From Diphasiastrum complanatum (Eukaryota > Streptophyta > Lycopodiopsida > Lycopodiales > Lycopodiaceae): a stretch of DNA of 64,000 nt. The notes beneath the pieces were generated by a model. The model saw nothing but the letters and a program-made list of their open reading frames with translations, searched no databases and was not told the DNA's origin. The position numbers were made by a program, and so were the translations under genes. The stretch lies in contig MU832096.1 of the NCBI GenBank assembly GCA_029204225.1, forward strand, positions 1 through 64,000, given 5' to 3'. This document shows, piece after piece, positions 1 to 64,000 of this stretch (the first letter of the stretch is position 1; every line of letters starts with the position of its first letter).

Positions 1-742
1 GGCCTTCCCCCCCCCCCCCCACATAAGTACGAATGTGGGGCCAAGGCCTTTAATCTTGCACCTTCATTCGATTAGGCTTGGGTTTTGCAACTTTGGAACT
101 TGCAATGCCTTCTAAGGTACCATAAACTAAACAATTACACAAAGATTAAGGGATCTAATTTTCATAAAGATTCAATATGAAAAGATAAAAATCTATATCT
201 CATTGTGAATTTAGAAATCTAAAAAAAACTTGAATTGGAAAAGAGTTTATGATAGACTCTTATACATCCCTAATATATTTAGTAGAGATGACACTTAACA
301 TGTCTATCAATGAAGTTTGCACATGATTAAACATAGAGTAAGTACATCTCCTTAGAAAATAAATGCACACATTACATGTAAGGGCCACCCTGATAGTAAA
401 TCGCATGTAAAAAACACCATTATCTAAGGTGTAGGTCAAACTAACAACACGTTGAGGTTTGTAAGATATAGCATGCTAATGATGAGTTTCAAGAATACAT
501 TGCAAAATGTAACATGCTAAATGATCGTCTCCAAGAACAGGATTAGCATGCAATAAGTAAGGTTTTAGCATGCTAAATGATAAGCTCCAAGCGCTAATGT
601 GCACTAATTAAATTTTTACTTCATATTGATTCCACATGGTTTACAAGTATGGCTTTTTCTTATGGTTCTTTTAGAGCTATCTATAGCATGTTGAGGTTGC
701 AAAAGGAGTATGGAATGTTGAAGGCTAAAATGTAGAACAGCA
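1..742. other. Non-coding stretch without a recognised gene
   Basis: AT-rich DNA with a run of C at about 8-20. No open frame with recognisable protein similarity is seen on either strand. It lies directly outside the copia LTR that begins near 743. Confidence 0.5.
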
Positions 743-1201
743 TGTGAAAGATTCAACTAGTTTGATCATATTTGCTATATTTCCATATGTGGCAAATTGA
801 CGCCAACTTTGTTTAGAATGCAAGTTTGAGTATATTCAAATTTAAGTGTTGAGTACTTTGAATCTACACATCTTCTCTTCTCTATCTCATTTCATGATTA
901 TATATGGTTCTATCCATTGGTGCACTATACTTGTGATTGCATGCAATTCTATGTGTAGAATGATCTATATTTGCTAGTTTTGGATCCACACATGTGAAAT
1001 ATAGTAGCTTGCTGGTTTTGCAAGGACAGCAACAGTACATTATCATTTGATTCATGTTTGATCAAGTTCTATTAGAGTTTGCATCTCATTTTGTGTGTAG
1101 ATGCTGATTTTTCTACATTGGTGACATTGGTAGAATTTTTTTCTTTTGTAACCCAAGATCTTTTTATGGATTGGATCATAAATGATCTGAAATCCCTCAC
1201 A
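743..1201 (+). repeat. 5' LTR of copia element A (probable)
   Basis: The stretch begins TGTGAAAGATTCAACTAG and ends in CA just before a degenerate primer binding site. Its start resembles the LTR-like starts at 42228 and 58920, which all share a TGTGARAAATT..CAACTAG-type beginning. The downstream gag starts at 1801, as expected for a 5' LTR followed by a leader of about 600 bp. At about 460 bp it is shorter than the 653-bp LTR at 58920, so it may be internally deleted. Confidence 0.6.
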
Positions 1202-1213
1202 TATTATCAGAGC
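1202..1213 (+). other. Degenerate copia primer binding site
   Basis: TATTATCAGAGC stands directly after the LTR end. It differs at two positions from TGGTATCAGAGC, the usual initiator-methionine tRNA complement in plant copia elements, which is intact at 9195 and 59573. Confidence 0.6.
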
Positions 1214-1800
1214 TTTTTTTTCAGGTTATGAAGGAGGAAATCATATCTATCAATGATTTGGTGAAATATCAAGGCTAGAGCATGCTAGAGGGGATTCTAC
1301 ACCAAAATCGAGTTTTTTGCTTTTGTAGATTGGATCTTTTGTAGATCAAAACCCTATATAGGTTTACAAACTTGATCAGTTCCGATTATGATTTCACATA
1401 CTGGATTTGGCCGATTTTTGGATCATTGGATCAGCCTTAGAAGTGGCTAATAGATTGCATATCAAATTTTCAGCATTTGCATGTAGTTTGGAATAGTCCA
1501 TTTTTTTGTGATTTTGTCAAAACCCTGATTTTGATTGGATCTCTAGATAGTGAGGTTGTTGTACTTCATTTGAGTGAATTTCAATCTTAGGAAGTGGCAA
1601 AAGTCATTAGATTGAGGATAGATCATAGGTTGATCAAGATTCCATGATTCTATGTGTTGATTTGCTTTGTATAAGTGCTAGAAGAGAATTTTTTATATAG
1701 TTTCAAATCTTGGTGATTTCTTTTGAAAGCATTTGTTGTTTTTCAAAGGAGTGCTTTGTGCATTGAAACAGGTTGAAAGAGAAGATCGGGTCATTGCTAC

Positions 1801-3119
1801 ATGGCAACCTCAATTGGAGTCATGTTGGAAGCCAACGATAGGCTTACCTCAAGTAGCTATTCATTGTGGAAAGTGAGGATGGAATCACTTCTTGATGAAT
1901 GATGTCTTGGATATTGTTTTAGGTTTGGAGGAGAGACCAGCAACACAACAAGATCAAGTGAGGTATGACCGGATGCTTGGAATTCATTGAAAAAGCTTTA
2001 TGAATCCAAGTCTACTTCTAGAGTGTTGACTCTAAGAAGGCAAATCTTTTCTTGTTTGCAAAAGAATGAAAAAAGTCCAAGTACTCGTGTTTTGAGGATG
2101 AAAGCATTGAATGATGAGTTGGCTTGCATTGATGAAAGCATTAAGGAAGGAGAGCGCGTTCAAATTGTTCTTAATGGCTTGTTGGATGCTCATGCTAACA
2201 TTGTTCAAAGTAATGTTATTCAAAAGACTTTGCCAAGTTTGATGGATCTTCAAGAGATCTTGATCAATGAAGAATATAGGCTTCAAGCAAGAGGTGGATC
2301 TACATCGACACTTCAAGAGGATGCTATATTCACAAAGGACGAATTCAAGGGCAAAACCAAAAGTAAGTGGTCTAAAGGGCAAGATCAGGTGGATGTTCTT
2401 CAAGTGGCAAAGAGAAGGATAGATCAAAGCTCAAGTTGCTTCTATTGTGGCATCATAGGACACTTTGCAAGTGAGTGCTACAAGAAGAAGAGAGATCAAG
2501 GAGACAAGCAAGGTAATCTTACTCTTGATGAGGATGGTTTGGATGTTCAAGATGCAAATGATGATGCTTTTGTGATGTCTTCATGTATGCTTGCTAATGA
2601 TGGAGATCTAGATCCTTGGTGGATTGATAGTGGAGCAAGTTCACACATCACAAAGAGTATTTCACTTATTTGTTGGCATATGGAGATGACAAGAGGGTGA
2701 TCTACATGGCCAATGAAAGTGAGGTGTGCAATCAAAGGGATTGGCACAATTCCTATTTCTCTCTCTACAAATAAGAATGTTCATTTGGAGGATGTCTTGT
2801 TTATTCCATCTATAACAAGAATTTGGTTAGTGTGAGTCAAATGCTAAGTAAAGGCCTCAAGGTGGAGTTGATGGAGATGCTTGTATGATCAAAAGGAAGG
2901 ATGTCTTGGTTGGAAAAGGTAAAAGGCAAGGAAAGTTGTTCAAACTAGATGCTTGTGTTATTGCTAACCAAGTTGGATGTGTTGTGCAAATACCTATTCA
3001 AGAGGTTTGGCATAAAAGATGGGACACCTCAACTTAAGTCGTTGGAGGTAATGGCTAGAAAGAAGGTTGTGATAGGTCTTCCAAGTTCCTTATAAGGATC
3101 GAGCATTTGAATCAACCTT
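1801..3119 (+). pseudogene. Copia element A: broken gag, protease and start of integrase
   Basis: The ATG at 1801 opens a gag closely related to the one at 60182. Frame is lost within about 100 bp (stop near 1900) and resumes at 1987-2700. That part holds the gag C-terminal half, a CCHC zinc knuckle (C-x2-C-x4-H-x4-C, near 2440-2480) and the aspartic protease start with the DSG triad near 2625. After 2700 the protease and pre-integrase region continues with several frame changes to about 3119, where similarity to the element at 60 kb stops. It is a dead Ty1/copia copy, interrupted at 3120-3684 and resuming at 3685. Confidence 0.85.
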
Positions 3120-3684
3120 GAAAATTAATAACGTGACTTTTATTCTTATGTGAGCATTCCCCACTGTTGGATTTATCTCGTCTACTCTCCTAAATCTCAT
3201 TTTAATCTCCTCCCTTCATGCTGCATTTTTACTCATGTTGTCGCACAGTCTACATATTTTACAAGTAAAATAAGATAGAAGAATAAAATGCGATTGTCTG
3301 CATAAATACAAGTAAATTCTCACAGGCAAATAAAAGATGAAAAAGACCGACACTGTGTTTTTACACGTGTTTATGTGACAGGCAAAAAAGACGACACTGT
3401 CTTACAAAATGCCGAAGGTGCCCTAGGAAAAGCAAAGGCACCCTATAAATCAAATCTAAGGCATTTCATCAGAGTGACGCATTTTTCGCATCTTCACCAA
3501 CGTTCATTTAAGCAAAGGCTGACGTCGCGACCTTTTCACGCTCATCCTATACACTTGTGCTAGCAGATTTGACAAGAACAGCAAGCCACCCACGATCTCT
3601 TACAAACAGCACATCCACTTTGTATTTTCTTCATCTGCACACCTGTAAAATTGTGTATATATATTGAATATCACTTGTGTACTC
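3120..3684 (+). other. Insertion of unknown type inside copia A
   Basis: About 565 bp separate two pieces of copia A, and the pol coding between those pieces is also missing. The block contains TGTTGGATTTATC near 3166, a possible TATA box (CCTATAAATC, near 3441) and a CTCACA near its right end, so it may be a solo LTR or LTR fragment of another family. No convincing target duplication was seen. The 62-codon open frame at 3375 resembles nothing known to me. Confidence 0.4.
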
Positions 3685-4258
3685 ACATGATGTACATCCA
3701 TAAAGGGATCTTTGTTGGCTATGGTGAGTCAAGCAAGGAGTATAGAGTTTTCAATCCTACTACTAAGAAGATCTTAGTAAGTATAGATGTTTTGTTGATG
3801 AAGTACATGTAACAAATGTGAATGAAAGTGCACCTAACAATTTGGTGCCAATGAGCTTGCTAGCTTAAGGAGGAGCATCAAAGTGAAGAAGATCTTGAGG
3901 ATCACCCACCACATCCGAAACTCCAGAAAGGCCCTCAAGGACCAAGGTCGAGCCATCAAGCCTCACTTATGATGAGAAAGATAAAAAAACAGTGAAGACA
4001 CTTTTTCCTTCACATTCTACACTTTCTTGATTTCAATGCTAGATGAGCCAACATGCTTTGAAGGTGCAATTAGCTCACAAAGTTGGATTGATGTGATGCA
4101 AATAGAGTATGATGCTTTGATAGAGAATCATACTTGGGATCTTGTAGATCTTCCTCATGTGAAGAAGACACTTGATTACAAGTGGGTCTGTTAGATTGAA
4201 ATATAATCAACATGGGTCATTCAACAAGTATAAGACAAGACTTGTGGCAAAGGTGTAT
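3685..4258 (+). pseudogene. Copia element A: integrase C-terminus and start of reverse transcriptase
   Basis: The translated sequence matches, with stops and frame changes, the region after the copia integrase core (KGIF.GYGESSKEYRVFNP near 3705) and the beginning of the reverse transcriptase (EYDALIENHTWDLV near 4105). The equivalent parts of the element at 60 kb lie around 62235-62700. Similarity ends near 4258, so the rest of pol and the 3' LTR are missing. Confidence 0.75.
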
Positions 4259-5290
4259 TGAAGGGCGAAGGTTACCTCCCAGCCAATTTTAAAAACTGAA
4301 AAAAAAAATAGCCAAAAACAATGAGAAGACCTCTAAAAATGCAAAAGATGAACCAACCTTCACTTGTTCTACTATATATAAACCTGACCTAGATTTACTT
4401 ATAGCTAGGTCGGCAAAGGTTAATTCTAAAAAGGAAAGTAAAGTGAACTTTCTCTAAGTTTCTGATCACTTTTGTATGAAAAGTTTAGTTTTTTGACAAA
4501 AATATCAATTTCTTTGTTGTCAATCAGTTACTCTTTTATACTATTTTTTTGGTGATCATTGAGCTAGGCGAAAGTTAAGACATCAAGTTCTATAAAAAAC
4601 TCCAATTTTTGCAAAAAATACCAGTATGTTTTATCAATTTTCACCTCAATCTTCGCCAATATTTTTGAGGTTTTTTTCAAATATAGTATTCCATTATTTT
4701 GAGTTTCATTCCATCAAATCATTCAAAATTATCCATTTTAACCCTCCCCAAGCTACAAAAGTTCCATCTTACTCTACCATATATCTATTTTTGTCAGGAT
4801 CTAGTTCCAGTCAGATGAGCGAAGGTTAGTTTTTTCAGGATTGCTAGAAACAATCATTCAAGTGATTTTTTTTTTACACAAAGTAGTAATTGTGAATTCT
4901 CGTCGAGTTAATCCTCGCCTAGATAATCGTCGCTAGTACTGTTTTTGAGTTCAATCTACCTGATTTAGCTACTGTCATATTTGTAAAAGACTCTGAGTTG
5001 ATACTTTACTAAAATCTAAGATTTTTTCACCTTTAGAGTGTCGATTTACTTGATCAAGATTTTTCTTTCTTTCAAAAATCAGATTCTGATATCATCATTA
5101 AGTGATCAAGTTTTTTATGGAACATATTAGAAGATAGGAATTATCTAAAAAATCTAGGTCCAATGTTTGAAAAATCTAGATCCAATCTCTTCTACACAGT
5201 TATACATCAGAAGAAAAAATGGTAGAATTAGACTCAGAACCAAAGGTTCGAGAATCTAGCCACGTCCTATTATTAGATAAAAATCTCAAT
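4259..5290. other. Non-coding, gypsy-leader-like sequence
   Basis: There is no coding frame of interest. Phrases such as TTGCAAAAAATACCAGTAT and an 'aggtcggcaaaggtt' motif recur in similar form at about 44640-45050, downstream of a gypsy-type LTR and primer binding site. It is therefore probably an untranslated leader of a related retroelement. It runs into a gag-like stretch at 5291. Confidence 0.4.
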
Positions 5291-5945
5291 TAGAGTTGGC
5301 AAATTATAATGCATTTACAAATCTCGTCAGATTCCTAAATTTTTTTACTAAATTTTGTGAATTCTATGGTGAAGTAAACCCAGAAGATAAACTTAAGCTG
5401 CTTCTTATGTCCTTGATTGACGCTACCGAGGATTGATTTTTCTAACCAAGACTGACAGAATGTTCTAATTGGGAAGTAGTTAAAGCTGGATTGATTATGT
5501 GGTTTAGACCCAAAAAAAAATTGTAAGATCATTTGTTCTATTGAGTAAGATAAAGATGGGGAAGAAGGCAATGATATGTGATCATATTGAATGTATCAAG
5601 CATCTTCGTTCTGAATGTGAACATGATCTTCTAAATGATGAGGCTATGATTATGTGGTTTCTGGCCGAATTGCCAAAATGTATCAAATGTGAGGTCAAAC
5701 CTCGTGAACATTATTTGACATTGCAATAGGCAATGAATGAAGCTACACGTGAAGAAGATGGAGAGTCAGATGATGAGCCGCACGTTAGAACATTGCCATA
5801 TACCATAGGGCAAATGATCACAACCTCTACTGTGATTGCATCGACAAATGAAAACGCAACTGTAGAGAAGATGATGGATGAATTTGAAAAACTTGGACAT
5901 AAACGACAAATACAGATTGATAAGATGCAAGCGCAATTTTGAAAC
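5291..5945 (+). pseudogene. Gag-like remnant, probably Ty3/gypsy
   Basis: Discontinuous frames (5541-5729 and 5733-5942, plus a stretch from about 5330) read like a retrotransposon gag: a phrase of the type FxxKFCEFYGEVNPEDKL, then a WFLAELPKCIKCEVKP segment, then an acidic and coiled C-terminal part. Several stops interrupt it, and no protease or zinc knuckle follows. Assignment to gypsy rests on the general gag pattern and on the preceding leader-like DNA. Confidence 0.45.
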
Positions 5946-6254
5946 AAAGTTGAAAGCTTCGAAGGAACACCATGCTAAGATCGACAAGTGTTGCTGAAAA
6001 GACAGTTTTGACATTTTGCGAGTAAATTTTTTGTGGGTTTTGCGAGTTTTTTCTACCCATGATTCAACAAAATGGTAGCACATGGTGTGCTCCTCTTTTT
6101 ATGCCACCTTGATCTTTCAAGAACAAGAATTGTGGTTTGATGCATACTTAAAATTTTGACTATCCATCAAATTTTAAATAGGTCCATCACAAATTACTTT
6201 GTCACTCTATAAATATAGGTTTAATTTTATACAAAAAAAATGTTTCTTGAAGTT

Positions 6255-6610
6255 GTAAATGCCGGAGTGCTAGCTTGTAAATTTTTCATTTCAAAAAAAT
6301 GAAGTTGTTTTGAAGAACTTTTTGAAAAAATAAATTTCTTTTTGGAGCTAATTCGACTAGAGTGCCGGTGTGCTAACCGACTAATTATAAAATAGAAAAG
6401 CTATTTTGACACATTTGAGAACCAAATTTTGAGTAAAAACATTATTTCATAATATGTTTTTTAGCCTCCAAACATAGTAAGCTGACGTGCTAAGTAAAAC
6501 AGTTAAAAAGAAGAACTTGCAGCCTTTAAAGATAGCACGCTGACGTGTTATATGAAATGAGAAAAAAAATTTGCAACCTCCAAAGATAGTACGCCGGCGT
6601 GCTAGGCGAG
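6255..6610 (+). repeat. Degenerate repeat with GCYGRYGTGCTA core
   Basis: A GCCGGAGTGCTAGC-like core recurs near 6262, 6363, 6482, 6539 and 6593. The last three are spaced about 55 bp apart, each preceded by a 'cctccaaagatagtac'-like phrase. This is a short degenerate tandem array with no coding content. Confidence 0.5.
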
Positions 6611-6618
6611 ACTGCCAG

Positions 6619-6619
<1 letters not shown>

Positions 6620-6662
<43 letters not shown>
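6620..6662. repeat. (AT)n microsatellite
   Basis: Uninterrupted AT dinucleotides, about 21 units. Confidence 0.95.
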
Positions 6663-6664
<2 letters not shown>

Positions 6665-6792
6665 TTGCCATATCCAGCCTCCAAGTGACAGTGATAGCCA
6701 GTTTTTCAGGATAACCACTTTTTCAAGATAGCCACTTTTTTGCAAAAAAAAAGAAATAGCCACCTTTTCAAGAAACGAATGTAACGAGTTTC

Positions 6793-9194
<2,402 letters not shown>

Positions 9195-9206
9195 TGGTAT
9201 CAGAGC
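9195..9206 (+). other. Copia primer binding site (initiator-Met type)
   Basis: TGGTATCAGAGC, complementary to the 3' end of plant initiator methionine tRNA, sits 622 bp upstream of the gag start of copia B. Confidence 0.85.
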
Positions 9207-9816
9207 CAAGTCAAAGAGCTTAATTGATGATCCAAAAATCTTCATTTTGGTGAAAGCATTGGTGCTAGATTCACTTTGAAGGAGGGCGACCTTTTCTAAT
9301 AGTTTACTTGTGATGTTGAGGTTCAAATTAGTGTGTAAAGTTCAGATGTACTTCTCACATGTGTGAGAGGCTGCTGGAGTTGTACTTTCACCAAAACTTT
9401 GTGTTTTTTCAATATTTGAGCTTCAAACAAGTTGTGTAGAGTGAAACTAGTGATGTGCTTATGAAAAACCATTGTTTCCATTATAGATTTGATGAGTGAA
9501 TGGTGTTAGAATCTTATTAAACCTACAAATCCTTGAGAAAGAGTTTGAGGCTTATGTTTTTATTTTAAGAGTGAGACTATAACCAATTTTAAACACCATA
9601 GGAAGGCATTGGCACTTCCAAAAATCAAATCCAAGGTTCTAAGTGAATAGATTGTGTAGAATACGCTTTCCCAAATCTTTTTGAGTTCAAGATCATTATA
9701 AATCTTGCTTCTTGTGTCTAGTGAGATTCAAGAGAGTAGCATTTTAGCTAAATTCTGAGAAAGGAAGAAGGGAGAGCCTTTGAATAGTACATTTGTTGTA
9801 CTTGTTACTGTATAGA

Positions 9817-12800
9817 ATGGGTTCAATTGGAGCCTATCTTCTTGAGACTAGTGAAAGGCTAAATTCTAATAATTATTCAACTTGGAAAGTAAGAATGGAG
9901 TCACTACTTGTGCTCCAAGATATGTTTGATCTTGTCATAGGAGAGGAAGAAGAACCTCAAAGAGGGCAAGATCAAGTGAGGTACAAAAAGAGAGCTAGAC
10001 TAGCATTACATTGCTTGAAAATGAATCTTAGTAATGAACTTATAAAGGAAGTGACATCTTGTACCTCGACCAAGGAGGCATGGAACTACCTGAAAGGGAT
10101 TTATGAATCCAAAAACACCTCTAGAGTGCTTTTGATTAGAAACAAAGTTCTTCAAAGCATTAGAGGGAGTGATGAGAGTGCTCAAGAGTATGTCTTGAGA
10201 ATAAAATCTCTCAACAAAGAACTTTCCATCATTAGTGAGGGTATTCATGATAATGAGCTTGTTCAAATCATTTTGAATGGTCTTGGAGATGAGTTCTCCA
10301 ATCTTGTACAAAGCTTTGCTATTCAAGATGCACTACCTTCCATTGACAAGCTCCATAGTGTGCTTGTGTTCATGTCAAGCAAAGGATTGGATCCTCAAAG
10401 TTGCATGATGGTGATGAGAAGGCCAACTTCTCAAGCAAGGGAAAGTCAAAGTCAAAGAAGAAGATCCAACACAAGGAGACCAAGAATGATGATCAACCAT
10501 CAAGCTCCAAAGGTGGAAAGAAGAACAAAGCTAAACTGAAGTGCTTCTTTTGTGGAAAGAAGGGGCACTTTGCATCCGAGTGTTTCAAGAAGAAGAATGC
10601 ACAAGGAGAGAGCAAACAAGGCAACCTCACTCTTGAGGAAGATGAGGATGAAGTGGATTCATCCTTGATGGCTTCTACATCAACATCAAAGAGCTACTCC
10701 AATGACACATGGTGGATTGATAGTGGGGCTAGTTCCCACGTGACATTCCAAAAGGATTTTTTCTCAACTCTTGTACCTTTTGTAGGTTATAAAAAGTCTA
10801 TTCTAACAGCAAGTGATCAAGAATGTAGAATAGATGGAGTGGGAACTAATCCCTTAAGTCTTGGATCCTCTAAAAGAGTAGATCTTGATAATGTACTCTA
10901 TGTTCCTACACTCACTAAGAATTTGTTAAGTGTAGGACAATTGATGGATGATGGCTTAGATGTCCATTTTAAGCGAGGTGTTTGCTCCATATTGATGAAT
11001 TATACTTGCATTGTAAAGGGATTCAAGCAAGGAAGGCTTTTTAAGCTTGATGCTAATGTTTTTCTTGGAAGTGTGAACATGGTGAAGGAGGAGATCAATC
11101 AAGTCGAGCTTTGGCATAAGAGGTTGGGCCACCCCAACTTCAAATCTATGGAGATGCTATGCACCAAGGATCTTGCTCTCGGCCTTCCAAAGACACTCTC
11201 AAAGTGTGGAAAAAGTTGTGAAGTTTGTAGCCTCTCAAAGGCACACAAGCTACCTTTTGATATCTCTTCCAATAGATCTACAAAAGCATTAGATCTTATT
11301 CATAGTGATGTGCACTCTTTTTCTCAAGAATCTAATGGAGGCGCATCTATGTATGTATCTTTTATTGATGATTATTCTAGATACACTTGGATTGAACTTT
11401 TGGATTCCAAAAGTAAAGTGTTTGAAGCTTTTGTTCAGTTCAAAACTCTAGTTGGCATTAAGAGAGAACTTACATGTACTTATAGTCCTCAACAAAATGG
11501 TATAGCCGAGAGGATGAATAGAACACTATGTGAGTGTGCTAAGGCTTTAAGGTTAGATGCATCTCTACCTTAGTCTTTTTGGGGAGAGGCTATTATTTGT
11601 GCAACTTATCTGTGTAATAGATTGCCATGTAAGCCCATTGGAGGCATAACATCTTATGAGGCTCTATTTTGTAAGAAGCCGAATCCTAAAGATCTAAGAA
11701 TTTTCGGATCTACTTGCTATGTTTTTCAAGCATTAGATACAAGAAAAAAGGATGGTCCTACTTCTATTAAAGGGATCTTTGCTGGTTATGCTGAAAATAA
11801 CAAGGGATATAGAGTCTATAATCCAATCTCTAAGAAGATTTTAGTGAGTAGAGATGTTACATTTGATGAAGGTAACTACTACAAGTTGAATGAGAAAGCT
11901 TCTAATCCATCTTATGTCAAGGATCTTGTAAGGTTTGAGGAGGAGCCTACATGTGATCAAGATCTTGAAGATCCATCTCAAGATCCGAGGACTCCAAGGA
12001 GATCTACAAGAAGGAAGGCCGAGCCCTCAAGGCTCACCTATGTTGATAAAGGTGAACAAAGGGAAGATCTACATTCACTTACCTCTTACACTTTTCTAAC
12101 TTCTATGTTTGATGAGCCAATTTTCTTTGAAGAAGCTATGGAGTCACAAGAATGGAGGGATGCCATGCAAAAAGAGTATGATGCTCTTATGGAGAATCGC
12201 TTGTGGATCTTCCTCAAGGAAGAAAGCCACTTGAGTGCAAATGGATCTATAGATTGAAGTACAATCAAGATGGGAGCATCAACAAACACAAGGCAAGGCT
12301 AGTGGCAAAGGGGTTCTTGCAAACCAAGGGAGTAGATTTTGATGAAACTTTTGCTCCTGTTGCTAAGCTAGTTTCCATAAGGTTGATTACTTCTCTTGCA
12401 ACTACTTTCAATTGGCCTCTATTTCAACTTGATGTGACTAATGCTTTTCTCAATGGATATTTGGAAGAGGATATTTTCATGAGGCAACCCGAGGGGTTCA
12501 TCAAAGAAGATCAAGAGAAAAAAGTGTGTTTGTTGCTAAGAAGCCTTTATGGGCTTAAGCAAGCACCTAGAGCTTGGTACTCTAGGTTGAATACCTTCTT
12601 GAAATCTATTAAGTTTGTTGTAAGTGCTTATGATCCTTCTTTGTATTTAAGATTTAATGATGGTAAAATCATCATTTTCATTTTGTATGTTGATGACATT
12701 ATCCCTAGTGGAAATGATCTTGATGGTATACAAGAAGTGAAAGTAGTTTAAGATGGTGGACCAATCTTCATTTCATATTAGGAATAGAAGTTTCAAGAGG

Positions 12801-12955
12801 CAAGGATTTGACTTTTATTTGTCAATCCAAATATGCTTCTTCTATCTTAGAAAAGTTTGAAATGAAAGATTGTAAAGGAGTAGAAACTCCTATGGAGCAA
12901 AATGTAAAAGTTTCCAATAGTGATGATGAAGCATCCTAGGGAAATCACACAATCC
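9817..12955 (+). pseudogene. Copia element B: gag-pol, broken and 3'-truncated
   Basis: Gag begins at the ATG at 9817. The frame shifts near 10365-10400 and then runs open to 11573 through the CCHC knuckle (near 10550), the protease DSGASS motif (near 10725), the integrase zinc region and the integrase core. Compared with the element at 60 kb, a block of roughly 35-40 codons carrying the second catalytic Asp (SDNGG) is missing near 11455. A TAG stop at 11571-11573 is followed by the integrase C-terminus (11622-12257), then a frame change into the reverse transcriptase (12203-12751) with its YVDD box near 12690. Similarity stops near 12950, beside a CT microsatellite. RNase H and the 3' LTR are absent, so the element cannot be autonomous. 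Confidence 0.9.
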
Positions 12956-12980
12956 TATTCACTTTTCCTCATGCTTTCTT

Positions 12981-13051
<71 letters not shown>
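12981..13051. repeat. (CT)n microsatellite
   Basis: About 35 CT units at the point where copia B is cut off. The open frame spanning it is a poly-Leu/Ser artefact. Confidence 0.95.
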
Positions 13052-13053
<2 letters not shown>

Positions 13054-13601
13054 ATTCTTGCTCTCCTGATGCTCTACCATATTGTGATTGTGATTGAAGA
13101 GAAAGCTCATGAATGTTATTGGAACAACAATCGTGTGAACGATATTGCAAACAAAGGTGAGAATGATTTGAGGAATGGTAGCTCGCTAATAATGAAAAAT
13201 GTATGCTAAGATTGAATGCTCACAGGTTGCTGTGATTACCTTTGTGTATTAGCAAAGTCTGGCTTGCATATTGTGCTTGGATACTACTACAATCAATCGT
13301 TGTCCCAAGGAGCATATGTGGGCAATTTTTTAAGGTATGTTTTCAACCTTTTTGACCTATGATAGGCGCTAGGCAACAAGCCAACGTTTGATTATCACTA
13401 GCACCATTTTTGAGAACTGAGTAGTCGCTGGCCAGCGCCCTCTCTGAGGCGGATCTGGTCGCTGGCCAACACTGATTTTTGGCACAAATATGCTTGTATG
13501 AACTGCGATTTACCATGGATCTTTGTATGAGCATTGTTTCAAGCGTTTTTCAGTACGTAATGCTTGTAGAAATGCAATGGACCGTTGTCCTTCCATGTGT
13601 T
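13052..13601. other. Non-coding stretch, nothing recognised
   Basis: No recognisable protein similarity or structured repeat was seen between the CT array and the copia integrase fragment that follows. Confidence 0.5.
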
Positions 13602-13961
13602 TTATGGATATACCAAAAGCCATAGCATGAATATGGTTGATGAGAATGCTCTTGCTATACTTGATTGGCTGTAACCTTTATGTGGTATTGCTCCATATGA
13701 TTGCTCTCTTGGTTTGATAAAAACTATGATGCTTTCTGCCTCTAATATAGCTAAGCCATTAGACTGAGGACTGCAAGGAGTGATGAATTGCTGCTCAATG
13801 CCTTGGCTTTGGCAGTACTCCTTAAACTTGATAGAAATATATTTTCCGCCATTGTCTAACCTTAGAGCCTTGATCGTCCGTCCAGTCTCCCTTTTCACAA
13901 GCTCCTTGAAGATTCTGCAGCAGTTGAAGGCTTCTGATTTCTTCTTTATAAAGTACACCAT
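13602..13961 (-). pseudogene. Copia integrase core fragment
   Basis: Translation on the minus strand shows an integrase core: KKKSEAF, then RLDNGGKYIS with the second catalytic Asp, then a CSPQSNG phrase where the glutamate-bearing segment should follow. The sequence then departs from the family pattern. It is an isolated piece of a different copia lineage from elements A to C, with no gag, protease or reverse transcriptase attached. Confidence 0.8.
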
Positions 13962-13989
13962 AGTCCTTCTGAAATTGTCTCTAAAAATC

Positions 13990-15640
13990 TATGGACACAG
14001 GAACCAAATTGTTACAACTTTTACTCCCTCTCTCGGTTGTTTACAATTGTATACACATATGTACTTTTTGTAAAACTTAGAAATGACTAAGTCACCGACC
14101 TATGATGACCTTTGTAAAAGAAATGTAAAGAAAATTGTTATTAGAGCTAGTGAGCCTCTGAGCCTTTCTCCTTTTAATGAGAGACTCTTTAGAGTCACAT
14201 ACCTACATGTGATCCTACTTATACATGCATTAGCTCTTTCTTTCCTAGATGACACTATAAAGAGGATGTGAATTGTGAGGATGCCTTTGTTATGACCACT
14301 CAAGTTCCTCAAGGACATTATAAACATTGGTGTATGCCCATAACCAAACAGACCCCATCGATACATTGCTCTTTCCAAAAACAAACCTAGATGAATGATG
14401 TGACACCAAACAAGTCTAACACCCACTTCAATTGGGATATTACTTATTTGTTAAACCATTGAGTCAAAGATACTTGATTTGAAACTCTTCTTGACATAAT
14501 GTGTGTACATAGAAACATTGTATACATGCATTAGAGCCATTTCAATTAGATAAATCTAGCCTTGACACTTTGAGGTGTGATAAATGCTTTATCTTATTTC
14601 TTCAACATTAATTGCTCCGAGTAAAACATGCTTTCAATTTTATGGATGTCTTTGATACCACAAATTGATTGTTTCAATACAATTTGTGTACATAACTCCA
14701 TAAGCTCTCTAGAACATACTCCACTGTAAAAAGTTTTATAGACACTACAAACTTAGAAGTAAATCTTCAGGTGTACCCAAATCAATCCTACTAAGAAAAT
14801 GTCAAACTCAAGGCCAGAATTTCATGGGTAGATGTCTTTCATACATACTCTTGAATACATCGGTACATCTCCATGGATTATTTTCACTCTCTTAGCAAAA
14901 GGAACATATGTACTATGTAGATCATCTACTTTGACCATCTTGAAAAATATCTACATTTTCAATCTTATAGGTTCATCAGCCATGTCCTACTTTAAGCCAA
15001 TAAAAAACATTATTCTGCTTACAATGGTGAATTGCCGGTCAAATTTTTACTGATAAAGAACAATTGGAATTTAGCCTCTAACGTTTGTGGATTCGATATC
15101 ACAAAAAAGATACCCTTTGTTTCCATTGAAGTTTCAACAAATCTGTTTTCCAGAAAACTATTCAAAACCCGGTTCTGAAAAGGCTTATGCTAGTTGGAGG
15201 AGGCACGTTCAGCAATACATGTTTGTCTCAGAGGTTTCCGACTGACCTCTTCAAAAAACCCCATTCAGGTATACCTCAAAATTATTCATATTTTATTGGA
15301 TCTTGTCAGAGTCCAGAGGAGTTGCAATCTGCCCACCAAAATCAGACCAACGACAAGCCAGTAGTTGGTGTACTTATCACATCAGAAGAAAAACAATGAC
15401 AGATCTTAATCATGTCTCTTTGTTCTTAATACTCAGCCTTGTCCTAGTTAATGCCTTAATTACCATCTAGCATAAAGAAAAATGTTTTTTTGTTTCAAAG
15501 GCTGGCAGATCATATTGCCCAGATCATATTTTCAGGGCATGATACCTTACATTTACCATCAGAATATGAACAAGATATCAATCGTGTACGAATAGTTTGT
15601 GTATGTCTGCTACGAACCTTGTCGAAGTAGCTCTGCAAAA
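13990..15640. other. Intergenic, downstream of the XBAT31-like gene
   Basis: No credible gene. Short open frames here lack composition or motifs typical of proteins. The part nearest 15640 must contain the 3' UTR and polyadenylation signals of the minus-strand gene; their exact position cannot be fixed from the sequence. Confidence 0.5.
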
Positions 15641-18477
15641 TTATGATACACATATCTCTGTAGATGGAGGCTCACAAGATTGTTTGGTCAGCCAGTCAAT
15701 GTCAGAAATTTTTCCTGAACCCTTGCCTCCAGATAATATTGTCAAAGATCCTTCTCCTGAATCACATGAGCATTTCTTGCCACTGCTTGACCTTTTGAAC
15801 CGCCTGTGCCTGCTTCTAGTTTCCTTCTCAAAGGACTTAATTCCTGGCTTTGCGACGGTAAGCTGTTCTATGTTACATCTGCAGAATGGACAAGCTGGAG
15901 GAGGGGAATGGTGCATCACAGGGTTGGGCTTGTTATGACAGCAGAGAGCAATAGTACATGCAGCACACATCTGATGCCCACAACCTTGCATTTCAATAGT
16001 GCAAAACTTTTCAAAACAAATGCAGCAAACCTCCCCAGTAACCATTTCTTGCTCCTGCACTTATCCAACATGGCATGAATAAGGAGCTGAGATTTGAAGC
16101 ATTCAAAGAGAGGAAGCTAAAGACAACTTGGGGAATATACCTCTGATTTTTGAGATTTCGACCTCTCCACGTTATGAGCCTTGTCTCTTTTAGGACTGAG
16201 AGCTGAAGAAATAGCATCATTTTCCTCAATTTGGAATGAATCGGCCACTTCCCGTACTTGGTTGGCTTGAGCTAAAGCTGCTTCTAACAAAGTCCTGGCT
16301 TCTGGATTGAGTTCTTTCATGAACTTCCATGGTGATGGCCACACAAGTGGTTCGGCTATGTTTGGATTCAGTAGTGCAGCACATGCCATATTTTTGTACT
16401 TGATAGCAATTTTATATGCAGTGTGCCTGCATCAGCGTGTAACTGGATTTAGCCATGAAGAACAGTACACAATGCACATAGAGTTTAAATTTCTTATGCT
16501 GGGATAGGAAGTACGGCTACAGGTAAGTACCCAGTTAGATTTCTATGGGTGCGATCTGAACCCCATGCAATCAGTTCCTGTATGCACTCCGGAGAACCCT
16601 TACGAGCAGCACAGTGTAATGGAGTGCTTCCGCGCCCTGGCCTTCAAAATCAAAGAAATTGCGAGTCAATGAATTTTCTAGGTCTTGATCATGAATTATT
16701 AGTTGCTTCTAGATTAATTTATTAAGTTTACCAAAGAAATAAAAAGCTTGCAGCCATAACTCTTGAGAAAATTATCCGTTATAGCATGCCACTCATCATG
16801 GCTCATGATACAAGAAAAACCTAAACCAAAATTGAGTCATATACATGTCGAAACATGCTTGTGTACACTTGAGATTTGCTGAATTTGTAGTTTAAGCAAA
16901 TACCTATCCAGAAACGAATGACTGACTCAAATCACTCTGATCTATAGAGGAAATGTTTTGGTTCCTTTCTATTACCGTATAGATATTATCTCACCTTCCA
17001 CTATTGCATAGTGATTTCAGCTGCTTCCAATTGTAAGCCAATCTAGTTGTTCTTTATAGCACGATAATGGATATCTCCTCCTTTGCTCTCCTCCGATCTT
17101 CCTCATATTGCAACAAATCCTAGACATCTTATGAAGTAAATAAATATAGTACATGAATTTTAGAGCTTACCCATTGCCTGTAGTGGACGCTATTGCTGAT
17201 ACCAAAGCCCCATTGTCCAGAAGCACCTTCAGAACTGCCAAGTGGCCTCTTCTTGCAGCTAGGTGAAGAGGAGTGGTACCTTTTGCATCTCGAACATTTA
17301 TATACCTAACATAACCCCTGAATTTTCAATATCCACATAATTAGCAAGAAACGCACGCCCAAATTTCATATGACGAACGAAAACAAAGATTTATGTTCAG
17401 ACTTCAGAATACCAGGAATCGTTCACAGTTCCGGTTTGAGCAGCAATTAGGAGTCTTTTGACACATTCGGTATGGCCACCTTTGGCTGCATAATGTAAGG
17501 GGGTTCTTGAATAGGAAGTGTCAAAGGAAAGCACCTGTATGGATAATCACAGCAAGAACTTAGATATCTTGACTAGTTGATCCACCCAAATATATATTCG
17601 CAAAGGAGACATGTAAGTTATCCATTCAAATGGAGGTTCATGTTGAATAGAGCTGCAATTGATCTAAAGTAGAAAACCAATTTCAAGTTGGTTATGCGAG
17701 CGTACGTTAGCACCGTGCTCCAACAGTTGCTGAACACAAGCCAAACTGCCAGCTTTGCAGGCCAGCATCAAGGGAGTCTGCATCAACCTCAAGTCAGGCA
17801 TCAAGTTAGAATCGAATACTTTCTCAAAGAACAACAGGCAGAGAGTTTAAAAGGATTGACAACTTTTGAAGGCACAGACAGTAATAGTAACTGATCAGCT
17901 GCTGTTACCTGCCCAATGTGACTAATTGCATTGACATTTGCTCCCTGCTGCAGCAGTATGTTCATCACCTGCATAGAGATCTACAGGAGTCAAAATTGGC
18001 TTTCTGAAACAAGAGCACAGAATCTATTGGCCTTTTTTAAGAACATTCTCTGCAAAAAATTTAAAATTTTGAGTGAGGTAGCTTGCGCTTAAAAACCATT
18101 CTGAGTCACCTCTGCCATATTGGGTTAGTTCTCTCAACTGAATTGGCTTTGTATTCGCGTAGCAAGAGATCAGTTCTGCTGGCATGATTCTAGTACTAAG
18201 CAAATATCTTACAAGGCCAAAAGCTCAAAGGAAGTTAAGCAGCAAAGTCAATGGTAAAAACCATATTTCGAGTCAAATCTGAGTTGCAAGCACTCACATC
18301 AAACTGGCTATTTGATGCGGCTAAATGCAAAGGAGCAAGCTGCCGATAATGAGCTGTTCTGTTAACCAGCTGAGGCTCCTTTGCAATCAAGCCCGCCACA
18401 ACGAAAGTATCACCATCCAGAACGGCTTCATACAGCTGCTGCGCATGCGCGTCTCTGCAGCTTATAGTCTGACCCAT
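15641..18477 (-). CDS. Ankyrin-repeat RING-type E3 ubiquitin ligase, XBAT31-like
   Basis: Predicted exons (minus strand): 18477-18298, 17968-17909, 17777-17706, 17534-17413, 17317-17171, 16641-16531, 16426-16141 and 16054-15641. All boundaries are GT-AG and phases agree, giving about 463 residues. The start MGQTISC has a glycine at position 2 in an N-myristoylation context and a nearby Cys, so membrane anchoring is likely. Ankyrin repeats fill roughly residues 45-250 (several TPLHxAA cores), followed by the conserved [16 protein letters not shown] segment. A C3HC4 RING lies at about residues 335-390 (CCICFEKFC, then GCGHQMC, then ACPFC). Arabidopsis XBAT31 has the same domain order, similar ends and similar length. 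The family transfers ubiquitin to substrates bound by the ankyrin part. No frame damage is seen, so this is probably the only functional host gene here. Substrates are unknown. Confidence 0.92.
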
Positions 18478-20752
18478 GTCCCTGCGCTGCCTAAATATCG
18501 GCCTCGGAAGCTCTCATATCAATTCTGCAGGGTATTTCGCTAAACGCATCTTTCTTGTGAACATAGATTTGACTACATCAGAGTGTAAACTCTGATTCAT
18601 CAATCCTCCTCTGTTCATAAGCACTCTGCTTTGGCTATTCAATCTAAAGAGGAGCTGAGACAAGCTTCTCAAACTGCCGATTGCATTAGAACGGCTACCG
18701 TTTTGTGGTGGCTAAATGCCCAGTTCCATCTGTGACGATCCAGCACCGAAAGGGGTAGGTATCACCTCTGTTAGCTAAGATCAGCACCCTATCTTCTTTC
18801 TGGCCTTCTCTATTTCATCATATGCGAATTCAGCTCCCGATGCATGAATTGGTGCTCAGAAAGAGCTCCGCAAAGCAAATCCCACATCATGATTCATCTT
18901 TACCATCATCAAGCAGCATGCTTTGCCTTCAAGTGAAAAACACAACCATTTCCACCATTTCCAGGATCAGCTCGGCCCATCTCCCGCCAACATCATTCAA
19001 ACTAACTACTGTCAATACACAAAACAACAACATTCTTTGCTGATGGTGATGATGATGCTTGCAGAATCGCCCACACGCAACGCAATCTTCGTGGGAATGA
19101 GCAATAATCACTTGTGTCATACACATTCCATTCTTGTGCATACATATTACATAATGACAAACTATCCTGTTCCTTTGTGTGTGTGTGTCACTTTTTGGCC
19201 TTGAAAGGGCCTGGCAAGTGCAACACGCAACACTCAACACTATGTCTGTGTATGACTCATTAATTGACTTGATGGTCAAGTTCATGTTCACGAGCTAGGT
19301 TGGTCAAGTCAAGCAATGTGCAATGTGTTAGGTTAGTCCAAGAATTTTGATGAAAAGTCAGCATCCAAGAGGAATACATTATAGGAGGGAGCCTTTTTCC
19401 CAATATTCCCTTGTGTAGCTGGGTCCCTCCCTCATTAGACGATGGTGGTGATCTAAAATGTGGAGTGATGATGGAGAGATCAAGCATTCCACACCACCTT
19501 TGGATGAAAGTGGGAGGGACCCAAACTCTCCCTTGGGGATAGGGGAATAAAGTCCAAAAGAATTTGATCTTTACTCTGTGTGACAAGAATGGTGAAGTGA
19601 TGGAGCAAGTGCACCTAGAGAGGATGTCTAGAGACTAGAAGTTATGTTTTCTTACCTCCCAAAAATAGTGGGACCCATTTCTAGATTTATGCAAATTCAA
19701 ATCTAGATATTGTGCACTTAGCTATCACCAAGTGGCCAATATGGATAAGGACATTTCTATTAACTTGGAACCAACTTAAGAGACATGACTACATATCATA
19801 ACTATTATTAACAACCTCCAGATTTTTTCACAGTGTATTTGGAGGAAGCCTTAAGGGGCACAAATTATCAGTGCTCACAGAGAACCGGCAAAGTCCTACA
19901 ACCAATCGGCTAGTTCTAAAATTATTGATTGATCTTGAAACAAGCAGGAAGCCAAAAGTCTAAAAACCAGCTAAAAATATGAGTAGTAGGAACTTACCTC
20001 CTTGATGCAAAAGTAGGAGGAAATTTTTTGGAATACTTTGACATATTTCATTTAGTCACTTACACTTTATGTTAACTTTTAAAAAGTATAGCATTAATCT
20101 TTGGATTTCTTTTGGCAAACTTATCTTGAAGTACTTCAAATTTATGCTTGTTATTGATGGTTGTAGACTATTTTAACTTTATACCAAGTTTCAAATTGCA
20201 CAAAATTAATTTCCTATAGAAATTTCAATAAACAATTTGCAAGTGCGCTTTTGAACTGACTGCAAAACCGACCAATTTTGAAAGTTGTAGGAACTTGGAG
20301 GTTGAAAAAGAAAAAAAAATGATTGATTTAAGAAACTGTAGAAGACCAACCGACTTGAAAAAAAAAGGAGCATGAGCACTGGGCACAATATTAGACCTGA
20401 AATCATTGTCACATGAATTCATGGAGCAATAAATGTGTAAGGGCCTATTACTATTTTTATATAGTCATAAAAGCACCTTACAATTTTGTAAGATTCACTT
20501 GTTATTTTAGAAAATTGTGATAATGGAGGTATCACTAGAAAAATTGACTTGGTCTAAATTTCAAACTTTCTATTTTTAGAAAGTCATAGGTATGATGCTC
20601 ACTACTTTTTTTTTTAAAGAAAAATAAAATCTGTTTGTTATCACGGCATGGGTTTCCCTACACTAAAGTAGGGGCTTTTGGTCCTTAGCCATGTACTATT
20701 ATTTCACATACCATTGTGGTCATAAAATGCTAAAGCTTCAATTTGCACAATG

Positions 20753-20754
<2 letters not shown>
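18478..20754. other. 5' flank of the XBAT31-like gene and intergenic DNA
   Basis: It should hold the promoter and 5' UTR of the minus-strand gene, but no TATA box could be assigned with confidence. Short open frames near 18.8-19.6 kb and 20.2-20.4 kb show no recognisable similarity. Nothing else is seen. Confidence 0.45.
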
Positions 20755-20818
<64 letters not shown>

Positions 20819-20843
20819 TCACACACACACACACACACACACA
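20755..20843. repeat. (GT)n followed by (AC)n, self-complementary
   Basis: About 29 GT units at 20755-20812, then CGTGTTTC, then 12 CA units at 20820-20843. The two arrays are complementary, so the transcript or single strand can fold into a hairpin; the duplex could adopt Z-DNA. Confidence 0.95.
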
Positions 20844-21737
20844 ATTGCACATTTACAGTAAATCTACTTTTATTGCATATTGTGAGATGTTGACCATTAC
20901 ATGTCTATGGTTTCAGAAAACAAAGTTGATCATACAAATGGTTTGGGGTATCTAGATTTTGGCACATTTGAAATAGCTCAAACTTTATCCACAAATAGCT
21001 CATTGTCGATGTGAATCTAAGCTTTGTGGATATGCATTGTAGATGGTTGAATCTAAACATGACCTTCACATAGAAAGCTTGATTCTTTTGAATGCTGCTA
21101 GCTCATGTTAATCGTCTTATTTTGGCCAAACTGATGTGGTCTACACAATCGATTTGTAGATGACTTCTAACACTAAACAAGCTAAAAAATAAACAATAGT
21201 CTTTAGGAAACTTCCAAGCATCGAGTAGAGAGTTGATAGAAGACACTTGTGGCCATGGTTGAGATTTTTTTCTGTATGAGTTGTCTTTAAATTCTTGATC
21301 TTCATATGTTAATCATTGTGCTTTGAGAAAAAAATTTAATGCATTGACAATTGTCACTAAAATTGAGCACTAATTAGGCCATGAGAAATCTATGAGCTAG
21401 TGATTTGTTGTGTACTACTTAATTCTAATTTTAATATGGAAACCAAAGTAATAGCATTGTGAATTGCTTTGATGAGGTCTTTTTGTGTGCACTCTACTAA
21501 ATATGGAGTGAGGAAACCTAAGGTGAATCTTCACATCTTTGCATCCTCATCTTAAAAATATGGAGCAGGAGAAACTAAGAGCTCTCACGAAATCTTTGCT
21601 TGTTGAGTACGTCTATATATTATTCCATCTATTTACTTTATCAATTTTGAAATACTGGAGAAGTCATCGATGATCTTTCATGCAATATATGTCAACTAAT
21701 TCATAGGATGAGCCTCAATCATATTCTCACAATACCT
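20844..21737. other. Non-coding stretch, nothing recognised
   Basis: AT-rich sequence without recognisable coding or repeat structure. Confidence 0.45.
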
Positions 21738-21998
21738 GAAGGAGAGAGCACACACCAACCCAAGAAGCACAATATAAACTGTATTAACTAAGATAGGAGA
21801 ACACAGTACGTATATACATCAATATTTTGGGCGTTCCACTGCATGGCATGTCGGACCCTGTTACAGGACGTGTGTCCCGACTCACTACTAATTGTATCGT
21901 AAAGATGGCACTGACACGTACTACATGATACACAAAAATTGCTAAAAATGAAAATACAAATCAAGTATCCAAATAAACAAGATTTATACAATCTGACA
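21738..21998 (-). repeat. 3' LTR of the split copia element (left limit uncertain)
   Basis: On the minus strand the polypurine tract CTTAAGGGAGAG (near 21999-22010) is followed by TGTCAGAT, the expected LTR start after RNase H. The LTR's far end is not certain; about 21738 is a guess, because the second LTR copy was not found. Confidence 0.45.
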
Positions 21999-22003
21999 CT
22001 CTC

Positions 22004-22153
22004 CCTTAAGTCCTAGTTTATTTACATACAAAAAGCTTTTATCTAAAAAAAACTCAAACTTAACGTTTAAAGCTTTAGTATGTCTGCTAGCTGAGCCCTT
22101 GTTCTACAATGCATTACATCTATTTTTTTAGGTAACAACTTTCTTCTAATAAA
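22004..22153 (-). pseudogene. Copia RNase H C-terminal part, left side of the split
   Basis: Minus-strand translation gives the end of a copia RNase H domain: an FIRRK phrase, then a CRTRAQLADILK segment. The coding is cut at 22153 by the transposon at 22154-31298 and continues, in frame after removal of one TAAA copy, from 31299. Confidence 0.75.
22150..22153. repeat. Target site duplication, left copy (TAAA)
   Basis: TAAA precedes the left terminal repeat, and an identical TAAA follows the right one at 31299-31302. Removing the 9145-bp insert and one TAAA restores the copia RNase H frame, which supports these limits. The A-rich context leaves an uncertainty of one or two bases. Confidence 0.7.
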
Positions 22154-22165
22154 AACATGATGACC
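22154..22165 (+). repeat. Left terminal inverted repeat
   Basis: AACATGATGACC. It pairs with the reverse complement of the right end (AACACGATGACA) at 10 of 12 positions. Further inward, similarity is limited to scattered TGAC-containing words. Confidence 0.7.
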
Positions 22166-22980
22166 AAAAAAAAGAGAAATGACTTGACGACCCATTTTTT
22201 TTTACATTTATTAATTTTTTTTAAAAAGTATCCAAATTTAAAATGCTTCAAATAAATATATTGTAATGGTAAAAAAATGTTGTATTTTGCAAGAAAATAA
22301 TTTAAGCTACAAAAATTTGGTAAATAGATTTTTATAAATAGCTTAAAATTAGCTTATATTAAATAATAATACTATTTAAAATAAAATCATTAGATACACA
22401 ACCACTAAAATACCTAAAAAATATTTTTTGCTTACTAAAAACAAAAGTTATAGTTTTTTTTTTTTGGAATTTTAAAAGTTTTCTAGATTACGATTCTTGT
22501 ATCGAAAAAAAATATTTTTTAAATTATGTTAAAAATTTGAATCAATATTTTTTGAAATTTTAAAATTTTAAAAATTTTTACTTACACCCACGTAAGTTTA
22601 TTAAATATTTAAACATTAAATAAACGCAAATAAAATTACTTTACAATAATCAAGATTAAATTATTTGTGATAATATTTAAATCACCCTGAAAAAAATCTA
22701 ATTTTTTTTTTCATTTCTTATAATTTGTAACAATATTTTTTTTACAAAAAATATTATAAAAACACATCTAGAATTAAAATATTGTAAACTTGACAAATCA
22801 TTACAATTTTAATTTTTTGTAATAATTATCAATGTTAAAATTTTTAAAATATTTCAAATTTTAAATTTTAAATCGTTAAAAAATAAATTTAAAAATAATA
22901 AATCAATAAAAAAAAGAATTCAAAACACAATACATCAAAAAATATAAACACAATTATTCTTTAAAACAAAAGAAAATTTT
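22166..22980. other. AT-rich left end of the transposon
   Basis: About 800 bp of very AT-rich DNA, rich in A and T runs and without coding frames, between the terminal repeat and the stop codon of the methyltransferase gene. It probably contains that gene's 3' UTR and transposase-binding subterminal sequence. Confidence 0.5.
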
Positions 22981-25900
22981 TTATTCCCAAAAATCATTGA
23001 TGTCATTTACATCTTTTTCTTTTGCTTTTTCTTGAGTAGCCACTGTACTATCAAGTGGCACCTCTTCTACAATTTCCTCGACTACGGTTACTACATTGTA
23101 ATCTTGAACCAAGACATTAGCAAATTCTCCTGTGTCGCCTACTTTTCCGCTAGCAGGAGGCTGAGGTTCCTTGGACAAGGGAATTATTGTATCCTCGTTG
23201 TCCAAACTCTTTCTCACCTCAGATAATTCATCTGACAAAATTGAAAGAGATTTTATTCTCATTTTTACAAAATCAATTAAATTAGTATCTAAATCTATTG
23301 TAGCAACATGTCTGTCTTTCTGAACAGCACATGCATTCATAGTGCTGTTACCGCTAAATAGATCTAAAACCCAATCAACTGGGTGAGAAAAAATATCAAT
23401 TAAATGATTAATTAATTATTGTGGATTTTAGTAGGGACAAGCCACGGAACCCGTCATTGGATTTTTTGGTTTCTTTGTCACAGTTGGATACTTGAACAAG
23501 TTTTCAAAACTTGTCAATCCGGAAGTGTTATAATGCAGCATCGAGCGTTTGCCATCCAAAGCATAATAACCAATGGTTATGTATTCTATTTTATTGCAAA
23601 GTCGAGCTCCTCCCCAGTTCCTGACATTGGGCTTGTACCTGACATGGAACATTTTAAGTAAAATCAATTTAAAATTTTAATTTTAAAATAAAAAATCTAA
23701 AATAAAATTATGAATTAAAATGCGAATTGATAATTCATGAACTTAAGAACTTACCACACAGCATTCTCAATTCCCGCATTACAGAAAGTTAGTAGAGCTT
23801 TCTGTACTGTTGCTGACTGCCAAGAAGAATGAAAAATAACAACTCTCCAAATTGGAAAAGTTTTGACTTCAAGAAAGCCCTGCATAAAACTATGGATTTT
23901 AGTGAATTTGAAAGGTGTATCATCATTTAATGATTCCTTCATCTGAAATCCATATGGTATATCGGCGATGCAGAGTGTATAAGGCCTTTTTCTTAAATTT
24001 TTTGAAATTTCTCTACAATCGCCCTCCTCAACAGAGTAAAAGCATGGTTGATCATCGACACTTTTGGGAAGGTAGGCCTTTAATGGATACTCCTCCGCAA
24101 TGGTCTCACCCCGTGCCAATCTCTCCATGTCCCTTTTTTCTAGTTTTGCCTTCAGAATATGTCTCTTGAATTGCTCTGGAAGGACTTTGTTTTTTTTTGT
24201 CTTTGGGAGACTGAAAAAAAAAAAAACTATGCTTAGCATGGGAGACAAAAAATATAAAATAGAATAGGAGACTTAACTTATCAAAAAATAATAATTAAAT
24301 AAAGAAAAAGCTATGCTTAGCAAAGGAGACATAGAATATAGAAAAGAAACAATTAATAAGCACCTATGCTAAGCATGGGTGAAATAAATACCATGTCTCT
24401 AAACAAAATAAAAAATGGACTCAGGGCTTTATTTCGGTTGCTCAAAGGATAAAGCCTCTGGCACTCATCGCAATCTTGACAATTTCCTGTCACGAGGGCT
24501 TCTTGAACTTTCATAAATAATTTGTGCCTGCATTCAAAAAAATATAATTGTTAAAAATCCAACCAAATTATGAAAATCATTTTATTAAAAAAGGTAACAT
24601 GAAAATAAATATTTAGATTATGATTATCACCTCTAAAATTCTTTTCTCATTTCTGCCAGGGAAAGGTGACCATCAGCAACTCTTGAAAGAACACTTATTA
24701 TTAGCTCTGAAGAGCTAATCCCTTGCATAGTCTTCCACTCTACTATTCCCATTTCAATAGGGATTGGATTCAGAGTTTGAGTGCTCACAACTTTTTTTTT
24801 TGGACTTTGAGGCACCCTGAGCAGGTTGGCCTTTTATTTGAAAAGTTTTCCACTTATCAAAAAATTTATCAACAAGGGCCCACACCTGAAATAAATAAAA
24901 AAAATAATTGATAAAGAATTTAACCAATATTAAGATTGAGTTCAAAATTTTAGTCTGATAAAAACAATCTAAAAAAATTATAACATATATTATGACCATA
25001 GCATTCCATGACAAGCATAGCCAAACAAATTACCTGGCCACTACGAAAAGCAAGCTGAAAAAAATTATCGTATTTAGTAAGGCTCTGCGTAGGATTTTTC
25101 GAATCAAAAGACAGGCTTGTCTCTTGAGCACATAGTGCTTTCAGCTCAAGTTGATTCACATCTCTTGCTTTGGAGACTCTCATGTATTCTTTGTGAAAAA
25201 AAACAAATTCTTTTATCACGGTCATCTTCATCCGGTAGTCCTGATCAATATTGTGGTCCCAAGCCAATAATTTCGCTTCTTCCACTGTCAGGCCAGCAAA
25301 TGCAATGGCACTTATAGTTCAAAAGCTTGGAATATGGGGATACTCTTGAGATAATTGTTTTTGAGCTTGTAAACTGTGTATCCCCCCAAGAACAAAAAAA
25401 TGATATAAATCTAATAAAGAAAAATCAAAATTTGCAACATCGTTGCATTCGTTGGGATCAACCAAAACAACAAAGGGAGTAACTATGGCCTGTGTATGAT
25501 CTTTAAATTTTATTTTTAAATTATGTACATGTGTTTCATTAGGCTCTCTAACTTTCATTGGCATGTCTCCTGTTATTGGGTCTACAGGTGGCCTATCACA
25601 CTGATTTATGTCTAAAATTAAAGTTGTTTCTTTTATTTTTTTTGTTTTATGGATATCCTTTCTTAATTTGGCAAATTCGAAATTGTCTTGTAATTTTCAG
25701 TAGAAGGGATGGACTTATGGCGATGTGTAGCCATGGTCTTTGGGCGTGACTTAGGTCTAGTGGACGAAGTCTCAGAAATATTATGAGACCTTTTTTTTGG
25801 GGATGAGGGACGGCTACGGTTTCATCCTCAACATTTTCAGAGGCCGGCTTTGTGACCTGAGCAGTGGTAGAAGCGGGCTTGCGAGGTCCAGTAGATACAC

Positions 25901-26468
25901 CTTTCGAACTCCGTAATGAATAGACCAAATTTTTTCTCTCAACAATAGCAGCTAAAACCATTTTTAAGCATTGCTTCATGCTCTGGACAGAAACAGAAAT
26001 CAAGTTTAAAATATAATGACTAAAAGCTTAAATCTAAAAGTTTAAATAATTTTATATCTAGTAACAACTATGCTAAGCATGAAACAAACATGATTAAAAA
26101 TATATTTTATAATTACTCACCAAAGTAACTAGAGCTTTATCAAAATAGGCTTTGATGGCCCCGTCCTGACAAAGTCGGATCTTTATCATAGTCTCGTTCA
26201 AAATGAAAATAGAACGAGACTTATCCGTCTCCTTTACAAGTATATTCACAAAACCTTCTTCTTGATTCTCATCTGGTTGATCAGTGAGCAATCTTCCTTG
26301 AACTTTGAATTGCGAGTCTCCTCTGCCAGGCTTCTCAGCTAAATGAATAGAAAGCTCCGAAAGCTTTGTGTTGTTGACCCCTTTGGTGAAATAGCACATG
26401 AATTTTTTCTTATCTTTTAACGGAATATCTTGAGGTTTCCCCGATATTTTAAAAGAAATCCTTGACAT
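22981..26468 (-). pseudogene. ParB-like domain fused to a beta-class DNA methyltransferase (damaged, intron-containing)
   Basis: Model exons: 26497-26121 (likely Met at 26468), 25982-25790, 25686-25034, 24885-24631, 24527-24392, 24210-23755, 23638-23451 and 23378-22981, about 875 residues. Residues about 200-345 resemble ParB/sulfiredoxin domains: MKVREPNETHV, then FFVLGGIHSLQAQKQL, then AGLTVEEAKLLAWDHN. A short Cys cluster (CQDCDEC) follows. From about residue 600 comes a beta-class amino methyltransferase in IV-to-I order: CIADIPYGF (motif IV), AVWYKPN, then VLDLFSGNST and IDLD (SAM site). ParB-methyltransferase fusions are common in phages and bacterial mobile elements. The D in DIPY suggests N6-adenine, but N4-cytosine is possible. 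Damage: TGA at 25319-25321, TAG at 24633-24635, and one-base slips in A runs at 24792-24801 and 24190-24198. The N-terminal 116 residues are unrecognised. Confidence 0.8.
24227..24379. repeat. Three intronic copies of the palindromic motif
   Basis: CTATGCTTAGCATGGG at 24227-24242, CTATGCTTAGCAAAGG at 24311-24326 and CCTATGCTAAGCATGGG at 24363-24379. All fall in the intron between exons 24392-24527 and 23755-24210 of the methyltransferase gene. A further half-degraded copy is at 26068-26080, in its first coding intron. Confidence 0.75.
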
Positions 26469-26689
26469 CTCAAAAATTATCAAAGGCAATTGAAAATCTG
26501 CAAAAAAAAAGACTTTTTAGGAAAATTGGAAATGCTATCTTAATGAAAATGCTGAAAACTTTAATAAAACAACCCATTTTTGTGAAAAAAAAAATTAAAA
26601 AACAAAACTACAAATTCAACATATTTTCTTACTAAAACATCTCAAAAGGATCACTTTTCTGAGACAAAGCGTTGTAAAACAAGAAAATA

Positions 26690-27120
26690 CGAGTAACGAC
26701 CTATGCTGAGCATAGGTTGTGGTCGAGTCCTTACTAACAACTTATGCTTAGCATAGGACGGAGGGTGGATTCTTCAATTCTAACCTCCTTTCGACCTATG
26801 CTGAGCATAGCTTTCATCTCTGGTCCTGTTCCAACCTATACTCAACATAGGTTAGCAAGCAAATTGCGAAGACATCCTATGCTCAGCATAGGTCATTACT
26901 CGCGCGCTCTTGTCCAACCTATGCTGAGCATAGGATGTCTTCGCTATTTGCTTGCTAACCTATGCTAAGCATAGGTTGGAAGAGGACCAGAGATGCAACC
27001 TATGCTCAACATAGGTCGAACCGTGGTAAGAATAAAGAAATAACGTCGGAATCCTATGCTGAGCATAGGATATTACTAAGGACCCGAGCACAACCTATGC
27101 TCGGCATAGGTTAAAGGAGA
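26690..27120. repeat. Nested palindrome: ten short palindromes inside one long inverted repeat
   Basis: The unit is ACCTATGCTGAGCATAGGT with small variations. Unit centres are at 26708, 26749, 26803, 26843, 26884, 26926, 26967, 27007, 27061 and 27102. Each left centre pairs with a right centre summing to 53810, so the array is mirror-symmetric about 26905. The DNA between units is also inverted-complementary; for example ATCTCTGGTCCT near 26816 returns reverse-complemented near 26985. The axis has CGCGCG at 26901-26906. Extra copies at 27144 and 27228 continue the spacing on the right side only. It lies between two divergent genes and could be a binding array (parS-like), a bidirectional promoter operator or a replication origin. 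Confidence 0.9.
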
Positions 27121-27516
27121 GGATTGGTGCAGGCACCTATGCTGAGCATAGATTACCCATGTTGCAAGAAGATGAATACAAATTAAAATATGAATATTTT
27201 CTTATGCAAGAATTTATTACCCATGCTAAGCATAAAGCAAAGCTAGAAAATGACAATAATCTTACTGTCAAAAAATCTGGAAGCGAGAACGTATGCGAAA
27301 TCTTATAGAAAGCCGTGACTTGGTCGTAGCGATTGCTTTGGCAGCATGTGGGCTTCTGAATTCGCAAATGAGGTGAGTTATGCTTGGACCATGGTCCCTA
27401 AATAATTTTTTTTTCGAGACCCCCGTCTCACGCCAGTCCTCCAGCTTACTTCAGGACCAAGTTGTCGCGACTCACCTCACCCCACGCCGACCTCGAGTAT
27501 TAGTCCAAACAGTCCA

Positions 27517-27559
27517 AACCTAACCCTAAACCTAAACCTAAACCTAACCCTAACCCTAA
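27517..27559. repeat. Telomere-like repeat (CCTAAA/CCCTAA) inside the transposon
   Basis: About six tandem units mixing CCTAAA and CCCTAA, including the telo-box core AACCCTAAA. Plant telomeres are built of CCCTAAA, and telo-boxes also occur in plant promoters, where TRB-type proteins bind. Here it lies about 260 bp upstream of the start codon of the right-hand gene. Confidence 0.85.
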
Positions 27560-27700
27560 GAATGCTGCCAAACAGTATTCAAGGCATGGTAGCCGCCGTA
27601 AATTTTTATTAACCAATTACTTTTTAGGCTTGTTGCTCATTTGCATTTAGTTGGTTTTTCTGTGTACATCTATTGAGGTTCGCATAGGTTTTTATTTGTT

Positions 27701-27786
27701 CTATGACTAGCATAGGTTGCAGTTATGTTTGAGGAGCACATTTAGTGTGGTGTTAACTATTTGAACGGTTCTATGCTTAGCATAAG
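27701..27786. promoter_or_regulatory. Two palindromic motifs just upstream of the right-hand gene
   Basis: CTATGACTAGCATAGG at 27701-27716 and CTATGCTTAGCATAAG at 27771-27786, with a half-site (GCATAGG) near 27682. The second copy ends 31 bp before the ATG at 27817. They match the unit of the central array, so the right-hand gene could be regulated by whatever binds that array. The regulatory role is inferred. Confidence 0.55.
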
Positions 27787-27816
27787 TACGTAGTTAAAAA
27801 ATAATTTGAGGCTACG

Positions 27817-30800
27817 ATGTCAAGTAGTTCTACCTCTTCTATTCCAGTAGTTGTAACTCAATATGTTGCAACAAGTGCAACATCTTCATCTAACATTCCC
27901 AATGAAAGTTTTTTTTATAAAGCCACTCATGAATCTGAACATATTTTGGTAAACGATGTGGCATCATCATCATTTACCCGTTCATCATCTAAAATTTCTC
28001 GAGAAAGTACTTTTCAAGAAATGACGTCTGTAACTCAACTTGTATCAAATCTTTCGACCTCATCCTCCTCTTCAGATACAGGCTCGGCACAACTAGAACA
28101 TTGTTCTCTTGAACAAGTTGAATCATTGAGTGATGAGTCAAAAGCTTCAGTTCACTCAGTTACTGATTCTAGTAAATCAACAGATCCACGTAAGTTTGTT
28201 GATCCGCGACGTTCAAGTTTTTCTCATGTTCGTAGGAGACCTTCTCAAAGTAATGTTCGTCGTGTTAAATCTAAAGGGCTATATTTGTTGAAAATTTAGA
28301 GCCTTCTGAGGGTCATGAACATCTTGGGGTTGGAGCCAGAATTCCCAGTCATGAAATTCCAACACCTTCTCAGCCAGTTCAAGCACCTACTAGTGTCACA
28401 GGTTCAATTTATAGATCAGACTCCAAACAAAAAGAAAAATACAAGAGAGACTTGAGATCCTCACCTGATTTAACGAATCGTCAAAAATAGTTGATTACAA
28501 AATCTGAGATTCGAAAGGTACGAAATATTATTTGCTGCTCATCCTGTTATTTGCAAAAGCTGAGTATCAGAGAAATTGAAGAATTAAAATCAAACTTCTT
28601 TTTACGAAGTAAGGATGAGAGAAATTACTATTTGTGTGCAATAGTGAGGCTGGACAAAAATTCATTTTTGTATTTTTTAAATGCTTTGGAGGTTTGTCGC
28701 AAAGCTTACAAAGCAATTCACACAATCGGAAACGCACGGCTTCAACGAATGCATGCATGACTTCAGAAAGACCCAACATTACGGGAATCCTTACAGGGTT
28801 GAACTGTTTCTCCAAATGCTTTAAATGCAACTGCTTGGCTAAAGCATTTCATAGATGTGCACGGAGAAAAATTGTCTAATTCCTTATATTTTCACTTGTC
28901 GAAAATTTTACAAAATTAGAAATATTTTTTATTTACAAAGAGTTTGCAAAAATAAAAAATGTTCCCTATTTGAGTTACTTATATTTTCTTAGAATTTGAA
29001 AAAGAGATTTTGGACTGGTAAAGATTCTCAAAAAATCATGAATGACAGTATGCTCCACTTGCAAGTTGTTAAAGTCTGCAAAACAACTTGCAAAGACCAA
29101 TGACGAGAAAGGTAAATATTAATCAAATTTGTCATTCATTTTAATACTTTCTGTTTTGAAAAAATTTATGTTGCAGTTTTTTTGAACACCATTATGTTGC
29201 AGTCTTTTGAACACCATTATGGTATGATCTTTATTTTATTAAATAGAGATCAACAAACAGTTGAAAGACAAAAGTTGGCCAAGCATCAAAAGAAATGTTT
29301 GGAATGTCCACAAAAATATCTGGGACTTGTTATTGATGGCATGGATCAGAAGAAAACAATGTTGTCTCATTTTGTCAGAGTGCCCAAAAATTTGAACAAG
29401 GCAGATTTTATTCAGGTTCATCTCGTTGGAGCACTTGTGTTTAATGGCACTTTGGAGTCCAAGGTCTTTTTTAATTATCCCAATGTTCGAAATGATCCAA
29501 ATTTGACGATCACCATTGTACATAAGATAATGTGCGAATTTGGTGAAAATCTTCCAAAAATACTTTATTTGCAGCTTGACAACACTGCTAGGGAAAATAA
29601 AAATCAAACTGTTTTGGCATACTTGTCTATGCTAGTTGTAAAAATTTCAAAAAAGTAAAAATAGGATTTTTGTTGGTAGGACATACCCACGGTCAAATTG
29701 ATCAAATGTTTAGTAGCTTTTCTAAGAGGTTGAGACGCAAGAAAGCATTTTCATTACCAGTGCTTCAAAGCATTGTTGAGGAATCGTATGTGCCAAAGCC
29801 AAACGTGTCATTTATCAAACACACATATGATATTCGTGATTATGATGCGTCCAATGAAACAGAGCGATGCGTAGCTAATATTAATGATATTAGCTTTCAA
29901 CACTAGTTTAAAATCAAATGTAACGAATCAGACATTATATTATTATGGGGCAAACTATTTTCAAATTCAGTTTCGTGGTTACCTCTTGAAGGAGTTCGAT
30001 TTTTGCTTAACATTCCATCGACTCAAATCAAGCTTGTTGTGTTGTCTTCCTTGAAGTCCTTGCTAGAAGAACAAAAGGCGCAAAGAGAACATCGTGAGAT
30101 TGATCCATTTGCCTCATTAAATTTTTTGGAATCAAGTATTCAAGCAGCTTATCATTTTTTTTGATGAGTTTGATCAGCATTGGTGGATGGACCTTTTCGA
30201 GGAACAAAAAATCAGTTTGCTCAATCTCGAACATACATCAACAACTGATGAATTTCATTGGCCTCATAAATTAGGAACATCAACTACGATTGTCAAACCT
30301 TCAGATCTTCCTCGAGATAATGATTTCCTGCAGCTTGTGCAAGGTGAGGAACGTGAAATTTATGTGGGCTCAAGGAAGAATAGGCAAAGTGTAAAAGTTG
30401 CAAAAATGAAATGGCGCGGTGATTTGAATGAAATCCAAATTGGAAGCCTTGTTGCACTTCTAGCTTCAGAAAACAATGAAGGACATCCATTTTGGATTGC
30501 CAAAGTACTTGGTTTTATTCAAAATAACAATCAAACAAAAGTACTATGTGTCCATTGGTTGCGCACCACTTCAACAAATGCTTTTTTGGGAAGGTACGAA
30601 CTCGAAATGTTGCAAGTAGATCCAAAGGGCAAGAGAAAGAGATTGCCAAAAAATCAACCAAGAGTCGACGATTTGAATCTACAGGATGTAGATGTTTTGG
30701 CATTTAATTTTGAATTAACAATGACCAATCATCTACGAAAGTCAACAATATCTATATTGAAAGAACGACTTGGATTACTTGAAAAACCATTATCCTCCAC

Positions 30801-30996
30801 TCGTCATCAACAGAGAAAAGCTGATTTACAAGATTTTTTGTCAACATTAGATGCGGATTTTGAGGAAGACATGCCAGTTGACTCTGATGAAGAAGACGGG
30901 TCTTCCACTTCATCAGCTGAAAACGAGAGTGTTGAGAATATGTCAAGTTCTGAATTGAGAGGCATCAGTGAAAATTCCTTAGAAAATGTACTTTAA
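27817..30996 (+). pseudogene. DUF7869-like protein, candidate transposase (damaged)
   Basis: The ATG at 27817 opens a Ser/Thr-rich N-terminus. After a frame slip near 28276 come a Cys-rich segment (ICCSSCYLQKLS, near 28530), a VCRKAYKAIHTIGNARL segment (near 28700) and a VCSTCKLLKSAKQLAK segment (near 29040). An intron fits at 29112-29176. The central domain has the DUF7869 landmarks VIDGMDQ (29332), LQLDNTARENKN (29575) and VGHTHGQIDQMFS (29679); their Asp residues could form a DDE/D-type site, which is my inference. The C-terminal part has a PFWIAKV phrase (near 30490), reminiscent of chromatin-reader modules, and ends acidic. Damage: TAG at 28488, TGA near 29000 and 29030, TAG near 29904, and frame slips near 28276, 28808, 29641 and 30155, most of them at homopolymers. 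Confidence 0.75.
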
Positions 30997-31286
30997 AAAA
31001 AAGAATGTGCAAATATAATTTAAGTTATTTTGTATTTCAATGGGATTTTGAGTTTCAAAAATCATTTGTTCTCTTGAATTATTATTTCATTTGTAATTAT
31101 GATGGTTTTATGAAGTTTGCAACAAAAAACTTTTAGTTCTTTATATAAAATATGTATTTTTTTTGCTTTTTTTAAAAACAAAATTTAGAGATTTATTAAA
31201 AAAATCCATGATTTTGGCCTTAAACTAGGACCATTAAAAAACACCAAAAAAGATTACTCTTTTTCATGTCAAAGTCCCAAAACAAA
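30997..31286. other. AT-rich right end of the transposon
   Basis: Non-coding AT-rich DNA between the stop codon of the right-hand gene and the right terminal repeat. It probably includes that gene's 3' UTR. Confidence 0.5.
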
Positions 31287-31298
31287 TGTCATCGTGTT
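31287..31298 (-). repeat. Right terminal inverted repeat
   Basis: TGTCATCGTGTT on the plus strand, whose reverse complement AACACGATGACA matches the left end. It is followed by the TAAA duplication at 31299-31302. Confidence 0.7.
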
Positions 31299-31660
31299 TA
31301 AAATGATATTTATTTTCTATATGCTTCATGTGTGCATGAAATACAATATTCTTAACTAGTTGAATAGCACTTTGGCTTTCACACCTGATTACTGTAGGCT
31401 TACTTTGCAAGATGCCAATGTAATTACATTATTGTTCTAGCCATATTGCCTCTTGTGTAGCTGAACATAGGGCTTTGTAATTTGCTTATGTTGTAAAAAG
31501 AGCAACTTTTTCTTGTTTCTTGCTAGACCAAGAAAATACACCATTGCCAACATAAAAAATATAACTAGTGGTGGATCATCTATCGTCCATACAGCCTACC
31601 CAATCTGAATCAATGAAGCCCTATAAAACTAATAAAGCTTGTTGTCTATCATACGACATT
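31299..31660 (-). pseudogene. Copia RNase H, right side of the split
   Basis: Minus-strand translation, moderately decayed, gives the copia RNase H domain upstream of the part at 22004-22153: the HIE..YHF phrase next to the junction and the family's usual 'ALSSTEAEY'-type region around 31450-31500. Similarity fades near 31660, where the reverse transcriptase should begin, so this copia was truncated as well as split. Confidence 0.7.
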
Positions 31661-32949
31661 GTTAGAGATTTTGGGCGAGTAAAATCCCTTGATGCATCAT
31701 TTGTGCGACGCATATTGAATCAAATCATGATGGCGAGTCAAAATGACATGACTGATTCTACTTGATTATGACTTCAAAGTTGTTAGAATCGATAGGTTCG
31801 ATTACGTAGACAAACACCCGGTAGGTGGGGGGTATGTGGGAGGTTAACCACCATTGAAATTAGTGCATGATCGAAGGGGACTGTATAGTCATGCCCTATA
31901 TGGATCACGGTAAAATGATCAACGTGGAAGGTGAAAAAGGCCCTCTGGACTACAAAAAGGTCCTACATGAGAGGTACGTCCATCGTGTCTAAGCCTGTGA
32001 CAGTCAAAACTGCTAGGCCACCATTAGTGCAAAGAGTTGTGAGCTCTTGCTCTGTAAGCATGGGCATGATGGTGTGTTGCAATGGTGCATGAGCAACAGG
32101 GGATCGACGGATAGATCGGAGAGAAGTCTCTCTCTCCTCTCGGCTACGGGAAGTGGATGTGGTCGGTGATGAGGACTGGTTTGCTGGGACGAGGATGGTG
32201 AGTGGTCGTTCGGGATGATGAGGTGGGGCTCGAAGAATGGCTAGGACTAGATGGTGGGGCGGTGCTCCTGGTGAGTCTGACTCATTGTCCAGGGGAAGGA
32301 GACTCGTTGTCCAGGGGAAGGAGAGTCGTTTGAAAGTCGATGTTTCAATGCCATGTAGGCAATCAGGGGTTATTTCAAGGTAGGAGGGTCAAAGAAAAAA
32401 ATGGAAGCTATAGATGAGTTAAAAAGGCTAATAGCGAGTTAGGACAAGTAAATGACTTATGGTAAGTAAATGGATGACGGCGAGTAAGGGCGAGTAAAGG
32501 GAAATGGTGGAAAATGAGTTCAGGAGGCTGCTGGACTAATGGCGAGTAAAGTGGATGGGGGATGGGCGAGAAACACAGATGGCGAGTAAAAGGTTCTGTG
32601 CACGAGTTAGGATGAGTAAATGAAAACGGTGAAAAATGGTGCGTGAAAGGTGCGGGCCTGATGGCAAATAAGCTATTCTTCTCTTTCCATTCTTGAATAT
32701 CTTTGCATGTTGTTTCATAATTTAAATGCCAAGCTTGGCCTAGAAAAAACTCAAGCTATATGGGTTTCTCAAGTCTAGTTAGTAGTATACAACTTGCATA
32801 TAGATTATAGACTTAGAAATGTGATTAATATGCTTGTAAAAACTTGTGGAATATCACATGCAATGGTTGTAAGTGATCCATAGTGACATGCAAGGCATGC
32901 ACAAAGTGAAATCGACACATGCATGATGATTTGTACAATTCTAGTTGGA
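31661..32949. other. Non-coding stretch with 'GGCGAGTAAA' words
   Basis: No gene recognised. Between about 32390 and 32680, the word GCGAGTAA or GAGTAAATG recurs many times at irregular distances, giving a degenerate low-copy repeat of G-rich character that differs from its AT-rich surroundings. Confidence 0.45.
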
Positions 32950-33264
32950 AAAATGACACTTGGTGTAGGGATCAAGTTATTACTTCACGACTTACATCAC
33001 ACTCAGTTCAATGCTACTACCATTCTATGTAACTACTTGAGCTGTATTTCACTGTCACTAAATCCCAGATTTCATGGCAAATCCAGGCACATAGAAATCC
33101 AGTATCACTTCATTCGGCAGAAAGTTTTCTTAGGGCAAGTGATCCTCTAATACTGCTCCACAACAGAAATGGTCGCAGACATCTTCACCAAAGCGCTTCC
33201 CAGGATCAAGCAACAGAAGTTCTTCAACATGCTGAACCTGACGAAGATACCAAGGCACCAACTG
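32950..33264 (+). pseudogene. Copia RNase H C-terminal fragment
   Basis: Plus-strand translation, with one stop, reads as the end of RNase H (HIEIQYHFIRQKVF, then a TEMVADIFTKALP phrase). It is followed by the polypurine tract AAGGGGGAC and the LTR that begins at 33281. It closely matches the minus-strand sequence at 51848-52225, so both belong to one family. Confidence 0.8.
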
Positions 33265-33280
33265 TGACCTTAAGGGGGAC

Positions 33281-34361
33281 TGTTGAAAATTAAGCCCACA
33301 ATTGTCTCCTTGGTGAATCATAACTTAGGCAGCCAACAATTTGAAGAACGTCTACAACGAGCTTTTGGCTGATCTCCAGCAAAGGGTAACCAATCCTATT
33401 ATAATTTCAAGTTCAGATGTTAAGTTTAGTAACTTGAAGACATTCAAGACTTGGCCATCTTCAAGGACTTCCACAAACTTGCATTCAGAACAAGTCTGCA
33501 AATTTACATTACTTTTTGAACAGTCTGCAGAAATACACTAAGTGTCACGCAGTTCGCATTTTTTGCACTTTCCCAAAAACTGCGAAACTTGTCTTCGACT
33601 TCTTCCGTTCAACTATTTTGAAGAAGTCAACTTGTTCACAGTTCAACAATTTAACTATTTTCAACACCTTCGGCTTTTTCACATTTTCTCAAATAATACA
33701 AAGAAAGATGAATTCCAGAAGGTCCTCTATTTTTAAGGGTTAAACTATTAAATACACCTGTGCCAATTTTCTAAGGGCACTTTAAACTTGTTTACAGCAC
33801 CTTCACCTTTTTTGCAAAATCCCAAAGAGAGAGAAAAATGTCGAAGGTCGTCTATTCTGAATGAGGTACGTTCCCATGTCACTTCCCAAAATTTGCGAAG
33901 TGAGAGAATTTACGACGTCCTCGTCAGCGTCAACGATCCTGATTTGTTGACCGTATATACTATGTACAATTGTCACAAAGCCATATGCTTCCAAGTACAA
34001 CGACTTTCCTAATTAGGTGACAATCATTCAATGTAATACATGGATGAAATCTATAAATAGATCATCCAAGCACAGATAATTGGTTGCTCAGTCCATGAGA
34101 CACATTATTTGAGCCTCCCAGTTACACCGTCATTCTTGGTTGTAATTGTTATTTGTATTGTGCTTCAGTGTAATATAGTAGTAGCTGAATTAATTTTTAA
34201 AATCTTGTTGGACAATCAAAACGCATAAAGTGATTATCTTTAGCATAAGTTGTCAATTAGATTGGTTTTGCACCTAGCAGCCGATTAGGACGGGAGAGCT
34301 ATTCCGCAATATTCATGCTCTCTTCTCCGTTCTTGTTCTTCCTATCTCTCTTGCCCCATCA
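33281..34361 (+). repeat. Copia LTR (1.08 kb)
   Basis: It starts TGTTGAAAATTAAGCCC after a polypurine tract and ends CCCCATCA before a primer-binding-like sequence. The minus-strand LTR at 50460-51834 and the partial LTR at 56938-57578 are the same family; the 50460 copy is about 300 bp longer, so this one has an internal deletion. It is flanked on the left by RNase H and on the right by gag, so it serves as 3' LTR of one copy and 5' LTR of the next. Confidence 0.8.
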
Positions 34362-34376
34362 GATTGCTATCAGAGC
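34362..34376 (+). other. Degenerate copia primer binding site
   Basis: GATTGCTATCAGAGC; the related copy near 50450 (minus strand) still reads TGGTATCAGAG. Confidence 0.6.
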
Positions 34377-34429
34377 GTAGTCCAAATAAACCGAGAGATT
34401 AAGTTTGTCTATTTGTATACTGTTATCAT

Positions 34430-35778
34430 ATCTCATATAGGTAGCTCTTCATCTTCATCACTCAGTGAAGCTAGAGTCATTGACAAGTTCAATGGTTCTA
34501 ACTTCTACATTTGGAAGTTGAAACTTAGAATAATGTTGATTGGGATGTAGCAAAAGGTGCAGACCTAAAACCAGAAGATGGTGATCAAGTAAAGACCTGG
34601 AAGATCAAAGATCAGAAGGCCTTAGCATGTATCACACTCAATCTGGTCGACTCCCAAATATCTCACGTTACCACGTGCAAAACCTCTAAGGAAGCATTGG
34701 ACTTGTTATCAAGTATCTATGAGACTCACGATGTAACCACAAGATTACACTGTTACTTTCTCATCTGAGTAGTGTACAATACTCGAGGAAGATACTACTC
34801 TGACTACATGCACTAGAGTCGGAAATCTTTACGTACTCTCTTACATTAACTAGTATCTCTAATGAAAATGTAAACGACAATGTTGTTCTGTGGCATAGCC
34901 GATTTGGACACGTGAATACAAGATCAGTATTTTATATGCTTTGTAATAATTTAGTCGATAGTTTGAATTTTCCATCTTCATTAGATAGGAAATCTTTCTT
35001 TTGTGAATCATGCATCTATGGGAAGCACTCTAGAAGCAAGTTTCCAAAATCACATTCCATCAAATCAAAGCATGTATTAGATCTTGTACATAGTGATCTC
35101 TATGGTCCAATGCCAACTCCAGCCTTAGGAGATGTAGTCTATTTTATCACTTTCATAGATGATTACTCCAGATGGTCTACAGTCATGTTCATTAAGCACA
35201 AATCTGAAGCCTTTGAATGCTTCAAGAGATTCAAGGCCATGGTTGAGACACAAACGTCTAAGAAAGTGTAGGCACTCCGAACTGATGGTGGCGACAAATA
35301 CATCTCCAATGAGATGTCCGACTACCTGGTTGAACATGGCATCAAAAGACAGTCCAATACTTCTTATTAACCTCAACAGAACGGGATTGCAAAAAGGAAG
35401 AACCGAACTCTTCTCAACTCAGCCAAATCAATGCTACATCAAGCACACCTACCTACAAACTTCTGGGCAGAAGCTACTGCCACAACCTGTTATGTGCAGA
35501 ACAGATCCAACACCAAAGTTGTCAACAACAAGACTCCTCATGAAGTTTGGCATGGGCACAAGCCTAGTGTCAGCCATTTAAAAATCTTTGGTTGTATATG
35601 TTTTGTTCACATTCCTAAACAGCTTAGGAAGAAGCTAGATCATAGGACAAATAAATGTATTTTCATTGGCTATCTTGATGAACATAAAGCTTTTAAAGTT
35701 TATGATCCATCCACCAATGTAGTGTTTGTCTCTAGGGATGTAATATTTCAAGAACATGCATATTATGATTTCAAATAG
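34430..35778 (+). pseudogene. Copia gag fragment joined to integrase
   Basis: Gag N-terminal coding starts near 34430 and is cut near 34750, where the sequence jumps to the region just upstream of the integrase. The integrase zinc region and core (34912-35271), with a YSRW phrase, and its C-terminal part (35431-35778) follow. TAG and TAA stops near 35268 and 35368 break the core. The end of gag, zinc knuckle and protease are deleted. The minus-strand sequence at 55518-56621 is a near-identical relative. Confidence 0.85.
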
Positions 35779-35851
35779 CCATTGATAGATAAAGGTATGT
35801 TATTTCATCCTATTCTACGTAGCATTCAACCTTCTAACGTTGATGATTCAC

Positions 35852-36121
35852 TTAGAATTTTCTTTGAACAGGAACACAGATCATGCTACATAGTAACACA
35901 GACAGAAAACACTCTCCATAGCAAGCTCACATAGCAACTGTATTTCTCAAAATGAAATTACATTATACATATAGTTGTTCACTCAAGCAACCCATGCATG
36001 ACCTAGGTTGTCGTTGGCGGGACGCGTGTCCCGTCGACTTGCCTCGTGGCAAGGGCAACCAATCCTTATCAACTGATAGGACCCACAGTACAGCAGCACA
36101 GTGATTCTACTTTAATTCTAA
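35852..36121 (-). repeat. 3' LTR of the 36-41 kb copia element
   Basis: Nearly identical in layout to 40580-40847; it shares the stretch with GTTGTCGTTGGCGGGAC and the TTAGAATT/AATTCTAA ends. The polypurine tract CTTTAAGGGAGAG directly adjoins it at 36122-36134. Confidence 0.85.
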
Positions 36122-36177
36122 CTCTCTCCCTTAAAGTAGAGTCTACTTTTTACACAATCATATACATAGCTTTAAAG

Positions 36178-37562
36178 TCAACAAACTTTAAGTACAGAAA
36201 GCTTTGATCTAAACTTATCAAACTTTTCTCCAACAAGTGGCTTAGTGAAAATATCAGCTAGTGGTTCTTCCGTACTACAATGAACAACATGAATTTCACA
36301 ACTCAGCAGTCTCTCACGTATAAAGTGATACTGAATCTCAATGTATTTGGTTCTCGCATGGAACACTGGATTCTTTGCTAGTTGAATGCCACTCTGATTA
36401 TCGTTATGTAATGTCGTTGGATTTTTCTGCTTCATGCCAACCTCTTCCAAGATTTGTCTCAACCATATAGCTTCATGTGCTGCACTACACATTGCCTTAT
36501 AATCTTCTTCTGTGGTGGATAGAGCAATTGTACTTTTCTTCTTACTAGACCAAGAAAGCAACTACCACAAAACTGGAATACATACCCTGTGGTGGATCTA
36601 CGATCATCATAGTCACCTCCCCAATCTGCATAATCATAGCCGCACAACTCAGGTAAACCATCATGCTTCCTATAAATCAAGCCATAATTTGAAGTGCCTT
36701 TCACATAACACAAAATGCGTTTAGCTGTCTTCCAATGCGTTTCCGTGGGTGCTGCCATAAACTGACTTACAATGCCAACAACATAGCATATATTTGGTCT
36801 AGTCGTGGTAAGGTAAATCAAGCTTCCTACTAACTGCCTATACAGTGTAGCATCAAATGACTGTGACTCATCAAGCTTAGAAAGCTTTTTACCTGGTTCA
36901 ATAGGAGTATTCATTGGTTTGCAATCCTGCAACCTAAGCCTGTGCAGCAACTCTTTGACATATTTCACCTGTGTTAAACCCACTTCATGTCCTTTTTGCC
37001 ACACCTCTGCTCCAAGGCAATAATGCATCAGGCTGAGATCTGTCATCTCAAATTGTTCCATGAGGTCTTTCTTGATCATGTCTATCATCTCTTGATTATT
37101 TCCTGTAATAATCAAGTCATCAACATAAAGAGCAATCAAAGCAACCATACCATCAAAGCATAAGACATATATATTTGGATCAGAATGTATTCTCACCATC
37201 CTCTTTGAATGAAAGTAGGCATCAATCCTACTGTACCACGCACGTGGTGCCTATTTAAGACCATAAAGCGCTTTCTTCAAGCGACATACTTTATTTTCCT
37301 GTCCCTTTGCTACAAAGCCTTCAGGTTGATCCATGAACACTTCTTCTTCTAACTCACCATTTAGAAAAGCATATTTCACATCCATCTGATGCAAAGGCCA
37401 ACCAAAATGTGAAGCTAAAGCAACAAGTAGACGTAGAGTATTCCACTTACATACTGGCGCAAAGGTCTCCTCATAGTCAATGCCTTTACTTTGTGCATAC
37501 CCTTTGATCACCAATCTTGCCTTGTGCTTTGCTATACTACCATCTGCATGGTACTTAGTCAT
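36178..37562 (-). pseudogene. Copia reverse transcriptase and RNase H
   Basis: Reading on the minus strand, 37562-37251 holds the N-terminal reverse transcriptase (KARLVIKGYAQ; DYEETFAPV) and 37199-36459 the catalytic part with YVDD near 37120. RNase H follows at 36561-36178 (ALSTTEEDYKA, then DNQSGIQLA, ending KFRSKLSVLKVC). A stop near 37250 and a frame change near 36560 interrupt it. Its lineage differs from elements A to C. Confidence 0.88.
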
Positions 37563-39039
37563 GTATACCCATTTGCAACCAATTCTGTTTTGTGATCTGT
37601 AGTCGTGTGTCTAGGATCCTGCAAGCTTCCGCATTAGAAAATTCAAAAGAAAAAATTTCGTTCGCGATCCAAACCCGTTCACAACAGGTTGGTTCTATTT
37701 TTCTGATCTTAATCTTTGCTCTGCCTTGTTCAGAGATTCAGGGATGATGCAATGGTTGCCATGTTAACACATCTGCATGTTTCATTCATGCAACTCATGA
37801 AACTTTCACATGCCTGAGTAAATTGTTGATTTACTATCAAGCGGATTGTTGATTCACTGTCAAGTGAATTGCTGATTTCTTATTAGATGAAAAACTTGAT
37901 TGCCAATTTGACCTTCTACTGGATTGCTGATTCATTGGCAAATTTTGTAATTTTGGCATTGTAATAATATCAAGAAAAAAAAAATTCAGACAGTATTTTT
38001 GCGTGTGCTTCAGTCGTAGCAGTGCCATGGAGTATGAGTGCATGCAACAAATATACTAAGATAATTGCACAGAGCCATGGAGCAGCTCGCAATAGAGCCA
38101 TGGAGTAGCAGCGACACATTGGATCATTCGAGAGAGTAGCAATTAGCAAAGAGGGCGATAGAGACATGCGGGGAGGAGGGGATTCCGTGTCATGGCCTTT
38201 TCTGATTTAAGGCCTCAGGCCCAAGGCCTTAAATCGGGGAAGGCTTTATGATGGGGGTTGAAGTTTTTTTTTACCTTCTAGAATTATGGAGGATCTACCT
38301 TCTTCTTTTAATATATTTACTTTTCTCTGCATGTTTCTGAGTGCAAGAGTCATGGAACTACACTCGGGAAAAATCTTGCATATCTCTTTACAATCCAGTT
38401 CTTGATGTTCTTGGGATGTCCAAGAATCAAAAGGCTGATTGGTTTCTTGATTCTTGACTTCTAATATGTTGTAGATTAGTTCTTGTTTCTTGGTTTGTCA
38501 TTTATGCAAGTGTAGCTCAGTTTAGTAATACTTAGGATCTGATTCAGTTCATTTTTAAGAGTAGATAGCTATAGAATCTTCTGAATGTTCATATGGGTTG
38601 CACTTTGATCTGTTAATAAGCGTTCTTGGCTTGCATCTCTGTTAGACTGTAAGCGCATTCAAGAGAGTTCGTCCCTGAGTAGTCCTCTGACAGGCATGAC
38701 AAAAGCAATATACTACAATGACAATCTATCCCTTCTGCCTAGTTTGGCATTGTAATATCAAGAGCACACATAACAAATGCCACGAAGCCTAGTAACAGGC
38801 TGAATACCAAGCCATAGAAGCTGTAAGCAAGGATCAAAAGAACCATAGTAAATAGATCCTCTGGATCAGGGGATCTGTAAACATTTGTGTAAACATTAGT
38901 GTCAACATTTGGCACCGTTGCCCATTGAACTCCAACACCTTCTACATCAGAAACCCGCAACCTTGTCCACGCTCTGCCTGTCCCCTCACGATCACATTTC
39001 AACCGGAGCCCCCCCCCCCACCCCCCCCCCCCCCCATGT
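37563..39039. other. Foreign sequence inside the copia element
   Basis: No retroelement coding. At 38739-38950 (minus strand) a frame reads VPNVDTNVYTNVYRSPDPED followed by a hydrophobic segment of about 40 residues with the look of transmembrane helices, ending in a stop at 38739. It may be a captured piece of a host membrane-protein gene; I do not recognise the family. The inverted words AAGGCCT near 38200-38250 form a small hairpin. Confidence 0.45.
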
Positions 39040-39800
39040 TGAAATCTCAACTGGAGAGCTCGTGTCCAATCTCAACCGACGCCTTTTTCATATCTCAGCC
39101 GATGCTTTCCTTCATATCTCAACCGACGCTTCCCTTCATATCTCAGCCGACGCTTTTTTCATATCTCAACCGACGCTTCCCTTCATATCTCAGCCGATGC
39201 TTTCTTCATATCTCAACCGATGCTTTCTTCATATCTCAACCGACACTTCCCTTCATATCTCAGCCAACGCTTTCTTCATATCTCAAGCGATGATTTCCTT
39301 CATATCTCAGCCAACGCTTTCCTTCATATCTCAACCGACGCTTTCCTTCACATCTCAGCCGATGCTTTTTTCATATCTCAACCGACGCTTCCCTTCATAT
39401 CTCAGCCCACTCTTTCTTCATATCTCAACCGATGCTTTCCTTCATATCTCAACCGACGCTTTTTTTCAAATCTCAACCGATGCTTTTTTTCAAATCTCAA
39501 TCGACATTTTTTTTCAAATCTCAACCAACGGGTTCGTGTCAGATCTCGACCGACAGGTTTTCGATCAAATCTCGACCGACGGGTTCACGTCAGATCTCGA
39601 CCGACGAGTTTTTGATCAGATCTCGACTGACGGGTTCGCGTCAGATCTCGACCGATGGGTTCGCGTCAAATCTCGACCGACGGGTTCGCGTCCGATCTCG
39701 ACCGATGGATTTTTGATCAGATCTCGACCGATGGATTCGCGTCAGATCTCGATTGACGGGTCTGGGTCTAATCTCGACCGACGAGATTCCACACGATCTC
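39040..39800. repeat. Minisatellite with a unit of about 23-25 bp
   Basis: About 30 imperfect units. The left half repeats a 'ttcatatctcaaccgacgct' type unit and the right half, from about 39525, a 'gtcagatctcgaccgacggg' type unit, so one array has evolved into two variants. Because many units are 24 bp, several frames stay open, producing artefactual long open frames such as 38909-39841. Confidence 0.92.
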
Positions 39801-40565
39801 AACCAACCAACTCCATGTCAGACCACAAAACTTTCAAATGACACCTCTGATTGGCATTTTGACTGAACCACCAGTTTTTCAAAGTCTTAGAGGTTGGAAA
39901 AAAAAAAAAGACATAAACATCCAAAAATTTTAAAAAAATCAAACTCATACCACTAGAAAGCAATTTTCATACTGAGTCTCCACCTTCACTTCCTTCAAAA
40001 TCCTAAAAAATCCAAAAACACCAAAAACCCTAAAAAATCTAAGGCCTGGAGCAGGGTCGCCCTACTGAATCCATGACTGTAGAGTGTTCAGTCAGAAAAT
40101 TTCGTGGAGAAACGGTGATTTTAGCTCAACTTGACAAAGTGGCTTTTTCACCTTTTTACTGCAAATTTGCTAGGTTAACTGTCTGGAGACAAATCTCTGA
40201 CACAAACCTCAGAATCTCTCAATGACTCATTGACAATGTGATTAGCTTCCTTCCTGTCCTTACGACATCCAAAACGGTGCACAAACAGCGAAGAAATCAC
40301 CAGTTATGTATAAAAATCGTAACCCCAACTCCGGTTTCAATTTTGCTTCGAAATTGTCAAATTTTCACCAAATTTTTCCCTGTCTGATGCTATGCACAGG
40401 CTAATAATCCCTCTGCTGAGCTTAGCAAGCCTCTATAAATTAGAAACCGTGCATCAGTGCTTCTCTTTCTGTCTTCAACCTGCCGTAAAACCCCGAACTC
40501 TCAGAAGACAGTTCTCCCGAAGCTCTCTTCAACGACGACATTGTACTGTGTACACTCCCTGTACG

Positions 40566-40577
40566 GCTCTGATACCA
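40566..40577 (-). other. Copia primer binding site
   Basis: On the minus strand TGGTATCAGAGC, directly inside the 5' LTR at 40580-40847. Confidence 0.85.
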
Positions 40578-40579
40578 AC

Positions 40580-40847
40580 TTAGAATTTGCTTTGCACAGG
40601 AACACAGATCATGCTACACAGTAACACAGATAGAAAATCACTCTCCTCAGTAAGCATAGCAACTGTATTTCTCAAAATGAAATTACACTGTACATATAGT
40701 TGTTCACTCAGGCAACCCATGCATGACCCAGGTTGTCGTTGGCGGGACACGTGTCTCGTCGACTTGCCTCGTGGCGAGGCCAACTGATCCTTATCCACTG
40801 ATAGGACCCACAGTACAGTAACACAGTGATTCTAACTTTAATTCTAA
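40580..40847 (-). repeat. 5' LTR of the 36-41 kb copia element
   Basis: Partner of 35852-36121, with the same ends and about 90 percent visual similarity. It contains no evident insertions. Confidence 0.85.
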
Positions 40848-40991
40848 CTATATAGACCTATTGTTAGGTGCATTGAATCTAGTCTATTATTTGGAATAGA
40901 TCTAGTACCTTCCAAATGTTGATAAGCTAGGAAAAACACATCCAAATAGGTCAAGGACCTGCTATATATAGTATACAAGCGTGGAAAGAGT

Positions 40992-41094
<103 letters not shown>

Positions 41095-41099
41095 GCTTA

Positions 41100-41400
41100 T
41101 GGAAGTGATCTCTTTGGGTTTCCATATCCATTTTTTCATTGTTTTGGTCATATCTTGAATTTGTGTGTGTAGAATGCTTTTGTGACCTATGTATGAAATG
41201 TGTTGTGGTACAGACATTGTACAGACAACAACAACAACAACTTATCATACTTATGCTATTTTTTCAAGATCTTATTGAGTTTACATCTTATGTGTGTAGT
41301 AGATGTTAGATTTCTACATTGTTAATGATGCTTAATGTGCTATCTTTTGTAACCAAAGATCAAAGGCATTAATGAGAGATTGAATTGTTGTATTTTAGAA
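41100..41400 (+). repeat. LTR fragment related to copia A (probable)
   Basis: The phrase with TGTGTGTAG, 'gatttctacattg' and 'cttttgtaacc.aagatc' (about 41280-41365) matches the second half of the LTR at 743-1201 (about 1090-1165). The left part is disturbed by the CT array. Confidence 0.5.
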
Positions 41401-41420
41401 TATTTTGATATTCTAAGAAT

Positions 41421-42190
41421 ATTTGTACCAAGAAGTATTATTTTCTGCAGCAAATTGCAGATAAGTTTGGACTATATTTTAAATTGGATTTCTTTAGCTT
41501 TTGGATTTGATCTCAGAAATAAAGAGTTAATTCACCTAGTGGTTCATGTAATTTGGATTCATGAAGGTGATGACTTTTATTTTGGAGTAGCCTCAACCCA
41601 TTAGGAAGATTTATAGCTTGGTGTATCTTCATCAAACTAAGAATAATGATACATGGGTAAGACTTGAAAGCTTAAGAAATTATTTCATGTTTTCTTTTTC
41701 ATGTTCTGAGGATAGAACTTGTTTAAGTAAAGAAGAATGTTATGGTCAGCTAAGTCCTAATATGGTAGACCGGCCCTCTAGTGTTCGAGATTATTGGTCA
41801 AGCCTAGATTTAATACCACGTCAAGGCCTATTGGTGACTAATGACCTTGAGATGACCCTGACACTCTAATTGAGACATACGGAGTAGGCATGTACGTGTG
41901 GCGGATATAGGTAGGAGGAAACCTATTTATAGTTGACCTACATGGGGATTGCATGGGTTCTTGCATAGGATCCTACTCTCTATATATTGAGGTAGAGATT
42001 GTCCCATCGACGACTTTGGTCTAGGTTACCAGTTGAGCTCTTCTCCACTTGCTATCACATGGCATGGCTTGGGGGCTAGATCCAGGAGGGGTCTAGGTTT
42101 GGTTGGGTGGTTTTGCTCCATAGTCTCTCTTGTTGTGTTTTCCTATCCTCATCTTAGGGGTTTTTCCTAGTGGTCTTTACGCTTGGAGCA
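41421..42190 (+). repeat. Left arm of a large inverted repeat
   Basis: This stretch returns, reverse-complemented and diverged by visible substitutions and small indels, at 42531-43385. Matching phrases include AAATAAAGAGTTAATTCACC, GGAAGATTTATAGCTT and TTTTCCTATCCTCATCTTA. It ends near a polypurine-like GAAGAGGGAG that precedes an LTR-type start at 42228, so it may be the 3' non-coding part of a copia element. Confidence 0.85.
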
Positions 42191-42227
42191 TTCTCAAAGT
42201 CTATGCTAAAACTAGTTGAAGAGGGAG

Positions 42228-42380
42228 TGTGAGAAATTGTCAACTAGTTTGATCTTTTGTATTTGGCAATTGATGCCAATTTGCATTTGAGACTTAGAGA
42301 TAGACATTTCAAAGTTATTTTAGTCTACATGTTTTTGAATTATCACTTTTGAGTAGTATCATGGCTTTCAAATAAGCAAG
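42228..42380 (+). repeat. LTR start fragment, copia A/C type
   Basis: TGTGAGAAATTGTCAACTAG follows the purine tract GAAGAGGGAG, as expected at the junction of internal region and 3' LTR. The first 120 bp resemble the LTR at 743. It then breaks off into RNase H coding. Confidence 0.6.
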
Positions 42381-42530
42381 ATAATATTTCATTGTCTTCT
42401 ACCAAATCCGAGTATAAGGCCTTGACATCAACATGCAAGGAGCAAGCATATCAAGATTTCTCATCATTTTGTGAGGGAGAAGGTGCAAGCCAAAGAAATC
42501 AAACTCCAACATGTGTCTTCATCAAGTGGC
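42381..42530 (+). pseudogene. Copia RNase H fragment
   Basis: Reads as a decayed piece of RNase H with an SEYKALTS-type phrase and the 'CKEQ' region, as in the element at 60 kb (about 63760-63980), ending at the right arm of the inverted repeat. It forms part of the spacer of about 340 bp between the two arms. Confidence 0.6.
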
Positions 42531-43385
42531 TTAGTATAAAGACCAGTAGGAAAAACCCTTAAGATGAGGATAGGAAAACACAACAGGAGACATATTGGAA
42601 CAAAAGACCCAACCAAACCTATCAATCCTGGATCTAGCCCCCAAGCCATGCCATGTGATAGCAGCAAGAGAAGAGAGCAACTAGTAACCTAAACTAAAGT
42701 TGTCGACGGGAGAATCCCTACCTCATTATATAGAGAGTAGATTCATATGCATGAACCCATGCAATTCCCATCCAAGTCAACTATAAATAGGTCACATCTC
42801 TGCCTACATCTGTCACACGTACATGCACCACTCCATATGTTTCAATTAGATTGTATGGGTCCTCTCAAGGTCATTAGTCACAAATAGGCCTCAACATGGA
42901 GTTAAATCTCGGCGTAACCAATAATCTCAAACACCAAAGGGACGGTCCACCATATTAGGACTATTCCATGTCCTTAATAGAATATGGCCATGACATTCTT
43001 CCTCCCTTAAATAGGTTTTGTCCTCATAACAATAAAGAGAAGACATGAAATTATGTCTTCACTTTCAAGTCTTACACATGAATCATTATTCTTAGTTTGA
43101 TCTTTTCATCTGAATAAGTACTCAAAGATGCAACAATTCTTCAATTGCTTGTCTTTACACAAGAGTAATAACTCAAAATTCAAAGATACACTAAGCTATA
43201 AATCTTCCAAACGAGTTGATCTTCTCCAAATAAAAGTTCATGTAATCCAAATTACATGAACCACTGGGTGAATTAACTCTTTATTTTTGAGACATCAAGT
43301 CCAAAAGCTAAAGAGATATATTTTTTTGATAGTCTAAATCCTATCCACAATTTCTTGTAGATAATAGTGTTTCTTGGTACAACTA
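42531..43385 (-). repeat. Right arm of a large inverted repeat
   Basis: Inverted copy of 41421-42190. The divergence is enough to show that the duplication is not recent. Confidence 0.85.
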
Positions 43386-43388
43386 TTC

Positions 43389-44154
43389 TGTTGGAGGGTT
43401 TGCGGATCCCAAGGCAACCCTAACCCTAGTTAATAAGTGAGAGGGATTTGGAACCTTGCGTGCATAAGCAACCCGATGATCACATAGTTATTTGATAATT
43501 AGAAAGTCAATAAAAGGACTTTAGGTCTTTTTGCGGTACTTTTAATGTAGTAGGGCCTAAATGTCAAGTTAGTGAATAAAGTTGGGACTCCCACCAAAAT
43601 TGGTTCAAATTCAAATTCAAATTGGCTCCCTCCAATTTTGAATGAGTTCTCACTCTTTTTTAAGTTTGAAGACTTAGGGAAGTAGAAATGGGCCAATAGG
43701 ATTTTGAGGCCAAGGCCCTCCTCTCCACTATAAATAGGGGCAAACTCGAGTTGCTCCTCATGTTCTCTCTTCATTTCAATATAGGCAAATTGGCTCTCTT
43801 ATGGAATGGATAGGGAATGTCCTTGCTCTTCCACTTTCCTCCTCCATCTCTCATGCTTTCTTTGGATTTATCAATTGTTGGGATTTATTTTTATTTCTTA
43901 TGTTTTTTGTGAGAGAAAGAGAGAGAGAGAGAGCAAGCTATCTTCATTGTGGATCATAGTGTTAATGGTTTAGTGTTAATTCTTAGGGTTAATGGATGTT
44001 AGAATTAGATGTGGATCTTCCATTCATGCTGAAATCTAAGATATGCTATCGTTTCCTTGGAAACGAACCTACGCGTGACAACTAACTTCATCTCCTTGAT
44101 GCTAGATTGCTTGGATCTTGGGTTGAGGATAGGCTAGAAAAGAAACCCACTACA
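43389..44154 (+). repeat. LTR of a gypsy-type element
   Basis: It begins TGTTGGAGGG and ends CTACA directly before a TGGCACCGTTG-type sequence. It carries a possible TATA box (CTATAAATAG, near 43730) and a GA-rich stretch near 43915. The partner LTR was not found in the window. Confidence 0.55.
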
Positions 44155-44158
44155 ATTT

Positions 44159-44176
44159 TGGCACCGTTGTTAGGGA
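44159..44176 (+). other. Gypsy-type primer binding region
   Basis: TGGCACCGTTGTTAGGGA resembles TGGCGCCGTTGCCGGGGA, the sequence following 5' LTRs in several plant Ty3/gypsy groups. It differs at four positions, several of them C-to-T or G-to-A, as expected after deamination. Confidence 0.6.
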
Positions 44177-45177
44177 GCCACAACAATTTTTTAGTTTGCA
44201 ACATGTTTGTTGGATGGTTAGCTTGCATTAGAAATCTTGTCATGGCATGAATAGTCTTAAAACTGCATTTAGGATTAGTTTGGAAGTGATTTTGCTTGAT
44301 TTGATTGGATTTTCTTGTTTGAATTCTAATCTGATTATTGAACAAGGGAAGCTACTCATGTCACCATTCTTAAAATCCATTTGGATCTGAGAAAAAACAA
44401 CAAAAATTGGTCAAATATGTCAGATCTTGGTTAAAAAGAGACAAAAATCGTCATCAGAACTGATAACTTTTTATCCTGTTTTAAAATATGTTCACCAAGT
44501 TACAAGCATCTTCAGTTTTGATCACAAAACCTTCAGTTTGAAGGCAAACATTCCTTTTAGTAGATTTTCAAAAATATAAGAAAAACATTCAGAAAACACC
44601 AAAACCCTAAAAAAATTCATAAAAAAAACGTTTACCCAATTCACTGTCCATAGGTTCTGATTCAGATCTATCTACTACCAGGTCGGTGAAGAATAATACC
44701 AAAAATAGAAGGCCAAAGTGACGGTTCATCTAGTTGTTGGTAACCTTTTGTGGAAAATTATACTTTTCTGCAAAAATATCAGTGTCCTGAGAGGAACATT
44801 CGTCTAAAAATTTTGCAGAGTTTGTGTCAGTTCCATTACTATTTTTTGATAATTAGTAAGTTGGGAGAAGGTATCCCAAAAGATCAGTTGTCATATTGTC
44901 ATATTTTTGTTTAAAAAAATATCTTTTTTGCAAAAATACCAGTATTACTCTTGATTCTTCACCAGGTCCTTCACCGAGTTTTCTAAAGATTTTATTTATA
45001 GTAAGTTATTATTTTTGAGTTCGACGAACGTTAAATCTGCCAGGATCACGAAAACCCTCCAACACATTCTTAGATTATCCAAATATTCTAAAATACGACA
45101 ATTCAATCAACTAAAATGTCTAGGAAATCCATCAAGTTTTAGATAAGTATAACTCAATCCAGAGTACAACAGTTACT
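44177..45177. other. Retroelement leader, non-coding
   Basis: No coding seen. Phrases are shared with 4259-5290, such as the 'aggtcggtgaag' motif and TTGCAAAAATACCAGTATT. Confidence 0.45.
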
Positions 45178-45257
45178 CTAATAAGTTAATAGCCCCAATT
45201 CTAGCATCACATGCAAGAAATCAACAATCCATCTGAATCTCAATAGATTTAACTGTC

Positions 45258-46855
45258 TCATATAAATCCAGAAATATAGATTGAACTTGTGCACAAACAC
45301 TCTTGCTGTACAATTGGTTGTTTTGGGCTTGGATTCCCTGGATTTGGCCGTCCAAGCAATGTGATGTCCTGATGTAGGTTTGTGGTGGCCAGATGTTGAG
45401 TGGAACATTCCGACTTTGGTTGGATCTTGCTTATGATTGGCGTTGAAATTAGAGGACAATCTCTCACCTTAGTCTTTCCTTTCTCAATGGACTGCTCTCT
45501 TGAAGGTGGTACAGATGGATCGTTGTGTTGACTGGTAGTCAGTTTGCCTTCAAGTTGCTTGGTTGATGTGAGGCCCCTTTGTAATTCATTCACCAAAAGT
45601 TGTGGCAGCATTTGTTTAATGAGGCTTGGTAAAATCTGCTGGACTGTATCTGTTGCCAATTTCTTGACTTCTTTCGCTATCCCTGGTTGGATAGATTTTA
45701 CCTACTCTGTCTTTTGTGGTGTTGGTGATTCACGTGTGGCCGTGTCAACTTGTCTTAGGATCTTTCTCTCATTCCTTCTATCTGCATCTGCTTCGTAACC
45801 AAGTGGCACTAGAATTTTGCGTTTGTAGTGCAGCTTCTCGGTTGGTAGATTTGCATGGTCATATGTAGGTTGCCGATCCAAGCAAGTAGGAGTCATAACA
45901 GTTTTTCTTGGATCTCTTAGTGGACAATCACGACATGGGTGATTGATGTCGCATTGTTCACACCAAGTATAAAAGGAGGACAACTAATTTTGGTGTGGGC
46001 ATTCTGATCTACGATATTTACCTCCACATCCGAAACACCCTACCATGTGTAAGATTTTGTCACCTCTCAATTGATGCGCGCACACCGGTATTAGGTCTCC
46101 TTTGATTCCTTCTACAAAATATAGTGGTGAGCCAATTTGAACTTCCTCTACCTGGGATGATCCGCTCGCTGATATAACCAGTACTTCCACCAAACCTTGC
46201 CTAGCCACTAGAGAAGATTCTGAAAGTCCTGAGACCGATCCATTTTCTTTGGAGGAGCGATCTGATGGCAAGCTAGATGGCATAGATGAGGATTTTGTTG
46301 ATTGATTTCCAATCTCCAGAATTCCCTTATTGGATTGATTTCGTAATCTCGGATTTTGAACTAGACATTGAGGTGTTGGATGTTTTCCAAAACAATAATG
46401 GCACTGGTCCAGTGGTCGGATCTTTTGATTGGCAATTTGTGGTTCTGGGGGTAATCAGATTGACTGCACATCTCATCTGTGTCACTGACAACTTGCATCT
46501 GATCGTCCGTGTTGCTAGTACTTTGGCTAGCGTTGTCTGTGGCATCTTGTGAATTAGATGCTCTATCATCCCTAATTGTTTGAATGTTGGATATGGGCTG
46601 TGATGGTGTGTGCGAGATCTGGGCTTATGCAATAGCGGCTGCCTTACAGAGTTCATTTGGACTGGTATATGATGTAAAAGGTGACATACCAATCTTGATC
46701 TCATGCGATAATCCGACACAGAAAACTGCTGTTTTGTGGTGACTAGGAAGACCGGAATTCCAATCTCTGGCCATTTTGGCAAATTGTGCAGTGTAGCCCT
46801 TGAGAGTTTCTCTGACAAGCATTGAGATTTGGGCAAGTTGCTCATAAATTGTCAT
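45258..46855 (-). pseudogene. Gag remnant with zinc-binding motifs, probably gypsy
   Basis: Minus-strand frames 46855-46625, 46283-45984, 45983-45702 and 45659-45258 follow in order. The first has a gag-like phrase (LKGYTAQFAKMARDWNSGLP; KTAVFCVGLSHEIK). The middle frames carry two Cys/His clusters: CFGCGGKYRRSECPH, then WCEQCDINHPCRDC. The last is Pro/Gln-rich. Stops separate them and no protease follows. The orientation is opposite to the LTR and leader on its left, so the region is a composite. Confidence 0.55.
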
Positions 46856-47640
46856 GGCCTGCTGTGTGCAAGATGAAGGTGATATGAAGTGGTGTGGTGA
46901 TGTACGAGAGAGAGATTGCGAGATGCAGTTTTTGAAATGTCTATGAGAGAATTGATGATGAGGAGATGGAAGAGAAAAAGAAAAGCAAAAATATTCCTTT
47001 GTCTAGAACATTCACGGTTTGGGCAAGGGTAGATTTTATAAATAAATTCAATTATGCCCTTCCAGCGAAAGTCTTCTGATGAGGGATGACAATTGGAAAA
47101 GTACTTATGTAGGTTTTTCGACAAAGAGTTAGTTTTGCTTCAAAAAATTACTTATTGACACTTCTCCGCAAGTTTATAGAAGGACTTTTCAATACCAACT
47201 ATAACTTGTTTTAGCCTTGGCGATCTTGGGAGGAGTCTATCAAAGACAAAGTCACTCACCAAAGAGGCTTGGGCTAAAATTATTATAATATTTTTTATAG
47301 AAAAGGGCCTTCGACAGTCATGGGAGGAGCTATCAAAGATAGGGTCGCTTCCCAATGAAATGGCCCAATTCATTTTTTTTTAATATTTTATTATTTTATT
47401 TTTTTATAAAAAAATAAACCTTTGCAGATTTCTCTGTGTCTTGGTCTCAACGAGATGGAACTTCAAAGGCTTCTACAAAAGTTTGTTGTTTTTTTTTTTT
47501 TTTGACAACAAACCCTTGCAGATTTCTCTATGTCCTAGTCTTAGTGAGACTAAGATGGAACTTCAGAGGCCTTTACAAAAGTTTGTTGTTTTTTTTAAAA
47601 AAAAAAAGAGACTACAGTTAAAAACAGCGAGGGTAACTAG
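46856..47640. other. Non-coding with two local tandem duplications
   Basis: A phrase of about 120 bp with 'gggaggagtctatcaaagac' near 47230 is repeated near 47330. A phrase of about 100 bp with 'gcagatttctctgtgtc' near 47425 is repeated near 47519, each copy ending in a T-run. No gene. Confidence 0.6.
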
Positions 47641-47819
47641 ATCGTCAAAAGTTAAGGTTTAAAAAACATAGCAGATGAAATAAAATGAAAAACACAACTC
47701 CAAAAAAGGCCTCAAAGATAACATAAAAAGAGAAGAAGGAAAATATTAAAATTATAAAAAAATTAAGAGGTGAGAAGAAGAGAAGGAATGCTATATGCAG
47801 GAGTATGGAAAATGCAATA

Positions 47820-48800
47820 AGGGCGGGAAGGGAGCGGATCAGGGTAGGAGAGGGTAGGCGGTGATAGATGAAGGGGGAGCGAGAGATGAAGGGGGAGGCA
47901 GCGAGGAGGAAGGTAGCGAGGAGCAGCAAGCACGAGCAGTGAAGACGAAGGAGCAGCGAACAGAGGGGAAGGGAGAGGGAGCAGAGGAGCAGAAAGGAAA
48001 CAAGTAGGACGAGCAAGGAGGTGAAGGAGGTGGAGTGTAGGGAGGCAGGGAGGTGAAGTGAGGTGGAGAGAGTAGGGAGGGAGCGAAGGAGAGGGGGAAG
48101 GGAGCGGAAGAGGGAGTGAGAGAGAAGGGGGAAGCGAGCAAGGAGAAGCGAGAGAGGTGAAGAGGCGGGTGAGTAGCAGACAACAAGCTGACAGGGAGGG
48201 TGCAAGAAGGGGGAGGGGAGATGGAGCTATGGCAGCGAGCAGTGGGAGGTGAAGGAGGTGGAGCGAGGTGGAGGCAGGGAGGTGAAGCGAGGTGGTGCGA
48301 GCAGGGAGGTGGTGAAGGGAGCGGACAGGGAGGTGCGAATAAGGAGCAGGGGGTGGTGAAGGGAGCGGGCAGGGAGGTGAGCGGGAGCAGCAGAGAGATG
48401 ATCAGTAGGCGAGGTGGTGAAGGGAGCAGGCAGGGAGATGAGCGGGAGCAGCAGGGAGATGAGCAGCAGGTGAGGTGTTGAAGGAGCGGGCAGGGATGTG
48501 CGGAGAAGGAGCAGGGGTGGTGAAGAGAGCGGAGAGGGACGTGAGTAGGAGCAGCAGAGAGATTAGCAGCGAAGGAGGGAGGTGGAACGAGGTGGAGTGC
48601 GGGGAGGCAGGGAGGTGAAGCGAGGTGGAGCGAGAGATGAAGGGGGGAGGGGCAGCGAGGAGAAAGGTAGCGAGGGAGAGGTAGCAAGGAGGAGGTGAAG
48701 GAGCGAGAGATGAAAGGGGGGGCAGCGAGGAGGAGAGGGGGGAGCAGAGAAGAGAGGTGGACATAGCAGGGAGGGAGTGGAGGAGAAGGACGCATGATTG
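47820..48800. repeat. Purine-rich (GA) minisatellite-like block of about 1 kb
   Basis: The plus strand is almost entirely G and A, built from shuffled words such as GGAGGTGAAG, GAGCAGCAGG and GCGAGGTGGAG with imperfect periodicity. It interrupts the integrase coding of the minus-strand copia element directly after the conserved Asp-Tyr-Ser phrase near 48815. On the minus strand it stays open as a Pro/Ser/Leu-rich frame fused to the integrase. Confidence 0.9.
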
Positions 48801-48809
48801 TAGACCATA

Positions 48810-50406
48810 TGGAGTAATCATCTATGAAAATGATAAAATAGACTGCATCTCCTAAGGATGGAGTTGACATTGGACCACAAATATCACTATGTACAAGATC
48901 TAATACATGCTTTGATTTGATGGATTGTGATTTTGAAAACTTGCTTCTAGAATGCTTCCCATAGATGCATGATTCACAAAAGAAAGATTTCCTATCTAAT
49001 GAAGACGGGAAATTTAAACCATCAACTAAATTATTACAAAGCATATAAGATAGTGATCTTGTATTCACGTGTCCAAATTGACTATGCCACAGAACAACAC
49101 TGTCGTTTACATTTTCATTAGAGATACTAGCTAATACAACTGAATTAGAGAGTACGTAAAGATTTCCAACTCTAGTGTATGTAGTCAGAGTAGTATCTTC
49201 CTCGAGTATTGTACACTGCTCATATGAGAAAGTAACAGTGTAGCCCTCATCAGTTATCTTAGAGACTGATAACAAGTTCTTTGGCAACTAAGGAACACGA
49301 AGGACTTTAGGAATACAAATGGATAGATCGTTGTTGACGTTGATCTTCACTGCTCCTTTTCCATCCACGTGTATGGTGCTAGAATCTTAGAGGTAGACAA
49401 ATTGGTCTCTGTTGTAAGTTGTGTACTTCATAAACCGTTCCTTGTGAGAGGTCATGTGTTGGGTAGCATCACTGTCCAGATGCCATCTATCACAGTCTTT
49501 GCTGTTACTGTAAGCCATTAACAAGTGTGCGTCTTGCTCCCTGCATTCGGCTATGTTGGAGGAGTCTGGCTGTTGTTGTTGTTGTTGTTTCTTTGCCTCA
49601 TTGTAGATCCTGATGCGACACTCGTTGATGTCGTAATTAGCTCTTTTGCAATATCTGCAGAAAAGCTTTTTGCGCAATCCGCCATGCTCACCTTGTATGT
49701 GAGGCTTCTACTATTGTTGTTGTACCTGATTCTTGCCCTTGGAATGATCTTTCTTCTTGGTGTATAGAGCCATGGATTTGTCTTTGATGGACAGGTTGCT
49801 AGTCTTTCTTCACATTTCTTTTTGAAGAAGATGACCAATCACCTTTTGAAGGGTGAGGTCCGGTTGTGTGGAGATCATCACCACAAAGTGCTCATAGTAC
49901 TTTAGAAGAGAAGAAAGCAAGATCATGATGACATCATCATCTTGAATAGAACATCCTACAGCCGATAACTGATCTAACAGGGACTTGAAGTTGTTGATGT
50001 GAGAAGTGATGGCAGTAGAATCAGACATGCTAAGAGTAAAGAACTTTCTTCTAAGATGTAATCTCGTGGTTACATCGTGAGTCTCATAGAGACTTGATAA
50101 CAAGTCCAGTGCTTCCTTAGAGGTTTTGCACGTGGTAACGTGAGATATTTGGGAGTCGGCCAGATTGAGTGTGATACATGCTAAGGCCTTCTGATCTTTG
50201 ATCTTCTAGGTCTTTGCTTGATCACCATATTCTGGTTTCAGGTCTGCATCTTCTACTACATCCCAAAGATCTCTATCTATCAACATCATTCTAAGTTTCA
50301 ACTTCCAAATGTAGAAGTTAGAATCATCGAACTTGTCAATGACTCTAGCTTCACTAAGTGATGAAGATGAAGAGCTACCTATATGAGACATGATGACAGT
50401 ATACAA
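48810..50406 (-). pseudogene. Copia gag, protease and integrase, broken
   Basis: Minus-strand order: gag N-terminus (50406-50206), gag middle (50103-49810), zinc knuckle and protease region (49838-49387, with an Asp-Ser-Asp in place of Asp-Ser-Gly near 49470), and the integrase zinc region and core (49287-48810). Stops and frame changes separate the pieces. The integrase core ends at the purine-rich block; the rest of pol does not follow. It is the same family as 34430-35778. Confidence 0.85.
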
Positions 50407-50459
50407 ATAGGAAAAACTTAATCTTTCGATTTATTTGGACTACACTCTGATACCAATCT

Positions 50460-51834
50460 GATGGGGCAAGGGAGATAACAAGAACGAGAACGGAGAAGAG
50501 AGCAGGAATATTGCGGAATAGCTCTCCCGTTCAAATCGGTTGCTAGGTGCAAAACCAGTCTAATTGATAGCTTATGCTAAAGATAATCACAGCTTTATGT
50601 GTTTTGATTGTCCAACAAGATGTTAAAAATTAACTCATACTCTAAAACAAGAGTACAGTCCACCAAAGAGATTGGAGATGATTTGTGTGTGGTACAATTG
50701 AAATCAGATTCAACGTGAAGTATAGTTCTGAAATATATGGAAGAGCAGTATGATATCGCGAGTTCCTCAGGCGTCAAATACAGCCATCGTCTGATCAAAA
50801 ACTGAGGAGTCGTAGATGTCCGTGTTCTGATCAGAGTGAGTATACAAGCACGATCAAACAACAATGAAAGTGCATTCAATCACAACATGCAATCATCTAT
50901 GTAGTACACAAATAAAAACAAGTTGTTGCTATATTACACTGAAGTACAATACAAATCACAATTACAACAAAAAATGACGATGTAATTGGGAGGCTCAAAT
51001 AATACGTCTCATGGATGAAACAACCAATAATCTGTGCTTGGATGGTCTATTTATAGATTTCATTCGTGTAATAATTACATTGAATTATTGTCACCTAATT
51101 AGGAAAGCTGTTGTACTTGGAAGCATATGGCTTTGTGACAACTATACATAGTGTATACGGTCAACAAATCAGGATCGTTGACGTGGACAAGGATGTCACA
51201 AATTCTCTCACTTCGCAAATTTCGGGAAGTGACATGGGAACGTACCTCGTTCAGAATAGACGACCTTCGGCATTTTTTTTTCTCTTTGGAATTTTGTGAA
51301 AAAGTCGAAGGTGTTGTAAACAAGTTTAAAGTGCCCTTAGAAAATTGGCGAAGGTGCCTTTAACAGTATAACCCTTAGAAATAGAGGACCTTCTGGAATT
51401 CATCTTTTTTTGTATTTTTTGGAAAAATGCAAAAAAGCCGAAGGTGTTGAAAATAGTTAAACTATTGAACTGTGTACAAGTTGACTTCTTCAAAATAGTT
51501 GAACGAAAGAAGTTGAAGACAAGTTTCGCAATTTTCGGGAAGGAAAGTGCAGAAAATACGAACTGCGTGACACTTAGTGTATTTTTGCAAATTGTTCAAA
51601 AAGTAATGTAAATCTGTAGACTTGTTCTAAATGCAAGTTTGTGGAAGTCCTTGAAGATGGCCAAGTCTTCAATGTCTTCAAGTTACTAAACTTAACATCT
51701 GAACTTAAAATTATAATAGGATTGGTTACCCTTTGTTGGAGATCAGCCGAAATCTCGTTGTAGACGTTATTCAAATTATTGGCTACCTAAGTTATGATTC
51801 ACCAAGGAGACAACTGTGGGCTTGATTTCCAACA
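50460..51834 (-). repeat. Copia LTR (1.37 kb), shared between two partial elements
   Basis: On the minus strand it starts TGTTGGAAATCAAGCCC after the polypurine tract near 51835-51846 and ends CCCCATCA before TGGTATCAGAG near 50450. RNase H ends directly upstream (51848) and gag starts directly downstream (50406). It is therefore the single LTR between a truncated element on its right and another on its left, as expected for a tandem recombinant. Confidence 0.85.
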
Positions 51835-51847
51835 GTCCCCTTGAAGA

Positions 51848-54800
51848 TCACGGTCGGTGCCTTGGTATCTTCGTTAGGTTCAGCATGCTGAAGAACTTCT
51901 GATGCTTGATCCTAGGAAGCGCTTTGGTGAAGTTGTCTGCGACCATTTCTGTTGTGGAGTAGTATTGAAGGATCACTTGCCTTGAGAAAACTTTCTCCCG
52001 AATGAAGTGATACTGGATTTCTATGATTTTGGATTTGCCATAAAATTTGAGATTCAGTGACAGTGAAATACAGCTCAACTTGTCACACAGAATGGTGGTA
52101 GCATTGAACTGAGTGTGATATAAGTCGTGAAATAATAACCTGATCCATACAGCTTCTTTTGAAGCTTGACATGCTGCAATGTACTTTGCCTCAGTCGAAG
52201 AAAGCGCAACAAATTTCTGCTTCATTGAGTTCCACGAAATCAGTCCCCCTGCCAGATAGAAATAGAACCCGAAGGTAGGTTTTTAGTAGAAATTGTTTTT
52301 GCCCAATCTGAGTCGGAATAGTCTCCCAGGATGAGTGGGTTGATAGCATTTTCATCATAAGATAAGATGTGATCTAAACTTCCTTGAATATATCTAATCA
52401 CTCTCTTCAACGCTTTCCAATGAGATATCTTGGGATTAGACATGAATTGACTTAACGTGAGATATCTTGGGATTAGACATGAATTGACTTAACATGCTAA
52501 CAGTGTATGCTAAATCTGGTCTAGTACATAACATTGCATACATTAGAGATCCAATTAGTGAATGATTAGAGTACTTCGCTATGTCGAGTATTTCACTATC
52601 AGTCTCAGCACAAGAAGGTTTAGTCAATACTATACTTGGATCCATTGGGGTATCAATTGGTTTGCAATTAGACATATGAAACTTTTCTAAAATGCCTTAT
52701 AGATATGCCTACTGGCTAAGATAGATTTTCTTCTGAAGTCTATTTCTAGTAATGTGAATTCTTACAAAGAATGAACAGATCCTAAATCATTCATGTCAAA
52801 TTCCTTTGACAGATCACTCTTAGTAGTGTGTAGTAGAGAAGTGTCGTTAGATTAAATAGTTGCATCATCTACATAAAGAGCTATGTGAACTAAATTGGTG
52901 CCTATATGCTTTGAATAAACATTACAGTCAGCTGAATTGTTTGCAAATCCCAATTGAATGAGATAAGAGTTGATTCTATCGAACCATGCTCTTGCGGCCT
53001 ATTTCAGACCGTAGATTGCTTTGTGTAGCTTGCACACTTTGTGCTCTTGGCCTTTGACTTCGAATCCTTCCGGTTGGAAATGTACAACTCCTCTTCAACG
53101 TTGTCGTTGAGAAATGCTATCTTGACATCCATTTGGTGCATTTCGAGGTCTTTCGCGGCAACTAACCAAATCAGAATCCCAATTGACTGTCTCTTGACAA
53201 CAGGACTAAAAATTTATAGGTAATCCACTCCTTGGACTTGAGTGAATCCTTTAGCCACCAGACATGCTTTCTATTTGGCAATGGAACCATCAGAGTTTAT
53301 CTTCTTCTTGAAGATCCACTTGTTGTCGATAACTCTCTTGTCAGTGAAGAAGTCGACCAGTGTCTAGGTCTGATTCGTCAAAAGTGAGCTATACTCGCCT
53401 TCCATAGCTTCTTGCCACTACCCAGCATCCTTGGAGTTAATTGCTTCGGCTAGGCTTTCTGGTTCTTCTGATGAAGTCCAGAATGATTGAGGTGCATACC
53501 TCTCCAAAACTGTCCAAGTCCATGAGGATCTATGAATGTTGGGTTGACCAGGATGCACTGATTCTTCTTCTTGAAATTCTCCAGATCTGCTCGAGCTTGT
53601 TTGGTTTGATATGGTGACAGGCTCTGTTTGTTGCTCGGCTTCTGTAGCCGTAGCTACAGGCTTTGTAGAAGAATCCATTGGGATATCAATTGCTTTGCAA
53701 TCAGACATATGAAACTTTTCTAAAATGCCTTTTAGATATGCATGCTGGCTAAGATAGATCTTCTTCTAAAGTCTATTTCTAGTAGTGTGAAAGTCTAGCA
53801 AAGAATGAACAGTTCCTAAATTAGTCATGTCAAATTCCTTTGACAGATCACTCTTAGTAGTGTGCAGTAGAGAAGTGTCGTTAGATAGAATAAATGTGTC
53901 ATCTATGTAAAGAGATATGTGAACTGAATTGGTGCCTATATGCTTTGAATAAACATTACAGTCAACTGAATTGTTTGCAAATTCCATTTGAATGAAATAA
54001 GAGTTGATTGTATCGGACCATGCTCTTGGAGCATGTTTCAGACCGTAGATTGCTTTGTGCATCTTGCACACTTTGTGCTCTTGGCCTTTGACTTTGAATC
54101 CTTTCAGATGGAAGGTGTACAGTTCCTCTTCGACGTTGCTATTGAGAAATGTTGTCTTGACATCCATTTGGTGCATTTCGAGGTCTTTCGTGGCTGCTAA
54201 CCCACAAAGTCCTGATTGACTGTATCTTGATGATAGGATTGGAAATTTCTTGGTAATCCACTCATTGGACTTGAGTGAATCCTTTATCCACCAGCCGTGC
54301 TTTCCATTTGGCAATGGAACCTTCAGAGTTGATCTTTTTCTTGAAGATCCACTTGTTGTCGATAACTCTCTTTTGAGTGAAGTCAACCAGTGTCCAGGTC
54401 TGATTCGTCAAAAGTGAGTTGTATTTCCATAGCTTCTTGCCACTTCACAACATCCTTGGAGTTAATTGCTTCGGCTAGGCTTTCTGGTTCTTCTAATGAA
54501 GTCCAAAATGATTGAGGTGCATACTTCTCCAAAACTGTCCGAGTCCATGAGGATCTACGAATGTTGGGTTGACCAGGATGCGCTGATTCTTCTTCTTGAA
54601 ACTCTCCAGATCTGCTCGAGCTTGTTTGGTCTGGTCTGGTGACAGGCTCTGTTTGTTGCTCGGCTTCTGTAGCCGTAGCTACAGGCTTTGTAGAAGAATC
54701 CATTGGGGTATCAATTGCTTTGCAATCAGACATATGAAACTTTTCTAAAATGCCTTTTAGATATGCATGCTGGCTAAGATAGATCTTCTTCTAAAGTCTA

Positions 54801-56760
54801 TTTCTAGTAATGTGAAAGTCTAGTAAAGAATGAACAGCTCCTAGATCAGTCATGTCAAATTCCTTTGACAGATCACTCTTAGTAGTGTGCAGTAGAGACG
54901 TGTCGTTAGATAGAATAAATGTATCATCTATGTAAAGAGCTATGTGAACTGAATTGATGCCTATATGCTTTGAATAAACATTACAGTCAACTGAATTGTT
55001 TGCAAATCCCATTTGAATGAAATAAGAGTTGATTCTATCGGACCATGCTCTTGCAGCCTGTTTCAGACCGTCGATTGCTTTGTGCATCTTGCACACTTTG
55101 TGCTCTAGGCCTTTGACTTCGAATCCTTTCAGATGGAAGGTGTACAGTTCCTCTTCGACGTTGCTGTTGAGAAATGTTGTCTTGACATCCATTTGGTGCA
55201 TTTTGAGGTCTTTCATGGCTGCTAACCCACAAAGTCCTGATTGACTGCATCTTGATGATAGGATTGGAAATTTCTTGGTAATCCACTCATTGGACTTGAG
55301 TGAATCCTTTAGCCACCAGCCGTGCTTTCCATTTGGCAATGGAACCTTCAGAGTTGACCTTTTTCTTGAAGATCCACTTGTTGTCGATAACTCTCTTTTG
55401 AGTGAAGTCAACCAGTGTCCAGGTCTGATTTGTCAAAAGTGAGTTGTATTTCCATAGCTTTTTGCCACTTCACAACATCCTTGGAGTTAATTGCTTCGGC
55501 TAGACTTTCTGGTTCTTCTAATGAAGTCCAAAATGATTGAGGTGCATACCTCTCAAGAACTGTCCGAGTCCATGAGGATTTGCGGATGTTGGGTTGACCA
55601 AGATGCGTTGATTCTTCTTCTTGAAATTCTCCAGATCTGCTCGAGCTTGTTTGGTTTGGTCTGGTGACAGGTACTGTATGTTGCTCGACTTCTGTATTTT
55701 TAGCTTAATGCTATGTAGAATAGGATGAAATAACATAGCATCATCTATCAATGGCTGTTTGAAATCATAATATGCATGTTCTTGAAATATTACATCCCTT
55801 GAAACAAACACTACATTGGTGGATGGATCATAAACTTTAGAAGCATTATATTCATCAGGATAGCCAATGAAAATACATTTATTTGTCCTCTGATCTAGCT
55901 TCTTCCTAAGCTGTTTAAAAATGTGAACAAAACATATACAACCAAAGACTTTTAAATGGCTGACAGTAGGCTTGTGCCCATGCCAAACTTCATGAGGAGT
56001 CTTGTTGTTGACAACTTTGGTGTTGGATCTGTTCTGCACATAACAGGTTGTGGCAGTAGCTTCTACCCAGAATTTTGTAGGTAGGTGTGCTTGATGTAGC
56101 ATTGATTTGGCTGAGTTGAGAAGAGTTTGGTTCTTCCTTTCTGCAATCCCGTTCTGTTGAGGTGAATAAGAAGTATTGGACTATCTTTTGATGCCATGTT
56201 CAACCAGGTAGTCGGACATCTCGTTGGAGATGTATTTGTCGCCACCATCAGTTCGGAGTGCCTACACTTTCTTAGACGTTTGTGTCTCAACCATGGCCTT
56301 GAATCTCTTGAAGCATTCAAAGGCTTCAGATTTGTGCTTAATGAAAATGACTGTAGACCATCTGGAGTAATCATCTATGAAAGTGATAAAATAGACTGCA
56401 TCTCCTAAGGATGGAGTTGGCATTGGACCATAGAGATCACTATGTACAAGATCTAATACATGCTTCGATTTGATGGAATGTGATTTTGGAAACTTGCTTC
56501 TAGAGTGCTTCCCATAGATGCATGATTCACAAAAGAAAGATTTCCTATCTAATGAAGACGGGCAATTCAAACTATCGACTAAATTATTACAAAGCATATA
56601 AAATATTGATCTTGTATTCACGTGTCCAAATCAACTATGCCATAGAACAACATTGTCGTTTACATTTTCATTAGAGATACTAGCTAATGCAACTGAATTA
56701 GAGAGTACATAAAGAGTTTTGGCTCTAGTGCATGTAGTCAAAGTAGTATCTTAGAGACTG
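51848..56760 (-). pseudogene. Copia integrase, reverse transcriptase and RNase H with internal triplication
   Basis: Minus-strand order: pre-integrase remnant near 56760, integrase (56621-56262 and 56374-55518), a linker, reverse transcriptase segments repeated three times (55411-54791, 54386-53766 and a more decayed copy at about 53360-52690), the end of reverse transcriptase (52675-52240) and RNase H (52225-51848). Each reverse-transcriptase copy includes the KTTFLNSNVEEELY stretch, a YIDD box and the linker. Stops and frame changes are frequent and gag is missing. Confidence 0.88.
52665..55690 (-). repeat. Three tandem copies of a segment of about 1.03 kb inside copia pol
   Basis: The phrase CAGACATATGAAACTTTTC recurs at about 53700 and 54726 and, with one substitution, at about 52669, giving steps of about 1032 and 1025 bp. 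The two right-hand copies are nearly identical, and the left one (52.7-53.7 kb) is more diverged. Each unit runs from the linker before the reverse transcriptase to a point after the YIDD box. Confidence 0.92.
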
Positions 56761-56937
56761 ATAACAGGTTCTTTGACAATTGAGGAACATGAAGGATGTT
56801 AGGAACACAAATGGATAGATCATTGTTGAAACTGATCTTCACTGCTCCTTTGCCTTCCATGCGTATGGTGCTAGAATTGGTCTCTGTTGTAAGTTGTGTA
56901 CTCCGTAAACCATTCCTTGCGAGAGGTCATGTGTTGG

Positions 56938-57578
56938 GTGACAATCATTCAATGTAATCAATACACGTATGAAATCTATAAATAGATCATCCAAGCACAG
57001 ATTATTGGTTGCTCCGTCCATGAGACGTATTATTTGAGCCTCCTAGTTACGTCGTCAATTTTTGGTTGTAATTGCTATTTGATTAAGTGTTTCAGTGTAG
57101 TATAACAACAGCACATTTTTATCTGTGTACAACGTAGATGAATGCTTGTTGTGATTGAATGCATTTTCATTGTTTGTTTGATCACGCTTGTTTACTCACT
57201 CTGATCAGAACACAGACGTCTACGACTCCTCAGTTTCTGATCAGACGATGGTTGTCTTTGACGCCCGAGGAACTCGCGATATCATACTATTCTTCCATTT
57301 ATTTCAGAATCATACTTCACATTGAATCTGATTTCTAGTAATACCACACACAAACCTTTTTAATCTCTTCGATCGACTGTACTCTTGTTTTTCAAAGTAT
57401 GAGTTAATTTCTAAGATCATGCTGGGCAATTAGAACACCGAAAGCTATGATTACATCTAGCCTGAGTTGTCTATTAGACTATTTTTGTATCTAGCAGCTG
57501 ATTGTAATGGGAGAGTTGTTCTGCAATATTCCTGCTCTCTTCTCCGTTTGCATTCTTCTATCTCCATTGCCCCCATCA
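56938..57578 (+). repeat. Partial copia LTR in opposite orientation
   Basis: It matches the right part of the LTRs at 33281 (from about 34018) and 50460 (minus), and ends CCCCATCA. It is joined head-on to the minus-strand integrase remnant on its left, so a rearrangement breakpoint lies near 56938. Confidence 0.8.
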
Positions 57579-57815
57579 GCAATCTCCCGATGGAAGCTAA
57601 AAGAATCATCCTCAACATATCAGACACACAAATTGGCCATGTGTCTGAAGCTCAGACCTCGAAAGAAGTCCGAGACATCTTGAGCACCCTATACAAAGTG
57701 TGCGATGTAGTTTCTAAGCTACATCTCATGAGAAAATTCTTCTTTGCTACTGCCCTCGCCTCCACTTCCTCACAAGGGCCATCTGTGACCATTGGGTCTT
57801 CCTGTAACAACATCC
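57579..57815 (+). pseudogene. Copia gag fragment
   Basis: One short open stretch reads as the middle of a copia gag (a TSKEVRDILSTLYKV-type phrase). It follows the partial LTR without the normal leader or gag N-terminus. Confidence 0.65.
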
Positions 57816-58159
57816 CATAACTCGCTGGCGATTAGCAAGGTCTTCATCTTAAATTTTCACAAATGATAATTGGATCCATTCAACTTGTCTGCGATAAGAC
57901 CAGCTTTACTTTGAGAATCCATCTGGAACTTAGATTGTTGATTGTATCGATGACGCTAAGATGTACTAACGCCAACAACATGAAATCAAATTCTCTGATA
58001 CTGAAAGGTTGAAAGGAACTGAAGAGTTTGATGTCAATTTGATATCATGAAAGATATCAAGTATTAGAGCTTTTGCCCTGATATCAAAATAGTATTAGGT
58101 TTTGAAGAAGATTCAACGCTTTGATATCATGTAGGTATGCTATGATACCATGATATAAT
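57816..58159 (-). pseudogene. Copia gag N-terminal fragment, minus strand
   Basis: On the minus strand, the sequence after the primer binding site at 58160-58171 leads into a GSNYHL.KFKMKTLLIASELWDV-type gag start near 57910-57800, with a stop at the usual Trp. It meets the plus-strand gag fragment head-to-head near 57815. Confidence 0.65.
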
Positions 58160-58171
58160 GCTCTGATACCA
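58160..58171 (-). other. Copia primer binding site
   Basis: On the minus strand TGGTATCAGAGC, preceded by CCGACA, the end of an LTR. Confidence 0.85.
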
Positions 58172-58919
58172 TGTCGGAAATAGGATAAATAATGGTAGTG
58201 CGGAAACTTCTTACTTCCAGTGCATGACTATGCCTATCAAAAATTGAACAAAGCAGTAATGATGGAAATCACGTTCAATCTTTAGCAACTAACTTTGAAA
58301 TTGCTAGATACTAAGTAATTACGTACCCGAACATGAAGTAATGAATTCTCAGACAATTTCTATCAGTTACAGAAGTAATACAAAGGTGCATGCATTTTGA
58401 CATATATAGAACACAATAAGAAGATAGTATTGATTCAGAAAAATAAAATCAGATGCTAATGAGCGCAAGACAATAGCGAATAGAAACCGCGCACTCTAAG
58501 TTGTCTCTGAGTAACCGAGAATAAGTCTAATAATAAGCAGCTCTGCTGATAGGTAGTAGCGCAATAGCAACTCTAAAATAAATCTCTAAAAGACTGAGCT
58601 AGAATGCTCAAGAGAGTTCAAGCTTGAAAGCTTGATAGAGAGCTAACTACAATACTTGCTGATTATGAATGATCTGCTTGATGAGAGCGTAGGAAGCGTC
58701 GTGTAATAACACTCAGCCCCTTCACAATTCACAATACCATTTCAGATGATGAAAAACTTCTGAACCTGATAATAAGATGTATGAACTGACAAAATTTTCA
58801 AATTTCACACGTGTGGGGAAGATCCACAAGTATGATTGATCTTATTAAGCTTTATGATTAGCACAATAATCTGATTCTAGATTGAATAGCAAGATCTAGT
58901 ACAGAACTTATGGCTTAAC
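58172..58919 (-). repeat. LTR-like sequence, far limit unresolved
   Basis: It begins on the plus strand with TGTCGGAAATAGG, the reverse complement of an LTR end, beside the primer binding site. No second copy is available to place the other end, which lies somewhere before 58920. Confidence 0.5.
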
Positions 58920-59572
58920 TGTGAAAAATTGTCAACTAGTAGTATTTTCCTAACTTGAGATTTTGTAGGCCTATGGCCAAATAAAAGTTAGAGATAGGTT
59001 CATACATGTATGTAGAGGCCCAAAGTATGTGTACACTACTTTTGAGGTCACATTAATTAGAGGAGGTCGAGTGTGGAGCTCTTCTATTGGCTCATAATTT
59101 GGTGCATTCCTATTTGACCAAATTTCTAGGTATATGGGTGAATCCTATTGGACCCCAATTTTAGCCTATCATAAGACAAGTGGCCAAGAGGCACTATGGC
59201 TGCTATAAATAGCCATCTCCACGAGTATGTACATATCTCATTTTCATTCTATTGAATGAATGTTATGCTCTTTGAAGATCCATCTTCTTCTCTCTCACTT
59301 TTTTGTTCATATCTTGCATTCTAGCCACTAGAATTGTGATTTCTTTGTTGCTATGGCTTCACACGTGTGAAATGCAGGTTGTAGGCTCTGAAGTACGGAC
59401 AGGGACAGCAAGTTTCTGTTTGTGGAAGCTTATGATCAGATTTTGATGTTTAGTTGATGTTTAGTATGCTTAACATCACAATTTCTATCATTTTTTCAAT
59501 CTAGATGTGCATAACTTCCATGGCCAAGATCTTTATGAAACTTTAGCATCTTTTGGATCTGAGTTTTTCACA
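58920..59572 (+). repeat. 5' LTR of copia element C
   Basis: 653 bp, TGTGAAAAATTG to TTCACA, directly followed by a perfect primer binding site. It contains a probable TATA box (GCTATAAATAG, near 59201) suited to drive the element's transcript. The 3' LTR lies beyond the window. Confidence 0.8.
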
Positions 59573-59584
59573 TGGTATCAGAGC
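59573..59584 (+). other. Primer binding site of copia element C
   Basis: TGGTATCAGAGC, the perfect initiator-Met-type site. Confidence 0.9.
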
Positions 59585-60181
59585 ATTAGGCGGCCAAATG
59601 TGCAGGTTTTGCCAGATTTAGAAGAGATTTGTGGGCGAGTTTGCTTTTGTAGCATTCCAATCAAGTTTCTAGCTAAAAATCTTGTTGATTTATGTGTAGA
59701 AATTGGATCTTTGTGATCAAAACATCATTTGTATGCATTTCAATTGAAGTAGGGCGAATTCCCTCTGTACTTATCAGAATAAGGAGACAAAAATTGTTTT
59801 GGAAAGAGGGAGATGCAAGATCCAACAAGATCCTATTAGTTTTCCATTCTAGCATATAGTTTTTTGATTCAATTTCTTGCTTCTTCATGTCAAAAACTTC
59901 AAAATTGATGTAACCCTCTGATTTTCAGTTTGCTGAATGATTCAAGAGTGTATTTCAATCTTAGGAGTGAGGGAAAAGCAAGTATATTGAGGTTTGGTCT
60001 TGGTTTGATCAAGAAATCATAAAACTAGTGGCTAAAATTAAGGAAAAAGTGAGGAAAAGAGAGAAAAAGTAAGGTTTTAGGTTCCAAATCTTTGTGATTT
60101 CTTCTTGTGTTTCATTTGTTGATTCAAGAGAGTGCTTAGTGCATTGGAACAGGTCAAAGATCAGAGATCAATCATTGCAAC
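59585..60181. other. Untranslated leader of copia element C
   Basis: About 600 bp between the primer binding site and the gag start, without long coding frames. It corresponds in length and in parts of its sequence to 1214-1800 in element A. Confidence 0.6.
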
Positions 60182-63100
60182 ATGGCTACAAATGGAGGCT
60201 ACATGTTGGAAAGCAATGATAGGCTTACCTCCCTCAACTATTCTACTTGGAAAGTAAGGATGGAGTCTTTGCTTGAGATGAATGAGTTGATGGATATTGT
60301 TGTAGGTGTGGAGGAGAGACCTTTGGCACCTCAAGAACAATTGAGGTATGACAAGAGGGCAAAGAAAGCCCTTCACATGATCAAGATGAATGTGACAAAT
60401 GAGCTTATCAAAGAGGTTGGTAAGTGCACATCATCTAGTGAAGCTTGGGAAGCCTTGAAGAAGGTTTATGAATCCAAGTCTACTTCTAGAGTGTTGACTT
60501 TAAGAAGGCAAATCTTTTCTTGTATGCAAAAGAAGAGTGAGAATGGACATGCTTTTGTTTTGAGAGTTAAAGCATTGAATGATGAGTTAGCATGCATTAA
60601 TGATGGCATAAATAATGAGGAGCTTGTTCAAGTGATTCTCAATGGCTTGTTGGATGATCATGCTAATCTTGTTCAAAGTTATGCTATCCAAAAATGTTTA
60701 CCAAGTGTTGGAGACTTGCAAGAGGTCTTGTTGGCTGAAGAATTCAGGTTGCAAGCAAGAGTGGGAGCATCTTCTACATCTCAAGGAGGAGAAGAGGAGG
60801 CAATGTTCTCTAAAGGCAAGTTCAAGGGCAAAGGTAAAAGCAATTGGTCTAAAGGGCAAGACCAAGGTGAGCACTCTACTTTTGGCAAAAAGAAGGATAG
60901 ATCTAAGCTAAAATGTTTCTATTGTGGAGTCAAAGGGCATTTTGCTAGTGATTGTTTTAAGAAAAAGAGGGATCAAGGGGAAAAGCAAACCAATCTAACT
61001 ATTGATGAGGGTGGGGATGAGCTTCTTTCAAATGATGCTTTTGTTATGTCATCTTGCTTGTTGGCTAATCATGGAGACATTGATCCTTGGTGGATTGATA
61101 GTGGAGCCACTTCTCATATGACATATCATAAAGAGTATTTTTCATCTTTAATGGCATTTGATGGTGATAGGAAGGTAATCTATACCGCAAATGATGGTGA
61201 GTGTGCAATCAAGGGGATTGGCACAATTCCTATTTCACTTTCTACAAATAGGAATATAGAATTGAAAGATGTTTTGCTCATTCCATCCATTACCAAGAAC
61301 TTACTTAGTGTAAGCCAAATGCTTGACAAAGGATTCAAAGTTGAGTTTGATGGTGATGCTTGCTTGATCAAAAAGGGGTGTAGTATCATTGCAAAAGGGA
61401 AAAGGCAAGGGAAATTGTTCAAGCTTGATGCATGTGTTGTTGCTAACCAAGTTGGATGCATGGCAAATGAACAAATGTCAATTCAAGAGGTATGGCATAA
61501 AAGGATGGGACATCTCAACTACAAGGCCTTGGAGGTAATAGCCAAAAAGGAGGTAGTAAGGGGACTTCCCAAGTCTCTTACTTGCTTGAATCATGTTTGT
61601 GAAGAATGTGCTTTGTCTAAATCACATAGATTGCCATATACTAGATCTATATCTAGATCTAAGATGCCTTTTTCTCTCTTGCATTCGGATATTCATGGTG
61701 TTACTACAATTAGCAATGGAGGTGCTAAGATGTATGTAACTTTCATTAATGATTTTAGTAGATTTTGTTGGGTTTATCTACTAAAGAGCAAGGATGAGGT
61801 GTTTGATGTGTTTGTCAAGTTCAAAGTTGCTATTGAGACTCAATTTACAACCAAAATCAAATGCTTGAGGAGCGACAATGGTGGTGAATACATTTCTAAC
61901 AAATTCAAAGCCTTTTTCGATGAGCATGGGATCAAGAGGGAGTACACATGTCCAAGAACACCACAACAAAATGGAGTGGCCGAGAGGAAGAATAGGACCT
62001 TGTGTGAGAGTGCAAAGGCAATGAGATTGAATGCTAATCTTCCTAAACCTTTTTGGAGTGATGCTTTGTTGTGTGCAAATTTCCTATGCAATAGATGGCC
62101 AAGTGTTGTATTGGAAGGAAAAACCCCTTTTGAAGCTTTGTTTGGTACGAAGCCTAATGTCAAGTTTCTAAGAACTTTTGGATGCATTTGCTACTTCAAC
62201 ATTACTCTTGATGATAGAACTAAGGAGGATCCATCTTCAAGAAAGGGCATTTTTGTTGGTTATAGTGAAGTAAGCAAAGCATATAGGATTTATGTTCCTT
62301 CAATCAAGAAAGTGTTCACAAGTAGGGATGTCATTTTTGATGAAAGTAACATTCCAAAAGTTGTTTCAAGTGATGATGGTGTTGTTGCAACTAATGTGCT
62401 TGATGACAATGGAGTTGATGACACATTGGATGTGGATGTTGAAGAAGCCTCTTCAAGTCAAATTCCAAGGAGAACTCCAAGGCATAAAGTGAAACCCTCA
62501 AGGCTCACTTATGATGGCAAAGGTAAGCAAGTGGTGGATGGATCCAACTATGCTTTCCTAACTTCTTTTGATGTACCTTCATGTGTAGATGAAGCAAGGC
62601 AAAAAGAGGAATGGATCCAAGCAATGGATCTTGAGTTTGAAGCACTTATGAAGAACAACACATGGAGATTGGTGGAGCTTCCAAAGGGCAAAAGTGCAAT
62701 TGGATGCAAATGGATCTTCAAGGTAAAGACAAATCAAGATGGATCTATCAACAAGTTCAAGGCAAGGTTGGTGGCTAAAGGTTATGCTCAAGAGCATGGC
62801 ATTGACTATGAGGAAACCTTTGCACCCGTGGCAAAGATGGTGAGCATAAGAGTAATCATTTCCCTTGCAACTCTTTATGGATGGGATCTTTGGCAATTAG
62901 ACATTTCTAATGCTTTCTTGAATGGTGATCTTGAAGAGGAAGTCTACATGGAGCAACCCGAGAGCTATGTTTCTCATAGCAAGCCTAATCATGTGTGTTT
63001 TCTACAAAAAAGTTTGTATGGTCTTAAGCAAGCACCAAGGAGTTGGTATGCTAGGCTTAACTCTTTTCTACTTTCTCAAAACTTCACTATGAGTGAGTAT

Positions 63101-64000
63101 GATCATTCACTTTACTTTAGAATTAGTGCTAATGATGTTACAATCCTTCTAATTTATGTGGATGACATTATTTTAAGTGGAGGGAACAAGGAAGATATAG
63201 AAGATATCAAGAAAGCACTAAAAAAGGAATTTGAAGTGCATGATCTTGGTCTTTTGAGCTATATCTTAGGAATAGAAGTAATTAGAACTTCTCAAATCAC
63301 TTTTATTTCACAAGAGAAGTATGCTATTTCTATTCTCAATAGATTTCATATGGTAGATGCAAATCCTATTGATACACCTATGGAATCACATGTAAAGCTA
63401 ACTATAAGAGGTAATGAAAGATCCTTCGAGGACATTACTCTCTATAGGAAGCTAATAGGTTCTCTTATATATCTAACCATCACAAGACCTGATTTATCTT
63501 ATTGTGTTGGTAGATTAAGCCAATTCATGCAAGATCCTAGCATAGAACATTGGAAACTAGGAAAGAGGATCTTGAGATACATCTCGGGAACAAAAGATTT
63601 TGGCATTGTTTATAGAGGCTCATCACCTAACTTATTTGGTTTTTCAGATTCAGATTTTGCAGGAGACCTTATGGATAGAAAATCCATAAATGCACATGCT
63701 ATTTTCATAGGTGATGGAGCTATCTCATGGATGTCGAAGAAACAAGCAACTATATCACTTTCTTCTAGTGAGGCCGAGTACAAAGCTTTGACATCATGCA
63801 CAAAGGAGATGGTGTGGATCAAGAGGATGATTATGGAGCTTCATTTGCTGGATTTTTCAGAGAGTCCAATCATCTTTTGTGACAACCTTTCAGCCCAAAG
63901 TCTAGCAAGCAATCCGGTTTTCCATGCAAGGAGCAAACATATCGAGGTGGCTTACCATTTTGTGAGAGAACAAGTGTTGGCAAAAGAGATCAAGCTTGAA
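60182..64000 (+). CDS. Copia element C gag-pol polyprotein, open to the window end
   Basis: From the ATG at 60182 the frame is open for 1273 codons and runs off the window. Order: gag; CCHC zinc knuckle (about residue 246); aspartic protease DSGATSH (about 304); integrase HHCC region (about 439) and core with catalytic Asp in HSDIHG (501), Asp in SDNGGEY (564) and Glu near 601; reverse transcriptase from about 840 with YVDD near 992; RNase H with SDSDFAGD (about 1155), SSSEAEYKAL and DNLSA. All catalytic residues I looked for are present. With an intact 5' LTR and primer binding site this is the only potentially autonomous retroelement in the window. Its 3' end is not visible. Confidence 0.93.
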   Translation, partial: MATNGGYMLESNDRLTSLNYSTWKVRMESLLEMNELMDIVVGVEERPLAPQEQLRYDKRAKKALHMIKMNVTNELIKEVGKCTSSSEAWEALKKVYESKSTSRVLTLRRQIFSCMQKKSENGHAFVLRVKALNDELACINDGINNEELVQVILNGLLDDHANLVQSYAIQKCLPSVGDLQEVLLAEEFRLQARVGASSTSQGGEEEAMFSKGKFKGKGKSNWSKGQDQGEHSTFGKKKDRSKLKCFYCGVKGHFASDCFKKKRDQGEKQTNLTIDEGGDELLSNDAFVMSSCLLANHGDIDPWWIDSGATSHMTYHKEYFSSLMAFDGDRKVIYTANDGECAIKGIGTIPISLSTNRNIELKDVLLIPSITKNLLSVSQMLDKGFKVEFDGDACLIKKGCSIIAKGKRQGKLFKLDACVVANQVGCMANEQMSIQEVWHKRMGHLNYKALEVIAKKEVVRGLPKSLTCLNHVCEECALSKSHRLPYTRSISRSKMPFSLLHSDIHGVTTISNGGAKMYVTFINDFSRFCWVYLLKSKDEVFDVFVKFKVAIETQFTTKIKCLRSDNGGEYISNKFKAFFDEHGIKREYTCPRTPQQNGVAERKNRTLCESAKAMRLNANLPKPFWSDALLCANFLCNRWPSVVLEGKTPFEALFGTKPNVKFLRTFGCICYFNITLDDRTKEDPSSRKGIFVGYSEVSKAYRIYVPSIKKVFTSRDVIFDESNIPKVVSSDDGVVATNVLDDNGVDDTLDVDVEEASSSQIPRRTPRHKVKPSRLTYDGKGKQVVDGSNYAFLTSFDVPSCVDEARQKEEWIQAMDLEFEALMKNNTWRLVELPKGKSAIGCKWIFKVKTNQDGSINKFKARLVAKGYAQEHGIDYEETFAPVAKMVSIRVIISLATLYGWDLWQLDISNAFLNGDLEEEVYMEQPESYVSHSKPNHVCFLQKSLYGLKQAPRSWYARLNSFLLSQNFTMSEYDHSLYFRISANDVTILLIYVDDIILSGGNKEDIEDIKKALKKEFEVHDLGLLSYILGIEVIRTSQITFISQEKYAISILNRFHMVDANPIDTPMESHVKLTIRGNERSFEDITLYRKLIGSLIYLTITRPDLSYCVGRLSQFMQDPSIEHWKLGKRILRYISGTKDFGIVYRGSSPNLFGFSDSDFAGDLMDRKSINAHAIFIGDGAISWMSKKQATISLSSSEAEYKALTSCTKEMVWIKRMIMELHLLDFSESPIIFCDNLSAQSLASNPVFHARSKHIEVAYHFVREQVLAKEIKLE

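Follow-up and report, generated by a model that had tools for sequence, protein, structure and literature searches.

The question raised by a series of minus-strand reading frames in the clubmoss Diphasiastrum complanatum is whether a plant can own a gene in which a ParB-like domain is joined to a bacterial-type DNA methyltransferase and, if so, what carries this gene and what its product might do. The window analysed here consists of the first 64,000 nts of contig MU832096.1. Every peptide quoted in the original prediction was found on the minus strand at its expected position, and the limits of the gene are also unchanged, from an ATG at 26468-26466 to a final TAA ending at 22981. The window copy shows six minus-strand exons, each bordered by GT-AG. 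Exon 1 (26121..26468) encodes the N-terminal part; leaving aside two duplicates of the window locus, 5 independent sister places match it. Exon 2 (25034..25982) contains a linker, the core of the ParB/sulfiredoxin fold (about 25605-25231, as placed from the model of a relative, P0003) and a helical, HTH-like part. It is followed by exon 3 (24631..24885), also helical, and exon 4 (24392..24527), while the methyltransferase is encoded by exon 5 (23755..24210), with motif IV in ADIPYGF, and by exon 6 (22981..23638), with motif I in VLDLFSGNST and an acidic tail.

The GT-AG borders were thus as first described, but the exon phases agree only when several breaks, unreported earlier, are read over. 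Exon 2 contains a frame change in an A-run, a deletion of 55 bp relative to other copies (25694/25695) and a TGA at 25321-25319. Exon 3 contains an A-run frame change and an in-frame TAG (24635-24633), exon 5 an A-run frame change near its start and exon 6 two TAA stops (23430-23428 and 23418-23416). Because of these four in-frame stops, three frame changes and one deletion, the window copy is a pseudogene. The exon order is nevertheless unchanged in other genomic copies, and two relatives, P0032 and P0036, carry both halves in the same segment order within one predicted protein, which supports the view that the exons belong together. The central claim, that a ParB-like half and a beta-class methyltransferase form one spliced plant gene, is supported at the level of predicted proteins.

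Of 7995 candidates scored for the ParB-like half, 39 are relatives with E values no higher than 7.4e-28. A protein search with the broken joined sequence gave no match, and one with a profile of three copies did. A model of relative P0003, built with 39 sequences (mean pLDDT 77.1), gave ParB, Noc, KorB and PadC proteins as its top 14 structural rows, with KorB among the best matches, although the best Foldseek E in the PDB was 0.011 and several of the top VIA rows had an rmsd above 10 Å. The structural match reaches into the DNA-binding helices of ParB. The N-terminal half is accordingly modelled as a ParB/sulfiredoxin fold, a claim made through P0003 and not through the window copy, for which a single-sequence fold of exon 2 was uninformative (pLDDT 35). 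Pfam ParBc matched neither the window piece nor any of 6 copies or 5 relatives having this half (protein P0006, which is without it, is outside the count), so that the ParB/sulfiredoxin-like stretch of the original prediction stands by fold and fails by Pfam. The CTP-binding motifs of ParB are GERR and ENxxR. The position of GERR reads GxH(S/T/L/G) in all 36 relatives with letters there, and an HNxDxxYR-like second motif is kept in most relatives; because of the GxH(S/T/L/G) reading, a CTP switch may be absent. The clubmoss half differs from ParB, Noc, KorB and sulfiredoxin in having no Pfam ParBc match and in its substitution of GERR, and the predicted protein differs from them in being eukaryotic and in combining this half with a methyltransferase and an N-terminal beta domain.

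The methyltransferase half was recognised by PF01555, the search proposed as a check, at E 2.2e-9 in the window copy (38 bits against a curated cut-off of 26.7), and all seven copies tested gave a match with E no higher than 1, the first with 52.9 bits and sister copies down to E 2.2e-14. Its profile also matches CcrM (E 1.1e-7), RsrI and MboIIA, and PvuII weakly. The PF01555 and CcrM matches, together with the 39 relatives of the ParB-like half, place the reading of a gene beyond chance. Motif IV (DIPY, 23963-23952, exon 5) precedes motif I (23370-23341, exon 6, FSGSGTT-type), confirming the IV-to-I order. The Ile at the second residue of the usual DPPY, presented earlier as a feature of this copy, is present but is better described as a family trait, because nine of the 11 copies have DIPY and the other two NIPY; P0006, also from D. 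complanatum, has DIPY. The clubmoss family thus departs from the canonical (D/N/S)PP(Y/F/W) and, with DIPY or NIPY in its place, the predicted enzyme is assigned by profile and motif order only to the permuted, CcrM-like beta-class amino-methyltransferases. It resembles CcrM, RsrI and MboIIA in having motif IV before I, YQKP..L and FSGSGTT, and differs from them in DIPY/NIPY for DPPY, in its N-terminal ParB-like half and in being encoded by an intron-bearing gene on a plant transposon. Among nine sister copies, motif I reads FSGSGTT in five and a variant of it in four, and YQKPQ is present in all nine. Compared with these, the FSGNST of the window copy is decay, and its *NPQ*, in the place of YQKPQ and with a stop on either side, is likewise decayed.

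The fusion gene shows purifying selection in its codons, with the methyltransferase exons behaving like the rest. Median dN/dS is 0.45 for exon 5 and 0.57 for exon 6, versus 0.49 for exon 1 and 0.48 for exon 2; these values leave out the window-locus duplicates C1667 and C2351 and tblastn pieces below 60% identity.

The proposal that the gene is transposon cargo was borne out by the ends of the element, which spans 9145 bp (22154..31298) and is flanked on both sides by a TAAA duplication. The homology of five unlinked copies begins precisely at 22154, and that of two unlinked copies stops precisely at 31298. The left terminal inverted repeat, AACATGATGAC (22154..22164, plus strand), pairs with one mismatch with the right end, which reads AACACGATGAC from that side; the minus-strand repeat there (31288..31298) is GTCATCGTGTT on the plus strand and GTCATTGTGTT in the second complete copy. 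These repeats are 11 bp long, with one or two mismatches in the two complete copies, and a short-word BLAST comparing the opening 100 bases of the element with window positions 27000-37000 revealed no longer inverted repeat. Both complete copies have 4-bp target-site duplications, TAAA in the window copy and ACAT in the other. By its repeats and target-site duplications, the element is a terminal-inverted-repeat DNA transposon, of which the window copy is dead. The genome contains 193 matching places, some of them assembly duplicates.

The element codes for two divergent genes, the ParB-methyltransferase fusion gene and, on the plus strand, a gene with DUF7869 (PF25273; 27817..30996), likewise disrupted by stops and frame changes. 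DUF7869 was matched in Pfam at E 8e-48 after frames within 29182-30164 were joined by hand, and a search of solved structures by sequence gave no significant relative. It adjoins the ParB-methyltransferase gene in 4 of the 13 independent places read, the remainder being truncated, interrupted or read too short. Its product is presumed to be the transposase. The comparison with KDZ transposons drawn earlier did not hold, since the neighbouring gene is DUF7869 (in a search of Pfam only) and the duplications are 4 bp long, compared with 8 bp for Zisupton (PMC12730594).

Between the two genes lies a block (26702..27784) of 12 sites within one mismatch of the palindrome TATGCTNAGCATA, at 26702, 26743, 26797, 26878, 26920, 26961, 27001, 27055, 27096, 27138, 27222 and 27772; in the interval 26702-27222, 6 of the 10 spacings are 40-42 bp. 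In the methyltransferase gene, intron 4 has three further palindromes (24228, 24312 and 24365; 24228..24377) and intron 1 has one (26069..26081). All 16 window sites with at most one mismatch fall inside the element. Weaker sites mean little, because 13 of the 31 with at most two mismatches are outside it. Genome-wide, the 21-mer of the palindrome has 1693 sites, versus none for a reversed control. A diverged subfamily (dS about 1.3) retains palindromes in its introns, and copy C8m keeps its intron sites. The palindrome array, the copy number, the spread in land plants and the match to the DNA-binding helices of ParB had no place in the original prediction.

Relatives of the ParB-methyltransferase gene occur in other land plants. 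Those labelled 'Gb_' are presumably from Ginkgo biloba, and these Ginkgo-like relatives keep DPFSGSGTT or DLFSGSGTT; copies also occur in the fern Ceratopteris and in Calypogeia. The suggestion that the gene was captured from a prokaryote is consistent with its domain families, which are prokaryotic and from which such an ancestry is inferred, but searches of limited sensitivity confirmed no prokaryotic protein or contig as a relative. None of the 25 stretches picked up by a scan of genome contigs, made with two short patterns, was confirmed, and among 64 phage methylase records the 15 listed are 24.8-33.0% identical. Two viral contigs, L009 and L010, were dropped as chance matches, matching at 27% over residues 5-98 only; the L009 match belongs to a phage-like frame of 235 aa that has the pattern word KLEKRDME in common. 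Mycobacterium phage Quico was also discarded as an earlier example of the fusion: in its methyltransferase, Pfam recognises no ParB part and hhalign with the ParB-like profile matches nothing.

We propose that the element is a self-marking or self-regulating modification system, in which a palindrome-binding, methylating fusion protein is encoded beside the presumed transposase, and judge the chances of this reading to be about even. The predicted fusion protein consists of an N-terminal beta domain, a ParB/KorB-like half and a CcrM-like amino-methyltransferase. The second of these parts would, in living copies, most likely bind the palindromes, which are mostly about 41 bp apart, near four helical turns, between the two promoters and recur in the introns of the gene itself. 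At these sites the methyltransferase would modify the DNA of the element itself, N6-methyladenine being the probable product. Either this mark or the bound protein would control both promoters and/or hold off host silencing, as VANC does in VANDAL transposons by another chemistry. Tentatively, and with less confidence than in the proposal itself, a land-plant DNA transposon family may own sequence-specific modification, combining a ParB/KorB-like finder of palindrome arrays with an amino-methyl writer, for shielding from silencing and promoter control.

Transposons often bear repeated transposase sites. The palindromes could therefore be internal or regulatory sites of the DUF7869 transposase, with the ParB-methyltransferase recognising something else, as their block is directly upstream of the DUF7869 gene in the same element. 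This is rather unlikely, since the palindromes are not at the element ends, the introns of the methyltransferase gene contain four of them, and the intron sites of C8m persist although no DUF7869 gene was found within the 20 kb read. The protein might also act like KorB, as a regulator whose methyltransferase is dead or moonlighting; it would bind the palindromes and repress or coordinate the two divergent promoters or tether copies, and would have ceased to methylate DNA. KorB is indeed among the best structural matches, the array is promoter-proximal and operator-like, and DIPY replaces DPPY; the dN/dS of exons 5 and 6, the motif I and YQKPQ sequences kept in sister copies, and the motif I kept in Ginkgo-like relatives, argue against a dead enzyme and make this explanation improbable.

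That the element is a large DNA virus that became endogenous, or what is left of one, could be suggested by a ParB/sulfiredoxin protein of the giant virus Orpheovirus, which matches by fold, and by the methylases that phages carry. However, the 9-kb unit has two genes, introns and short terminal repeats, with 4-bp duplications in both complete copies, it matches numerous genomic places and no viral gene was noticed within it, all of which renders this origin very improbable. A spurious joining of unrelated open frames is hardly credible: the window copy is broken and gene finding is error-prone in decayed repeats, but the GT-AG borders, the exon order of other copies and the single proteins P0032 and P0036 oppose it.

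Transposons with writers or erasers of DNA marks are already known, as is a captured bacterial amino-methyltransferase in rotifers. The latter, N4CMT of bdelloid rotifers (PMC8885841), is the product of a host gene, contains a chromodomain and places 4mC on transposons; this enzyme and the clubmoss protein are both eukaryotic and join a bacterial-type N6_N4_Mtase domain to a targeting domain, but the clubmoss gene is transposon-carried and its partner is ParB-like. Fungal TET/JBP DNA transposons (PMC12730594) similarly have a DNA-modification enzyme as an extra gene, with 5mC oxidation in place of a presumed amino-methyl addition and with different enzymes, transposases and duplications. The DNMT retrotransposons of Symbiodinium and charophytes also encode a DNA methyltransferase and may self-methylate (PMC5890265), yet these are C5-cytosine enzymes captured by retrotransposons, unlike a bacterial-type amino-methyltransferase on a DNA transposon. 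Arabidopsis VANC (PMC10398659) is a transposon-encoded protein with target repeats in the noncoding region of its own element, a targeting that the clubmoss protein would share; VANC causes silent marks to be lost and acts on tandem repeats that diverge quickly, whereas the clubmoss repeats are palindromes retained across subfamilies. In the literature searched, no plant DNA transposon was found with a bacterial-type amino-methyltransferase, a ParB-like half and its own palindrome arrays.

The occurrence of 6mA and 4mC in plant DNA is a disputed question. The element is a concrete candidate source of plant 6mA or 4mC, for which the predicted TATGCTNAGCATA sites are numerous and known in advance, and points to a sequence-specific device for anti-silencing or self-control that differs from VANC. 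If true, the modification systems of phages and plasmids would have a eukaryotic counterpart owned by transposons, with 1693 near-exact sites in one genome.

The peptides quoted in the original prediction were all located on the minus strand of 22981-26468, and the six exons of the proposed spliced gene could be placed with GT-AG borders (26468-26121, 25982-25034, 24885-24631, 24527-24392, 24210-23755 and 23638-22981). The matching phases that it described do belong to a real gene, but in the window this gene is interrupted by three frame changes at A-runs, an in-frame TGA, a TAG and two TAA. A 55-bp stretch present in other copies is also absent at 25694/25695, while in a second complete copy of the surrounding element (C1:75838959-75847094) an open frame continues across this stretch. 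Hence, the gene is real but is seen in the window as a dead copy.

The host genome (1.74 Gb, 5176 contigs, with C1-C23 of chromosome size) was searched for the paralogues anticipated in that prediction. Matches to exons 5-6 were recovered at no fewer than 193 places, some of them assembly duplicates; they derive from 3189 first-look candidates, of which 150 were scored. Among the places listed, most contain stops. The element is a high-copy repeat. The window locus and its flanks recur at about 99% identity on the small contigs C1667 and C2351, either as haplotigs or as segmentally duplicated regions of the assembly, and copy counts are therefore inflated. Leaving out these two duplicates, 13 independent places were read in whole or in part (the window, eight others and four more).

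The homology of five copies starts exactly at window position 22154 and that of two copies stops exactly at 31298, with an 11-bp terminal inverted repeat (AACATGATGAC versus AACACGATGAC). Both ends were seen in two of the 13 places, the window and C1:75838959-75847094, and both complete copies are flanked by 4-bp duplications (TAAA and ACAT, respectively), in agreement with the proposal that the gene is transposon cargo. Both contain the methyltransferase exons, the palindromes and a divergent gene with a DUF7869 domain (PF25273, 8e-48 in the window). In the second, exon 3 is incomplete and further stops of its own are present. DUF7869 is present in 4/13 places (window, C1:54.7M, C3 and C1:75.8M); the nine places where it was not found hold truncated or interrupted elements or were read over too short a distance. 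At C12:27.5M, one of the nine, a diverged sequence matching the tail of this gene (39% identity) lies elsewhere in the 20 kb. From its position and conservation, we infer that the DUF7869 protein is the transposase. A short plant-telomere-like run (CCCTAAA type) lies at 27519-27559, between the palindrome block and the DUF7869 gene, and was seen in six of 13 checked sequences (the window, its two duplicates, C1:54.7M, C1:64.9M and the right-hand portion of the second complete element).

Elsewhere in the window, open frames resembling pieces of Ty1-copia retrotransposon polyproteins were recognized by eye at 1987-2700, 9793-12751, 36459-37199, 47839-49287 and 53766-56102; near-identical 206-aa frames occupy 53766-54386 and 54791-55411. 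A 310-aa open frame of degenerate 'ISTDAF' type repeats at 38909-39841 is probably a tandem repeat, and a long (TG)n/(CA)n microsatellite at 20753-20859 is a source of inverted-repeat noise.

The METHYLTRANSFERASE half of the protein corresponds to exons 5-6, which match PF01555 (N6_N4_Mtase) in the window copy (2.2e-9), as predicted, and in 7/7 aligned copies (best 2.2e-14). Against solved structures, the profile matched CcrM (1.1e-7), RsrI, MboIIA and, weakly, PvuII (0.017). The NCBIfam CcrM and PRK11524 adenine-methyltransferase models matched all seven copies with scores far under their cut-offs, which hints at adenine as the target without being proof. The isoleucine noted in place of the usual second residue of DPPY recurs: motif IV reads DIPY in 9/11 copies, including the most diverged one, C8m, and NIPY in the other two. 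DIPY is also found in a D. complanatum protein. The substitution is thus a trait of the family rather than decay. Both *NPQ* and FSGNST of the window, in contrast, are products of decay: 9/9 sister copies have YQKPQ at the first position and five of nine have FSGSGTT at the second. Contigs C1667 and C2351, which carry the stops of the window locus, are omitted from these counts.

Two predicted proteins from a eukaryote collection, P0032 and P0036, each contain both halves, with PF01555 precomputed. Segments of exons 2, 3, 4, 5 and 6 were matched in order in P0036, and of exons 2, 3 and 6 in P0032; both are gene models rather than transcripts, and each is without part of the methyltransferase, including motif IV. 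These matches support the view that the ParB-like and methyltransferase halves belong together. The named sources among 39 related proteins are the fern Ceratopteris richardii and the liverwort Calypogeia fissa, with three 'Gb_' proteins in addition, a prefix shared by P0032 and P0036 that we take to denote Ginkgo. Another protein profile search yielded P0006 from the lycophyte Diphasiastrum complanatum, a predicted cytochrome P450 that continues as a diverged stretch of methyltransferase; this stretch contains ADIPYGF and has 34% identity to exon 5. It represents a second methyltransferase lineage, and the gene model is likely mis-joined. P0039 (362 aa), a more distant relative with 33% identity in the ParB-like part, may form a branch of its own within the family. 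Neither protein list names a bacterium or phage as a source. The families of both domains make prokaryotic ancestry likely, but a close donor was not found in protein, prokaryotic contig and phage methylase searches.

Comparison of C8m with nine other copies gave dN of 0.14-0.18, dS of 1.15-1.78 and dN/dS of 0.08-0.14 (pieces below 60% identity excluded). C8m is thus a diverged subfamily, and the protein was strongly constrained between subfamilies. The remaining 36 copy pairs gave dN/dS of 0.29-1.12 (median about 0.53), as expected for dead copies in decay.

With at most one mismatch, the palindrome TATGCTNAGCATA occurs 16 times in the window, always within the element (14% of the window), versus a mean of 0.28 and a maximum of 2 in 50 letter shuffles. 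Allowing two mismatches gave 31 sites, 18 in the element and 13 outside, and therefore only near-exact sites were counted. Twelve of the 16 sit between the two divergent genes, and the methyltransferase gene has the other four in its introns 1 and 4. Within 26702-27222, six of ten spacings are 40-42 bp, the others being 54, 54, 81 and 84. Genome-wide, the 21-mer AACCTATGCTNAGCATAGGTT was found at 1693 sites with at most one mismatch, versus 0 for the reversed control, and the first four loci listed (three independent places) all match the palindrome block of the element. Eight independent places contain 3 to 19 sites each in 20 kb (up to two mismatches), those with few being truncated or diverged, and 14 were counted in the middle of the second complete copy. 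In C8m, intron 4 still has two exact palindromes and intron 5 has one, and another lies immediately beyond the inverted exon-2 piece of this copy; shuffles of its 20 kb gave 0.1 sites (at most one mismatch). Intron 4 of C8m is strongly changed except for the palindromes, and retention at this divergence argues for function.

The transposon combines two divergent genes, a protein of ParB/KorB fold and amino-methyltransferase kept by selection, and a palindrome array retained in the control region and introns. The palindrome is 13 bp long and odd, as is the operator of KorB. The ParB/KorB-like half would bind the palindromes, which would lie on one face of the DNA if spaced by close to four helical turns, and the methyltransferase would mark the surrounding DNA, so as to control promoters or ward off silencing. 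In the chief rival explanation, the palindromes are used by the transposase; the sites inside introns and those of C8m make such a use less likely.

The closest systems known to us are the TET/JBP genes of fungal transposons (PMC12730594), DNMT retrotransposons (PMC5890265), rotifer N4CMT (PMC8885841) and VANC (PMC10398659). As far as the accessible parts of these sources extend, none brings dedicated palindromes together with a ParB-like half and an amino-methyltransferase in a DNA transposon. Fungal KDZ transposons, to which the original prediction drew a parallel, differ in their duplications: the 4 bp seen here do not fit the 8 bp of Zisupton (PMC12730594). The observation is real and more interesting than a single gene alone, extending to a family of plant transposons that is present in high copy number and has a putative modification system of its own.
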